In this document: positions 1 through 42,855 of the stretch, piece after piece
Layout: each line of letters begins with the position of its first letter
Position numbering within the stretch: the stretch's first letter is position 1
NCBI GenBank assembly: GCA_004292595.1
Contig: RDXM01000100.1
Span: 1 to 42,855 of the forward strand
DNA: 42,855 bases
From: Candidatus Kapaibacterium sp.
Lineage (GTDB): Bacteria; Bacteroidota; Ignavibacteria; Kapaibacteriales; UBA4661
Direction of reading: 5' to 3'
Program-made: the position numbers and the translations under genes
The notes under the pieces: model-generated
Told to the model about the DNA's origin: nothing
What the model saw: the letters and a program-made list of their open reading frames with translations, nothing else
The model's database searches: none

Positions 1-71
1 TGAGACTTCTTGTCTGTGTTTGCCGCCTGAAACCCGCGCCAACACTCACAGACAAGAATGTCTGTGCCACT
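1..71. repeat. Family A palindromic repeat, left end cut by window
   Basis: This is the right part of a dispersed element built as arm, spacer of about 28 bases, arm. The right arm contains the self-complementary core CACAGACA-AGAA-TGTCTGTG followed by CCACT. The left arm is a variant, TGAGACTTCTTGTCTGTG, with a broken palindrome. Related copies lie at 29176-29253, 30793-30869, 31881-31954 (diverged), 38836-38913 and a single arm at 42579-42605. All lie between genes. Confidence 0.85.
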
Positions 72-94
72 GCTGAAGATTTTTTGTATGGTAC

Positions 95-1954
95 TTAGGC
101 TCGCATCGTTCCATTGCCAATCATTGGTGGTTTTTTCTCTGTTTTGAAGTGTTCGATGGATTCGAGGAGTTGGTCTTTGGCAAAAGATAGTTCGTTGGTG
201 CGTCCTGCGATAGCGTTGGTGAGATTGGTTGTGCTGTGCGTAACATCTTTAACTTTCACGATTGTGCCATTGATGGCGTTGCTTGCGCTTACGAGGTGTT
301 CGCTCATGCTTGCTACTTGCTTGATGCTTGCCGCGACAGCATTGGTGCGGTTGATAATGCGTTCGAGTGCTTCGGCAGCTTTTGCGGCAGCGAGTTTTCC
401 CTGTTCGACGTTTTGGCTACTTGTTTGCATCGTGCGCACAACTTGTTGCGTATCGCGCTGAATTTGCGAAATCGTAACAGTAATTTCCTTTGTTGCTTTT
501 TGTGTGCGCTCGGCAAGTTTCCGCACTTCGTCGGCAACGACCGCGAAGCCGCGTCCTTGTTCGCCAGCGCGGGCGGCTTCGATGGCGGCATTGAGGGCGA
601 GAAGATTTGTTTGGTCAGCAATTTCCTCAATAACTTGAATTACCTCGCCAATTTGCTGGCTACTTTTGCCGAGAGCCTGTACGGTTTCTACCGAAGCATT
701 GACCACGCTTGCAATGGCGTTCATGCCAGAAATGGCTTCGGAAACGACGTGTCCGCCCGTATGCGCGTCTTTACTGGCTTCTTCGGACTCCCGTGCTGCT
801 GTGGAAGCCTGTACACTGCTTTCTCGCACGATGCCAGACATTGCCGCAATTTCGCGGCTAATTTCATCAATTTGCATAAGTTGTGCTTCTGTTCCGCTCG
901 ACATTTCCAGAGCGTTATAGGAGATATTCGAGGTAATTTCTGCTGTTGCGTGCGCGGCGCGAATGACGTACTCAATAAGCTGGCTAATTTGAAAAACGGT
1001 TGCATTGAAACCTGCATAAATCTTTGCAATGACATCGGTATTTTCGCTGCGCGGCAGAGAAGAGCTGAGGTCGCCTTGGGCAAAGGTTTCGAGAGCTTGA
1101 AGGATTTGCTGGGCAGCATTTTCTAGGTATTCGCGTTGCACTTGAAGCTCTTTGCGGGCTTGCTCGGCACGCCGCGCCATTTCTTCGGCACGCGAGGTCT
1201 TTTTAATTTCTTCGAGCGAACTGCGAATATTTCCTACCATGCGGTTAAATGCCGTTGCCAGGACTTCTACTTCGTCTTTCGTTTGAATATCAACCGATGC
1301 CTCCAAATTGCCCGATGATACTTGCAATGCAGCTTTGGTAAGGGTTTTGAGTGGTTTCACAATACGCGAACTCACAAACAGCGTCAGCGCACCGCCCAAG
1401 AACAAAATTCCTGCACTGATATAAATGGCGATATTACGGCTTTCTTTGGCATCCTTGACAAGTTCGGTGCGGCTCATGCCTAAGACTACTTTCCCAACAA
1501 CGTTTCCTTGATACAGCACAGGCAAGGCAAACAACGATACGTCTTGAACCTCAGTAATGGTGCGGTTATTGGGCTTTGCATCTTTTGCAATGATGGTCTG
1601 CACATCGGCGCGGAGAAGCTGTAAGGTATTGTCAGCTTTGTAGGAGCTTACCTCTGTGCCGTCTGGTTTCACAATAAGGACAAACTTTACTTCCGTAAGC
1701 GATGGCACAACATCAAGCGTTGCTTGCACGGCTGCTGCATCCTCAAACATCATTCCTGTAGAGGCATTGAAAGCAATCATTTGAGTTGTTACAAAGACCT
1801 TCTCGCTGGAATATTTTTGCATTTCCCCAAATTGTCGTTGGGGAAAATAGATGGCAATAAAACTCGCAATCGCAATCAACAAAAGGATAACGACCGTGAC
1901 GAGCTTTGTTTGAATACCAAAGAGTGGTGCTTTTAGGATACTGGAGTGAGGCAT
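95..1954 (-). CDS. Methyl-accepting chemotaxis protein with extracytoplasmic sensor
   Basis: A 619-residue chemoreceptor that should signal to CheA/CheW at the inner membrane. A first membrane helix lies near residues 15-36 and a second near 174-196. Between them is an extracytoplasmic domain of about 135 residues whose pattern (an [13 protein letters not shown] stretch, then VKPDGTEV) resembles CHASE8-type sensors; that assignment is tentative. A HAMP domain follows (about 195-250), then a second HAMP-like GDL segment near 290-330, and a long signalling domain to about 600. The conserved hairpin tip, with [20 protein letters not shown] and [17 protein letters not shown], is intact. The C-terminus ends in GNGTMRA and lacks the NWxxF-type motif seen in the two receptors at 11337 and 13250. 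The ATG at 1954 directly precedes the first helix. It is transcribed alone, divergent from the giant gene. Confidence 0.95.
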
Positions 1955-2726
1955 AGTTTTTCGATAAGTTCTTGCAAATTATGTGAGACAAAACAACCTT
2001 TTGCGAAGGAAGTTTGTACAAGAGAATGTGTCCGCAAGTCCGTAGTGCATTTAATAGTATTCCTCATTCCAAACGAAGTAGGAAGGTGTGCTGTTGAACA
2101 TACTATACTGAAAAAGGTTTGTTGCTTCAGATGTAGTCCACCTCAAAGGTGGACTACATCTCAATTCCTTTGCTTTTCGATATGCAATTTTTACCCATTT
2201 TTAGTATATCTCAGATAATTGCGCAACCGTATTCCACGTTGTTCCACACTATGTTCACATTCTACCACGACTTCGCTCAAATACTATAGACTCTTACAAG
2301 AAAACCTACGACCATTCGGACTAGTGAACCAAAAAAGGAGCTTTTGGCGAAAAACTTGTGCAAAGTTAGCAAAATTCTGGTTTCTGCAAAAGTAGCTGCA
2401 AAATAAAGAGTGCCAAAGCGCGTGTTTTTTTGAAAACAAAGAATTTTCTCGAAAAATCTCGTAGAAAATGTAGTAAAAACGTCGTATTTTCGGGTACAGT
2501 TCTTGGTCGTTGGTATATTTTTCAATATCTTTCCTTTTGTAAAGCTCTTTTTTGTTGTCGTATGGGACGTTCAAGATTTTGAAGCGGGAATGCCCTCTAC
2601 GCGCTTTATTCGGTGTTGCGTTCGCCGAATGTTCGAGCTGTTGTCATTACCTCTCGTCCTTTTGAGGACGCAAGTTCTGTCCTCACATTCTTATCCTCAC
2701 ATTGTTGTACTCAATTTTCTTTTACT
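1955..2726. other. Long divergent intergenic region
   Basis: These 772 bases separate two divergently transcribed genes. Apart from the family B repeat at 2104-2208 I recognise no gene or RNA. The stretch from about 2270 to 2580 is AT-rich and holds only short open frames of lysine-, phenylalanine- and tyrosine-rich composition, typical of chance frames. Promoters for both flanking genes should lie here, but no full consensus is clear. Confidence 0.6.
2104..2208. repeat. Family B MITE-like palindromic repeat, copy 1
   Basis: A 105-base element. Its ends are imperfect terminal inverted repeats: TATACTGAAAAAGG on the left, and on the right the reverse complement of TATACTAAAAATGG. In the centre (2130-2160) is a perfect 14-bp stem, GATGTAGTCCACCT, with loop CAA. 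A second full copy is at 34982-35084 and a truncated one at 42624-42690. It encodes nothing. Size, terminal repeats and dispersal resemble a non-autonomous miniature element; mobility is inferred only. Confidence 0.8.
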
Positions 2727-5700
2727 ATGAATCTGTTCAGTACAAAGCCGTGTCTTCGCGTAAGCAATCGTGTGCAATCCTTCTCAAGTTCAGCCTCTCG
2801 TTCACATTTTCTGCTTATTACTCGTCATTTATTTCTGGTCTGTTGCGTTTTGTGTGCGTGTTTTGGACGCAGCGCAGCGCAGCCGTATTATTTCTTCGAT
2901 GGTTTCGCCGATGCAGCGCAGCCTCAGAGCTGGTACAATAATGTTGATGGTATAGGCTTGGGTGAAACAGGTTTTATTGCAGGGCAAACCTACATCATTG
3001 AAACTGGACGCACGGCGGTTATTAACTCCACGTGGAATATTCCAGCGATGAACATTATCGTCCGAAGCGGCGCGTTGTTGGTCGTTGTTGGAGATATTAA
3101 CGCTACTTTTGGCGCAACGATTGATGTGCAGTCGGGCGGTATTCTGCGTATTCACAACAATCCCAATATTACTGCTGGCTTTTTTACGAATGCTTCGTAC
3201 AACAACAGTACGCTCTACTACACGGGAAATACACTGCGAAATAATCCCACAGAGCTACCAACTGCTGGTGGTATTGCAGCAAATATCGTGCTAGATAATT
3301 CGGCGGCTGTGCAGCTGAGTAGCTACAATTCCACTATCAACGGTAGTCTGAGCGTCAGCGCGGGAACACTGCGCATTACCAATGCAAATCCGCTCACGCT
3401 TGCTGGAGCGACGACGATTGCGCGGGGCGGCTTGGAAATTGAAGCCAATGGCGCAACCAGCACGGTGGTCGTAACGGGCGAGTTTATTTTGGGGAATGGT
3501 ACAGAATGCTTTCTGAACGCAGTTACCGCGACAATGCCCGAATTGAACCTCGCTTCCAATATCACCTTTGGTGGCGGCAATATTCGCACCAATGGCTCAG
3601 GACGCTTGCGTATAAGCGGTTCGGGAATGATTGCAGGGCGTGTGAATTTTGCAGAAAACTCTGTTACTATCCCGCGTTTGGGGGAATTGCTGTCGAGCCG
3701 CACCAATCCTCACGCTATCAACTTGGGAACAAGTGTAGAAATTCCAACGGGATTGCCCGCGAGAATATTCCAGTTAAATAATTTTGCAACACTCAACACC
3801 AATAATTTTCAGCTGCTCTTGCGCGGCGGAACGCATACCTTCGATGGTACGCTGAATATAAATTCACAAGGTATGCTGGAAATTGATAACACAGCATTAT
3901 CGGGGCTTGGTACGCTCAATGTCTTTCCGAATGCGCGTTTGCGCACCTTTGACAGGCTTTCTAATGGTGCGGTCAATTATGCTGATTCTACCTCAGTTTT
4001 GGAGTATTTTGGCACCAATGATATTATTGCTGGCACCTTAGGCACTGAATTACCTGCGGTGATGAGCGCATCGGTAGTGATTACGAAGTCTGCTGGCGGT
4101 GTGGTGGAATTAGACCGCTCTACCACACTGCTCGGAAACTTTACGATTGCTCCGCAAACTGCCACCACCGACCCGATTTTTGAGCTGCGCAGTGCGATAA
4201 ATCTCACGCTCAATGGAAAAATCACCACGCTCGGCAATACGCCTACGCTCGGAACGCAGATTGTCAGTGGCGATAACAGTGTTACCATTGGTGGAGAGCG
4301 CACCGATACCATTCAGAATTTTTCTGTGCGACAAGCAAATGTTGTGAATCTCAATCCGTACTTACAAACGTTCACAATGAATCGTCCGGCACGCTTAGAG
4401 CTTTCACGGGATTTGGTGATTGATGCCGTTGCTGGAGCTTCCTTGCGTCTTGCGCGGGGGATTATTATTCCGCCAAAAACTGCCAGTGGGCGCGTGATAG
4501 TGCTTTCGCCTTCTTCGACTGCCATTGAAGGCGGCTCGCCAAGGTCGTATATCGAAGGACCGCTCCAACGCTCGCTTGCCGTGAGCGACGTTACCTATCC
4601 GTATCCGATTGGTTCGCCAACAGAGTATATGCCGATAAATATTATTTCGCCACCGTCGGTTGCGCCTTCGCCCAGCGTGATAATTACGCCCGTCAGCAAC
4701 GCACAAGCTGGTTTTGTGGATTTGCCAGTCTTTACCTTCAAGGACAATCGCCGCGAGTGGCGTTTGCGCTTGGGTTCGATTACGTCCATTGGCTCGTTCC
4801 ACGTGCAGCCTGCCGATACCGAGCTTGTTGCCTCGAATGTTGTGGTGCGCAATAACGGTACGGGCGGCAATAATTTTAGTACGCTCGGCGGCATCCTCAC
4901 TGGAACAAGCCTCATTCGCTCTGCCACGCCGATTTCCGGCATCGGCAATATGTCGGAAGAAATCGCGCTGCGCATTGGTAATACCACGCCGCCGCCGAGA
5001 ATTACGAGAGTCTCGCCGCTTGTTGTGGCTTCGGGTTCTACGATTTCGCTCGAAGGAACAAGTTTTGTCAATGTTCGTCGTGTGCAAATTGCCTCGACAA
5101 CAATGAGCGATTTTTCGGTGCAATCGCCCACGCTTATTACCGCAACACTCCCTTCGACAATCGCAACAGCAAACCCGCTTGACAACGCGGTGCGTGTGCC
5201 GATTATCATTCGTGCTGAAGGCGGCACGACCGCTTCGATTGATTCTGTTTTTTATGTATTCACCCCAACGATTTCTAGTTTCTCGCCGAGCGTTGCTGGG
5301 CGCGGCGCGGCAGTTATTATTCGCGGATTTCGTTTTTCTGGCACATTTTCGACGACACCGACCGTAACATTTGGCGGAATCCCTGCGCAGTCAGTAACGG
5401 TGCTGGGTCCGGGCGAGCTTCGTGCGATTGTTCCGCAAAATGCTACGACGGGCGTTATCCGCGTAACAACACCCGGCGGCGCGGCGTTTTCTCCGTCTCT
5501 TTTTACCTTTATCCCGCCACCACGCATCACTTCTGTTTCTCCGAATATCGGGCGCGAAGGAGATATTATTGTTCTTCGTGGTACTGCGTTTGAATTGGTA
5601 CAGGGAGTGCGTTTTGGTGGCATCCTTGCACAATCATTCACGGTCAATAGCCCGACGCAAATTTCGGCGATTGTGGGGCGAGGCTCAACAGGCACAGTGA

Positions 5701-8700
5701 GTGTGATTGCCGTTGGTGGCACTATTACCTCGACCAATGAATTTATCTTTGCTCCGCCGCCAACCATCACGCGCGTAACGCCGACAATCACGGGAACAAG
5801 CGGAACATTTGAACTGCAAGGGACGGGCTTTGTCGGGGTGCGCGAGGTGCGTTTTACCAATGCAACTGTCAATGTTACCTCGCTCTCGGTGCAAGTGCTT
5901 TCTTCAACACGAATGCTTGTGGCTGCGCCGCGTGTGAATGTCTTTGAAGAAGTAAATATCAAACTCACTACTGCTGGGGGCGAGACCAGCACCGCGCAAA
6001 CGCTCACGCTTGTGCGCTCGCCAGAAATCCTTGGCTTTACGCCGCTCTCTGGGACAACCGGCACACTCGTTCAAATTATTGGGCGTAATTTCCTCGCCTC
6101 GACCATTTCTAATGTCCAAATTGCTGGAGCAACCGTCGCAAGTTTTGAAGTGGTATCGGATTCGCTCCTTGTCAGTCGTGTAGGGCGCATCAATCCTGTT
6201 ATCAGCTCGCAGGGAACGGTGCAGCTTACTGCGCCTGGCGGAACGGCGTTTGCTGGTACAACCTTTGCGAATATTGCTCCACCGCCGCAGATTACGTCCG
6301 TAGAGCCAGCCTTTGGTATTGAAGGAACAGTTGTAACGGTGCGTGGTGCAAACTTCAACGATGCGAATATTCCGCGTTTGGTGAATCCGCAAAGCCGCAT
6401 CGCACTGACGGACTTCCGCATTGTCACCAATGGGCAAATCACGTTTGTTGTTCCGCGCAATGCCACCACAGGAACGCTCGAAGTGCAGACTTCTGGCGGT
6501 ATCGGAATGTCGCCCGTACCGTTTACGTTCTTGCCGCCGCCTGTTATTCATGTTATTGAGCCGCCATTTGGTGTGATTGGTTCAAATGTGGTGCTACAAG
6601 GCGAGAATTTGCGCGGTGTGCAGGAGATTCGTATTGGTGATGCGGCGGCAACAAATATTGTGCGCGACTCGCCAACGCAGATTACCTTTTCGCTTGGGAG
6701 CAGCAGTGCCTTAGGATTTAACCAAGCACTCACAATTACCTCAACGCAAGGAACAACGGTCATTCCAGACGTTTTTAGTGTTGTTACCGAGCAGCAGCTT
6801 GATTCCCTTGCTCTTGTGAGCATCTACCAGCGCACCAGTGGCGCAAACTGGACGCGCCGCCGAGGATGGCTTTCGATTTTGCCTGTGTCCGAGTGGCAGG
6901 GTGTGGTGCTTGATAGCGCAACGCGCCGCGTGGCGCAGCTTTCCTTGCCAGAAAACAACATGGTGGGTGCGTTTCCGATTGCCTTGCAATTTATTTCGCG
7001 CTTGCGGAGTTTGGATTGGCAAGGAAATCGCCTTACGGGGCGCATTCCAGCCTTCATCACCAATTTGCGCCTTTTAGATACGCTGCGTTTGGGGCAAAAT
7101 CGCTTCTCGCAACACTCTCTTCCCGATAGCTTGGGCAATCTGACAAATCTGCGCGTACTGAACGTCTCTGGTGATAGCCTGACGGGCGTAATTCCGCGCT
7201 CGCTGGCACGAATGACGAATTTGCAAGAATTTGATGCAAGCAATAATCTTTTGCAAGATTCCGTACCGCAATTTCTCACAAACCTTGTCAATATGCGGGT
7301 TTTGCGCCTAAACGGCAATCGTCTTGTGGGAGCGATTCCATCAGGGTTTGGAACAACGACGCTTGCATTGGCGGTGGAAAAATTTACCCACAGCGCACAC
7401 GCCACGCCGCTTTTGGAAGAATTGAACCTTGCAGATAATCAACTGGCGGGTGCAATTCCACTGAGCATCGGCAGTTTGACGAACTTGCGCGTGTTGTCGT
7501 TGGCAAATAATCGCTTGGAAGGCGCACTCACAGGCGCACTCGTGCAACGCCTAACGATGCTTGCCACGCTGAACATCGGCGGGAATCGTCTGTCGGGAAT
7601 ATTGCCTACCGAGCTAGGTTTGCTGCGGAATCTACGCTTTTTGTCCGTGCGCAATAATCAATTTATTGGTGTCATTCCTGAAGCATTAGCAACAGCAGAT
7701 AATTTGGAAACGTTGTGGTTGGACAATAACCAGTTTGCAGGGAGCTTTTCTTCTGCGTTTTTGCGTCTTGTGCGGCTTCAACGCTTGGATATATCGAATA
7801 ATCGTTTGACGAGCGTTGCACGACTACCGCAAATTCGCCCTCTCAACTATGTGAATCTTTCTGGCAACCGCTTTGATTTTGGTTCGTTGGAAGATATTGC
7901 ACAAATAGACACCATCATTATTGCGCCGCAAGACAGTATCGGCGAACCCCGCACCGTGCGTGGAATTGAGAGCCTTCCCGTTCGGCTGTCGATAGCAACG
8001 GGCGGCATGACGAATCGTTACCAGTGGTTCCGCGAGGTGCCTAGTGGTCCTGCTGTTCCTGTGAGTGGGCTTTTGCGCGATGATTTCTTCCAATTTATTT
8101 ATACGCAAGCCTCGTCTGGCACGTATTCATGCCGCGTTACGAATGTTTCGCCAGAAATGCGCTCGCTGACCCTGCAATCGCGCCCGATAACGCTTGTTTT
8201 TGGCGGCTTGCCACCACCACCGACGCAAGTTCCAGAGCCAGTTTCGCCTGATAACGGCGCAAGTTTTGTTGCCACAAATGCGACGCTTACCTGGACATTC
8301 ACCACCGATGCCAGCGTGTATAACGTACAGGTTTCTACGCAGCCGAATTTTATGCCAATGTTATTAGAGCAGGAAGTCCGTGATACGGTGTTGCGCCTCC
8401 GCGCATTGCCGTATTTGCAGGATATTTACTGGCGTGTTCAGGGGCGGAATATTGCTGGAACAACGCCATTTTCTGTACCATTTACCTTTCAAACTTCGCC
8501 GCGTAACATTGATATTTTGGCAACAAGCGTTCGATTTCCTCCAACGCCACTTGGCGATACAACGCGCTCGGCACTGATTCTCACCAACACCAGTACGGCA
8601 ACGCTTGTGGTGCAATCGCTCGAGATTGATGACGGCGAAAATAGTTTCCGCTCGCCCGACGAGGTGCGTGGTCTTGTTCTGCGTCCGAATGCTGAACATC

Positions 8701-9980
8701 GCTTGGATATTGAATTTACGCCGCGCACCGTCGGTGCGAAAGCAGGAACAGTGCGCGTGGTATATGCCCAGCAGGTCGCAGATGCACCACGGCAGATACA
8801 GCCCTACGCCAATCTTGTGCGCGGGCTGGCAATACCGCTTAAAATTAGGGATATTGATTTCGATACGGTGCGTGTGAATCGCTCGACGATAACGACAATG
8901 CTCGTTGAAAACAAGCTGCCGCGCAATCCACAGAATGTTGTGAATATTATTTCGGTTCGCCCTGTTATCAACTCGCGCGACGCCGCCTACAGCGTTCAAA
9001 ACTTCACGCCGCCCGTGGCACTCTATCCGGGCGATGTAACGGGCATCCTTGTGCGATGCGCACCAACGCTGGTTGGGCGACCAGTTGGAACTCTTGAAGT
9101 GCGCTATGCCTTTACAAATTCTACCAATAGTCAAGCTCGTGCCGATACGGGTACTGTCCGTGTTGGTGTGCGGGCGAGCGCGGTAATTACGCCGCGTGAT
9201 AGCTTGTTTTTGGAGTTCGGTATTCGCCCCGTGCGAGATTCTGTGCCTCCTGGAGGCTCGGTGGATGTAGAAGTATTTATCAAAGTTGATTCTACAAAAA
9301 TTACGGAGGAACGAGCGCGTTTGCGTCGCGTGGTGCAAAATCTGAATGCGCGATTGTTTGAAGGTTCCATTCGCTACAATCCCAATGTTCTCTCGCTCAT
9401 TCCAAATTTATACTTTGAAGAATTGACCAACGCAACTGCGGCAAATGATTTCCAACGTGCAAGCCTGTATGTGCCGCGCACACTCTGGAACTCGGCGGAT
9501 TCTCTGGTGATTGCGCGTGTGCCGTTCCGTGTTGTTGCGGGCAATACGAACATTACGCCGCTCGTCATTGAAGAGGTATTTTTGGGACCAGACCGCCGCA
9601 CACCCGGACAGCGTAAAATCTTCATTGACCAGCCAATTTCGGTAACAGGAGCAACGCAAGGACTCTTCGTTGCGGGTGTGTGCGAAGCGGGTGGCTTGCG
9701 CTTGACGACAACAGCGCGGGCAGTGAGCTTGACTGCTATTCGCCCGAACCCCGTGCAGGACGCAGCAGAGCTGACCTACGCAGTGCGCGAGGATGGTTTT
9801 GTAGCGTTGGAACTGATTGATATGAAAGGAAATATCTTGCAAACGCTCGTGCGCGGCGACCACGCACCAGGCGAATATTTACTGACAATGGACACGAAAA
9901 ATCTTCCCAGTGGCACGTATTTCCTGCGTTTGCTCACGCCGACGGATGTGAAAACGCAAAAAGTTCATGTGGTGAAATAA
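2727..9980 (+). CDS. Giant T9SS-exported mosaic protein (beta-helix, IPT/TIG, LRR, Ig/Fn3, cohesin-like)
   Basis: A 2417-residue protein predicted to cross the outer membrane by type IX secretion. A signal peptide with hydrophobic core LFLVCCVLCACF ends near AAQ at residue 52; this favours ATG 2727 over an in-frame start at 2613. Residues 60-750 are Asn/Thr-rich short repeats resembling a parallel beta-helix. Seven IPT/TIG-like domains follow (about 755-1354), most opening with a PPP-x-I-x-x-V-x-P pattern. Leucine-rich repeats of plant-like type (L-x-G-x-IP) with a W/GW-containing cap span about 1354-1725. After these come an Ig-like domain (about 1748-1825), an Fn3-like domain (1826-1923), two HYDIN-type segments (to about 2155) and a cohesin-like domain (2156-2310). 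The last 85 residues form a type A sorting domain (RPNPV, then SGTYFLRL). Adhesion or matrix binding is likely; no catalytic motif was seen. Confidence 0.93.
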   Translation: MNLFSTKPCLRVSNRVQSFSSSASRSHFLLITRHLFLVCCVLCACFGRSAAQPYYFFDGFADAAQPQSWYNNVDGIGLGETGFIAGQTYIIETGRTAVINSTWNIPAMNIIVRSGALLVVVGDINATFGATIDVQSGGILRIHNNPNITAGFFTNASYNNSTLYYTGNTLRNNPTELPTAGGIAANIVLDNSAAVQLSSYNSTINGSLSVSAGTLRITNANPLTLAGATTIARGGLEIEANGATSTVVVTGEFILGNGTECFLNAVTATMPELNLASNITFGGGNIRTNGSGRLRISGSGMIAGRVNFAENSVTIPRLGELLSSRTNPHAINLGTSVEIPTGLPARIFQLNNFATLNTNNFQLLLRGGTHTFDGTLNINSQGMLEIDNTALSGLGTLNVFPNARLRTFDRLSNGAVNYADSTSVLEYFGTNDIIAGTLGTELPAVMSASVVITKSAGGVVELDRSTTLLGNFTIAPQTATTDPIFELRSAINLTLNGKITTLGNTPTLGTQIVSGDNSVTIGGERTDTIQNFSVRQANVVNLNPYLQTFTMNRPARLELSRDLVIDAVAGASLRLARGIIIPPKTASGRVIVLSPSSTAIEGGSPRSYIEGPLQRSLAVSDVTYPYPIGSPTEYMPINIISPPSVAPSPSVIITPVSNAQAGFVDLPVFTFKDNRREWRLRLGSITSIGSFHVQPADTELVASNVVVRNNGTGGNNFSTLGGILTGTSLIRSATPISGIGNMSEEIALRIGNTTPPPRITRVSPLVVASGSTISLEGTSFVNVRRVQIASTTMSDFSVQSPTLITATLPSTIATANPLDNAVRVPIIIRAEGGTTASIDSVFYVFTPTISSFSPSVAGRGAAVIIRGFRFSGTFSTTPTVTFGGIPAQSVTVLGPGELRAIVPQNATTGVIRVTTPGGAAFSPSLFTFIPPPRITSVSPNIGREGDIIVLRGTAFELVQGVRFGGILAQSFTVNSPTQISAIVGRGSTGTVSVIAVGGTITSTNEFIFAPPPTITRVTPTITGTSGTFELQGTGFVGVREVRFTNATVNVTSLSVQVLSSTRMLVAAPRVNVFEEVNIKLTTAGGETSTAQTLTLVRSPEILGFTPLSGTTGTLVQIIGRNFLASTISNVQIAGATVASFEVVSDSLLVSRVGRINPVISSQGTVQLTAPGGTAFAGTTFANIAPPPQITSVEPAFGIEGTVVTVRGANFNDANIPRLVNPQSRIALTDFRIVTNGQITFVVPRNATTGTLEVQTSGGIGMSPVPFTFLPPPVIHVIEPPFGVIGSNVVLQGENLRGVQEIRIGDAAATNIVRDSPTQITFSLGSSSALGFNQALTITSTQGTTVIPDVFSVVTEQQLDSLALVSIYQRTSGANWTRRRGWLSILPVSEWQGVVLDSATRRVAQLSLPENNMVGAFPIALQFISRLRSLDWQGNRLTGRIPAFITNLRLLDTLRLGQNRFSQHSLPDSLGNLTNLRVLNVSGDSLTGVIPRSLARMTNLQEFDASNNLLQDSVPQFLTNLVNMRVLRLNGNRLVGAIPSGFGTTTLALAVEKFTHSAHATPLLEELNLADNQLAGAIPLSIGSLTNLRVLSLANNRLEGALTGALVQRLTMLATLNIGGNRLSGILPTELGLLRNLRFLSVRNNQFIGVIPEALATADNLETLWLDNNQFAGSFSSAFLRLVRLQRLDISNNRLTSVARLPQIRPLNYVNLSGNRFDFGSLEDIAQIDTIIIAPQDSIGEPRTVRGIESLPVRLSIATGGMTNRYQWFREVPSGPAVPVSGLLRDDFFQFIYTQASSGTYSCRVTNVSPEMRSLTLQSRPITLVFGGLPPPPTQVPEPVSPDNGASFVATNATLTWTFTTDASVYNVQVSTQPNFMPMLLEQEVRDTVLRLRALPYLQDIYWRVQGRNIAGTTPFSVPFTFQTSPRNIDILATSVRFPPTPLGDTTRSALILTNTSTATLVVQSLEIDDGENSFRSPDEVRGLVLRPNAEHRLDIEFTPRTVGAKAGTVRVVYAQQVADAPRQIQPYANLVRGLAIPLKIRDIDFDTVRVNRSTITTMLVENKLPRNPQNVVNIISVRPVINSRDAAYSVQNFTPPVALYPGDVTGILVRCAPTLVGRPVGTLEVRYAFTNSTNSQARADTGTVRVGVRASAVITPRDSLFLEFGIRPVRDSVPPGGSVDVEVFIKVDSTKITEERARLRRVVQNLNARLFEGSIRYNPNVLSLIPNLYFEELTNATAANDFQRASLYVPRTLWNSADSLVIARVPFRVVAGNTNITPLVIEEVFLGPDRRTPGQRKIFIDQPISVTGATQGLFVAGVCEAGGLRLTTTARAVSLTAIRPNPVQDAAELTYAVREDGFVALELIDMKGNILQTLVRGDHAPGEYLLTMDTKNLPSGTYFLRLLTPTDVKTQKVHVVK

Positions 9981-10008
9981 GCGTTGAAATAAGCGTTGAA
10001 ATGACCGT
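9974..10008 (+). repeat. 12-bp tandem repeat carrying in-frame stop codons
   Basis: The unit GAAATAAGCGTT occurs twice (9974-9985 and 9986-9997) and is followed by a partial third, GAAATGACCGT. Because the unit is four codons long, the stop of the giant gene (TAA 9978-9980) is followed in frame by TAA 9990-9992 and TGA 10002-10004. Confidence 0.85.
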
Positions 10009-10012
10009 GAAA

Positions 10013-10046
10013 CCCGTTCTATCGCTCCAAAAAGTGATAGAACGGG
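10013..10046. other. Hairpin downstream of the giant gene
   Basis: CCCGTTCTATCGCT pairs with AGTGATAGAACGGG through a 14-bp stem with one wobble pair and loop CCAAAA. No T-tract follows on the plus strand, so it is not a textbook intrinsic terminator, although it may stabilise or end the long upstream mRNA. The sequence leading into the left arm resembles 34966-34985. Confidence 0.5.
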
Positions 10047-10102
10047 AAAACGCGGCAATTCATCTGTAATCTGTTTTTAATCAAAAATTTACCTGTATTG
10101 CC

Positions 10103-10585
10103 GTGAAACCATCCTATTTCCTTGCTTTGAGTCTTGTTCTGCTGACAAGCTGCATCTATCCTTTTCCCACGCCACCCACGCTACCAGTACCACCACGTCC
10201 TCCACAGCCAGCATCCATTACGCCCGCTTTTGACGAAGCCAAGTTACTCAAAACATGGTGGTATGATTGGGTGCGGACAGGTTTGCTTTCCGATTCCTTC
10301 CGAAAGCTCTACGTTGCCGATGGGCAGCCGCTTCCGCCCGCACGAGGTAGAACGGGAATGACGTTTGAGAAGGGCGGAAAATACACGTACATTGGCATTG
10401 CCCCTGCCGACGGACCCTTGCCGTTTGATGGTTCGTGGAAGTGGATTTCGCCAACGCAGATTCACGTGCAGCATGAAGCAAAAATCTATCAAGGCGCGAA
10501 CTTTCCTGCCGTCAGCGATACGTTAGAGATTATTATGCTCTCGGATACGACGTTTATTGCGCGACATCGGCAATCAAGGTTTTAG
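10103..10585 (+). CDS. Small putative lipoprotein, function unknown
   Basis: A 160-residue protein beginning at GTG 10103. Residues 1-17 form a lipoprotein signal peptide ending in the lipobox LTSC, so Cys17 would be lipidated after cleavage. A proline-rich linker (about 18-37) follows. The rest contains tryptophan pairs and a pattern (GRTGMTFEKGGKYTY, then GSWKWISPTQI) like the lipocalin-like 'calycin' lipoproteins common in Bacteroidota, in which beta strands score how far a property departs from a threshold. I do not recognise an exact family. Its stop codon overlaps the stop of the convergent thioredoxin-fold gene. No other in-frame start precedes the hydrophobic segment. Confidence 0.7.
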   Translation: MKPSYFLALSLVLLTSCIYPFPTPPTLPVPPRPPQPASITPAFDEAKLLKTWWYDWVRTGLLSDSFRKLYVADGQPLPPARGRTGMTFEKGGKYTYIGIAPADGPLPFDGSWKWISPTQIHVQHEAKIYQGANFPAVSDTLEIIMLSDTTFIARHRQSRF

Positions 10586-11148
10586 CTTTTCCACTTGATA
10601 TTACACCCAATACTCGGCTTCTGGTCTGGGTTTGGGGGCATTCCTGCTAAAATTGCCTCCAGAGCAGCGCGAAGGTCGTTTCCTGTGGGAGCGATGGTAT
10701 TTTTTGGGCGAGAATCATCGAACTGACCACGATAAACGCAGCGCAAATCCTTATCGAAAATGAAAAAATCTGGCGTACACGCAGCATCGTAAGCGCGAGC
10801 TACGTCTTGCGATGCGTCGTAGAGGTAGGGAAACGTGTAGCCATGCGCCTTTGCGTGGAGCGTCATTTTGTGCGGTGCGTCGTCGGGATACTGCACAGCA
10901 TCATTCGAGCTGATGCCGACAAAGGAAATACCTTGTGGGGAATAGTCTTCCACACACCGCACCAATGCTGAGGTGAGGTGTAAAACATATGGACAATGAT
11001 TGCAGAGAAACATTACGACCGTTGCGTGCTTGGAGCGGAGGTCTTCGAGGCTGATAAAGCGTCCAAGACTGTGGGCTTGCGTGTCGGGGAGCGAGAAATT
11101 TGGTGCGATTGTGCCAAGTGGCATCATGCGCGAGGGAGTAGCTGCCAT
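10582..11148 (-). CDS. Thioredoxin-fold (AhpC/TSA-type) family protein with CNHC motif
   Basis: A protein of 188 residues, using the ATG at 11148 (MAATPSRM); an upstream in-frame ATG at 11184 would add 12 residues unlike the family. GGAAA lies just before the chosen ATG. It has the peroxiredoxin/thioredoxin-like opening LGTIAPNFSLPDT, a strand ending in the redox motif C49-N-H-C52-P-Y-V, then ISFVGISSNDAVQYPDD and the FIFDKDLRCVYRGQFDD strand with its preceding cis-proline region CTPDF. Members of this family are usually annotated as thioredoxin-family or redoxin proteins. They are presumed cytoplasmic disulfide reductases or peroxidases; the substrate is unknown. There is no signal peptide. 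It is convergent with the small lipoprotein gene, their stop codons overlapping. Confidence 0.88.
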   Translation of the reverse strand: MAATPSRMMPLGTIAPNFSLPDTQAHSLGRFISLEDLRSKHATVVMFLCNHCPYVLHLTSALVRCVEDYSPQGISFVGISSNDAVQYPDDAPHKMTLHAKAHGYTFPYLYDASQDVARAYDAACTPDFFIFDKDLRCVYRGQFDDSRPKNTIAPTGNDLRAALEAILAGMPPNPDQKPSIGCNIKWKS

Positions 11149-11270
11149 ATTTTTCCAGAATTTCAAGAATGAAAAAAAATTCACGAAAACTTCAAAAATG
11201 CTATGCCGAAGGTTTGTAGAAATAGTTCTACTGTGGTAAATTACGAGATATTTTTGTCAAAGTATATGCT

Positions 11271-11294
11271 CTTGTAGCATTACTTGTAGCATTA
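11271..11294. repeat. 12-bp tandem repeat upstream of chemoreceptor
   Basis: CTTGTAGCATTA is repeated twice head to tail, 42 bases before the ATG of the chemoreceptor gene. A TAnnTTTG-like box (TATTTTTG, 11249-11256) lies just upstream, without a clear TTTG partner at the expected distance. Confidence 0.7.
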
Positions 11295-11336
11295 CTTTTT
11301 TGTTTGTTCTCGTGCTTATTGAGACTGGATGTTTGT

Positions 11337-13103
11337 ATGAAAAATTCTCGTACGCTGTTTATTGAACGATTTGTACCAGAACATTTGTGTGCCGACAGCG
11401 ACACATTTCGGCGGGCAAAATTACTCGTAAGCATAGCACTTATCACGGTCGGAACGTGTCCAGTGCTGGCATTTTCCTACTTTTTTCAAAAGCATTATTG
11501 GGCAATCGTCTTTCTGCTCATCGCATCGGTGGTTGCTTCGGGAATACCGTTCTTATTTCGTGCCACATCATCACAAAAAATCACTGTTTATGCTCTGTGT
11601 ACTTTGATTTACGCCGTTTTAAATTCGCTCACCTTTACCACAAACGGCTTGCAATCAACTGCTTTTCAGTGGATGGCAATTATTCCGCTTGTTGCGGGAC
11701 TCACTCTCGACCGACGCGCCATGACGATTTGGGCGATAATTAGCGGTGCGACTGCGCTTGCCTATTACATTACGTCGCTCTCTGGATTTGTTTTTATCAA
11801 TAAAATTCCGCCCCAAGGCTTGATTCGCTCAGAATTTGTTGCTGTATCGGCTCTGGTCTTGGTTCTCATGCTGATTGTCCGTATGTTTGAATCTGGGCGC
11901 GAGCGAGCCTTTGCTGCCGTTCAAGCGATGAATGCACAAGCAGAAGAGTTGAACAAGAGTTTGCGCAAGGCACAAACAATGCTTGAGCGCGAAAAACGCA
12001 AGGTGGAAGATATGGCGTACGAAACCAACAAACACAATGAATATCTTGCTCACACGATAGATGATATGCTGGAGGCAATGCAGCGATTTTCCAACGGCGA
12101 CCTCACGGTAAAATTTGAAGTCGTCGGCAATGATAGTATTTCTCGGCTCTTTGTGGCATTCAACAACGCGATTGATAGCATTCGCGGCTTGACGATAAAA
12201 GTGGTCGAAACCGTACAAGCGACTGCCAGTGCGGGCTTGGAGATTTCCAGCAGCACAGAAGAAATGTCGGACACGGCAACAAATCAAGCGGGGCAGATTT
12301 CTGGTATTGCAAGCGTGATTGAACGCATTGCGCAGCACGTCCAGCACAACGCCCAAACCGCACAGGAATTTGCCAGCAAAGCCGAGCGTACCGCTCTTGA
12401 TTCTGAGCGCAATGCAGGGCTTGTGCAGCAAGCAATTACGGGGATGCAGCGTATTGAAGAGGTCGTAACAACCTCAGCGAAAACGATGGAAGAGCTTGGA
12501 AATAGCAGCAATCAAATTGGTGAAATTGTGCAGGTCATTAACGAAATTGCCGACCAAACGAACCTGCTCGCGCTCAATGCGGCGATTGAAGCTGCCCGCG
12601 CAGGCGAGCAGGGACGAGGCTTTGCGGTTGTTGCCGATGAAGTGCGCAAACTCGCCGAGCGCACCACGCAAGCCACAAAAGAAATTGCCGCAATGATTAC
12701 GAAAATCCAACGCGAAACCACGCAAGCCGTAACCGTGATTCGCAAAGGAACAGGCGAAGTTGCTGAAGGAAAACAGCTAGTGATGCAGACTGGCTCTGCG
12801 CTGGAAGCATTTATGACCAATGCAAAAGAAGCGGCGCACGTGTATTCGGGCGTTGCGGAGGCAAGCAGCGAGCAAGCACGTGAAATCAATGAACTTGCCG
12901 AAACGATTGAAGCAGTCAATTCAATGATTAACCAATCAGCAATGGGTTCGGAGCATATTGCCTTTGCTGTGAATGATTTGGGACAGCTTACCGAGCGTCT
13001 CCAAGTGCTTGTAAGCCGCTTCAAAACTGACCGTACTGTCCTAACAATGTCCACCGCACCACCCAAATATAATAAAAATTGGCGCAAGTTCTTACAGGAA
13101 TAA
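11337..13103 (+). CDS. Methyl-accepting chemotaxis protein with six-helix membrane domain
   Basis: 588 residues from ATG 11337. This start, rather than TTG 11304, aligns with the neighbouring paralogue (both begin MK, then RFVP, then FRRAKLLVS). Six hydrophobic helices span about residues 28-185 with only short loops, so it has no large extracytoplasmic ligand domain; it may sense a membrane-borne or intracellular cue. A coiled coil (about 190-235) leads to a HAMP-like segment around [10 protein letters not shown] (235-290), then the kinase-control domain (about 300-560). The hairpin tip has [20 protein letters not shown] and [18 protein letters not shown]. The tail ends [15 protein letters not shown] matches the pattern of the enterobacterial CheR/CheB-tethering pentapeptide (NWETF). 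It is followed 146 bases later by its paralogue, which suggests tandem duplication. Confidence 0.94.
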
Positions 13104-13249
13104 TGCGCTTTATTCGTCTAGTGTGTTGTCGCGTATCGGCAAAGTTTGCATTCGTCGTGAAAAATGATTGATTGCAAGCGAGTGTGTTTGGTTCAAAAAA
13201 TTGTAAATAACGTCCTCCTGTTTCATTTCACGTTTTTGTGTGTTCCGCT

Positions 13250-15022
13250 ATGAAGAAGTTCCAAGATTTTGTTCTTCGTTTTGTTCCATCGGAGTTTGAG
13301 GCAGACTACGATATGTTTCGCCGTGCAAAATTGCTGGTGAGCATATGCCTTATTACAGCGATGACGTGTCCGATAGTGTCTATTTCGTATTTGCTGTACG
13401 GGCATTATTTGGCAATTCTCTTTTTGGCAATCAGCACGGTGTGCTTTTTTATGCTGCCAGTCTTGCTGCGCACCTCACGGAATCTGACGCTTGCAGGGCA
13501 TTTGCTCTGTGCGTTTTCGTTCTCTATGTTACACTCGCTCATTCTCACAACGAATGGCTTGCGCTCGACGGTATTCCAGTGGACGGCGGTCATTCCGCTT
13601 TTTGCCGCGCTCACCTTGTCCAAACGCCAAATGTTTCAATGGCTTGCCGTAACGGTTGTGGTTGCCTTGGGCTATTTTATTGCGGGGCAGAAAGGCGTTC
13701 ATTTTATGAACGGTGTGCCAGAGCAAAGTATGCTGCGTTCGGAGTTTGTCGCTTTGTCGGTGTTAGCTGTGGTGCTGGCGTTGGTGGCAAATATGTTTGA
13801 AAGTGGTCGGCAAGAAGCATTTGCCAATCTCGAACAACGCAACAAGGAAGCCGATGACCTCAACAAAGGCTTGGTAAGCATGAAGTCTGCGCTGGAGCGG
13901 GAAAAAGTGAAAGTGGAAGAAATGGTTGCTGAATCGGAAGAGTTGAACTCGTACCTTGCTGGCAGCATGGAACATATGTTGGAGGCGGTTCACCGCTTCG
14001 CAAGCGGCGATTTGACGGTGCGTTTCCATGTGGAAAAAGAAGACGACATCGGAAAAATTTTCCTTGCCTTCAATAGCGCAATAGACAATATGCGTTCCAC
14101 GATTATTCGCGTTGTGGAAAACGTTGAAGCAACCGCAGGAGCGAGTGCGCAGATTTCCGTCAACACCGAGCATATTTCAGCAGCATCGCGGGAACAAGCG
14201 CAGGGAATTATGGGTGCTGCCTCAGCGATAGAAGATTTTGCGACACAAATGCAAGAAACATCAAAGAAAGCTACGGAATTTGCCACAAATGCCCGCAAAA
14301 CTGCATTGGAAACCCAAGCAAGCTCGGGCGTAGTGAATCAGACTATCGAAGGAATGAATAAAATTGATGAGGTTGTGCAGCGCTCTGCCGCAACGGTGGA
14401 AGATTTGGGCGTGAGTAGCAATCAAATCGGTGAAATTATTCAAGTTATTGATGAAATTGCCGACCAAACAAATCTTCTGGCACTGAACGCCGCGATTGAA
14501 GCTGCCCGCGCAGGCGAGCAAGGACGCGGCTTTGCTGTCGTTGCCGACGAAGTGCGCAAACTCGCCGAGCGCACTACAAAAGCCACGAAAGAAATTGCGG
14601 CAATGATTACGAAAATTCAGCGCGATACGCAAGGCGCAGTCCACGTGATTCGGCAGGGAACATCAGAGGTGCAGAAGGGAAAAGGACTCGTCGGGAAAAC
14701 AGGTATTGCGATTGAATCCGCCATGAAAGCCGCAATGAAATCTGCCGAAACCTACGGACAAATTGCCCAAACGAACAAAACGCAATCCTCAGAAATGAGC
14801 GAGCTTTCGGAACATATGAACATCATCACGGGAACCGTGCGCGAGACTGCAAACGGCGTGGAGCAAATCGCCGAAGCCGCTCGCAGTCTGAATGCGCTCG
14901 CCGAACACCTGAACTCACTCGTAGGAACATTCCGCATTGATAATCGCACTATTTTACAGATTACCGCCGCACCGAAGCATAATAAAAATTGGCGAGAATT
15001 TGCGGCGAAAGAGTTGGACTAA
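13250..15022 (+). CDS. Methyl-accepting chemotaxis protein, paralogue of the preceding gene
   Basis: 590 residues from ATG 13250; an in-frame GTG at 13238 adds only four residues. The layout is the same as in the upstream paralogue: [20 protein letters not shown], six membrane helices to about residue 185, a coiled coil, a GDL-containing HAMP-like segment ([10 protein letters not shown]) and a full signalling domain. The tip matches almost residue for residue ([20 protein letters not shown]). The membrane part is more diverged than the tip, as expected if the two receptors sense different cues through the same CheA. The C-terminus ends [13 protein letters not shown], again with an NWxxF motif. 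The carotenoid hydroxylase gene begins 41 bases after the stop and may be cotranscribed. Confidence 0.94.
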
Positions 15023-15063
15023 AACCGTAAACGATGAGAAGTTACCAAGAAAGGATTGACGCA

Positions 15064-15519
15064 ATGAATTGGTCTGAACTAGGCATAAACACAACGATTT
15101 TGATAGCCGCATTCGCTGGTATGGAGCTGTTTAGCGGCTTCTTCCATAAGTACATCATGCACGGCGTACTGTGGCGCATCCACAAGACGCACCACGTTCA
15201 CGGAAAAGGTTTTTTTGAATTAAACGATATTTTCTCGCTTAGTTTTGGTGCGATTGCCACGCTGCTTTTTGTTCTGGGAATGCCAACGCTGGATTGGCGG
15301 TTTTGGGCAGGATGCGGTATTATCTGCTACGGCGCGGTGTATTTTGTGGTGCATGACGTATTTATCCACCGCCGTGTGAAATGGATTGAGCAATCAAATA
15401 TTTCCTACCTGCAAGCCCTCCGTCGCGCCCACAAGGCTCACCACTCCTACATCGAAAGCAATCCAGGCGAAGAATATGGTTTGCTCTGGATTGGCAAAAA
15501 ATACTGGAAAAAATCCTAG
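15064..15519 (+). CDS. crtZ: Beta-carotene hydroxylase (CrtZ-like)
   Basis: A 151-residue membrane di-iron hydroxylase of the fatty acid hydroxylase/sterol desaturase superfamily. Four histidine clusters are present in order: HKYIMHG, HKTHHVHG, HDVFIHRR and HKAHH. These match CrtZ, which adds hydroxyls to the beta-ionone rings of carotenoids to give zeaxanthin-type products. Hydrophobic helices lie between the clusters. ATG 15064 is preferred because AAGGA lies eight bases upstream and family members begin near MNW; an in-frame ATG at 15034 would add ten residues. It sits 41 bases behind a chemoreceptor gene and ahead of a universal stress protein gene, with no other carotenoid gene in the window, so the rest of the pathway must be elsewhere. 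Substrate ring type cannot be read from sequence. Confidence 0.88.
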   Translation: MNWSELGINTTILIAAFAGMELFSGFFHKYIMHGVLWRIHKTHHVHGKGFFELNDIFSLSFGAIATLLFVLGMPTLDWRFWAGCGIICYGAVYFVVHDVFIHRRVKWIEQSNISYLQALRRAHKAHHSYIESNPGEEYGLLWIGKKYWKKS

Positions 15520-15531
15520 AAAGCCCCACAT

Positions 15532-15568
15532 AACCAAGCTCCACGCAACTAAGCTCCACGCAACCAAT
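15532..15568. repeat. 15-bp tandem repeat
   Basis: AACCAAGCTCCACGC and AACTAAGCTCCACGC stand head to tail and are followed by AACCAAT, the start of a third unit. They fill the short gap between the crtZ-like gene and the universal stress protein gene. No coding or terminator role is evident. Confidence 0.8.
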
Positions 15569-15579
15569 AACCAAACCCC

Positions 15580-16029
15580 ATGCTTACACAAAACGCTCAC
15601 ATCCTCGTCCCAACAGACTTTTCTGTTCCTTCGCGCCACGCGCTGGAATATGCGGAAACGCTTGCGAAAGCCTTTAACGCCACGCTGCATCTGGCGCACG
15701 TGATTCAAGAAATTGAATACACCGAAGAATGGGGAAATGTCTATACGAAATTAAAGGAAATAGGAGACTTGGTCGAAGGGCAATCACGCGAGAAAATAAG
15801 CGCGATTCAGGCTGATTTGACAGCAAAAGGGATTGCGTCGGAATGCGTCATTGCGCATGGTCGCCCTGATGTTTTTTTAGCAGAATACGCCGAAAAGCAT
15901 GGTATTTCCTTGATTATCATTGGCACAAGCGGCAAGCGCGGTGTGGAACATTTTATTTTGGGGAGCACCACTGAGCGGCTTTTGCGCTCTGCGCCGTGTC
16001 CAGTGCTTGCGGTACGAGTGAAAAAATAG
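15580..16029 (+). CDS. Universal stress protein (UspA family)
   Basis: 149 residues, the usual length of a single-domain Usp. It opens with the strand ILVPTDFSVPSRHALEYA, whose Asp contacts the nucleotide in ATP-binding members. It ends with GTSGKRGVEHFILGSTTERL and then CPVLAVRVKK, matching the ATP-binding pattern G-x2-G-x9-G-S/T of MJ0577-type Usps. It is therefore likely a cytoplasmic nucleotide-binding dimer that responds to stress or energy state; the partner is unknown. It lies 60 bases downstream of the crtZ-like gene on the same strand, with a small tandem repeat between them, and may be its operon partner. A nested inverted repeat (16034-16144) follows directly and could end transcription. 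Confidence 0.93.
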   Translation: MLTQNAHILVPTDFSVPSRHALEYAETLAKAFNATLHLAHVIQEIEYTEEWGNVYTKLKEIGDLVEGQSREKISAIQADLTAKGIASECVIAHGRPDVFLAEYAEKHGISLIIIGTSGKRGVEHFILGSTTERLLRSAPCPVLAVRVKK

Positions 16030-16033
16030 TTTT

Positions 16034-16144
16034 AGGACTTGCGCAAAATATGTGGAGTGCGGAATTTATTCCGCATATTTGCTGGCTTCTGGTGTGATTG
16101 CGGAATAAATTCCGCACTCCAGTATACTCATTTGCGAAAGTCCT
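16034..16144. repeat. Nested inverted-repeat element
   Basis: Inner arms 16053-16075 and 16099-16121 are perfect 23-bp reverse complements (TGGAGTGCGGAATTTATTCCGCA), and each arm holds its own small palindrome, TGCGGAATTTATTCCGCA. Outer arms AGGACTTGCGCAAA (16034) and the reverse complement of AGGACTTTCGCAAA (ending 16144) bracket them with one mismatch. The right outer arm recurs alone near 42481-42501. The element lies between the Usp gene and the P-type ATPase gene and has no coding capacity. Confidence 0.85.
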
Positions 16145-16224
16145 ACGTTTTTTGAATAACATTAAATGCCTACAATGTTCGTCATTACTGGGGTCGGTGT
16201 TTTTCTCACCAATTTATTACTACC

Positions 16225-18966
16225 ATGAATATCCATGCAAAACCGCTTAACAACGTCGTGCAAGACTTGAGCGCAAACACGACACGGGGATTAACAGAAG
16301 TAGAAGTCCAGAAAGCCCGTGAAAGCTACGGTTTTAACGAATTACCGCCACCGAAAGAAACGCCGATTTGGCTGCAATTTTTGCAGGAATTTAACGACCC
16401 AATCATGTACATCCTGATTGTGGCGGGCATTGTGAACGCACTCGTAGCAGAGCCGAAGGACGCGCTTGTGATTGCCTTCGTGGTGATTTTGAATACGGTC
16501 GTGGGATTTATTCAAGAGCGCCGCGCCGAAAGTGCGCTCCAATCCTTGAAGAAGCTGACTGCTCCAACGGCGCGGGTTGTTCGCAATGGGCAAATGGTGG
16601 AAATTCCCGCACGGGAACTGGTCTGCGGGGATATTTTGCTGGTGGAAAGCGGAACACGCATAGCCGCAGATGCGAGAGTCTATGAGGTTTCTACGCTGCA
16701 AGTGGATGAATCTATGCTGACGGGCGAATCGCTTGCTGTTACCAAAAAGCCTGATGCTGTGCTGGACGAACACGCTCCCATCGGCGACCGCATCAATATG
16801 CTCTTCGCAGGAACAATCGTGCAGCGCGGGCGCGGGAAAGCGATTGTTACAGGTACGGGGCTGATGACGGAGTTTAGTAAAATTTCGACGGAAATTCAAA
16901 ACGCGGATGAGAATGATTCGCCCTTGCAAGAGCGCTTGGAGGGATTTGGAAAATACCTCAGCATCGGCATTGTTGCTATTGTTGTGCTGATTTTTGTTGT
17001 TGGCTGGCTGCGTGGAAATTCGCCCCTTACGATGGCTCTGACTGCGATTGGTCTTGCCGTTTCCGCTATTCCTGAAGGCTTGCCGATGTCCGTCACCATC
17101 ACGCTTTCGATTGGTATGCGCCTCATGGCAAAGCGCAATGCGGTCATTCGGAAGTTGGTTGCCGTGGAAACATTGGGAAGTACGAATGTTATTTGTTCGG
17201 ACAAAACCGGAACGCTGACGCGCAATCAAATGACCACCGTAAAACTCTTCACAGGTGGTGCAGAGTGGAGCGTTTCGGGTACAGGCTACGACAAAAAAGG
17301 GGAAATTAAGGATAGCAATGGAAATGCCGCAAACACCGCACAAAATCTTGCCTTGCAATGGTTTTTGCGCACAGGACTGCTGTGTACTGAAACGCGCTTG
17401 AAAGATGCTGGAAACGATGCTCCCGCCTTTGAAATCGTTGGCGACCCAACCGAAGCCGCCTTGCTCGTATTGGCACATAAAGCGGGTGCGGATTCAGAAA
17501 GTGAGCGCGATGCTTGGCGCGTGTCGGTGGATTTGCCGTTTGAATCCGAGCGGCAATTTATGGGCGTAACGGCACAAAAAGGCGATAAACACTACATTCT
17601 CCTCAAAGGTTCGATGGAACGTCTCTTGGCACGCTCGCCGAAGATGATGGCGGCAGATGGCTCGTTACAGCCGATAGATGCGGAGCTTTTGCAACATCAA
17701 ACAGAAAAATTTGCCTCCGAAGGGCTTCGCGTCTTATTTTTGGCAATGAAAGAAGTATCACACGCACCAACAGAAGAAGAATTTGAAAATGCCCAAGATT
17801 TAGTCTTTGTCGGGCTTGCGGCGATTGTAGATCCAGCCCGTGCCGAAGCCCGCGACGCGATTGCCGAATGCCGCAACGCTGGAATCCGCGTGAAAATGAT
17901 TACGGGCGACCATGCAAAAACCGCACAGGCAATCGCCTACGACCTCCGTTTGGCGGGCGACGAAAAGCCCGACGTGTTGGCAGGACGTGAACTCGAAGCC
18001 ATGAGCGACGAAGAACTCTACAAGCGCGTGGAAACAACCGACGTGTACGCCCGCGTCTCACCGACGGACAAACTGCGCATTGTGAAGCAATTACAAAAAT
18101 ACAATCTTGTTGTTGCCATGACGGGCGACGGCGTGAACGACGCACCAGCACTGAAACAAGCAGACATCGGCATTGCAATGGGTTCGGGGACGGACGTTGC
18201 GAAGGATGTTTCGGGTATGGTGATAATGGATGATAATTTTGTGAGCATTGCAGCCGCCGTGCGGCGTGGGCGCGTGATTTTCTCGAACTTGCGGCATATT
18301 TTGATTTACATTTTGACCACAAGTTTGGGCGGCGTTTTGACGGTAGCAAGTTCGGTCTTTCTTGGAATCCCGCTTCCTGTCTTGCCTGCGCAGCTTCTGT
18401 GGATAAATCTCGTTACCGACGGCACATCCACGTTCCCGCTCGCCTTTGAGAAAGAACACGGCAACGTTATGAAGTACAAACCCCGCAAGCGTGATGAAGC
18501 CTTGCTTTCGCCGCGCATGATTGGACACATTATTTTTTGTGGTGTTTGTATGATGTTGGGAACGCTCGCTTTGTTTTATTACAATCTCAACATTTTGCAA
18601 TATCCGCTTGTGAAGGCGCAAACAGCCGCATTCTGTACGCTCGCACTGTTCCAAATCTGGAACGTTCAAAACTCGCGCTCGCTCGAACGCTCCCTGTTCT
18701 GGAATTTGCCAGGACGTCAAACAGGTGAGGATGTCGAAAAAATCAAATTCTCCGACAATTTGCCGCTTTTGGGCGTGATGGTCTTTGCAATGGTCATGCA
18801 AATTGGCGCAGTGGAAATTCCTTGGATTGATGGGCTTTTGGATACACCATACTCGCTTTCCATGCAAGACTGGACGCGGATTCTAGCCGTTTCGTTTTCC
18901 ATTATTGTTGTCGTGGAAATAGAGAAATTGGTTTTGGCGTTGAAAAATAAATTTGTTGGAAAATAA
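16225..18966 (+). CDS. P2-type cation-transporting ATPase (Ca2+/Mn2+ type, site II only)
   Basis: A 913-residue P-type ATPase of typical length with the cation-ATPase N-terminal domain (ANTTRGLTEVEVQKA). The actuator TGES is at 166-169, the phosphorylated Asp is D326 in DKTGT, the hinge is TGDGVND (633-639), and PEGLP in M4 starts at 283. Ten membrane helices are expected. Compared with SERCA, the site II ligands are kept: Glu in PEGLP (E284), and N728 and D732 in NLVTDG of M6. The M5 residues of site I are replaced, with Ser700 where SERCA has Asn768 and Gly703 where it has Glu771. Pumps with only site II (PMCA, SPCA) move one Ca2+, or Mn2+, per cycle, so an exporter of that kind is the best inference; Na+ or Mg2+ cannot be excluded. 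It stands alone, with an inverted-repeat element upstream. Confidence 0.93.
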   Translation: MNIHAKPLNNVVQDLSANTTRGLTEVEVQKARESYGFNELPPPKETPIWLQFLQEFNDPIMYILIVAGIVNALVAEPKDALVIAFVVILNTVVGFIQERRAESALQSLKKLTAPTARVVRNGQMVEIPARELVCGDILLVESGTRIAADARVYEVSTLQVDESMLTGESLAVTKKPDAVLDEHAPIGDRINMLFAGTIVQRGRGKAIVTGTGLMTEFSKISTEIQNADENDSPLQERLEGFGKYLSIGIVAIVVLIFVVGWLRGNSPLTMALTAIGLAVSAIPEGLPMSVTITLSIGMRLMAKRNAVIRKLVAVETLGSTNVICSDKTGTLTRNQMTTVKLFTGGAEWSVSGTGYDKKGEIKDSNGNAANTAQNLALQWFLRTGLLCTETRLKDAGNDAPAFEIVGDPTEAALLVLAHKAGADSESERDAWRVSVDLPFESERQFMGVTAQKGDKHYILLKGSMERLLARSPKMMAADGSLQPIDAELLQHQTEKFASEGLRVLFLAMKEVSHAPTEEEFENAQDLVFVGLAAIVDPARAEARDAIAECRNAGIRVKMITGDHAKTAQAIAYDLRLAGDEKPDVLAGRELEAMSDEELYKRVETTDVYARVSPTDKLRIVKQLQKYNLVVAMTGDGVNDAPALKQADIGIAMGSGTDVAKDVSGMVIMDDNFVSIAAAVRRGRVIFSNLRHILIYILTTSLGGVLTVASSVFLGIPLPVLPAQLLWINLVTDGTSTFPLAFEKEHGNVMKYKPRKRDEALLSPRMIGHIIFCGVCMMLGTLALFYYNLNILQYPLVKAQTAAFCTLALFQIWNVQNSRSLERSLFWNLPGRQTGEDVEKIKFSDNLPLLGVMVFAMVMQIGAVEIPWIDGLLDTPYSLSMQDWTRILAVSFSIIVVVEIEKLVLALKNKFVGK

Positions 18967-18984
18967 GCCAGAATTATTCCGTTG

Positions 18985-19015
18985 GGCGGCTGCTGCCATA
19001 AGAGCAGTAGCCGTC
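18985..19015. other. Hairpin between convergent genes
   Basis: GGCGGCTGCTGC pairs with GCAGTAGCCGTC (12 bp, two wobble pairs in the plus-strand RNA; loop of seven). It lies between the ends of the ATPase gene and the convergent alkC gene. No U-tract follows on the plus strand, so termination here is only possible. Confidence 0.4.
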
Positions 19016-19070
19016 AGGCAGGTATCGTGCTGGCAACCAATCCTGTCAGATTATCTCGTCTTGATATTCC

Positions 19071-20162
19071 TTAGTTGTTCGATGGTAAGACCTGAATATT
19101 CGTCTCCGCCAATTCTTTTCCATTTACAATCACAACAAGGCGATGCTCGCCAGCGTAGTGTTTACGCGTAGTGCGTTGTTGAAAGGAGATTTTGCGCGTG
19201 ATAGAAAGTGTCTCTCCTGCGTTGTACGGCTTCTCGTGAATAAAAAAAATCTTGCGAACCGTCTCGCCACTTGCTTTCACGTAATACACGCCATATTCTA
19301 CACGAATATCCCCGCCTTTTTCCGAAACAATATCAAACGAAAACATTGTGCTTGCGCCAATCGCTACGGAAGCCGTATAAAATCTGAGATGAGAGACATG
19401 AATAGCAATATTTCCAAAAAATCCAAAGAGTGCGAGAGCTTCAGGATTGCCGCGCTTGAGTAAGGTGCGGAGTGCGTGTTTGATAATGCGGTCGGTGTCA
19501 GTGTTTACGCCTTTCCAGCGTGATGCAATTTCTAAAACAAGGTCAGGATGGTCTTTGGCAATATCATTCAAATTATTGGCGACGCTGCGGCGTACATATT
19601 CGCTTTCATCGGCTTTGAGGCGTTCTAAAATGGGGAGAATTGGCGCGGGGTCGCGTTGGAAGGCTTTGAGTGCCATTCCCCAAGGCAAGCGCGGGCGGCA
19701 GCCTTCGCTTGCTAATCTGCGCACGTGGTAGTTTGGATCTGCTGCCCAGTCCAGCATTTGTACCATGATGCGCTCTGGATTCCGCATAATAAATGGGCGA
19801 ATAGCAAACTCTGAGGAAGAAAACTGCGTGAAGAGTTCTAAAGCTGAAAGTGAGATTTCTTCTTGCTCCACGCCGTACTGCTCAACAAAATCAGGGAAAA
19901 ATAAATACGGAAAACCGACGCAGGATGGCGCAATCATACGAAGGATGCGCAAGGCTTCTCCGTAGTCGCTTGGCAAAAAATCTCGCAAACAGACCGCAAT
20001 ATGCCGCATTCGCTCCTTGAGTTCACGGGTTTCCCAATCGGAATCAAGTACGCTTTTGACGAAATTTTGCGTAGGAAACGTAGGAATTTGCTCGTGAAGT
20101 AGCCTCGCCAAAGAGCTTACTAATTCTGGGTTGTAAACATTTTTGAGCTTGAAATCTTCCAT
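19071..20162 (-). CDS. alkC: AlkC-family DNA alkylation-repair glycosylase with C-terminal Ig-like domain
   Basis: 363 residues. The first 250 or so form a HEAT-like helical superhelix typical of AlkC/AlkD glycosylases, which remove positively charged alkylated bases (3-methyladenine and, for AlkC, 3-methylcytosine) without flipping them out. Visible family features are LKNVYNPELVSSLA, WETRELKERMRHIAVCL, and the basic, acidic and aromatic stretch ASEGCRPRLPWG followed by YVRRSVANNLNDIAKDHP. Residues from about 262 on are beta-rich, as in the Ig-like domain described for one AlkC subgroup, where it contacts DNA. The start at 20162 is 91 bases behind the nupC stop on the same strand, so read-through from nupC is possible. 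No other repair gene is nearby. Confidence 0.88.
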   Translation of the reverse strand: MEDFKLKNVYNPELVSSLARLLHEQIPTFPTQNFVKSVLDSDWETRELKERMRHIAVCLRDFLPSDYGEALRILRMIAPSCVGFPYLFFPDFVEQYGVEQEEISLSALELFTQFSSSEFAIRPFIMRNPERIMVQMLDWAADPNYHVRRLASEGCRPRLPWGMALKAFQRDPAPILPILERLKADESEYVRRSVANNLNDIAKDHPDLVLEIASRWKGVNTDTDRIIKHALRTLLKRGNPEALALFGFFGNIAIHVSHLRFYTASVAIGASTMFSFDIVSEKGGDIRVEYGVYYVKASGETVRKIFFIHEKPYNAGETLSITRKISFQQRTTRKHYAGEHRLVVIVNGKELAETNIQVLPSNN

Positions 20163-20253
20163 AAATACGATTGTAAAAGCAATTTGATTTGATGCAATTT
20201 TGCTTAACCTGCGACCTTTATCCCTTTGCCTTCATCCTTCTGCCATTCCCTGA

Positions 20254-21537
20254 TTACATCAGTATTCCCGCCAATGTCGCCGAAAGATACGAAGCCAGTG
20301 TCCCGCAGACAAGCGCACGGACACCAAGTTTCGCAAGGTCGGTGCGGCGCGACGGGGCAAGTTCGCCGATGCCACCAATTTGAATCGCAATCGAACTTAA
20401 ATTTGCAAAGCCACACAGCGCGAAGCTCGCAATAGCAACGGCTTTCGGCGTGAGAACCGATTTTGCCAGCATTCCCGACATATCCGAGTACGCAACAAAT
20501 TCATTGATAACGAATTTTGTTCCCAAAAGCGAGCCAACCCGCATCACATCTTGCGTGGGAACGCCCATCACAAACGCAAATCCTGCAAAAATTAGCCCAA
20601 GCAAATCCTTCAAACTCAGCGTCGCAAGATTGATGCCGACCGCCTGCCACGACCATCCAAACGTACTTGCACAAAACGCACCAATGCTTGAGAGAAACAT
20701 ATCCACGAGCGCAATTACCGCAATAAAGCCAATCAGCATCGCAATTACGTTGATAGAAACTTTCATACCGTCCGAAGCACCGTGTGCGATTGCATCCACG
20801 AGATTCGCATTTTGCTTTTTGATTTCCAGTTTTACTTCGCCTTTTGTTTCCGATTCTTCGGTTTCGGGATAGACAATTTTTGAAATCACCAATGCCGCCG
20901 GAGCCGCCATAAGACTCGCTGCAATGAGGTACGGCGCAGGAACACCCATCGAAATATACACCGCCATTACGCCACCCGCAATACACGCCATTGAGCCAGC
21001 CATCGAAGCCAAAAGTTCAGAATTCGTCATGCCTGTAACGTAAGGTTTTATCATAATCTGTGCTTCTACCTGCCCTACAAACGCGCTTGCGACGTTGGAA
21101 AGAGCCTCCGAGCCGCTTACACCCATGAGGTAATATACGCCCCGCGCAATCACCGCAACCACGCGCTGCATGAGACCGATGTGGTAGGCAATGCTCACAA
21201 GAACGGACACGAAAATAATCGTCGGCGTAACTTTGAGCGCGAAAATAAAACTCGACCCCGCACCAAAGATTTTATCCAAAACCTCAGGTTTGACGAGGAT
21301 GCCGAAAACAAACTCCGCACCCTTGTTCGCCGCGCCCAGTAAATGCTCGACTCCTGCGCCGACGGCGGCGAAAATCTGCTGACCAATCGGCACTTTCAAA
21401 ATGAAAATTGCCAGCACAAGCTGCAAGCCTAACCCCGTGAAAACAAGCCGTTTGTTGATAGCTTTGCGGTTATTAGAAAGCAAAAAAGCGATGCCAAGAA
21501 TAACAACGATGCCAAGTAGCCCAGTAAAACGTTCCAT
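20254..21537 (-). CDS. nupC: NupC-family concentrative nucleoside transporter
   Basis: 427 residues from ATG 21537, with AAAGG seven bases before it. An in-frame start at 21741 would add 68 residues overlapping the terminator hairpin and is rejected. The protein is highly hydrophobic and shows the CNT order: an N-terminal helix pair (GLLGIVVILGIAFLLS), the gate domain FVFGILVKPEVLDKIFGAGSSFIFALKVTPTIIFVSVL, then GVSGSEALSNVASAFVGQVEAQIMIKPYV, whose Gly, Gln and Glu residues line the nucleoside/Na+ site. It ends with GTKFVINEFVAYSDM and FALCGFANLSSIAIQIGG. It imports nucleosides by Na+ or H+ symport across the inner membrane. The gene is preceded by a leader with a promoter and an intrinsic terminator on the same strand, which suggests attenuation. 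Confidence 0.93.
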   Translation of the reverse strand: MERFTGLLGIVVILGIAFLLSNNRKAINKRLVFTGLGLQLVLAIFILKVPIGQQIFAAVGAGVEHLLGAANKGAEFVFGILVKPEVLDKIFGAGSSFIFALKVTPTIIFVSVLVSIAYHIGLMQRVVAVIARGVYYLMGVSGSEALSNVASAFVGQVEAQIMIKPYVTGMTNSELLASMAGSMACIAGGVMAVYISMGVPAPYLIAASLMAAPAALVISKIVYPETEESETKGEVKLEIKKQNANLVDAIAHGASDGMKVSINVIAMLIGFIAVIALVDMFLSSIGAFCASTFGWSWQAVGINLATLSLKDLLGLIFAGFAFVMGVPTQDVMRVGSLLGTKFVINEFVAYSDMSGMLAKSVLTPKAVAIASFALCGFANLSSIAIQIGGIGELAPSRRTDLAKLGVRALVCGTLASYLSATLAGILM

Positions 21538-21700
21538 GAAAATACCTTTGGAGTGAAAGATGGAGAATCTCAGAAAAACACAACAAACCACCTGCAAAAG
21601 GTAGGAATGAAATTGAAATCGGGCGGAAAATACGATAATTGCTGGGATTTGTACAGAAAAATTATCCAGAAAAATTGACAGAGAAAAATGGAGAAGGCAC

Positions 21701-21738
21701 AAAAAAATAGTGCGCCCCAGCTTGTTGCTGAAACGCAC
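21701..21738 (-). terminator. Intrinsic terminator inside the nupC leader
   Basis: On the minus-strand RNA, GUGCGUUUCAGC pairs with GCUGGGGCGCAC (12 bp including three G-U pairs, loop AACAA). UAUUUUUUU follows. On the opposite strand the three wobble positions become C-A mismatches, so the orientation is clear. A second hairpin (GUAUCUCU with AGAGAUAC, 21751-21773) lies 12 bases upstream of it. The nupC ATG is 163 bases downstream. Confidence 0.75.
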
Positions 21739-21852
21739 CATTTGTGGTTAGTATCTCTTCCTGCTAGAGATACCTTTTCCCCTTATATCAAGTTTCTGTT
21801 GTTTTTCTTAAACACTTTCTTGATAGAACATCTTCATATTTTCAGACGAACA

Positions 21853-21882
21853 CAAATATACGACTATTCAACGAATTTCAAA
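21853..21882 (-). promoter_or_regulatory. Bacteroidota-type promoter for the nupC leader
   Basis: On the minus strand TTTG (21882-21879) is followed after 18 bases by TATATTTG (21860-21853). This matches the group's -33 TTTG and -7 TAnnTTTG boxes, whose usual spacing is about 19. The predicted start near 21847 would give a leader of about 145 bases that ends at the terminator at 21701, or runs on into nupC. Confidence 0.5.
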
Positions 21883-22421
21883 GACTTTTTTTCAGATGAG
21901 AAAAAAACTATTAAGTAATATACGTGTTTTTTCTCGGTTATTTTTGCTCTTGCAACGAATACAATAGAGGGTGCTTGATTTACACGGTGCGAATATATGA
22001 CATTTTCATATCGTAGGAAATTACACTTATCACTAAATTTTACGAATGTGTCATGTTTTTACAAAATATTGAGAGAACATGGTGCTAAAAACAAGTATGT
22101 ATCAGTGCTGGAGGCTTTTTTACTGCTGTACAGTTGCACATTTTTTCTCTGCTCTTATGCCGTGCGGAACTTTGCTTTTTATTTACCAACAAGCTGTGAG
22201 CAATTCAACAATCATTTCACTTCTTTCTGTAAAAACTCCAAAAAAACTCCATGAAAATTCCTGAAACAATGCTATTTTAAGCGACTTTTGACCACACACA
22301 CACCACACAAAATTATCTCTCTTGATTCCGTACTCATCATCCGTATTGATTATCGGTATCGTTTGTGCAAAATTGTCTCATTGCATTTATTCTCGTATTT
22401 TTTACCTTCATTACTGTTGCT

Positions 22422-25400
22422 ATGAAGTTTTTTCCGTTGTTATCGCTGTTTGCACACCGCATATGTACGCACTTTCGTCGGCGTATTGTGTCGGGAGTTG
22501 CATTATTTCTCATGCTATGTATTGCGGGCGATTTTTTTTATTTTCACACAGATTTTTTTGCCAACGCCCTTTTTACCAGCGTTTTTGCGCAAAGTCCTGC
22601 TGCGCCTGAGCTTCAAGAGCGTGTGCGTGGCTTGAATCCGATTAAGCCTATTACGCAATATGTTTTTGATAAATGGCAAAGCTCGGAAGGCTTTCAGCAA
22701 AGCGGTGTTCGGGCGATGTGCCAAACCAAAGACGGTTACTTGTGGCTGGCAAGTTCTGAAGGCTTGGTTCGCTTCGATGGTGCGCGGTTTGTGGTCTTTG
22801 ACAAATCGAATTTGCCTCTCAAAAGCACGTCCATTACTGCGCTTGCTGAAGGCAAGAATGGCGAACTTTGGGTTGGCACAGAGTATGGCATACTCCGCAT
22901 TAGCAATGGCACATTTCAGCTTTTTACGGTGAAGGATGGCTTGCCAGATAATGTGATTCTTGCACTTGCCTATGATGCGAAAGGAAATTTGTGGATTGGC
23001 ACAGAAGCGGGCTTGGCAAAAGAAAGCAATGGCAAATTTACTGTATTCACAACAAGCAATGGCTTGACGAGTAATGTCGTTTTGTCGCTTGCAGCGGACG
23101 CAAGCGAAGGCGGGATGTGGGTTGGCACATCTGGCGGCGGTGTAAATCATGTTGTCAATGGGCAAATTCAAAGTTTTATGACGATTGATGGTCAATATCG
23201 TCCCTATACACCCGATGATGGCTTGATTGGCGATAATGTTAATGCACTTGTCGCCACAAAAAATGGTACGCTTTGGGTTGGTTCGTCGGAAGGCTTGTTT
23301 CGCATTGAAAATAATGCGCTTGTGGCATTTTACAATGCCGCAACGGGTTTAGTAAAAAACGATATTCGCGCCCTTGTGCTTGACCGCGAAAAAAGTTTGT
23401 GGATTGGTGTCAATGGCGGCGGTGTCAGTCGCATTACTGCTGATGGCACTATTTCTTCGTTTACTTCGCAGCAAGGCTTGGTAGCTGACGAAATTCTCTC
23501 GCTCTTGGAAGACCGCGAAGGTGCGCTCTGGGTCGGCACTGATGCTGGCGGGCTGGCGCGTTTCAAAGACCGCCGCTTTACGTCCTACACCTCAAAAGAT
23601 GGCTTGACAAACAATAATGTTTCGGTCGTAACCGAAGGCGCAGATGGCAGCATTTGGATGGGAACAAACGGCGGTCTGAACAAGTTTTCTTTTGGCACGT
23701 GGTCGAGTTTTTCTACGCAAAATGGCTTGCTGAATAACATCGTAACTGCGCTCTGGACCGACCGTGCGGGCAGTCTTTGGGTTGGTTCGCGCTTGGGATT
23801 ACAAAAATATAACGGCACAACATTTACAAATTTTACGAAAAATGAAGGCTTGCCCGATAATTCTGTGCAAGTGGTAATGGAAGACAAGCAAGGTTCGGTC
23901 TGGGTTGGTACCGAAGGCGGCTTGGCAAAATTTGTCAATAACCAATGGACAACGTTTACCACAAAAAACGGCTTGTCGAATAATAATATCCGCGTTTTGC
24001 TGGAGGACAACAAAGGCACACTGTGGGTGGGAACACGCGGTGGTGGCTTGTCGGCAATGGCGAATGGCGCGTTTACGAACTACACCTTGCGCGATGGCTT
24101 GGCAAGTAATTTTATCTGGTCGATCTACGAAGATGCTATCGGCGATCTATGGATTGCTACAGGTGGCGGCTTGTCGCGCTGGAAAGACGGTAAGTTTACG
24201 ACTGTCAGCACACACAACGGGCTTTTTTCGGATATTATTTTCTCGGTGCAAGAAGACGAAGCAGGCTGGTTTTGGCTGAGTTCTAATAAAGGCATTTTTC
24301 GTGTGCGCAAAAGCGAAGTGAATGAGGTTCTCGACCGCAAAGAGCGCAAGACGGTGAACTGCATTGTCTATGGCGTGATTGATGGCATGAAAACGGCAGT
24401 CTGCAATGGTGGTTCGCAGCCGTCGGTCTGGAAATCGAAGCGTGGGCAGTTTTACTACCCGACCATTAAGGGTTTGTCTATTGTTGAGCCGCTGACGATT
24501 CCGTATAATCCACTGCCGCCGCCTGTTATTTTGGAGCGCGTCGTTGCTGATGGGAAATTTCTGCGCTTGCCTGGTGTATCACTTCTTCAAACAAAAGATG
24601 CTTCCACGCAAGATGAATTTACGGATATTAACTCGGAAAAATTCGATAACAGCAATGCGAATAAAGTGATAGAACTCGCTCCTGGCATTGAAAAATTCGA
24701 GTTTCAATACACCGCAACGAGTTTGCTCATGCCAGAGCGTGTGCAGTTCAAATTTAAGCTCGAAGGATTTGATGAGGACTGGGTGAATGCTGGAACGCGC
24801 CGCACGGCTTTTTATACAAACCTTCCGCGCGGCAAAGAATATCGCTTTCAGGTGATTGCTTCCAACAACGATGGCGTATGGAACGAGGTCGGCGCAAGTA
24901 CGAGTTTTTACTTAAAGCCATACTTCTACGAAACGCCGTGGTTTTTGGGCTTGTGTGGTCTTATGGTGATTGTCGGTGGCGTGGCAGCATACATCTTGCG
25001 GGTGCGTCATGTCGAGAAGAAAAATCGTGAATTGGAGCGCATCGTTGCTGAGCGCACAGAAGAAGTGCGCAAGCAATCAAAAGAAATCGAGCGGGCAAAC
25101 GGCGAATTGAAAGAAAAAAATGAACGCTTGAAGGTATTAAGCGGCATTGGACGCGAGCTAACGTCGTCGCTCACCTTTGAAACCATCGTAACAACGGTAT
25201 ATCAGCGTTTTTATGAGGTTATGGATACGACAATGTTCAGCATCGGTATTATCCGCCCTTGGAACAATACGCTTGAATATAAAATGTCAATTGACAAAGG
25301 AATGCGTTTGCCGACGTATGAAATTCCTATGGATGATAAAAATCAGCTTCCCGTCTGGTGTATTGAGCGTGGCGAAGAGGTTATCATTCAGGATATTGAC

Positions 25401-26453
25401 CGCGATGGAAAAAACTATATTCCCGATTTCCGAAAGACCATCAACCCGCTTGAAGGCTTGATGCCAGAGATTGATAGCGAATATCCGAAATCGCTTATTT
25501 TGATGCCGCTCAAAGTGCGCAATGAGGTGATTGGTGTGCTGTCGGTGCAAAGTTTCAAGCGCGGTGCCTATACGCAGAACCACATCGAAATTGCGCGAAC
25601 GCTCTCGAATTACGTGGCGATTGCGATGTCGAACTCCGAGCAGTTTGAAGAATTACAGCGCAAACAGCGCATCATTGCTGAGTTTAACAAGCATATCACC
25701 GATAGTATCAACTACGCAAAGCGCATTCAAACAGCGATGCTTCCGGACGAAGGTCACATTTCGCAAACGCTTTCAGATTACTTCATTCTTTTCCGCCCGC
25801 GCGATGTTGTTTCTGGTGATTTTTATTGGTATTCCGAGAAGGGCGATAGAATCTACATTGCGGCGGTGGATTGTACTGGACACGGCGTACCGGGCGCATT
25901 TATGAGCTTGATTGGCAATTCGCTCTTGAACGAAGCACTGAATAATCAGCATAAACCCGAACCCGGAACGCTACTTTCCGAGCTGCATAAAGGCGTACAG
26001 CGTTCTTTGCGCCAAACCGAAACCAACAACCGCGACGGCATGGACATTACGCTCTGCATGATTGATAAATCCACACGGACGATTGAATTTGCGGGCGCAA
26101 TGAACTCGTTGTACGTTATGAAGCAAGGGGAATTTGTCGAAATGAAAGCAGATAAAAAGCCGATTGGCGGTATCGAAACCGATGAGCGTATTTTTACAAA
26201 TCACACTATTGATGTCTCCGACGCGCCCGTTGGCTCGGTGATGCTTTATTTGAGTTCCGACGGTTTCAAAGACCAATTTGGCGGCGAAAAAGGGAAGAAA
26301 TTCAGCTCGAAACGCTTTGTAGAAATTATTGGAAATGCCTATTCTAAGCCATGTTCAGAGCAAAAAGTGATGTTTGCCACCGCAATGGACACATGGATGG
26401 GAACAACCCACAAGCAGCTTGACGATATGCTCGTTATTGGTGTGCGAGTGTAA
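22422..26453 (+). CDS. Propeller-type sensor protein phosphatase (Reg_prop, Y_Y_Y, TM, GAF, PP2C/SpoIIE)
   Basis: 1343 residues from ATG 22422; an in-frame GTG at 22365 adds 19. After an N-terminal membrane/signal segment, residues 73-693 carry a dozen or more propeller strands of the form LWVGT-x-GGL ending in a DGL-type turn, the two-component-regulator propeller seen in Bacteroidota hybrid sensors. A Y_Y_Y domain (about 746-831), one membrane helix (about 839-861), a coiled coil, a GAF domain (about 906-1073) and a SpoIIE-type PP2C phosphatase (about 1093-1343) follow. Metal-binding acidic residues are in place: VVSGDFYW, AVDCTGHGVPGAFMS, LSSDGFKDQFGG and DDMLVIGV. The propeller probably senses an extracytoplasmic ligand and drives Ser/Thr dephosphorylation inside. 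The next genes are siaB- and siaC-like, making it the SiaA counterpart. Confidence 0.92.
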   Translation: MKFFPLLSLFAHRICTHFRRRIVSGVALFLMLCIAGDFFYFHTDFFANALFTSVFAQSPAAPELQERVRGLNPIKPITQYVFDKWQSSEGFQQSGVRAMCQTKDGYLWLASSEGLVRFDGARFVVFDKSNLPLKSTSITALAEGKNGELWVGTEYGILRISNGTFQLFTVKDGLPDNVILALAYDAKGNLWIGTEAGLAKESNGKFTVFTTSNGLTSNVVLSLAADASEGGMWVGTSGGGVNHVVNGQIQSFMTIDGQYRPYTPDDGLIGDNVNALVATKNGTLWVGSSEGLFRIENNALVAFYNAATGLVKNDIRALVLDREKSLWIGVNGGGVSRITADGTISSFTSQQGLVADEILSLLEDREGALWVGTDAGGLARFKDRRFTSYTSKDGLTNNNVSVVTEGADGSIWMGTNGGLNKFSFGTWSSFSTQNGLLNNIVTALWTDRAGSLWVGSRLGLQKYNGTTFTNFTKNEGLPDNSVQVVMEDKQGSVWVGTEGGLAKFVNNQWTTFTTKNGLSNNNIRVLLEDNKGTLWVGTRGGGLSAMANGAFTNYTLRDGLASNFIWSIYEDAIGDLWIATGGGLSRWKDGKFTTVSTHNGLFSDIIFSVQEDEAGWFWLSSNKGIFRVRKSEVNEVLDRKERKTVNCIVYGVIDGMKTAVCNGGSQPSVWKSKRGQFYYPTIKGLSIVEPLTIPYNPLPPPVILERVVADGKFLRLPGVSLLQTKDASTQDEFTDINSEKFDNSNANKVIELAPGIEKFEFQYTATSLLMPERVQFKFKLEGFDEDWVNAGTRRTAFYTNLPRGKEYRFQVIASNNDGVWNEVGASTSFYLKPYFYETPWFLGLCGLMVIVGGVAAYILRVRHVEKKNRELERIVAERTEEVRKQSKEIERANGELKEKNERLKVLSGIGRELTSSLTFETIVTTVYQRFYEVMDTTMFSIGIIRPWNNTLEYKMSIDKGMRLPTYEIPMDDKNQLPVWCIERGEEVIIQDIDRDGKNYIPDFRKTINPLEGLMPEIDSEYPKSLILMPLKVRNEVIGVLSVQSFKRGAYTQNHIEIARTLSNYVAIAMSNSEQFEELQRKQRIIAEFNKHITDSINYAKRIQTAMLPDEGHISQTLSDYFILFRPRDVVSGDFYWYSEKGDRIYIAAVDCTGHGVPGAFMSLIGNSLLNEALNNQHKPEPGTLLSELHKGVQRSLRQTETNNRDGMDITLCMIDKSTRTIEFAGAMNSLYVMKQGEFVEMKADKKPIGGIETDERIFTNHTIDVSDAPVGSVMLYLSSDGFKDQFGGEKGKKFSSKRFVEIIGNAYSKPCSEQKVMFATAMDTWMGTTHKQLDDMLVIGVRV

Positions 26454-26498
26454 AGGTATCTTTCTCTACAACATCCAGTAATAACGACGTGAGTACCA

Positions 26499-27041
26499 AT
26501 GACTAAGTTTGCTCTCCAATATCAACAGTATTTACCGCCCTTTCAAGCGTATGAACTTTTGTCCTACGAGGGAGTCTTTACGCATGAAGTGGTCGTGCAG
26601 TTCACCCAAGAACTGGCGGCAGTCTTAGGCGGTGAAAAGCCCAAAAAGCTCTTCATTACAACGATTGAGCTGATTCAAAATATTAAAAATTATTCTGCTG
26701 AGATGATTGACCTCGCGGGAAATTCTCCTGCTGGAGTCGGCTTTGCAGGTGTGTATTCCAATGATGATGAGTTTATCAGTGTTTCGGGCAATCTTGTAAA
26801 AACGGACCAAGTAGAGCGCATTAAAGCGCATTGTGCAAAGGTGCGTGGGCAGACGGTGCAGGAATTACGCGCTCTCTACAATGCACAGCTGAGAGAGCCG
26901 CCCCCTGAAGGCAGCAAAGGTGCGGGCTTAGGCTTTATTGATATTGCGATAAAAACGGGAGGGCAAGTAGATTTTGAATTTACACCCATCAACGACGACG
27001 TAACTTTTTTCACCATTTCTGCGTTTATTAACAAACTTTAA
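26499..27041 (+). CDS. siaB: SiaB-family Ser/Thr protein kinase
   Basis: 180 residues with a GHKL/HATPase fold as in anti-sigma kinases. The N-box is ELIQNIKNYS (Glu57, Asn61) and the glycine box GSKGAGLGFIDIAIKTGG lies near 137-154. In Pseudomonas aeruginosa, SiaB phosphorylates SiaC on a threonine and the PP2C phosphatase SiaA reverses it. Here the phosphatase gene ends 45 bases upstream and the SiaC-like gene begins 19 bases downstream, so the three are very likely one operon and one switch. Short spacings and shared strand support cotranslation. It has no signal peptide or membrane helix; a cytoplasmic kinase is expected. Family recognition is confident, the pathway by analogy. Confidence 0.88.
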   Translation: MTKFALQYQQYLPPFQAYELLSYEGVFTHEVVVQFTQELAAVLGGEKPKKLFITTIELIQNIKNYSAEMIDLAGNSPAGVGFAGVYSNDDEFISVSGNLVKTDQVERIKAHCAKVRGQTVQELRALYNAQLREPPPEGSKGAGLGFIDIAIKTGGQVDFEFTPINDDVTFFTISAFINKL

Positions 27042-27060
27042 TCTCAATTTGTATTCTACT

Positions 27061-27441
27061 ATGGAACCTTTACATCTCCTCAAAACAACAGAAACCCCAT
27101 CTGTCCATATGGACATGAAAACAGGAATTGTTGAACTCGAAGGCAATTCGTATCCCGAAAATGCGTTTGAATTTTATCAGCAAATTTTTGATTGGATAGA
27201 CGGCTATTTTGCTACGGGCGCAGACCAGATGAAAGCTATTTTTCGCTTGAATTATTTTAATACCAGTTCTGCGAAATGTATGCTCAATTTTATGACGCTC
27301 CTGCAAAAATATCATGCCCGAGAAAAGAGTATTTCCATTGAATGGCATTACGAAGCCGACGACGACGATATGCTAGAAATCGGCAAAGCCTTTTCCGTTG
27401 ATTTTACCATGCCCTTCCGCATTCTTTCCTACGTGGACTAA
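27061..27441 (+). CDS. siaC: SiaC-family (DUF1987) regulatory phosphoprotein
   Basis: 126 residues from ATG 27061; an in-frame start at 27049 adds four residues. It is a small STAS-like protein with the family segment FRLNYFNTSSAKCM. The threonine in NTSS is residue 68, the same number as the Thr phosphorylated by SiaB in Pseudomonas aeruginosa. In that species unphosphorylated SiaC binds and activates the diguanylate cyclase SiaD, controlling aggregation and biofilm. No diguanylate cyclase gene is adjacent here, so the output partner is unknown. Other conserved-looking parts are GIVELEGNSYPENAFEFY and the acidic HYEADDDDMLEIGK. It is directly downstream of siaB. Confidence 0.9.
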   Translation: MEPLHLLKTTETPSVHMDMKTGIVELEGNSYPENAFEFYQQIFDWIDGYFATGADQMKAIFRLNYFNTSSAKCMLNFMTLLQKYHAREKSISIEWHYEADDDDMLEIGKAFSVDFTMPFRILSYVD

Positions 27442-27537
27442 AGGAAGGATGAAGTCTGAAATATGAGGGATGAAGCGGTGTTCAAGATGTTGCTCCGCTT
27501 GTGTCCATTGTTCTTCTTTCTTTTTTTCTCCTTTGTT

Positions 27538-29151
27538 ATGCCCTTTAGCCTTCGAGAACGTCTCGCCCAAAGCATTATGCCGCGCCTTGCGGAGGAAGAA
27601 TATTTTACGAATGAAAATGTGCGAAAGAGCTTGCACACGCTCATCCGTGAGGAGGGAATTGGCGGCGTGTGCGTCTTTGGGGGCGATGCTCTGAAAACCG
27701 CACAAATGCTGACAGAATTGCAGCACGTCGCAGCGCGGAGCTTTCGACCGCCTTTGCTTGTGAGTGCTGACTTCGAGCATGGCGTAGCAATGCGCCTGAC
27801 GGGCGGAACAGCCTTCCCACACGCAATGGCACTGGGTTCTGCCGATGACGTTGCCATGACCGAGCGTGTTGCCCACGCCATTGCGCTCGAAGCAAAAGCG
27901 ATCGGTGTGCATTGGAATTTCGCTCCTGTCGGCGATGTAAACTGCAATCCCAGCAATCCCATCATCAATATTCGCTCCTTTGGCGAAACGCCCGACCTCG
28001 CTGCGCGGCACGTGAGCGCGTACATTCGCGGCACACAACGCGCACACATCCTCGCTTCGGTCAAGCATTTTCCTGGACACGGCGACACCGCAACCGATTC
28101 CCACCTCGCTTTGCCAAGTCTTCCTTTCGAGCGCACTCGCCTTGAACACCTCGAATTTATCCCGTTTCGCGCCGCCGTCGCCGAAGGTGTGCGCTCGGTC
28201 ATGGTGGGGCATCTTGCCGTGCCGAGTTTGGATGACTCTGGCAAACCCGCTTCGCTCTCGGAGCAAGTAATGACGCGGTGTTTGCGCGAGGAACTTGGTT
28301 TTACGGGAATCATCGTAACGGATGCTTTGGATATGCACGCCATTACGCGAAACTTCAGCAATGAAGCGGCTTCGGTGGGTGCGTACCGCTCTGGCGCAGA
28401 TGTGGTGCTGCTTCCGCCGAATCCGCTCGCTGCGCTGGATGCGTTGGAACAAGCGGTGCTGCGCGGAGAAATTACAGAAACGAAGGTGAATGCGTCTGCT
28501 CGTGCGGTCTTGGAGGCAAAACAGTGGTGCGAATTGCTGAAACTGCCCGCAGAATGGACGTTTGAAACATTGGAAAAAGAAGCGATTGAGCGCATACGCC
28601 GCCGCGCCGAAGATGTGCCACAAATAAGCAAGCAAGATCAAAGCCTACTCGCGCTGGATGCCATGAAAAACGCGCTGCGCTGGTTCGGCGAGCGCGACGA
28701 ACTTCAGCCCTTGCTCAAATTTACCCAAATTGCAGGGTTCGCGCTCTTGCCCGATGTGGAAACCGTGCAAGGAAATCTCAGTGTTTCTGCGGCAACCAAC
28801 TTTTTTCGGTATCTTGGTCAGAATTATCCCAAAGATTGCGATTTTGCCTTCATTGATGAAAACATCAGCAATGATGAGCTTTCCGAGCTTATTTTGGCAA
28901 CGCACGAAGCAGAGGCGATTGTTTTTGCAATTTTCGTGCGTCCCGTCGCCGAGCAAGGTTCTATCAGCCTTTCGGAGCGATTTCACGAAATTGCACGAAT
29001 GCTTGCTGGTGAAAAACCAAGCGTTGCAGTGCTGTTTGGTAATCCATACTTACGCGAAACATTCCCTGCAAACGCCTATTTATGCGCCTTCTCGCATTCC
29101 GAACCCGCACTCGGCGCAGCCGCGTTTGAGCTTGTGCAGCGTAAGGAATAA
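27538..29151 (+). CDS. nagZ: Glycoside hydrolase family 3 protein, beta-N-acetylhexosaminidase (NagZ-like)
   Basis: 537 residues from ATG 27538. It contains the N-acetylglucosaminidase signature KHFPGHGDTATDSH (from residue 176) and the nucleophile Asp262 in IVTDALDMHAI. The His of the KHFPGHGD loop serves as the unusual acid/base in NagZ enzymes, which cut GlcNAc from muropeptides during cell wall recycling. A second domain of about 200 residues follows the barrel, as in longer Bacteroidota members. An in-frame ATG at 27463 would add a hydrophobic N-terminus (FFFLFFSFV), but that region begins inside a short repeat shared with 31803-31844, so I prefer the internal start and a cytoplasmic location; with the longer start the protein could be membrane-anchored. 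It follows the siaC-like gene by about 100 bases. Confidence 0.85.
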   Translation: MPFSLRERLAQSIMPRLAEEEYFTNENVRKSLHTLIREEGIGGVCVFGGDALKTAQMLTELQHVAARSFRPPLLVSADFEHGVAMRLTGGTAFPHAMALGSADDVAMTERVAHAIALEAKAIGVHWNFAPVGDVNCNPSNPIINIRSFGETPDLAARHVSAYIRGTQRAHILASVKHFPGHGDTATDSHLALPSLPFERTRLEHLEFIPFRAAVAEGVRSVMVGHLAVPSLDDSGKPASLSEQVMTRCLREELGFTGIIVTDALDMHAITRNFSNEAASVGAYRSGADVVLLPPNPLAALDALEQAVLRGEITETKVNASARAVLEAKQWCELLKLPAEWTFETLEKEAIERIRRRAEDVPQISKQDQSLLALDAMKNALRWFGERDELQPLLKFTQIAGFALLPDVETVQGNLSVSAATNFFRYLGQNYPKDCDFAFIDENISNDELSELILATHEAEAIVFAIFVRPVAEQGSISLSERFHEIARMLAGEKPSVAVLFGNPYLRETFPANAYLCAFSHSEPALGAAAFELVQRKE

Positions 29152-29175
29152 TGACAGTTTTTTCAAATTTTTTAG

Positions 29176-29253
29176 TAGTGGCACAGGCATTCTTGCCTGT
29201 GTTCGCTGCTTGAAACCAGCACCAATACTCACAGACAAGAATGTCTGTGCCAC
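29176..29253. repeat. Family A palindromic repeat
   Basis: Left arm AGTGGCACAGGCATTCTTGC plus CTGTG; right arm CACAGACAAGAATGTCTGTG plus CCACT. The left core is CACAGGCA/TGCCTGTG and the right is CACAGACA/TGTCTGTG: a G-C pair replaces an A-T pair at the same stem position. Spacer TTCGCTGCTTGAAACCAGCA is close to that of the copy at 1-71. Confidence 0.9.
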
Positions 29254-29286
29254 TAAGAGAAGGTAATTCAATATTTCCTTTCATCT

Positions 29287-30072
29287 ATGAAACTTCGTCA
29301 ATCCATACTTCCTGCATTATTGCTTGCGTTGCTGCTCTCTCTCGGCAGCGAGCGGCTTGCTGCGCAGGGATTCGATTGGCAATACTCTTCGCGCCTTCCA
29401 ACGGGCTATCCTGTGCTGTTTGTGGGCGTTCTGGGCAACGCTGCGCAAAGCCTGCACACGACTACAATGCGCGTGAGCGAGAGCTTGCCGCGTGTACTGG
29501 ATTGTGGGTGCGCATTCAGTACCGCCCGAAGCATTGATTGGTCGGCTGGAATTGTCGGTGAATACTGGCTTCCTGAGTCGAATATCGCTGTGTATGTCGC
29601 GCTTCTTGCCGAGCAGCGCAATGCGGTTTTTCAATCCGATTCCGTTGTATTTGCCCGTAATCCCAATCTGTATCCCACAAATTTTGTTTCACGTTATACC
29701 TTAACAACACAGGTCTGGAATACGAGTATTGAAGCGGGTTTTCGGGGAAAATTTGCTCCTTTGCCGTTTTTTGTTGGCGCAGCCGTACAGGGCGCATATA
29801 CGCTTGTTGATAGTGCGAGGTCTTTGCGTTTGGTCGAAGATGCCAACGGTACGGTGAAGGAAGGCTTGCCCACCAATTTTATTACATTCAATCCTGTGAA
29901 TTTCAGCGCGAAAGCCTTTATTGGTGCAGATATTCCACTTGCAACCAGTATGTATGCCTCTCCGTCGCTGTTTATCGCGTATCCGTTTGGCAATTTAATT
30001 ACGGGAAGTGCCTCCTGGACACGTCTCAGTTTTGGTCTGCAAGTTGCTTTCATGCTGGGTTTCTTGCCGTGA
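29287..30072 (+). CDS. Exported protein, probable outer-membrane beta-barrel, function unknown
   Basis: 261 residues. A clear signal peptide (hydrophobic ALLLALLLSLG, cleavage after LAAQ at residue 27) leads to a mature part rich in alternating polar and hydrophobic residues, with segments such as SAGIVGEYWLP, AVYVALLAE, NTSIEAGFRGKFAPLPFFVG and LSFGLQVAFMLGFLP. The last ends in hydrophobic residues near the C-terminus, as barrel strands do. This pattern fits small outer-membrane beta-barrel proteins of the Bacteroidota/Chlorobiota, but I recognise no named family. DCGC near residue 77 could form a disulfide. The ECF sigma gene starts 97 bases downstream on the same strand; a functional link is possible but unproven. 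A family A repeat lies directly upstream. Confidence 0.7.
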   Translation: MKLRQSILPALLLALLLSLGSERLAAQGFDWQYSSRLPTGYPVLFVGVLGNAAQSLHTTTMRVSESLPRVLDCGCAFSTARSIDWSAGIVGEYWLPESNIAVYVALLAEQRNAVFQSDSVVFARNPNLYPTNFVSRYTLTTQVWNTSIEAGFRGKFAPLPFFVGAAVQGAYTLVDSARSLRLVEDANGTVKEGLPTNFITFNPVNFSAKAFIGADIPLATSMYASPSLFIAYPFGNLITGSASWTRLSFGLQVAFMLGFLP

Positions 30073-30169
30073 GTTTTTTTGCTCAATTTCTTTACCCAGC
30101 TTTTGTCAACCTTTCTCGCCCTTCCACCGTCAAAGAAGTATTGCCCAACGAAAAACGCTGTCATTGCTC

Positions 30170-30781
30170 ATGCTTGCATCACATTTGCCCGAAACATCAT
30201 TTGAAAAAACAGCCGTTCTCAGCACAGAAGCGCATTTGTTGCAACGCTTGAAAGCAAGTGATAATGCGGCATTTCGGGAATTTGTGCGCTTGTACCAACG
30301 CCGTTTATTCACGCTCGCCTTTCAGCTTTTGGGCAACCGCGAAGATGCGGAAGACCTTGTGCAAGAAGCATTTATCAAGGCGCATGGTGCACTGGCGCAG
30401 TTTCAAGGCGCGTCGTCGTTGTACACGTGGCTACACCGAATCGCAGTGAATTTGTACATTGATTACACGCGCAGTGGACGCTATCGCGCCATTCAGCAAT
30501 GGGACGACACCCGCGACGACAACGCCGATGCCGCGCAATGGCACACACCGCCGACAACACCAGAAGCCAGTTTCCAAGCGGTATTGCAGCAAGAACACAT
30601 CGAAAATGCCTTGCAGAAATTGACGGCGCAGCAACGCGCAGTTTTTGTTTTACGGCATTATCAAGATTTGTCGCTGGAAGAGGTTGCCGAAGAATTGCAC
30701 GTTACCGTTGGGACGGTGAAAACCTTGCTTTTCCGCGCTGTGCGAGAATTGCGCGAACATTTAGCGGTATATCGTTACTAA
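30170..30781 (+). CDS. ECF-type RNA polymerase sigma factor
   Basis: 203 residues from ATG 30170; the reading frame extends upstream to 30008, but that part overlaps the preceding gene and looks unlike a sigma factor. Region 2 (about 28-95) has FVRLYQRRLFTLAFQLLGN, then EDAEDLVQEAFIKAH and LYTWLHRIAVNLYIDYTR. Region 4 (about 145-195) has LQKLTAQQRAVFVLRHYQDL, then LEEVAEELHVTVGTVKTLLFRAVRELRE, a helix-turn-helix for -35 recognition. Regions 1 and 3 are absent, as usual for ECF sigmas. The next gene downstream encodes a protein with a single membrane helix, the arrangement expected of a sigma/anti-sigma pair, although a family A repeat separates them. Confidence 0.93.
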   Translation: MLASHLPETSFEKTAVLSTEAHLLQRLKASDNAAFREFVRLYQRRLFTLAFQLLGNREDAEDLVQEAFIKAHGALAQFQGASSLYTWLHRIAVNLYIDYTRSGRYRAIQQWDDTRDDNADAAQWHTPPTTPEASFQAVLQQEHIENALQKLTAQQRAVFVLRHYQDLSLEEVAEELHVTVGTVKTLLFRAVRELREHLAVYRY

Positions 30782-30792
30782 AATCAGGCTTC

Positions 30793-30869
30793 AGTTGCAC
30801 AGACATTCTTGTCTGTGTTTTCGCCTGAAAACCGCACCAATACTCACAGACAAGAATGTCTGTGCCACT
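30793..30869. repeat. Family A palindromic repeat
   Basis: Left arm AGTTGCACAGACATTCTTGT plus CTGTG, spacer TTTTCGCCTGAAAACCGCAC plus CAATACT, right arm CACAGACAAGAATGTCTGTG plus CCACT. It separates the ECF sigma gene from the putative anti-sigma gene, so a transcript through both would carry two strong hairpins. Confidence 0.9.
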
Positions 30870-30922
30870 TATTGATTTTTTATTGGGTACATAGACCCAG
30901 TTATTATTGTAGAGTAGATACC

Positions 30923-31795
30923 ATGAATACCGCATCACATCAAGAACCATCGGAAGGAATGAGAATGTATGCTGAAGCACAACGCCTCACCGGGCAAGCA
31001 TTCACCGATGGTTTGGTCAATTTGCTCGCACAAGACCAACGTCGCCTTGCTGAACTTTGGAGTATTTTTCCTGACCTCAAGCACGAATACGACGCAATGC
31101 AAGAGACAGTGCGCCGCATGAATACGTTGCGTGATTCGGCTTCTTTGCATTCTGAGCAAGACTGGCATTTGCTTGAAAACCGCATCGTTGCTCGCGTTGA
31201 AGAAAAAAATACTACTCTGAACAATGTTACCAAATCGCATAATCTCACGCTTATCCAACGCCTCAAAAGCAGTACCAATGCTTCCTTTGGAGTAATATCC
31301 TTTGGAACGATGCTGCGCATAGCGGCGGTGTTTTTGGTTGGTATTGCTGTTGGACGCTTTATGCCATTATGGCACAATGGCTCAAATGCCGCACAACATC
31401 AGGCGTTTTTGCTGGCTTCTGCACAAAATGCGTCTGCACAAAAAACGAATGAGCGAGCAGAAATGCGTATGTACTTGAAAGATGCGCATTTGCTGATGCT
31501 TGGTGTTATGGCAATGAACGCCGAATGCGGCTTGGCAAACCCGCATACACTCGCCTCGCAGCGTGAGCGATGTGTGGAGCTGTTGGCGCGTTCTTCCAGC
31601 GTACAAGCGCGTTTCACGCCTGCCGAGCGTCAGCGCATGGCGCACGTGATGGGGGAGATTGAGTCTGCGCTTGCCGAATTAGCCGACGTGCAGCCCGCAT
31701 CCTGCAATGCCACACAAATTCGTGAGCTTCAAGCCCGCACCGATGACGCGCTCTGCGAGGTTTCAAGCGTCTTGCGAGAAAGCGCGATGCAATAA
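30923..31795 (+). CDS. Single-pass membrane protein, candidate anti-sigma partner
   Basis: 290 residues from ATG 30923; the frame runs upstream to 30809 but that part is translated family A repeat. The first 125 residues are charged and helical (MRMYAEAQRLTG, then AQDQRRLAELWSIF), one membrane helix (MLRIAAVFLVGIAVGRF) lies near 129-150, and the remaining 140 residues are helical with several cysteines and would lie outside the membrane. This topology and the position behind an ECF sigma gene fit an anti-sigma factor, in which the cytoplasmic part holds the sigma factor. No zinc-binding HxxxCxxC motif is present, so it is not a classical ZAS-type. I do not recognise the family; the role is inferred from context only. 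Confidence 0.6.
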   Translation: MNTASHQEPSEGMRMYAEAQRLTGQAFTDGLVNLLAQDQRRLAELWSIFPDLKHEYDAMQETVRRMNTLRDSASLHSEQDWHLLENRIVARVEEKNTTLNNVTKSHNLTLIQRLKSSTNASFGVISFGTMLRIAAVFLVGIAVGRFMPLWHNGSNAAQHQAFLLASAQNASAQKTNERAEMRMYLKDAHLLMLGVMAMNAECGLANPHTLASQRERCVELLARSSSVQARFTPAERQRMAHVMGEIESALAELADVQPASCNATQIRELQARTDDALCEVSSVLRESAMQ

Positions 31796-31802
31796 AAAAA
31801 GG

Positions 31803-31844
31803 ATGAAATCTGAAATATGAAATCTGAAGTATGAAATATGAAGT
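31803..31844. repeat. 14-bp tandem repeat, three units
   Basis: Units ATGAAATCTGAAAT, ATGAAATCTGAAGT and ATGAAATATGAAGT stand head to tail. GGATGAAATCTG at 31801-31812 has its exact reverse complement at 32004-32015, so this gap also forms a long-range inverted repeat. A related unit sits at 27449-27468, upstream of the glycoside hydrolase gene. Confidence 0.85.
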
Positions 31845-31880
31845 TTGTAATAAGCCTACTGTTCGGTCAAATGAGTTTTA

Positions 31881-31954
31881 AGAGCAGCAGACAAGAGTGT
31901 CTGCTCTATCGAAGCCAGTATTGACGGTAGCGCAGACACTCTTGTCTGCGCCAC
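31881..31954. repeat. Family A repeat, diverged copy
   Basis: Two hairpin arms with the same plan as family A but different base pairs: AGACA-AGAG-TGTCT inside AGAGCAG...CTGCTCT on the left, and GCGCAGACA-CTCT-TGTCTGCGC on the right. The A-T pair of the standard arm is G-C here. The spacer does not match that of the other copies. Confidence 0.75.
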
Positions 31955-32071
31955 GAGACGCTAAAAACTTGTTTGACGGACTACTACGCCGTACTTCAGC
32001 CCTCAGATTTCATCCGTCATCCTTTCAATTCCCTCGACACTTCATTTTTTTTCACTTTATTTCAACAAACT

Positions 32072-32827
32072 ATGAAAAACTTCGCACAAACACTGGCTTC
32101 TGCGCTTCTTGTTTCCGTCGTAGCAGCGACGAGCGCATTTGCTCAACCGAAAATCGAAATCAAAGGTGGCGACACATTTGATTGGGGAACGGTAAACGAC
32201 GTATCCAAGCCGCTTGCAGGGCAAGTAGAAATTAAAAACATTGGCGATAAGGATTTGCTGATTTATCAAACAAAGCCCGCTTGCGGCTGCACAAGCGACG
32301 CGCTTGACAAAGGCACACTCAAGCCGGGCGAAAGCACGATGCTGCGATTTTCGGTGAATGTTGGTTCGACAACAGGGCAACTCCTGAAATCCATCACCGT
32401 TACCACGAATGCTGCGCCAGATTCGGTAAAAGTTGTGTTCTTGAAAGCAAATATCCAACGTCTTTTGTCGGTAGATCCACAATTTATCAGCTTTTATCCG
32501 TTGTGGATTGGCAAAGAATCAACAACAATGGCGAAAATTAAAAATAACGGTAAAGACCCCGTGAAAGTGCTTGAATTTACGGTGAATAACGGCTTAACTA
32601 TTGGTAAAAAAGCTCCCTTCACGATACCAGCAAACAGCGAGGTAGAAATTCCGATTAAAGTCGTTGGTCCTGCGCAAGCAGGTCCGTTCTACGGTACGGT
32701 CTTGGCGAAAACCGATAGCAAAGCCTATCCGCTCTTGGAAATTCGCGCCTACGGCGACATCAAACCCGCACCAACGCCCGCTCCAGCAAGCTCTCCAGCA
32801 ATGCTTCCCACTGGCGGCGGACAATAA
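32072..32827 (+). CDS. DUF1573-containing exported protein
   Basis: 252 residues from ATG 32072, which opens a signal peptide (hydrophobic SALLVSVVAATSAFA, cleavage near residue 25). The frame continues upstream to 31973 through non-conserved sequence and is trimmed. The domain has TFDWGTVNDVSKPLAGQVEIKNIGDKDLLI, then the hallmark PACGCTSDALDKGTLKPGEST, an Ig-like beta-sandwich of the DUF1573/HYDIN type, from about 30 to 125. A second sandwich of similar type (LLSVDPQFISFYPLWIGKES onward) and a Pro/Ala-rich tail complete it. These proteins are periplasmic or surface-associated in Bacteroidota; their function is not established. A strong bidirectional terminator follows 24 bases after the stop. 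Confidence 0.88.
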   Translation: MKNFAQTLASALLVSVVAATSAFAQPKIEIKGGDTFDWGTVNDVSKPLAGQVEIKNIGDKDLLIYQTKPACGCTSDALDKGTLKPGESTMLRFSVNVGSTTGQLLKSITVTTNAAPDSVKVVFLKANIQRLLSVDPQFISFYPLWIGKESTTMAKIKNNGKDPVKVLEFTVNNGLTIGKKAPFTIPANSEVEIPIKVVGPAQAGPFYGTVLAKTDSKAYPLLEIRAYGDIKPAPTPAPASSPAMLPTGGGQ

Positions 32828-32851
32828 TTGCACGAGAAGGTGAATGTATGC

Positions 32852-32889
32852 AAAAAGCCCTGTATTCAGCATGAATACAGGGCTTTTTT
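32852..32889. terminator. Bidirectional intrinsic terminator
   Basis: AAAAAGCCCTGTATTC pairs perfectly with GAATACAGGGCTTTTT around loop AGCAT, giving a 16-bp stem with an A-tract on one side and six Ts on the other. It lies between the convergent DUF1573 gene (plus strand) and adenylate cyclase gene (minus strand) and can serve both. Confidence 0.92.
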
Positions 32890-32922
32890 GTGTCTATCAG
32901 TATGAGCAGAATTGCGGCAATA

Positions 32923-34830
32923 TCACCCCAGCGCACGGATATTCGTTCCAATCAGATAATACGTTTTCATATCGCCCTTGCCTTTGACCTTGATTTCGCC
33001 ACGTTCTTCAAAAAGAAAACGGGGTGTTTGCTCATTGGCAAGGGGAAGTTCGTGCAACAGATGATAAACGGCATGGCTAAGATGAATTTTTCCCGCTTCT
33101 CCGTGCGATTCCATACGCGATGCTGTGTTCACGGTATCGCCCCAGAGGTCGTAGGTGAATTTCTTTTTGCCAATCACGCCCGCCACCACCGCCCCAACAT
33201 GAATACCAATGCGGATTTGCAGGATGTTTGCCGTTTTATGCGGGTCATCGGCGTTAGCAGAAAACGAGCCATATTTTTTCATCACCGTCATCATATCCAA
33301 GGCAAAGCGGGCGATGCGCTCGGCGTGGTCGGAAGTGTGTATCGGTACGCCACTGACAACCATATACGCATCGCCAATGGTTTTAATTTTTTCCAAATCA
33401 TACTTTTCTGCAAGCGCGTCGAAATCAGAAAAAATAGCATCCAAGAGATTGACAATATCGGCGGCACTGCTGCGCGAGGAAATATCGGTAAAGCCGACAA
33501 TATCCGCAAACAGCACCGTTGCTTCGTTGAAGCTCTCGGCAATGGTAGTTTCGCCACGTTTCATGCGCTCAGCAATAACCGACGGCAGCACGTTCAGCAG
33601 TAATTTATCGGAGCGTTCGCGCTCTTGTTCTACTTTGCGATTTTGCTCTTTCAATGCCGTATTTGCTTGAAGGCGTTGTTTATTAAAGCGAATGAGCATG
33701 GCTAGTAAGCCCACAAGCAGTAATACTCCCGCCAGCAAACCATAGAGAACAAACGACTGCATTCGGCTGGCATCGTTGAGAGATTGAATTTCTGCCTCGC
33801 GTTTTTCGGCTTCGTATTCGGTGCGCAAAAGGCTTAATTGCTTGTTTGTTTCGTCGTTATCCAGCGAATCCTTGAGGCGCAAAAAGCGTGTTTGCCAAGA
33901 AAATGCTTCTTGAAAATTACCCGTTTTGGCGTGTGCGTCGTAGAGAATTTTTAGCGCATCTTTCACCTCGCGCATCGCTCCTGCGCCCTCTGCCGCGCTC
34001 AAGGCTTCCTTCGCATATTCCAGTGCTGTTTTGCCATTGCCAATCTCCGCATAGACCGTTGCTGCGCCAATCAAGCTCGCTGCCAAGCCTTTTTTATGCG
34101 ATAATTCTCGTTCAATGGTAATGGATTTTTGGTAATTTTCCAGCGATTTGTCGTATTGCTTCATCTGGCGCAAAATATTCGCTAAACCGTTCAAAGGCGT
34201 GATGAGACCTTCTTTATCGCCAAGTTCGGTGCGCAAGCGCAGGGACTCTTGATAATTTTCGATTGCCTGCTCGCGCATTCCCTGTTTTTCATAGACCTCG
34301 CCCATGCGTAGATGCGCATATCCCGCACCGCGCCTATCTCCCAAGCGTTGGAACGACGCAAGCGACCTCAGTGTATTTTCGAGCGACAGCGGATATTGCT
34401 TTTGGATTTGATACAAATTTCCAATGTTATTGTAGGCGTAGGCAATTTCTTTTTCGTTGTGGTTTTTCTCTGCCAATTCCAACGCTTTCAGGTAGTAGGA
34501 CATTGCTTGTGGATAATTGCTCGTGTTGCGGTAAATTACACCAATGTAATTATACGAGCGAATACGTTCTGCTTCCCAGCCCAGCTTTTCTGCCAGTTTT
34601 GCGGCTTGCTGCCCGTATTCCAATGCCCGCAGCGTCTGCACACCACGAAACTCCCACGCCAGCGCATTCAAAAGCCGCACCCGCGCAGAATCGTCGGTTG
34701 CAGCCAAAAGCGCACGTTGCAAACTATCGGTAGAACTTTTCGCTTTTTGGTCTTGAGCAAATATGGGTAAAAATGTAGAGACAAGCATTAGTGCGGCTTG
34801 CAGAGAATATTGCTTTAACAAGAATTGCAT
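32923..34830 (-). CDS. TPR-domain class III adenylate cyclase, membrane-anchored
   Basis: 635 residues from ATG 34830, which opens a signal peptide ending near FAQ at residue 26; an upstream in-frame ATG at 34947 is rejected because the added part reads through a repeat-like hairpin. Residues 30-330 are tetratricopeptide repeats (for example AYAYNNIGNLYQIQKQYPLS), expected outside the membrane. One helix (FVLYGLLAGVLLLVGLLAML) near 350-370 and a coiled coil join them to the catalytic domain (about 430-620). Metal ligands are D443 (FADIVGF) and D487 (IGDAYM). K483 and D561 (YDLWGD) are the adenine-selecting pair, so ATP rather than GTP is the substrate. It is a likely receptor-cyclase for cAMP, built like the second copy at 36813-38762. 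Confidence 0.92.
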   Translation of the reverse strand: MQFLLKQYSLQAALMLVSTFLPIFAQDQKAKSSTDSLQRALLAATDDSARVRLLNALAWEFRGVQTLRALEYGQQAAKLAEKLGWEAERIRSYNYIGVIYRNTSNYPQAMSYYLKALELAEKNHNEKEIAYAYNNIGNLYQIQKQYPLSLENTLRSLASFQRLGDRRGAGYAHLRMGEVYEKQGMREQAIENYQESLRLRTELGDKEGLITPLNGLANILRQMKQYDKSLENYQKSITIERELSHKKGLAASLIGAATVYAEIGNGKTALEYAKEALSAAEGAGAMREVKDALKILYDAHAKTGNFQEAFSWQTRFLRLKDSLDNDETNKQLSLLRTEYEAEKREAEIQSLNDASRMQSFVLYGLLAGVLLLVGLLAMLIRFNKQRLQANTALKEQNRKVEQERERSDKLLLNVLPSVIAERMKRGETTIAESFNEATVLFADIVGFTDISSRSSAADIVNLLDAIFSDFDALAEKYDLEKIKTIGDAYMVVSGVPIHTSDHAERIARFALDMMTVMKKYGSFSANADDPHKTANILQIRIGIHVGAVVAGVIGKKKFTYDLWGDTVNTASRMESHGEAGKIHLSHAVYHLLHELPLANEQTPRFLFEERGEIKVKGKGDMKTYYLIGTNIRALG

Positions 34831-34907
34831 AAAAAGGTAAATTCCATGAGAAGTGATGCGGTCTAAAGAAGTTTTTGAAAATAATTCCAACACTGAACAA
34901 CGCTCTT

Positions 34908-34939
34908 CCCGTCCTACGGTTTTGTAACCGTAGAACGGG
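34908..34939. repeat. Hairpin repeat
   Basis: CCCGT-C-CTACGGTT pairs with AACCGTAG-A-ACGGG around a short loop, with one mismatch. The neighbouring stretch 34966-34985 (TACCGTGAAAACCGTTCTAT) matches 10003-10022 downstream of the giant gene at 18 of 20 positions, so this is a dispersed sequence rather than part of the cyclase gene. Confidence 0.6.
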
Positions 34940-34981
34940 TTTCCCACAACGCTCTTTCAGACATTACCGTGAAAACCGTTC

Positions 34982-35084
34982 TATACTAAAAAAGGTTTGG
35001 TGCTTTAGATGTAGTCCACCTCAAAGGTGGACTACATCTCATTTCCTTCACTTTTTGATGCAATTTTTACCCGTTTTTAGTATA
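34982..35084. repeat. Family B MITE-like palindromic repeat, copy 2
   Basis: 103 bases with ends TATACTAAAAAAGG and the reverse complement of TATACTAAAAACGG, and the central 14-bp stem GATGTAGTCCACCT/loop CAA at 35008-35038. It matches copy 1 at 2104-2208 along its whole length with scattered changes. Confidence 0.85.
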
Positions 35085-35085
35085 T

Positions 35086-35127
35086 CGCTCTGAAGCAATC
35101 GCTCTGAAGCAATCGCTCTGAAGCAAT
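35086..35127. repeat. 14-bp tandem repeat, three units
   Basis: CGCTCTGAAGCAAT is repeated three times without mismatch, directly beside the end of the family B element and 19 bases from the stop codon of the histidine kinase gene. Perfect identity suggests a recent slippage expansion. Confidence 0.9.
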
Positions 35128-35146
35128 ACGACGAGAAAACGTATCC

Positions 35147-36763
35147 CTACGCCTCCGAAGGCAATGCGACAAGGAACGTCGCGCCTTTCCCTAATTCGGA
35201 TTCACACCACACGCGCCCCTGCATGGCTTCTGCCATTTTTTTCACAATCGAAAGCCCCAAACCCGTCGAATGCTCGCCGCCCGTCGGACGCGCCGAGAGC
35301 CGCATAAACTTCCCGAAGAGCTTTGCTTGGTCCTCCGCCGATAATCCTGGTCCTTCGTCGCGGACGTACAGAACCAGTTCTTGTTTGCCCTCTGGTGCAT
35401 TGATGTACGACGTGCGGTATTCCGCTCCCACCCAGACATTTTTGCCACGTGGCGAATACTTTACCGCATTAGAAACGATATTATCCATGATTTGCCCAAA
35501 TGCCAGCGTATCAGCATAGACCATGGCTGGTTCGGGTAATGCCTCAAGATGGACGCTAATTTCCTTTTCTTTGCCGCGCCCATCATACATATTCACTACA
35601 TTATCAAGAATAACATGAACACTGAATCGGTGCAAAGAAAACTGTTGTCCGCCACTCTCTAAAGCATTTACATCCAATAAGTTACGAATAAGTTCAAACA
35701 TTTTTTGCGAGCTTTGGAAAATTGTCTTCGCAATGACGGGGATGTTTTCTGGAGCAGCAAGATTGCTCATCAGCAGCTCAGAAAGCCCTTGAATCCCTGT
35801 GAGTGGGTTTTTGAGGTCGTGCGCAGCAATGCCTAAAAATTCGTCTTTTTCTTTGCTAAGTTCTTGCAAGGTAAAATTTTGCGCCTGAATCTGGTCGTTG
35901 GCGCGAGAAAGCTCCATCGTGCGCAATTCGAGTTGTGCGTTTGCCGCTTCAACAAAATCGTTGGTGAGTTCTAATTGCTTATTTGCCGTTAAAATCTCTT
36001 CCTGAGCATCTTCGAGGCGATTCATCATGGCATTAAAGGCTTGGGTCAGAACGCCTGGCTCGCTTTGTGCCATAATGCCGTGTACTTCTGGTGCGCGGAT
36101 GTGCAAGTCTCCCTCCGAAACGCGGTCTGTTACGTGGTACAGCCTCCGAAGCGGCTTTGTCAGCATTTGTGCAATCACAACCGATATTCCCCCCGCAAAC
36201 AACGCTAATATCACCCCCCAGACCAGCGAAACAATGCGAGAACGAGCAATATTTGCATTCATAACTGTTGGTTTTAAGCCAATCAACACCTCGCCGATAC
36301 GGTCATTTCCCAACAGTGTTCGGATAGGCGCAGCCACCGTAACCTCACCAGTACGTTCAATGAACGTGCGCACCGAATCAAGCGGCATAAGCTGTGCGCC
36401 CGCCTGCAATGCCTCTGGTGCAAATGCGAAATTATGCGTGTAGAGCGTATCGCCATTGTTATTGCGAATAATCAGCCACGAGAAATCTTGCAACCCCTCC
36501 ACACCATGCGCTGCGCGAGCAAGGAGCTTTTTATCGGCAAAGGTAACGCCGTCGCTGCTGCCCGCCGCTACCAAAAGCCCGATAGAACGGGCTTGCGCAA
36601 GCATCAGCTCGCGTCCGCTTGTTTGCTGCCACCACGAACTAAAAAAAAATGCCAGAAGCGACGAAAAAAGAACCAGCACTGCCATTGCAGCACCTATCTG
36701 TGCGCCCATAGAGTAGCGTAACGAAAATTGATTCCGTGAAGGCGATGGTATGTGTATATCCAT
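35147..36763 (-). CDS. Membrane sensor histidine kinase
   Basis: 538 residues from ATG 36763 (MDIHIPSPSRN); an in-frame ATG at 36811 would extend almost to the upstream cyclase stop. A first membrane helix (about 23-45), an extracytoplasmic region of about 120 residues resembling the CHASE8-like region of the chemoreceptor at 95-1954, and a second helix (SLVWGVILALFAGGISVVIA) lead to a HAMP domain (TKPLRRLYHVTDRVSEGDL). A coiled coil is followed by HisKA, with phospho-acceptor His315 in AAHDLKNPLTG, and an HATPase domain with DNIVSNAVKYSPRG, DEGPGLS and STGLGLSIVKKMAEAM. No response regulator is adjacent. It lies 49 bases behind the second adenylate cyclase on the same strand and may be cotranscribed, linking phosphorelay and cAMP signalling; that is inferred. 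Confidence 0.92.
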   Translation of the reverse strand: MDIHIPSPSRNQFSLRYSMGAQIGAAMAVLVLFSSLLAFFFSSWWQQTSGRELMLAQARSIGLLVAAGSSDGVTFADKKLLARAAHGVEGLQDFSWLIIRNNNGDTLYTHNFAFAPEALQAGAQLMPLDSVRTFIERTGEVTVAAPIRTLLGNDRIGEVLIGLKPTVMNANIARSRIVSLVWGVILALFAGGISVVIAQMLTKPLRRLYHVTDRVSEGDLHIRAPEVHGIMAQSEPGVLTQAFNAMMNRLEDAQEEILTANKQLELTNDFVEAANAQLELRTMELSRANDQIQAQNFTLQELSKEKDEFLGIAAHDLKNPLTGIQGLSELLMSNLAAPENIPVIAKTIFQSSQKMFELIRNLLDVNALESGGQQFSLHRFSVHVILDNVVNMYDGRGKEKEISVHLEALPEPAMVYADTLAFGQIMDNIVSNAVKYSPRGKNVWVGAEYRTSYINAPEGKQELVLYVRDEGPGLSAEDQAKLFGKFMRLSARPTGGEHSTGLGLSIVKKMAEAMQGRVWCESELGKGATFLVALPSEA

Positions 36764-36812
36764 GATGTGAATACCTGCATTGCAGAGAATGAGAACAAAA
36801 AATGAGAACAAA

Positions 36813-38762
36813 TCAAGAATTGGTGCGCTCTTCTGGTGCGTGAAGTATTTCTTTCAACAAATAAGCGCGGGTGCGAAGATTGCCCTTCAAATGAAGCTCG
36901 CCACGCTCTTCAAAAATACATTTTTTATGCAGTATTTCATAGCTTGCTTCCGAGCATTGTATTTCCCCCGCTTTGGCGTGTGATTGCAAGCGCGATGCGA
37001 TGTTCACGGTTTCGCCCCAGAGGTCAAACGAAAACTTTTTTTTGCCAATCACACCCGCCACCACTGCGCCGGTGTGAATGCCGATGCGCAAATGTATCGG
37101 CAAAATCTCGCCAGAGGGCGCATCAACACTATAATTTCCGACAATACGCTGAATATCAAGAGCAAACCGCGCAACGCGCTCTGCATGGTCGCTGCACGGC
37201 ACAGGTGCGCCCGCCACTGCTAAATACGCATCGCCAATGGTTTTAATTTTCTCCAAACCGTTGCGCTCTGCCAGAGCATCGAAATCGCTGAAGACCGCAT
37301 CGAGCAAGGTAACAAGCTCTTCGGGGGAAATCTGCGACGCAAGCGACGTAAAACCAACAATATCAGCAAATAGCACCGTAACTTCGCTAAAGCGTTCTGC
37401 TATGCGCTGTTCGCCTGCTTGCATCCGCCGTGCAATCGGCGCAGGAAGGACGTTTTGCAAGAGCTGTTCGATAAGCGCATTTTTCATGCTTAATTCTCCA
37501 TTCGCCTCTTGCAGAGCCGCTTCCGAGCGTTGCTTCAGGCGAAAGCGATTATAGAGCAGCAGCACACCAAGCAAACTCAGTGCCACTGTTGCCATCAAAC
37601 TATTGCGCAGCAAGGATTGACGCTGTTTCTCGGCGGTCAGCAAGGCAATTTCTTTCCCGCGCAGTTCCGCATCGTACTTGGCATTGAACTGTGCAGACTT
37701 CGTATCTGCTTCTTCGGAAAAGAGCGAATCCTTCAATGCCTCATAGCGGCGGATGTTGTAGTACGCACCAGAAAAATTGCCGATACGCTCTTCAATCTGC
37801 GCCAGAAGTTCGTAACAATCGCGCAATTCCTTGCGAGCATTCAAGCTCTGTGCCAGTACCATTGCTGCGTCGAGCGACCGCAGTGCCTCCTCATTGCGCT
37901 TCAAGGCAACAAGAGCCTTTGCCGCGCCAAAGTGCGCATCCACTAAGCCTTTATGATTATTATTTGTGCTGTACAATGCGATTGCTTGCTTTTGCAAATT
38001 GAGTGCGCCTTCATGGTCGCCTGTTTCCTGCAAAAGCGTTCCGAGCGACGTGTAGGTCAGCGCAAAACCATTTGTATTATTCGAGCCTTCCAAAAGCCTG
38101 AGTGCCGCTTGGTGCATGGCTTGGGCGGAATCGTATCGTTTTTGATTGCGATAGACAATCCCGATATTGTTGTATGCCGCAGCCATACTGCTTTTGGCAG
38201 GAATACGCTGATACACCGACAAGGCTTGGTGCAAGTATTTAAGCGCGTCGTCGTACTTTTTTTGGGTGGAATAAATCAAGCCGATATTGTTCAAGGAACT
38301 CCCAACCCCGCGTGTATCCTGAATTTCACGGCGCAATGCCAGCGATTTTTGGTAATATTCCAACGCAATATCGTACCAGCCTTGATAAAAATATGCCACA
38401 CCAATCGTGTTCAACGCATTGGCAATACCGCGCTTAAAATCTGCTCGCTCGGCAATTCCTAACGCCTCAAAAGCATATGTGCGAGCTTCTTTGGGTGCAG
38501 TTGCCCAGAGTTCACGAGCAAGGTCTATCAGTGCCAGAACTCGCGTAGAATCTGGTGCGTTAGCAGAAGCATAGTCTTGGACAAGTGCTTTCAAGCTATC
38601 AAGTTTTGACGACGATTTTGACGACGATTTTGAGGAAGAAGCAGGTGAAGCAAGTATTGGTAGGTCTTTCGAGGTTTGTGCCTGAATACGAGGAATGAAG
38701 CCGCTCAACGAGCCGCTCCCGAACATGAGCAACCAGCACAACATCGTAAAGCAAGATTTCAT
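36813..38762 (-). CDS. TPR-domain class III adenylate cyclase, second copy
   Basis: 649 residues from ATG 38762, which begins a signal peptide (CFTMLCWLLMFGSGSLSGF, cleavage after IQAQ near 29). A Ser/Lys-rich linker (SSSKSSSKSSSK, encoded by a 12-bp tandem repeat) follows, then TPR repeats to about 340 (YYQKSLALRREIQDTRGVGS, AYNNIGIVYRNQKRYDSAQA). A membrane helix (SLMATVALSLLGVLLLYNRF), a coiled coil and the cyclase domain complete it. The cyclase has FADIVGFTS, then EKIKTIGDAYLAVAG with the Lys and second metal Asp, and SFDLWGETVNIASRL with the adenine-selecting Asp, all matching an active adenylate cyclase. Architecture and sequence mark it as a paralogue of 32923-34830. The histidine kinase gene follows 49 bases after its stop. 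Confidence 0.92.
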   Translation of the reverse strand: MKSCFTMLCWLLMFGSGSLSGFIPRIQAQTSKDLPILASPASSSKSSSKSSSKLDSLKALVQDYASANAPDSTRVLALIDLARELWATAPKEARTYAFEALGIAERADFKRGIANALNTIGVAYFYQGWYDIALEYYQKSLALRREIQDTRGVGSSLNNIGLIYSTQKKYDDALKYLHQALSVYQRIPAKSSMAAAYNNIGIVYRNQKRYDSAQAMHQAALRLLEGSNNTNGFALTYTSLGTLLQETGDHEGALNLQKQAIALYSTNNNHKGLVDAHFGAAKALVALKRNEEALRSLDAAMVLAQSLNARKELRDCYELLAQIEERIGNFSGAYYNIRRYEALKDSLFSEEADTKSAQFNAKYDAELRGKEIALLTAEKQRQSLLRNSLMATVALSLLGVLLLYNRFRLKQRSEAALQEANGELSMKNALIEQLLQNVLPAPIARRMQAGEQRIAERFSEVTVLFADIVGFTSLASQISPEELVTLLDAVFSDFDALAERNGLEKIKTIGDAYLAVAGAPVPCSDHAERVARFALDIQRIVGNYSVDAPSGEILPIHLRIGIHTGAVVAGVIGKKKFSFDLWGETVNIASRLQSHAKAGEIQCSEASYEILHKKCIFEERGELHLKGNLRTRAYLLKEILHAPEERTNS

Positions 38763-38835
38763 GCGCTTTTCCAAGTAATAAACGCCGAAAATCAAGGAAA
38801 AAGAGTATATTTTTGAGACCAACTTTTACATCTTT

Positions 38836-38913
38836 AGTGGCTTGAGACTTCTTGTCTGTGAGTGTTAGTACAGGTTTCGAGCGACAAACACAGACAGGAA
38901 TGTCTGTGCCACT
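38836..38913. repeat. Family A repeat with exchanged arms
   Basis: The left arm is the degenerate form (CTTGAGACTTCTTGTCTGTG), the right arm the standard one with a single change (CACAGACAGGAATGTCTGTG). The spacer AGTGTTAGTACAGGTTTCGA is the reverse complement of the spacer type in the copy at 1-71, although the degenerate arm is on the same side in both. Confidence 0.85.
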
Positions 38914-38944
38914 AATAAGGTATTCTCTATGCCTTCAAAGAAAC

Positions 38945-39931
38945 CTACCGCCCCTTCTGCGCTTGCTCATATGGCAAGGTATGCGAAGGGTCGATATATT
39001 TCAATTTCTCCCACACTTTGGGATATTTGCTTGTTCCTTTGAACAAATCAGCAAACTCGCGGTATTTCGCATCGCAGAAAATTTGCATCAGCATACTACG
39101 CGATGGAAATTTATCTTTAAAATCAGCAAACTTCGTGAAGAGCGCGTCAATGCTTGCTTTTGCTTCGTCGGGTTTATCGCCAAGATAATCCATTCCGCTC
39201 AAATAATATGCCGCAAGAAGGCGACGAAACGGCTCTACACGCACATCAAGCAATTCATTGACCAAACCAGCACGAGTAATCATGCTTGGATTGTCCGTAT
39301 TGACGCGGTATCCAGCAGATGAGAAATTCTGACCGCTTGGGTCGCTGTAATTCGCGCCCATTTGCACAATCTGCTGCGCACGTTGAAAATAGGGCGTTCC
39401 AGCAAGTTCGCCGTAGGAATCCATATCCATCCCAATCGCAATGTAGGCAAAGAAATCCAGAAAACTTGCCAATTCATCGAAACGAAGCGGCTGGAAATTC
39501 GGCGATGCACCGCGTGAATACAGGAACGACCAGCTATTATCGAGGTATTGAAAGGTAACACTTTTTTGCTGCGAACCAAACAACGGACGCTGCGCCGTAA
39601 CAATCACACGAGCATTGTACCGCCCCGTGTTCTGGCTGCCGCTCATAATAAACACGCTAAAATTCATCACCACTGGCTCGTCTTTCCACTTGATTTTATC
39701 GGCTTCGCTCTTGTATTCCTTGCCCGTGAAGGATTGCGAATTTAAGTAATTCTGCAATTCAAACTGCAAGGACGAGAGATTTTCGCGCTCATTCGGCACG
39801 TCCATTTGGTCGAGATTGACCGTTACCGTAGCTTTTAATTCCTGTGCAGCGAGTTTTGATGCGGGTTGCAGAAGATTGGTAGCCACAACAACAACCAACA
39901 ATATGAAGCGATTTCGAGAGAACAATTTCAT
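38945..39931 (-). CDS. DUF4835 family protein, probable T9SS-associated (PorD-like)
   Basis: 328 residues. A signal peptide (LLVVVVATNLLQPASKLAAQ, cleavage near residue 30) leads to the DUF4835 pattern ELKATVTVNLDQMDVPN, then LQFELQNYLNSQSFTG, FSVFIMSGSQNTGRYNARV, QRPLFG and FFAYIAIGMDMDSYGELAG. It is a periplasmic or outer-membrane-associated protein found across Bacteroidota with type IX secretion; to my knowledge some annotations name this family PorD. That agrees with the T9SS cargo protein at 2727-9980, although no other T9SS component gene is in the window. It is divergent from the helix-hairpin-helix barrel gene, sharing a 171-base promoter region, and is followed by a family A repeat before the adenylate cyclase gene. 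Confidence 0.85.
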   Translation of the reverse strand: MKLFSRNRFILLVVVVATNLLQPASKLAAQELKATVTVNLDQMDVPNERENLSSLQFELQNYLNSQSFTGKEYKSEADKIKWKDEPVVMNFSVFIMSGSQNTGRYNARVIVTAQRPLFGSQQKSVTFQYLDNSWSFLYSRGASPNFQPLRFDELASFLDFFAYIAIGMDMDSYGELAGTPYFQRAQQIVQMGANYSDPSGQNFSSAGYRVNTDNPSMITRAGLVNELLDVRVEPFRRLLAAYYLSGMDYLGDKPDEAKASIDALFTKFADFKDKFPSRSMLMQIFCDAKYREFADLFKGTSKYPKVWEKLKYIDPSHTLPYEQAQKGR

Positions 39932-40102
39932 GCAAATTTTGAGGGGTTTGGTTTGGGAAGATTATGGAATTATGCTAGATTCTGTGCGCTTGCATGGGGC
40001 ATTCTTGTTGCACGGAATCAGACCAAAGAAAATGCAATATGGAGAAGTTTGCGCAACCTCACAACTACTTAATTTACCAACTCTTCTTTGACCGCAGAGC
40101 GC

Positions 40103-42310
40103 ATGAAAACGTTTATTTCACGTGTACAATACGTGCTGCTTGTGCCTTTTTTTATGAGTGTATTCACTGTTCTAGGAAATGCACAAGAAAAGCCACAGGA
40201 GAAATTACCCATAAAACGCACTAATACCAGCTTGGAGCAGCTGTTGGAATTTCTCGCCATCAATGCCGCCAGCGTACCAAATTTGGACGCTTTGGAATAC
40301 TACGCCGCATACCCGCTTGTGTTGCAGAAGATTTCTGCGTCGGACTTGGAAGAGCTTGCCGTTTTTTCGCGTGAAACTGCCGAGCGAATCGTAGGATATT
40401 TTCGCCGAAATCCCGCATCACGCCTTGCGCAACTCGCCGACGACCTTGCGCTTTCGCCGCTTGAAGTGCTGGTCTTGCAGGCGTGTACCCGCGACAAGCC
40501 TTTACGAAAAGCACCAAAGAAAAGCAATAGCGACAACACTCAAACACCGCTCCACCTCTGGTATCGCGCAAGAACACGCTTTCTCGCAACGCCGCAACGC
40601 GGCTTCACACCTGACGCGACGGCAAGTCAGCAATTTCAGGGGTCGCCGCTTGAAGCATACCAACGCCTCAGCATCAGATACGATGCGCCTTCCACGCTGT
40701 TTGCGCCGAATGATTCGCTGGATACGTTCACCAGCACAGGACAAAAAAACGCGGTCATTGAAGGAAACATCACACTGGCGAAAGATGCTGGAGAGCGTAG
40801 TATTGCTGACTTTACGAGCGCGTATTTGCGCACAAGTTTTGGAAACACGCACATTATTTTGGGAGATTTTCTCGTGGAAAGCGGCATGGGAACTGCCTTG
40901 TGGAGCATGTACGGCAATGGAAAAAGTGCCGATGTGCTGACGCCGACAACGCAGCAAAAATTCCGCATTGTTCCCTATCGCTCTTCGACCGAACAGCAGT
41001 ATTTTCGCGGTGTTGCGGCACAAACGTCGTTGGCAATTCCTCGAAAAAGCAACAATCTTGCAAATGCAAACACCAAGCGTGATTCACTCGGACTGAGCAT
41101 CAAAGGTTGGTATTCCTCACAATCCCGCGCAGCCCGCGTAGATACTGCGCTCGGCGTAGCAACGTCGCTCAATTTCGACGGGCTTTTTCGCACACGCTCC
41201 GAGCTTTCGCTCGTTGGTGGCTTGCAAGAGCGTGTTGGCGGGCTTGGTGCGGAATTATCGGGAACGGAAATTGCACCAGACGAACTCGTAGAAAGCGCGT
41301 GGTCGCTGGGCGCGACGGCATTTTTGCTGGACTACGATAAAGAAATTGTTTCGCGCTCTTCGCAAGTCTTTTTCGGGCAGCGTGGCGTGAACGCAAGTGT
41401 TTATGGGATGTTGCGGCGAGGCACGTTGCTTCTGAATGCAGAAATGAGCATGGACGGGCAACAAAACCTTGGAGGGCGCATCAATGCTGAGTTTGCGATT
41501 ACCGAAGGGAGAAAAAAAGATTGGGAATTTGCCGCTTCTGCTCGGTACTTCCCCGCGAGCTTTCGTGCGCCATTCGGGGTAAATTTTGGCGAAAATAGCA
41601 AGCCCACGAATGAAGCTGGCTTGTACGCAGGGGCGGTGTGGAAAGGCATCGAAAATCTTCGCTGCGTGGCGTATTTGGATGCCTACACAACCATCACCAG
41701 CACAGCCACCGTGCCTGTGGAAGTGCGTGGAATCGACCTTTTCACGGAAGCGGTCTGGGAAGCGTCCGATGTAATCAGCCTTACAGCCCGCCTTCGCCAC
41801 GAAACCAAGACGGATGCTCTCACGCAAGGCACGGGACGCAATCGGCAACGCATCGTGTTTGCTCGCGGTAAGTCGTCGCTGCGCTTGCACGGCGATTTCA
41901 CGCTTTCGCCCGAACTCCGCTTGCAATCTCGCTTAGAAGGCGTTTTGGTCAATTTTGAAAATGCCGAGCCGCAAGAAACAGGCGTGTTGGCGTTTGTGGG
42001 CGCGGAATGGAAGCCGTTGGAGCAGCTTGCGGTTTTTGTGCGCTGTGCAGGATTTTCCACGCAAAGTTTTGATTCTGCCCTCTGGCAATACGAGCGCACT
42101 ATCGCTGGAACGCTCTCCAATCCCGCGCTCTTCGGTCAAGGTGTGCGGGCGTATTGCCTCATGGAAGCGGCGATTATTCCTGAATGCCTTGTGTCGCTGC
42201 GCGGCGCAGTTACGCGGCGGTTTGATGTTTCCACGCTGGGAAGCGGCGCGACGCAAATCAATAGCAATACCGATGCGCAGCTCTTGGTGCAGGTAGATGT
42301 GAAGTTTTGA
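40103..42310 (+). CDS. Outer-membrane barrel protein with N-terminal helix-hairpin-helix region
   Basis: 735 residues from ATG 40103; an in-frame TTG at 40088 adds five. A signal peptide (VLLVPFFMSVFTVLG, ending NAQ near 28) is followed by a helical region to about 115: LEFLAINAASVPNLDALE, then LVLQKISASDLEELAVFS and LALSPLEVLVLQACT. This has the spacing of helix-hairpin-helix modules that head a Bacteroidota family of large barrels. The rest alternates in beta-strand fashion; IILGDFLVESGMGTALWSMYG, then RIVPYRSSTEQQYFRGVAAQ, matches the family's GD-x-GxG and RGVA region. It ends in a strand with terminal aromatic residue (LLVQVDVKF), as outer-membrane barrels do. Function is unknown; despite the HHH region there is no evidence that it binds DNA. 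Confidence 0.75.
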   Translation: MKTFISRVQYVLLVPFFMSVFTVLGNAQEKPQEKLPIKRTNTSLEQLLEFLAINAASVPNLDALEYYAAYPLVLQKISASDLEELAVFSRETAERIVGYFRRNPASRLAQLADDLALSPLEVLVLQACTRDKPLRKAPKKSNSDNTQTPLHLWYRARTRFLATPQRGFTPDATASQQFQGSPLEAYQRLSIRYDAPSTLFAPNDSLDTFTSTGQKNAVIEGNITLAKDAGERSIADFTSAYLRTSFGNTHIILGDFLVESGMGTALWSMYGNGKSADVLTPTTQQKFRIVPYRSSTEQQYFRGVAAQTSLAIPRKSNNLANANTKRDSLGLSIKGWYSSQSRAARVDTALGVATSLNFDGLFRTRSELSLVGGLQERVGGLGAELSGTEIAPDELVESAWSLGATAFLLDYDKEIVSRSSQVFFGQRGVNASVYGMLRRGTLLLNAEMSMDGQQNLGGRINAEFAITEGRKKDWEFAASARYFPASFRAPFGVNFGENSKPTNEAGLYAGAVWKGIENLRCVAYLDAYTTITSTATVPVEVRGIDLFTEAVWEASDVISLTARLRHETKTDALTQGTGRNRQRIVFARGKSSLRLHGDFTLSPELRLQSRLEGVLVNFENAEPQETGVLAFVGAEWKPLEQLAVFVRCAGFSTQSFDSALWQYERTIAGTLSNPALFGQGVRAYCLMEAAIIPECLVSLRGAVTRRFDVSTLGSGATQINSNTDAQLLVQVDVKF

Positions 42311-42402
42311 GCCTACAATGGCTCACGTCTTGACAATGCAGAAACAGGGCAGATGCAGATGCTACCTGAACGCTGACTGTGTTCTGCTCTTTCATCGCTT
42401 TC

Positions 42403-42501
42403 ATACCGACGTAGGTCGGTATCCATGCCGCTTCTACGTTTCCAATAGACTCCGACCTATGTTGGAATGACAGCAAAAACGAGTATTCTGCGAAAGTCCT
42501 A
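42403..42501. repeat. Cluster of short palindromes
   Basis: ATACCGAC-GTAG-GTCGGTAT (42403-42422) is a perfect 8-bp stem. TCCGAC-CTAT-GTTGGA (42451-42466) is a second hairpin with one wobble pair. The end of the region, GAGTATTCTGCGAAAGTCCT (from 42481), matches the right outer arm of the inverted-repeat element at 16034-16144. The stretch before it (42311-42402) holds nothing I recognise. Confidence 0.65.
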
Positions 42502-42578
42502 GTAATACCAAATGTACGTTGGAAAGTGTGTACTTAACGTTCACATCTCTTTTTTTGGAAGAGTGTACTTTTCTGGTG

Positions 42579-42605
42579 GTAGTGCAGATAGTCCTGTCTG
42601 CGCCA
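42579..42605. repeat. Family A single arm
   Basis: GTAGTGCAGATAGTCCTGTC followed by TGCGCCA carries one hairpin of the family A type (GCAGATA/TGTCTGC, one wobble pair) without a partner arm. Confidence 0.6.
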
Positions 42606-42623
42606 TGTACATATGGAATCCAA

Positions 42624-42690
42624 GATGTAGTCCACCTTCAAGGTGGACTACATCTCACTCTTTTATTTTGATATGCAATTTAGTATGGCT
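42624..42690. repeat. Family B repeat, truncated copy 3
   Basis: The central stem GATGTAGTCCACCT is perfect (42624-42654) with loop TCA in place of CAA, followed by the family tail TTTTGATATGCAATT and a shortened end TTAGTAT. The left terminal repeat is missing. Confidence 0.8.
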
Positions 42691-42855
42691 CAAGGAAAGA
42701 GGACGAATAATCGGGTTTTTCTGCCTAAGGTGAGTTCTGAGGTTAATCAACGCTCCTAATACCATTTTAATTGTATTTTGGTGCTTTTCGTATCCATGAA
42801 TAAGCTGTGAGCCGAGTAATGAGTCTTGGATTGTCCCAGTAGAGCCGTAAGGCAT
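42655..42855 (-). CDS. Possible C-terminal fragment of a gene running off the window
   Basis: An open frame of 66 codons reaches the right window edge on the minus strand, with stretches such as LIHGYEKHQNTIKMVLGALI and RQKNPIIRPLSLSHTKL. Its last 12 codons overlap the truncated family B repeat, so a real gene would end inside the repeat. I do not recognise the sequence; it may equally be a chance frame or a remnant of an old element. Sequence to the right of the window is needed to decide. Confidence 0.2.
   Translation of the reverse strand: MPYGSTGTIQDSLLGSQLIHGYEKHQNTIKMVLGALINLRTHLRQKNPIIRPLSLSHTKLHIKIKE

Follow-up and report, generated by a model that had tools for sequence, protein, structure and literature searches.

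The window, by which we mean the whole stretch of 42,855 nucleotides analysed here from a Candidatus Kapaibacterium sp. contig, contains an operon that resembles the SiaABC part of the SiaABCD system of Pseudomonas aeruginosa. In the accounts of that system that we drew on (PMC7647112, PMC8457831, PMC12834913), SiaC has been studied only as the activator of one diguanylate cyclase, SiaD. The window operon raises the question of what a SiaC protein may control in a genome in which SiaD is not found.

Gene content of the window operon

The window siaA, siaB and siaC are three co-directional open reading frames on the forward strand, separated by short gaps and spanning positions 22365-27441 (Table 1). 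The initial annotation had read them as a SiaABC-type partner switch, and family matches support this at the sequence level, with a PP2C phosphatase, a SiaB-family kinase and SiaC lying side by side. The siaA-like frame opens at 22365, slightly upstream of position 22422 from which it had been counted before, and its start codon is provisional. The NCBIfam SiaA model matches residues 1092-1362 of the phosphatase (1.9e-58, 198.5 bits) and misses the equivalog cut-off of 700; the protein carries GDFYW (1151), DCTGHG (1169) and a C-terminal DDM (1353), which we take to be the PP2C signature. Pfam detected Reg_prop, Y_Y_Y and GAF domains and no HAMP domain in this protein, in agreement with the earlier claim that its input differs from that of the studied case. 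The HAMP input of the SiaABCD phosphatase, absent here, is present in the phosphatase of a second siaABC set of the same genome (contig C147, see below). A phosphatase of the window type is not peculiar to this locus: judged by similarity to the window propeller, propeller phosphatases stand beside SiaB and SiaC elsewhere too.

The window SiaB exceeds the cut-off of the NF038262 SiaB family (125.7 bits against 85), stays below the threshold of the NCBIfam SiaB equivalog (62.8 of 225) and aligns with 6kko_A (E 1.4e-9), which is the partner of the SiaC chain 6kko_C in that PDB entry. The window SiaC scores 138.4 bits against PF09345 (cut-off 24.5) and 117 of the 150 bits required by the narrower NCBIfam SiaC equivalog, and aligns over nearly its full length with the solved P. 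aeruginosa DUF1987 chain 6k4f_U (E 1e-26). Its predicted phosphosite threonine stands in the NTSS context that had been noted before, being residue 68, within YFNTSS, when counted from the ATG at 27061 and residue 72 when counted from the TTG at 27049.

Table 1. Features of the window operon and its downstream neighbours
Feature	Positions	Strand	Basis or remark
siaA-like gene, 1362 aa	22365..26453	+	N-terminal hydrophobic segment, Reg_prop repeats, Y_Y_Y, transmembrane-like segment, GAF, SpoIIE-type PP2C (Pfam)
Y_Y_Y domain, aa 790-849, C-terminal to Reg_prop repeats	24732..24911	+	PF07495 5.5e-14
Transmembrane-like segment, aa 860-878	24942..24998	+	Hydropathy window only
GAF domain, aa 939-1090	25179..25634	+	PF01590 3e-8, PF13185 2.5e-9
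SpoIIE/PP2C phosphatase domain, aa 1160-1362	25842..26450	+	PF07228 1.6e-15 and motifs
siaB-like kinase, 180 aa	26499..27041	+	NF038262, PF19788 1.7e-31, PDB chain 6kko_A
siaC, 126 aa	27061..27441	+	PF09345 1.2e-40; ATG start, TTG at 27049 possible
Thr68 codon, predicted phosphosite	27262..27264	+	Residue 68 counted from the ATG
Glycoside hydrolase family 3 (GH3) gene	27463..29151	+	PF00933 6e-83; NF003740 147 bits, below cut-off 207
ECF sigma gene	30008-30781		2.6 kb downstream of siaABC
Gene after ECF sigma gene	30809-31795		No Pfam family

The GH3 gene begins 21 bases past siaC, possibly shares its transcript, and is also found 3' of siaC in the genus relatives L070 and L074; it was dropped as a component of the switch and is regarded as a mere neighbour. 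Around the operon, promoter and terminator scans gave counts near those of shuffled sequence (15 promoters against a shuffled mean of 10.0, sd 3.7; six terminators against 11.2, sd 4.4).

The downstream ECF sigma gene invites comparison with a classical partner switch, in which SiaC would act on an anti-sigma factor, for example one tied to this sigma gene, and according to PMC7647112 the structure of SiaC resembles those of anti-sigma antagonists most closely. The gene that follows the sigma gene may, however, encode the sigma factor's own anti-sigma factor, and the partners reported for SiaC in the studied case are SiaB and SiaD (as presented in PMC7647112), for which reasons we consider an anti-sigma role very unlikely.

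Sia genes across the assembly and the absence of SiaD

The source assembly (4.6 Mb) contains four SiaC, three SiaB, ten SpoIIE domains, 19 class III cyclase domains and a single GGDEF match. Two siaABC sets are present besides the window operon, on contigs C147 and C80. The C147 set has a CHASE8-HAMP-PP2C phosphatase as its input and a class III cyclase gene after siaC, while the C80 set includes a second Reg_prop-PP2C phosphatase. No GGDEF gene adjoins the window siaABC, as the initial annotation had observed. The sole GGDEF match of the assembly is a 1043-aa GAF-GAF-GGDEF-like protein in which the signature position reads GRYLGNIVGVCL; the GGDEF signature is absent, leaving no intact GGDEF domain, and the stalk profiles described below do not match this protein. 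A siaD gene, adjacent or elsewhere in the genome, had been named as the finding that would tell against a deviating output, and none was found in either place in this assembly, which is 96.5% complete in 199 contigs.

A genome in so many pieces could hide siaD in an assembly gap, leaving a canonical SiaABCD system. This is highly improbable, since L070 and L074, which have the same siaABC genes, show no adjoining stalk- or GGDEF-like gene, and the other stalk proteins that the stalk search recovered from the genus relatives are a cyclase and histidine kinases.

A putative SiaC-docking stalk shared with SiaD

In P. aeruginosa, binding of unphosphorylated SiaC to a stalk has been shown for SiaD, and this docking converts SiaD from an inactive pentamer to an active dimer (PMC8457831). 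The stalk residues that touch SiaC in the crystal structure include K77, V78, R80, I81, S82, D83 and Q86, of which S82 and Q86 bond to Thr68 of SiaC (as described in PMC8457831).

The class III cyclase encoded after siaC on contig C147 has a helical N-terminal stalk that reads RQATKLTRIGDMAQRKL and contains the SiaC-binding motif of SiaD as KLTRIGDMAQ. A regular expression for the motif, run on the 19 class III cyclase loci that were fetched, matched only this protein. Two class III cyclases encoded in the window itself (32923-34947 and 36813-38822) have neither the stalk motif nor a profile match and were dropped as outputs of the switch. When a stalk profile was run on the assembly, only the C147 cyclase, as best match, and two further proteins, encoded on contigs C76 and C105 and named here after them, were recovered.

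A single-sequence search of the PDB with the C147 stalk gave no SiaD match, and profiles were required. A profile from 14 mixed stalks ranked SiaD (7e6g_A) best of 177,635 PDB sequences (E 5e-4, next 0.015). Because three of these 14 rows came from GGDEF proteins, a second profile was built from 22 stalks without GGDEF rows; it again ranked 7e6g_A best of the 177,635 sequences (E 2e-4, next 0.17), with a match that spans both SiaC-binding motifs of SiaD. On this similarity to the SiaC-binding part of SiaD, the C147, C76 and C105 proteins are grouped here as putative SiaC-docking stalk proteins, a grouping that we propose. The stalks measure 85 residues, and in their alignment two columns, a D and a Q, show no variation. 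The new stalks apparently have one copy of the motif, against two in SiaD, which suggests that two SiaC molecules rather than four would bind per dimer.

Hence the claim that the output of the switch differs from the studied case holds in so far as SiaD is absent, but the output need not be left blank: the same genome encodes other enzymes that carry predicted SiaC-docking stalks. That enzymes other than SiaD possess its docking part is, as a general claim from sequence comparison, well supported, and in the open-access literature we found no report of such stalks on outputs other than SiaD.

Output domains and co-occurrence of the stalk with SiaC

A sample of 296 genomes, which the titles of the records of matching loci place in Bacteroidota, was investigated for both families. 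SiaC was present in 18 of these genomes, at 30 places, of which the 26 outside the source genome were fetched and the other four belong to the source genome itself. At 17 of the 30 places a stalk gene lies at most 2.1 kb from siaC, and the domains that follow the stalk in these siaC-linked proteins are, by Pfam, a class III cyclase, a histidine kinase, a GGDEF domain or a SpoIIE PP2C domain; in other siaC-linked proteins of the sample the stalk precedes a membrane-like segment for which no family is convincing, or it stands alone. Acidobacteriota add stalk-Hanks kinases and a stalk hybrid kinase with a receiver, and on a plasmid of Azospirillum ramasamyi, a bacterium whose record gives cow dung as its source, genes for a stalk histidine kinase and a stalk GGDEF protein come after siaA, siaB and siaC.

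Stalk matches were found in 15 of the 296 genomes, namely in 13 of the 18 with SiaC and two of the 278 without it, a comparison that is partly circular: the co-occurrence in 13 of 18 is largely built in because 12 genomes of the sample supplied rows to the first stalk profile. Among the six SiaC genomes outside that profile, a stalk was present in one (Fisher p 0.06). The weak stalk matches in G111 (2e-4), G283 (C83, 4e-4) and G315 (9.7e-4) are not counted as stalk proteins in the argument, with G111 and G315 remaining inside the tallies quoted. One genome, G280, encodes a stalk-cyclase and has no SiaC match.

Acidobacteriota, the phylum of genome G296, gave a clearer picture. Across 247 genomes, SiaC occurred in nine and the stalk in the identical nine (0/238 among the rest), and each of the 12 SiaC genes has a stalk gene no more than about 0.8 kb away. 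One row of the profile came from G296, and three more of the nine genomes are close to a further row, L134; leaving out these four, the stalk is present in 5/5 SiaC genomes against 0/238 (Fisher 1.5e-10, with kinship uncorrected). A profile built from Bacteroidota only, run on just these nine genomes, found stalks in all of them at E 5e-7 or better.

SiaC proteins without a stalk

Many SiaC proteins appear to have no stalk partner. Among the best 80 of 578 named SiaC loci, a stalk was nearby in ten, and the remaining ones are mostly from Bacteroidota, many titled Bacteroidales. These stalk-less loci consist of a SiaB-SiaC pair, often with no phosphatase in the fetched stretch, and in many of them siaC adjoins a TerB-ABC2 transporter gene, of a kind that was not found at the window. 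A whole-genome stalk search, for which 40 of the 80 loci were taken and two known positives set aside, found no stalk at E 1e-3 in 36 of 38 further SiaC genomes without an adjacent stalk (one locus, L133, repeats the sample genome G109).

The two groups also differ at the positions of SiaC that contact the stalk. Stalk-less SiaC mostly show R29 (69/81), I31 (68/81), K79 (63/81) and I114 (69/81), whereas at the same positions stalk-linked SiaC show D/E (25/39), Y/F (33/39), D/E (23/39) and D (21/39), counts from which kinship was not removed. These differences point to a second class of SiaC that probably has another partner.

Candidate partner of the window SiaC

No stalk gene was found beside siaC at the window or in its relatives L070, L074 and L147, the last of which likewise carries a window-type siaABC. 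In a quick tree of SiaC sequences, based on few columns, the window SiaC forms a 7-row clade with the C80 and C3 SiaC and their relatives, none with an adjacent stalk, and this clade nests in a 45-row clade of which 34 rows are stalk-linked. The repeat sample loci L130, L131, L133 and L148 were left out of the tree, as were L224, which repeats L198, and one row that was identical to another or shorter than 100 residues. The window SiaC keeps Y65, N67, T68 and S69 together with the stalk-type residues Y31 and D114, and has T at position 79. Contact position 110 is A, T or G in the 7-row clade (A in the window SiaC), against E/D in all 39 stalk-linked SiaC.

The lack of an adjacent stalk and the loss of E110 throughout its clade could mean that the window SiaC has abandoned the stalk and serves an unrelated output, as is probably the case in many stalk-less SiaB-SiaC pairs of Bacteroidota, for which the 36 of 38 genomes without a stalk and the frequent TerB-ABC2 neighbour provide precedent. 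We regard this as unlikely, since in the window clade position 31 is still Y/F and position 114 mostly D/E, where stalk-less SiaC mostly have I at both, the window SiaC nests among stalk-linked SiaC, and the window has no TerB-ABC2 gene.

If the stalk is retained as a target, the candidates are the three stalk proteins of the genome. Cross-talk of the window SiaC to the C147 class III cyclase, by which two sensors would feed one cAMP/cGMP output, is compatible with that cyclase being the best stalk match in a genome that has 19 class III cyclase domains but lacks an intact GGDEF; C147 has, however, its own siaABC, and its SiaC falls in a separate clade from the window SiaC in the quick tree, which makes this pairing quite improbable.

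The other two stalk proteins, the histidine kinases C76 and C105, measure 320 and 329 aa; Pfam found no sensor domain in either, and no siaC was seen in their fetched surroundings. The C76 kinase lies 110 bases after a 1190-aa Reg_prop sensor histidine kinase; within the short stretches available, such a neighbour was not seen beside the C76-type kinases of G275 and G283. The three genus members compared all have both a window-type SiaC and a C76-type kinase (86% and 53% identical), and C3-type SiaC and C105-type kinase (80% identical) occur in the same two of the three; for the C80 SiaC, which also belongs to the window clade, there is no corresponding additional kinase. The window switch would thus most likely act in trans on one of the two histidine kinases, and C76 is the best candidate, a hypothesis drawn from the co-occurrence of window-type SiaC and C76-type kinase in three genomes, which are few.

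Proposed mechanism and related systems

We propose that a signal at the propeller of the SiaA-like membrane phosphatase would change its PP2C activity, and that this phosphatase and SiaB, a GHKL kinase, would together determine whether SiaC is phosphorylated at Thr68. In its unphosphorylated form SiaC would then dock on the conserved helical stalk, and docking would set the dimer and the helix register of the output domain that follows, switching it up or down. In this genome the presumed stalk carriers are the class III cyclase of the C147 siaABC operon and the two soluble histidine kinases, with no diguanylate cyclase among them, and we infer that the window switch controls one of these kinases in trans, C76 being preferred. 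For the explanation as a whole, from the propeller SiaABC switch through SiaC-stalk docking to trans control of a C76-type histidine kinase, we lean slightly towards acceptance.

How docking might reach a kinase is suggested by a predicted model of L130, a stalk kinase encoded next to siaC (mean pLDDT 73, 4-row alignment), in which a single helix, 48-144, takes in the motif as well as histidine 127, which is invariant. Because one helix joins the two in this model, SiaC docking could control the dimer of the kinase and its register, in a way similar to the action of RsbT on RsbU. RsbT activates dimeric RsbU via a linker helix/coiled coil (PMC12143880), and the proposed switch would likewise employ a partner protein that acts on a linker helix to control a dimeric output, although the partner there is RsbT, from outside the SiaC family. 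A term search of the main text of PMC12143880 found no mention of SiaA, SiaC, SiaD or adenylyl cyclase.

The closest studied relative is SiaABCD of P. aeruginosa as described in PMC7647112, PMC8457831 and PMC12834913. It shares with the window the grouping of PP2C phosphatase, GHKL kinase and SiaC genes and Thr68 in NTSS, and its SiaD stalk resembles the stalks of three proteins in the source genome. The source genome differs in the propeller-Y_Y_Y-GAF input at the window, in having no SiaD, and in placing its stalks, with one motif copy against the two of SiaD, on a class III cyclase and histidine kinases. HptB-HsbR-HsbA-HsbD and BgrSTUWV-BgrR, as described in PMC7647112 and PMC8457831, also control a signalling enzyme through a phosphorylated antagonist, but their antagonists are STAS-domain proteins and their outputs diguanylate cyclases.

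Implications for the SiaC family

In a broader reading, SiaC would be a general plug-in regulator, with one stalk combined in the course of evolution with five or more classes of catalytic output and with the window SiaABC controlling an unlinked histidine kinase beside a second propeller sensor kinase; for this reading we see the case for and against as evenly poised. The five classes, put forward with the same divided confidence, would be diguanylate cyclase, class III cyclase, histidine kinase, PP2C phosphatase and Hanks kinase, to which membrane and stalk-only proteins would be added. If this is true, c-di-GMP, cAMP or cGMP, histidine phosphorelay or further Ser/Thr phosphorylation could each come under the control of a Ser/Thr partner switch, and the shared stalk would allow the same switch to be wired to any dimeric output bearing this handle. 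The stalk would also predict SiaC partners from sequence, so that orphan histidine kinases and cyclases become testable SiaC targets, and it may serve as a modular part for synthetic signalling.

Further genes in the window and its genome

The genome containing the window encodes abundant class III cyclases and scarce GGDEF proteins. A SiaC gene on its contig C3 (L019) lacks SiaB and has a close relative in a member of the same genus (G275, locus L071). The propeller-GAF-PP2C gene on contig C145 ends 184 bases from the contig start, and its partners may lie across the assembly gap. Within the window, the 2455-aa LRR protein is perhaps a secreted type IX cargo.

Features at the loci discussed
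Feature	Location	Remark
LRR protein, 2455 aa	window 2613-9980	ASH-like stretch; weak Por_Secre_tail match
Two TPR class III cyclases, HAMP histidine kinase between	window 32923-38822	
SiaC gene adjoining CheW-receiver (CheV-like) gene	L019:4484-5935	window's genome, contig C3
Lone propeller-GAF-PP2C gene	L022:184-4041	window's genome, contig C145; by similarity
Stand-alone stalk protein directly 3' of siaC	L080:8709-8975	
Stand-alone stalk protein directly 3' of siaC	L081:8506-8808	
Stand-alone stalk protein directly 3' of siaC	L082:8631-8885	
siaC, then stalk-PP2C protein, then three further genes with PP2C similarity	L078:8967-17843	
Stalk class III cyclase	L110:1450-2385	genome G280
TerB-ABC-ABC2 transporter gene, ~1025 aa, adjoining siaC	L149:3211-6288	example among several Bacteroidota loci

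Candidate partners of SiaC

The stalk, which resembles the SiaC-binding part of SiaD, also occurs as stand-alone proteins of 85-101 aa (L080, L081 and L082), followed in L080 and L082 by a gene whose product has three or two AAA+ modules. The PP2C gene series of L078 could form a phosphatase cascade. A search for SiaC in G280, the genome with the stalk class III cyclase, found none.

At Bacteroidota SiaB-SiaC loci without a stalk, a TerB-ABC-ABC2 transporter gene of ~1025 aa often adjoins siaC. Similarity to this transporter was found at 34 of the 83 stalk-less loci (at L128 and L175 via the ABC part only) and at 2/39 stalk-linked loci, both confined to the ABC part. The transporter is a possible second output of SiaC.
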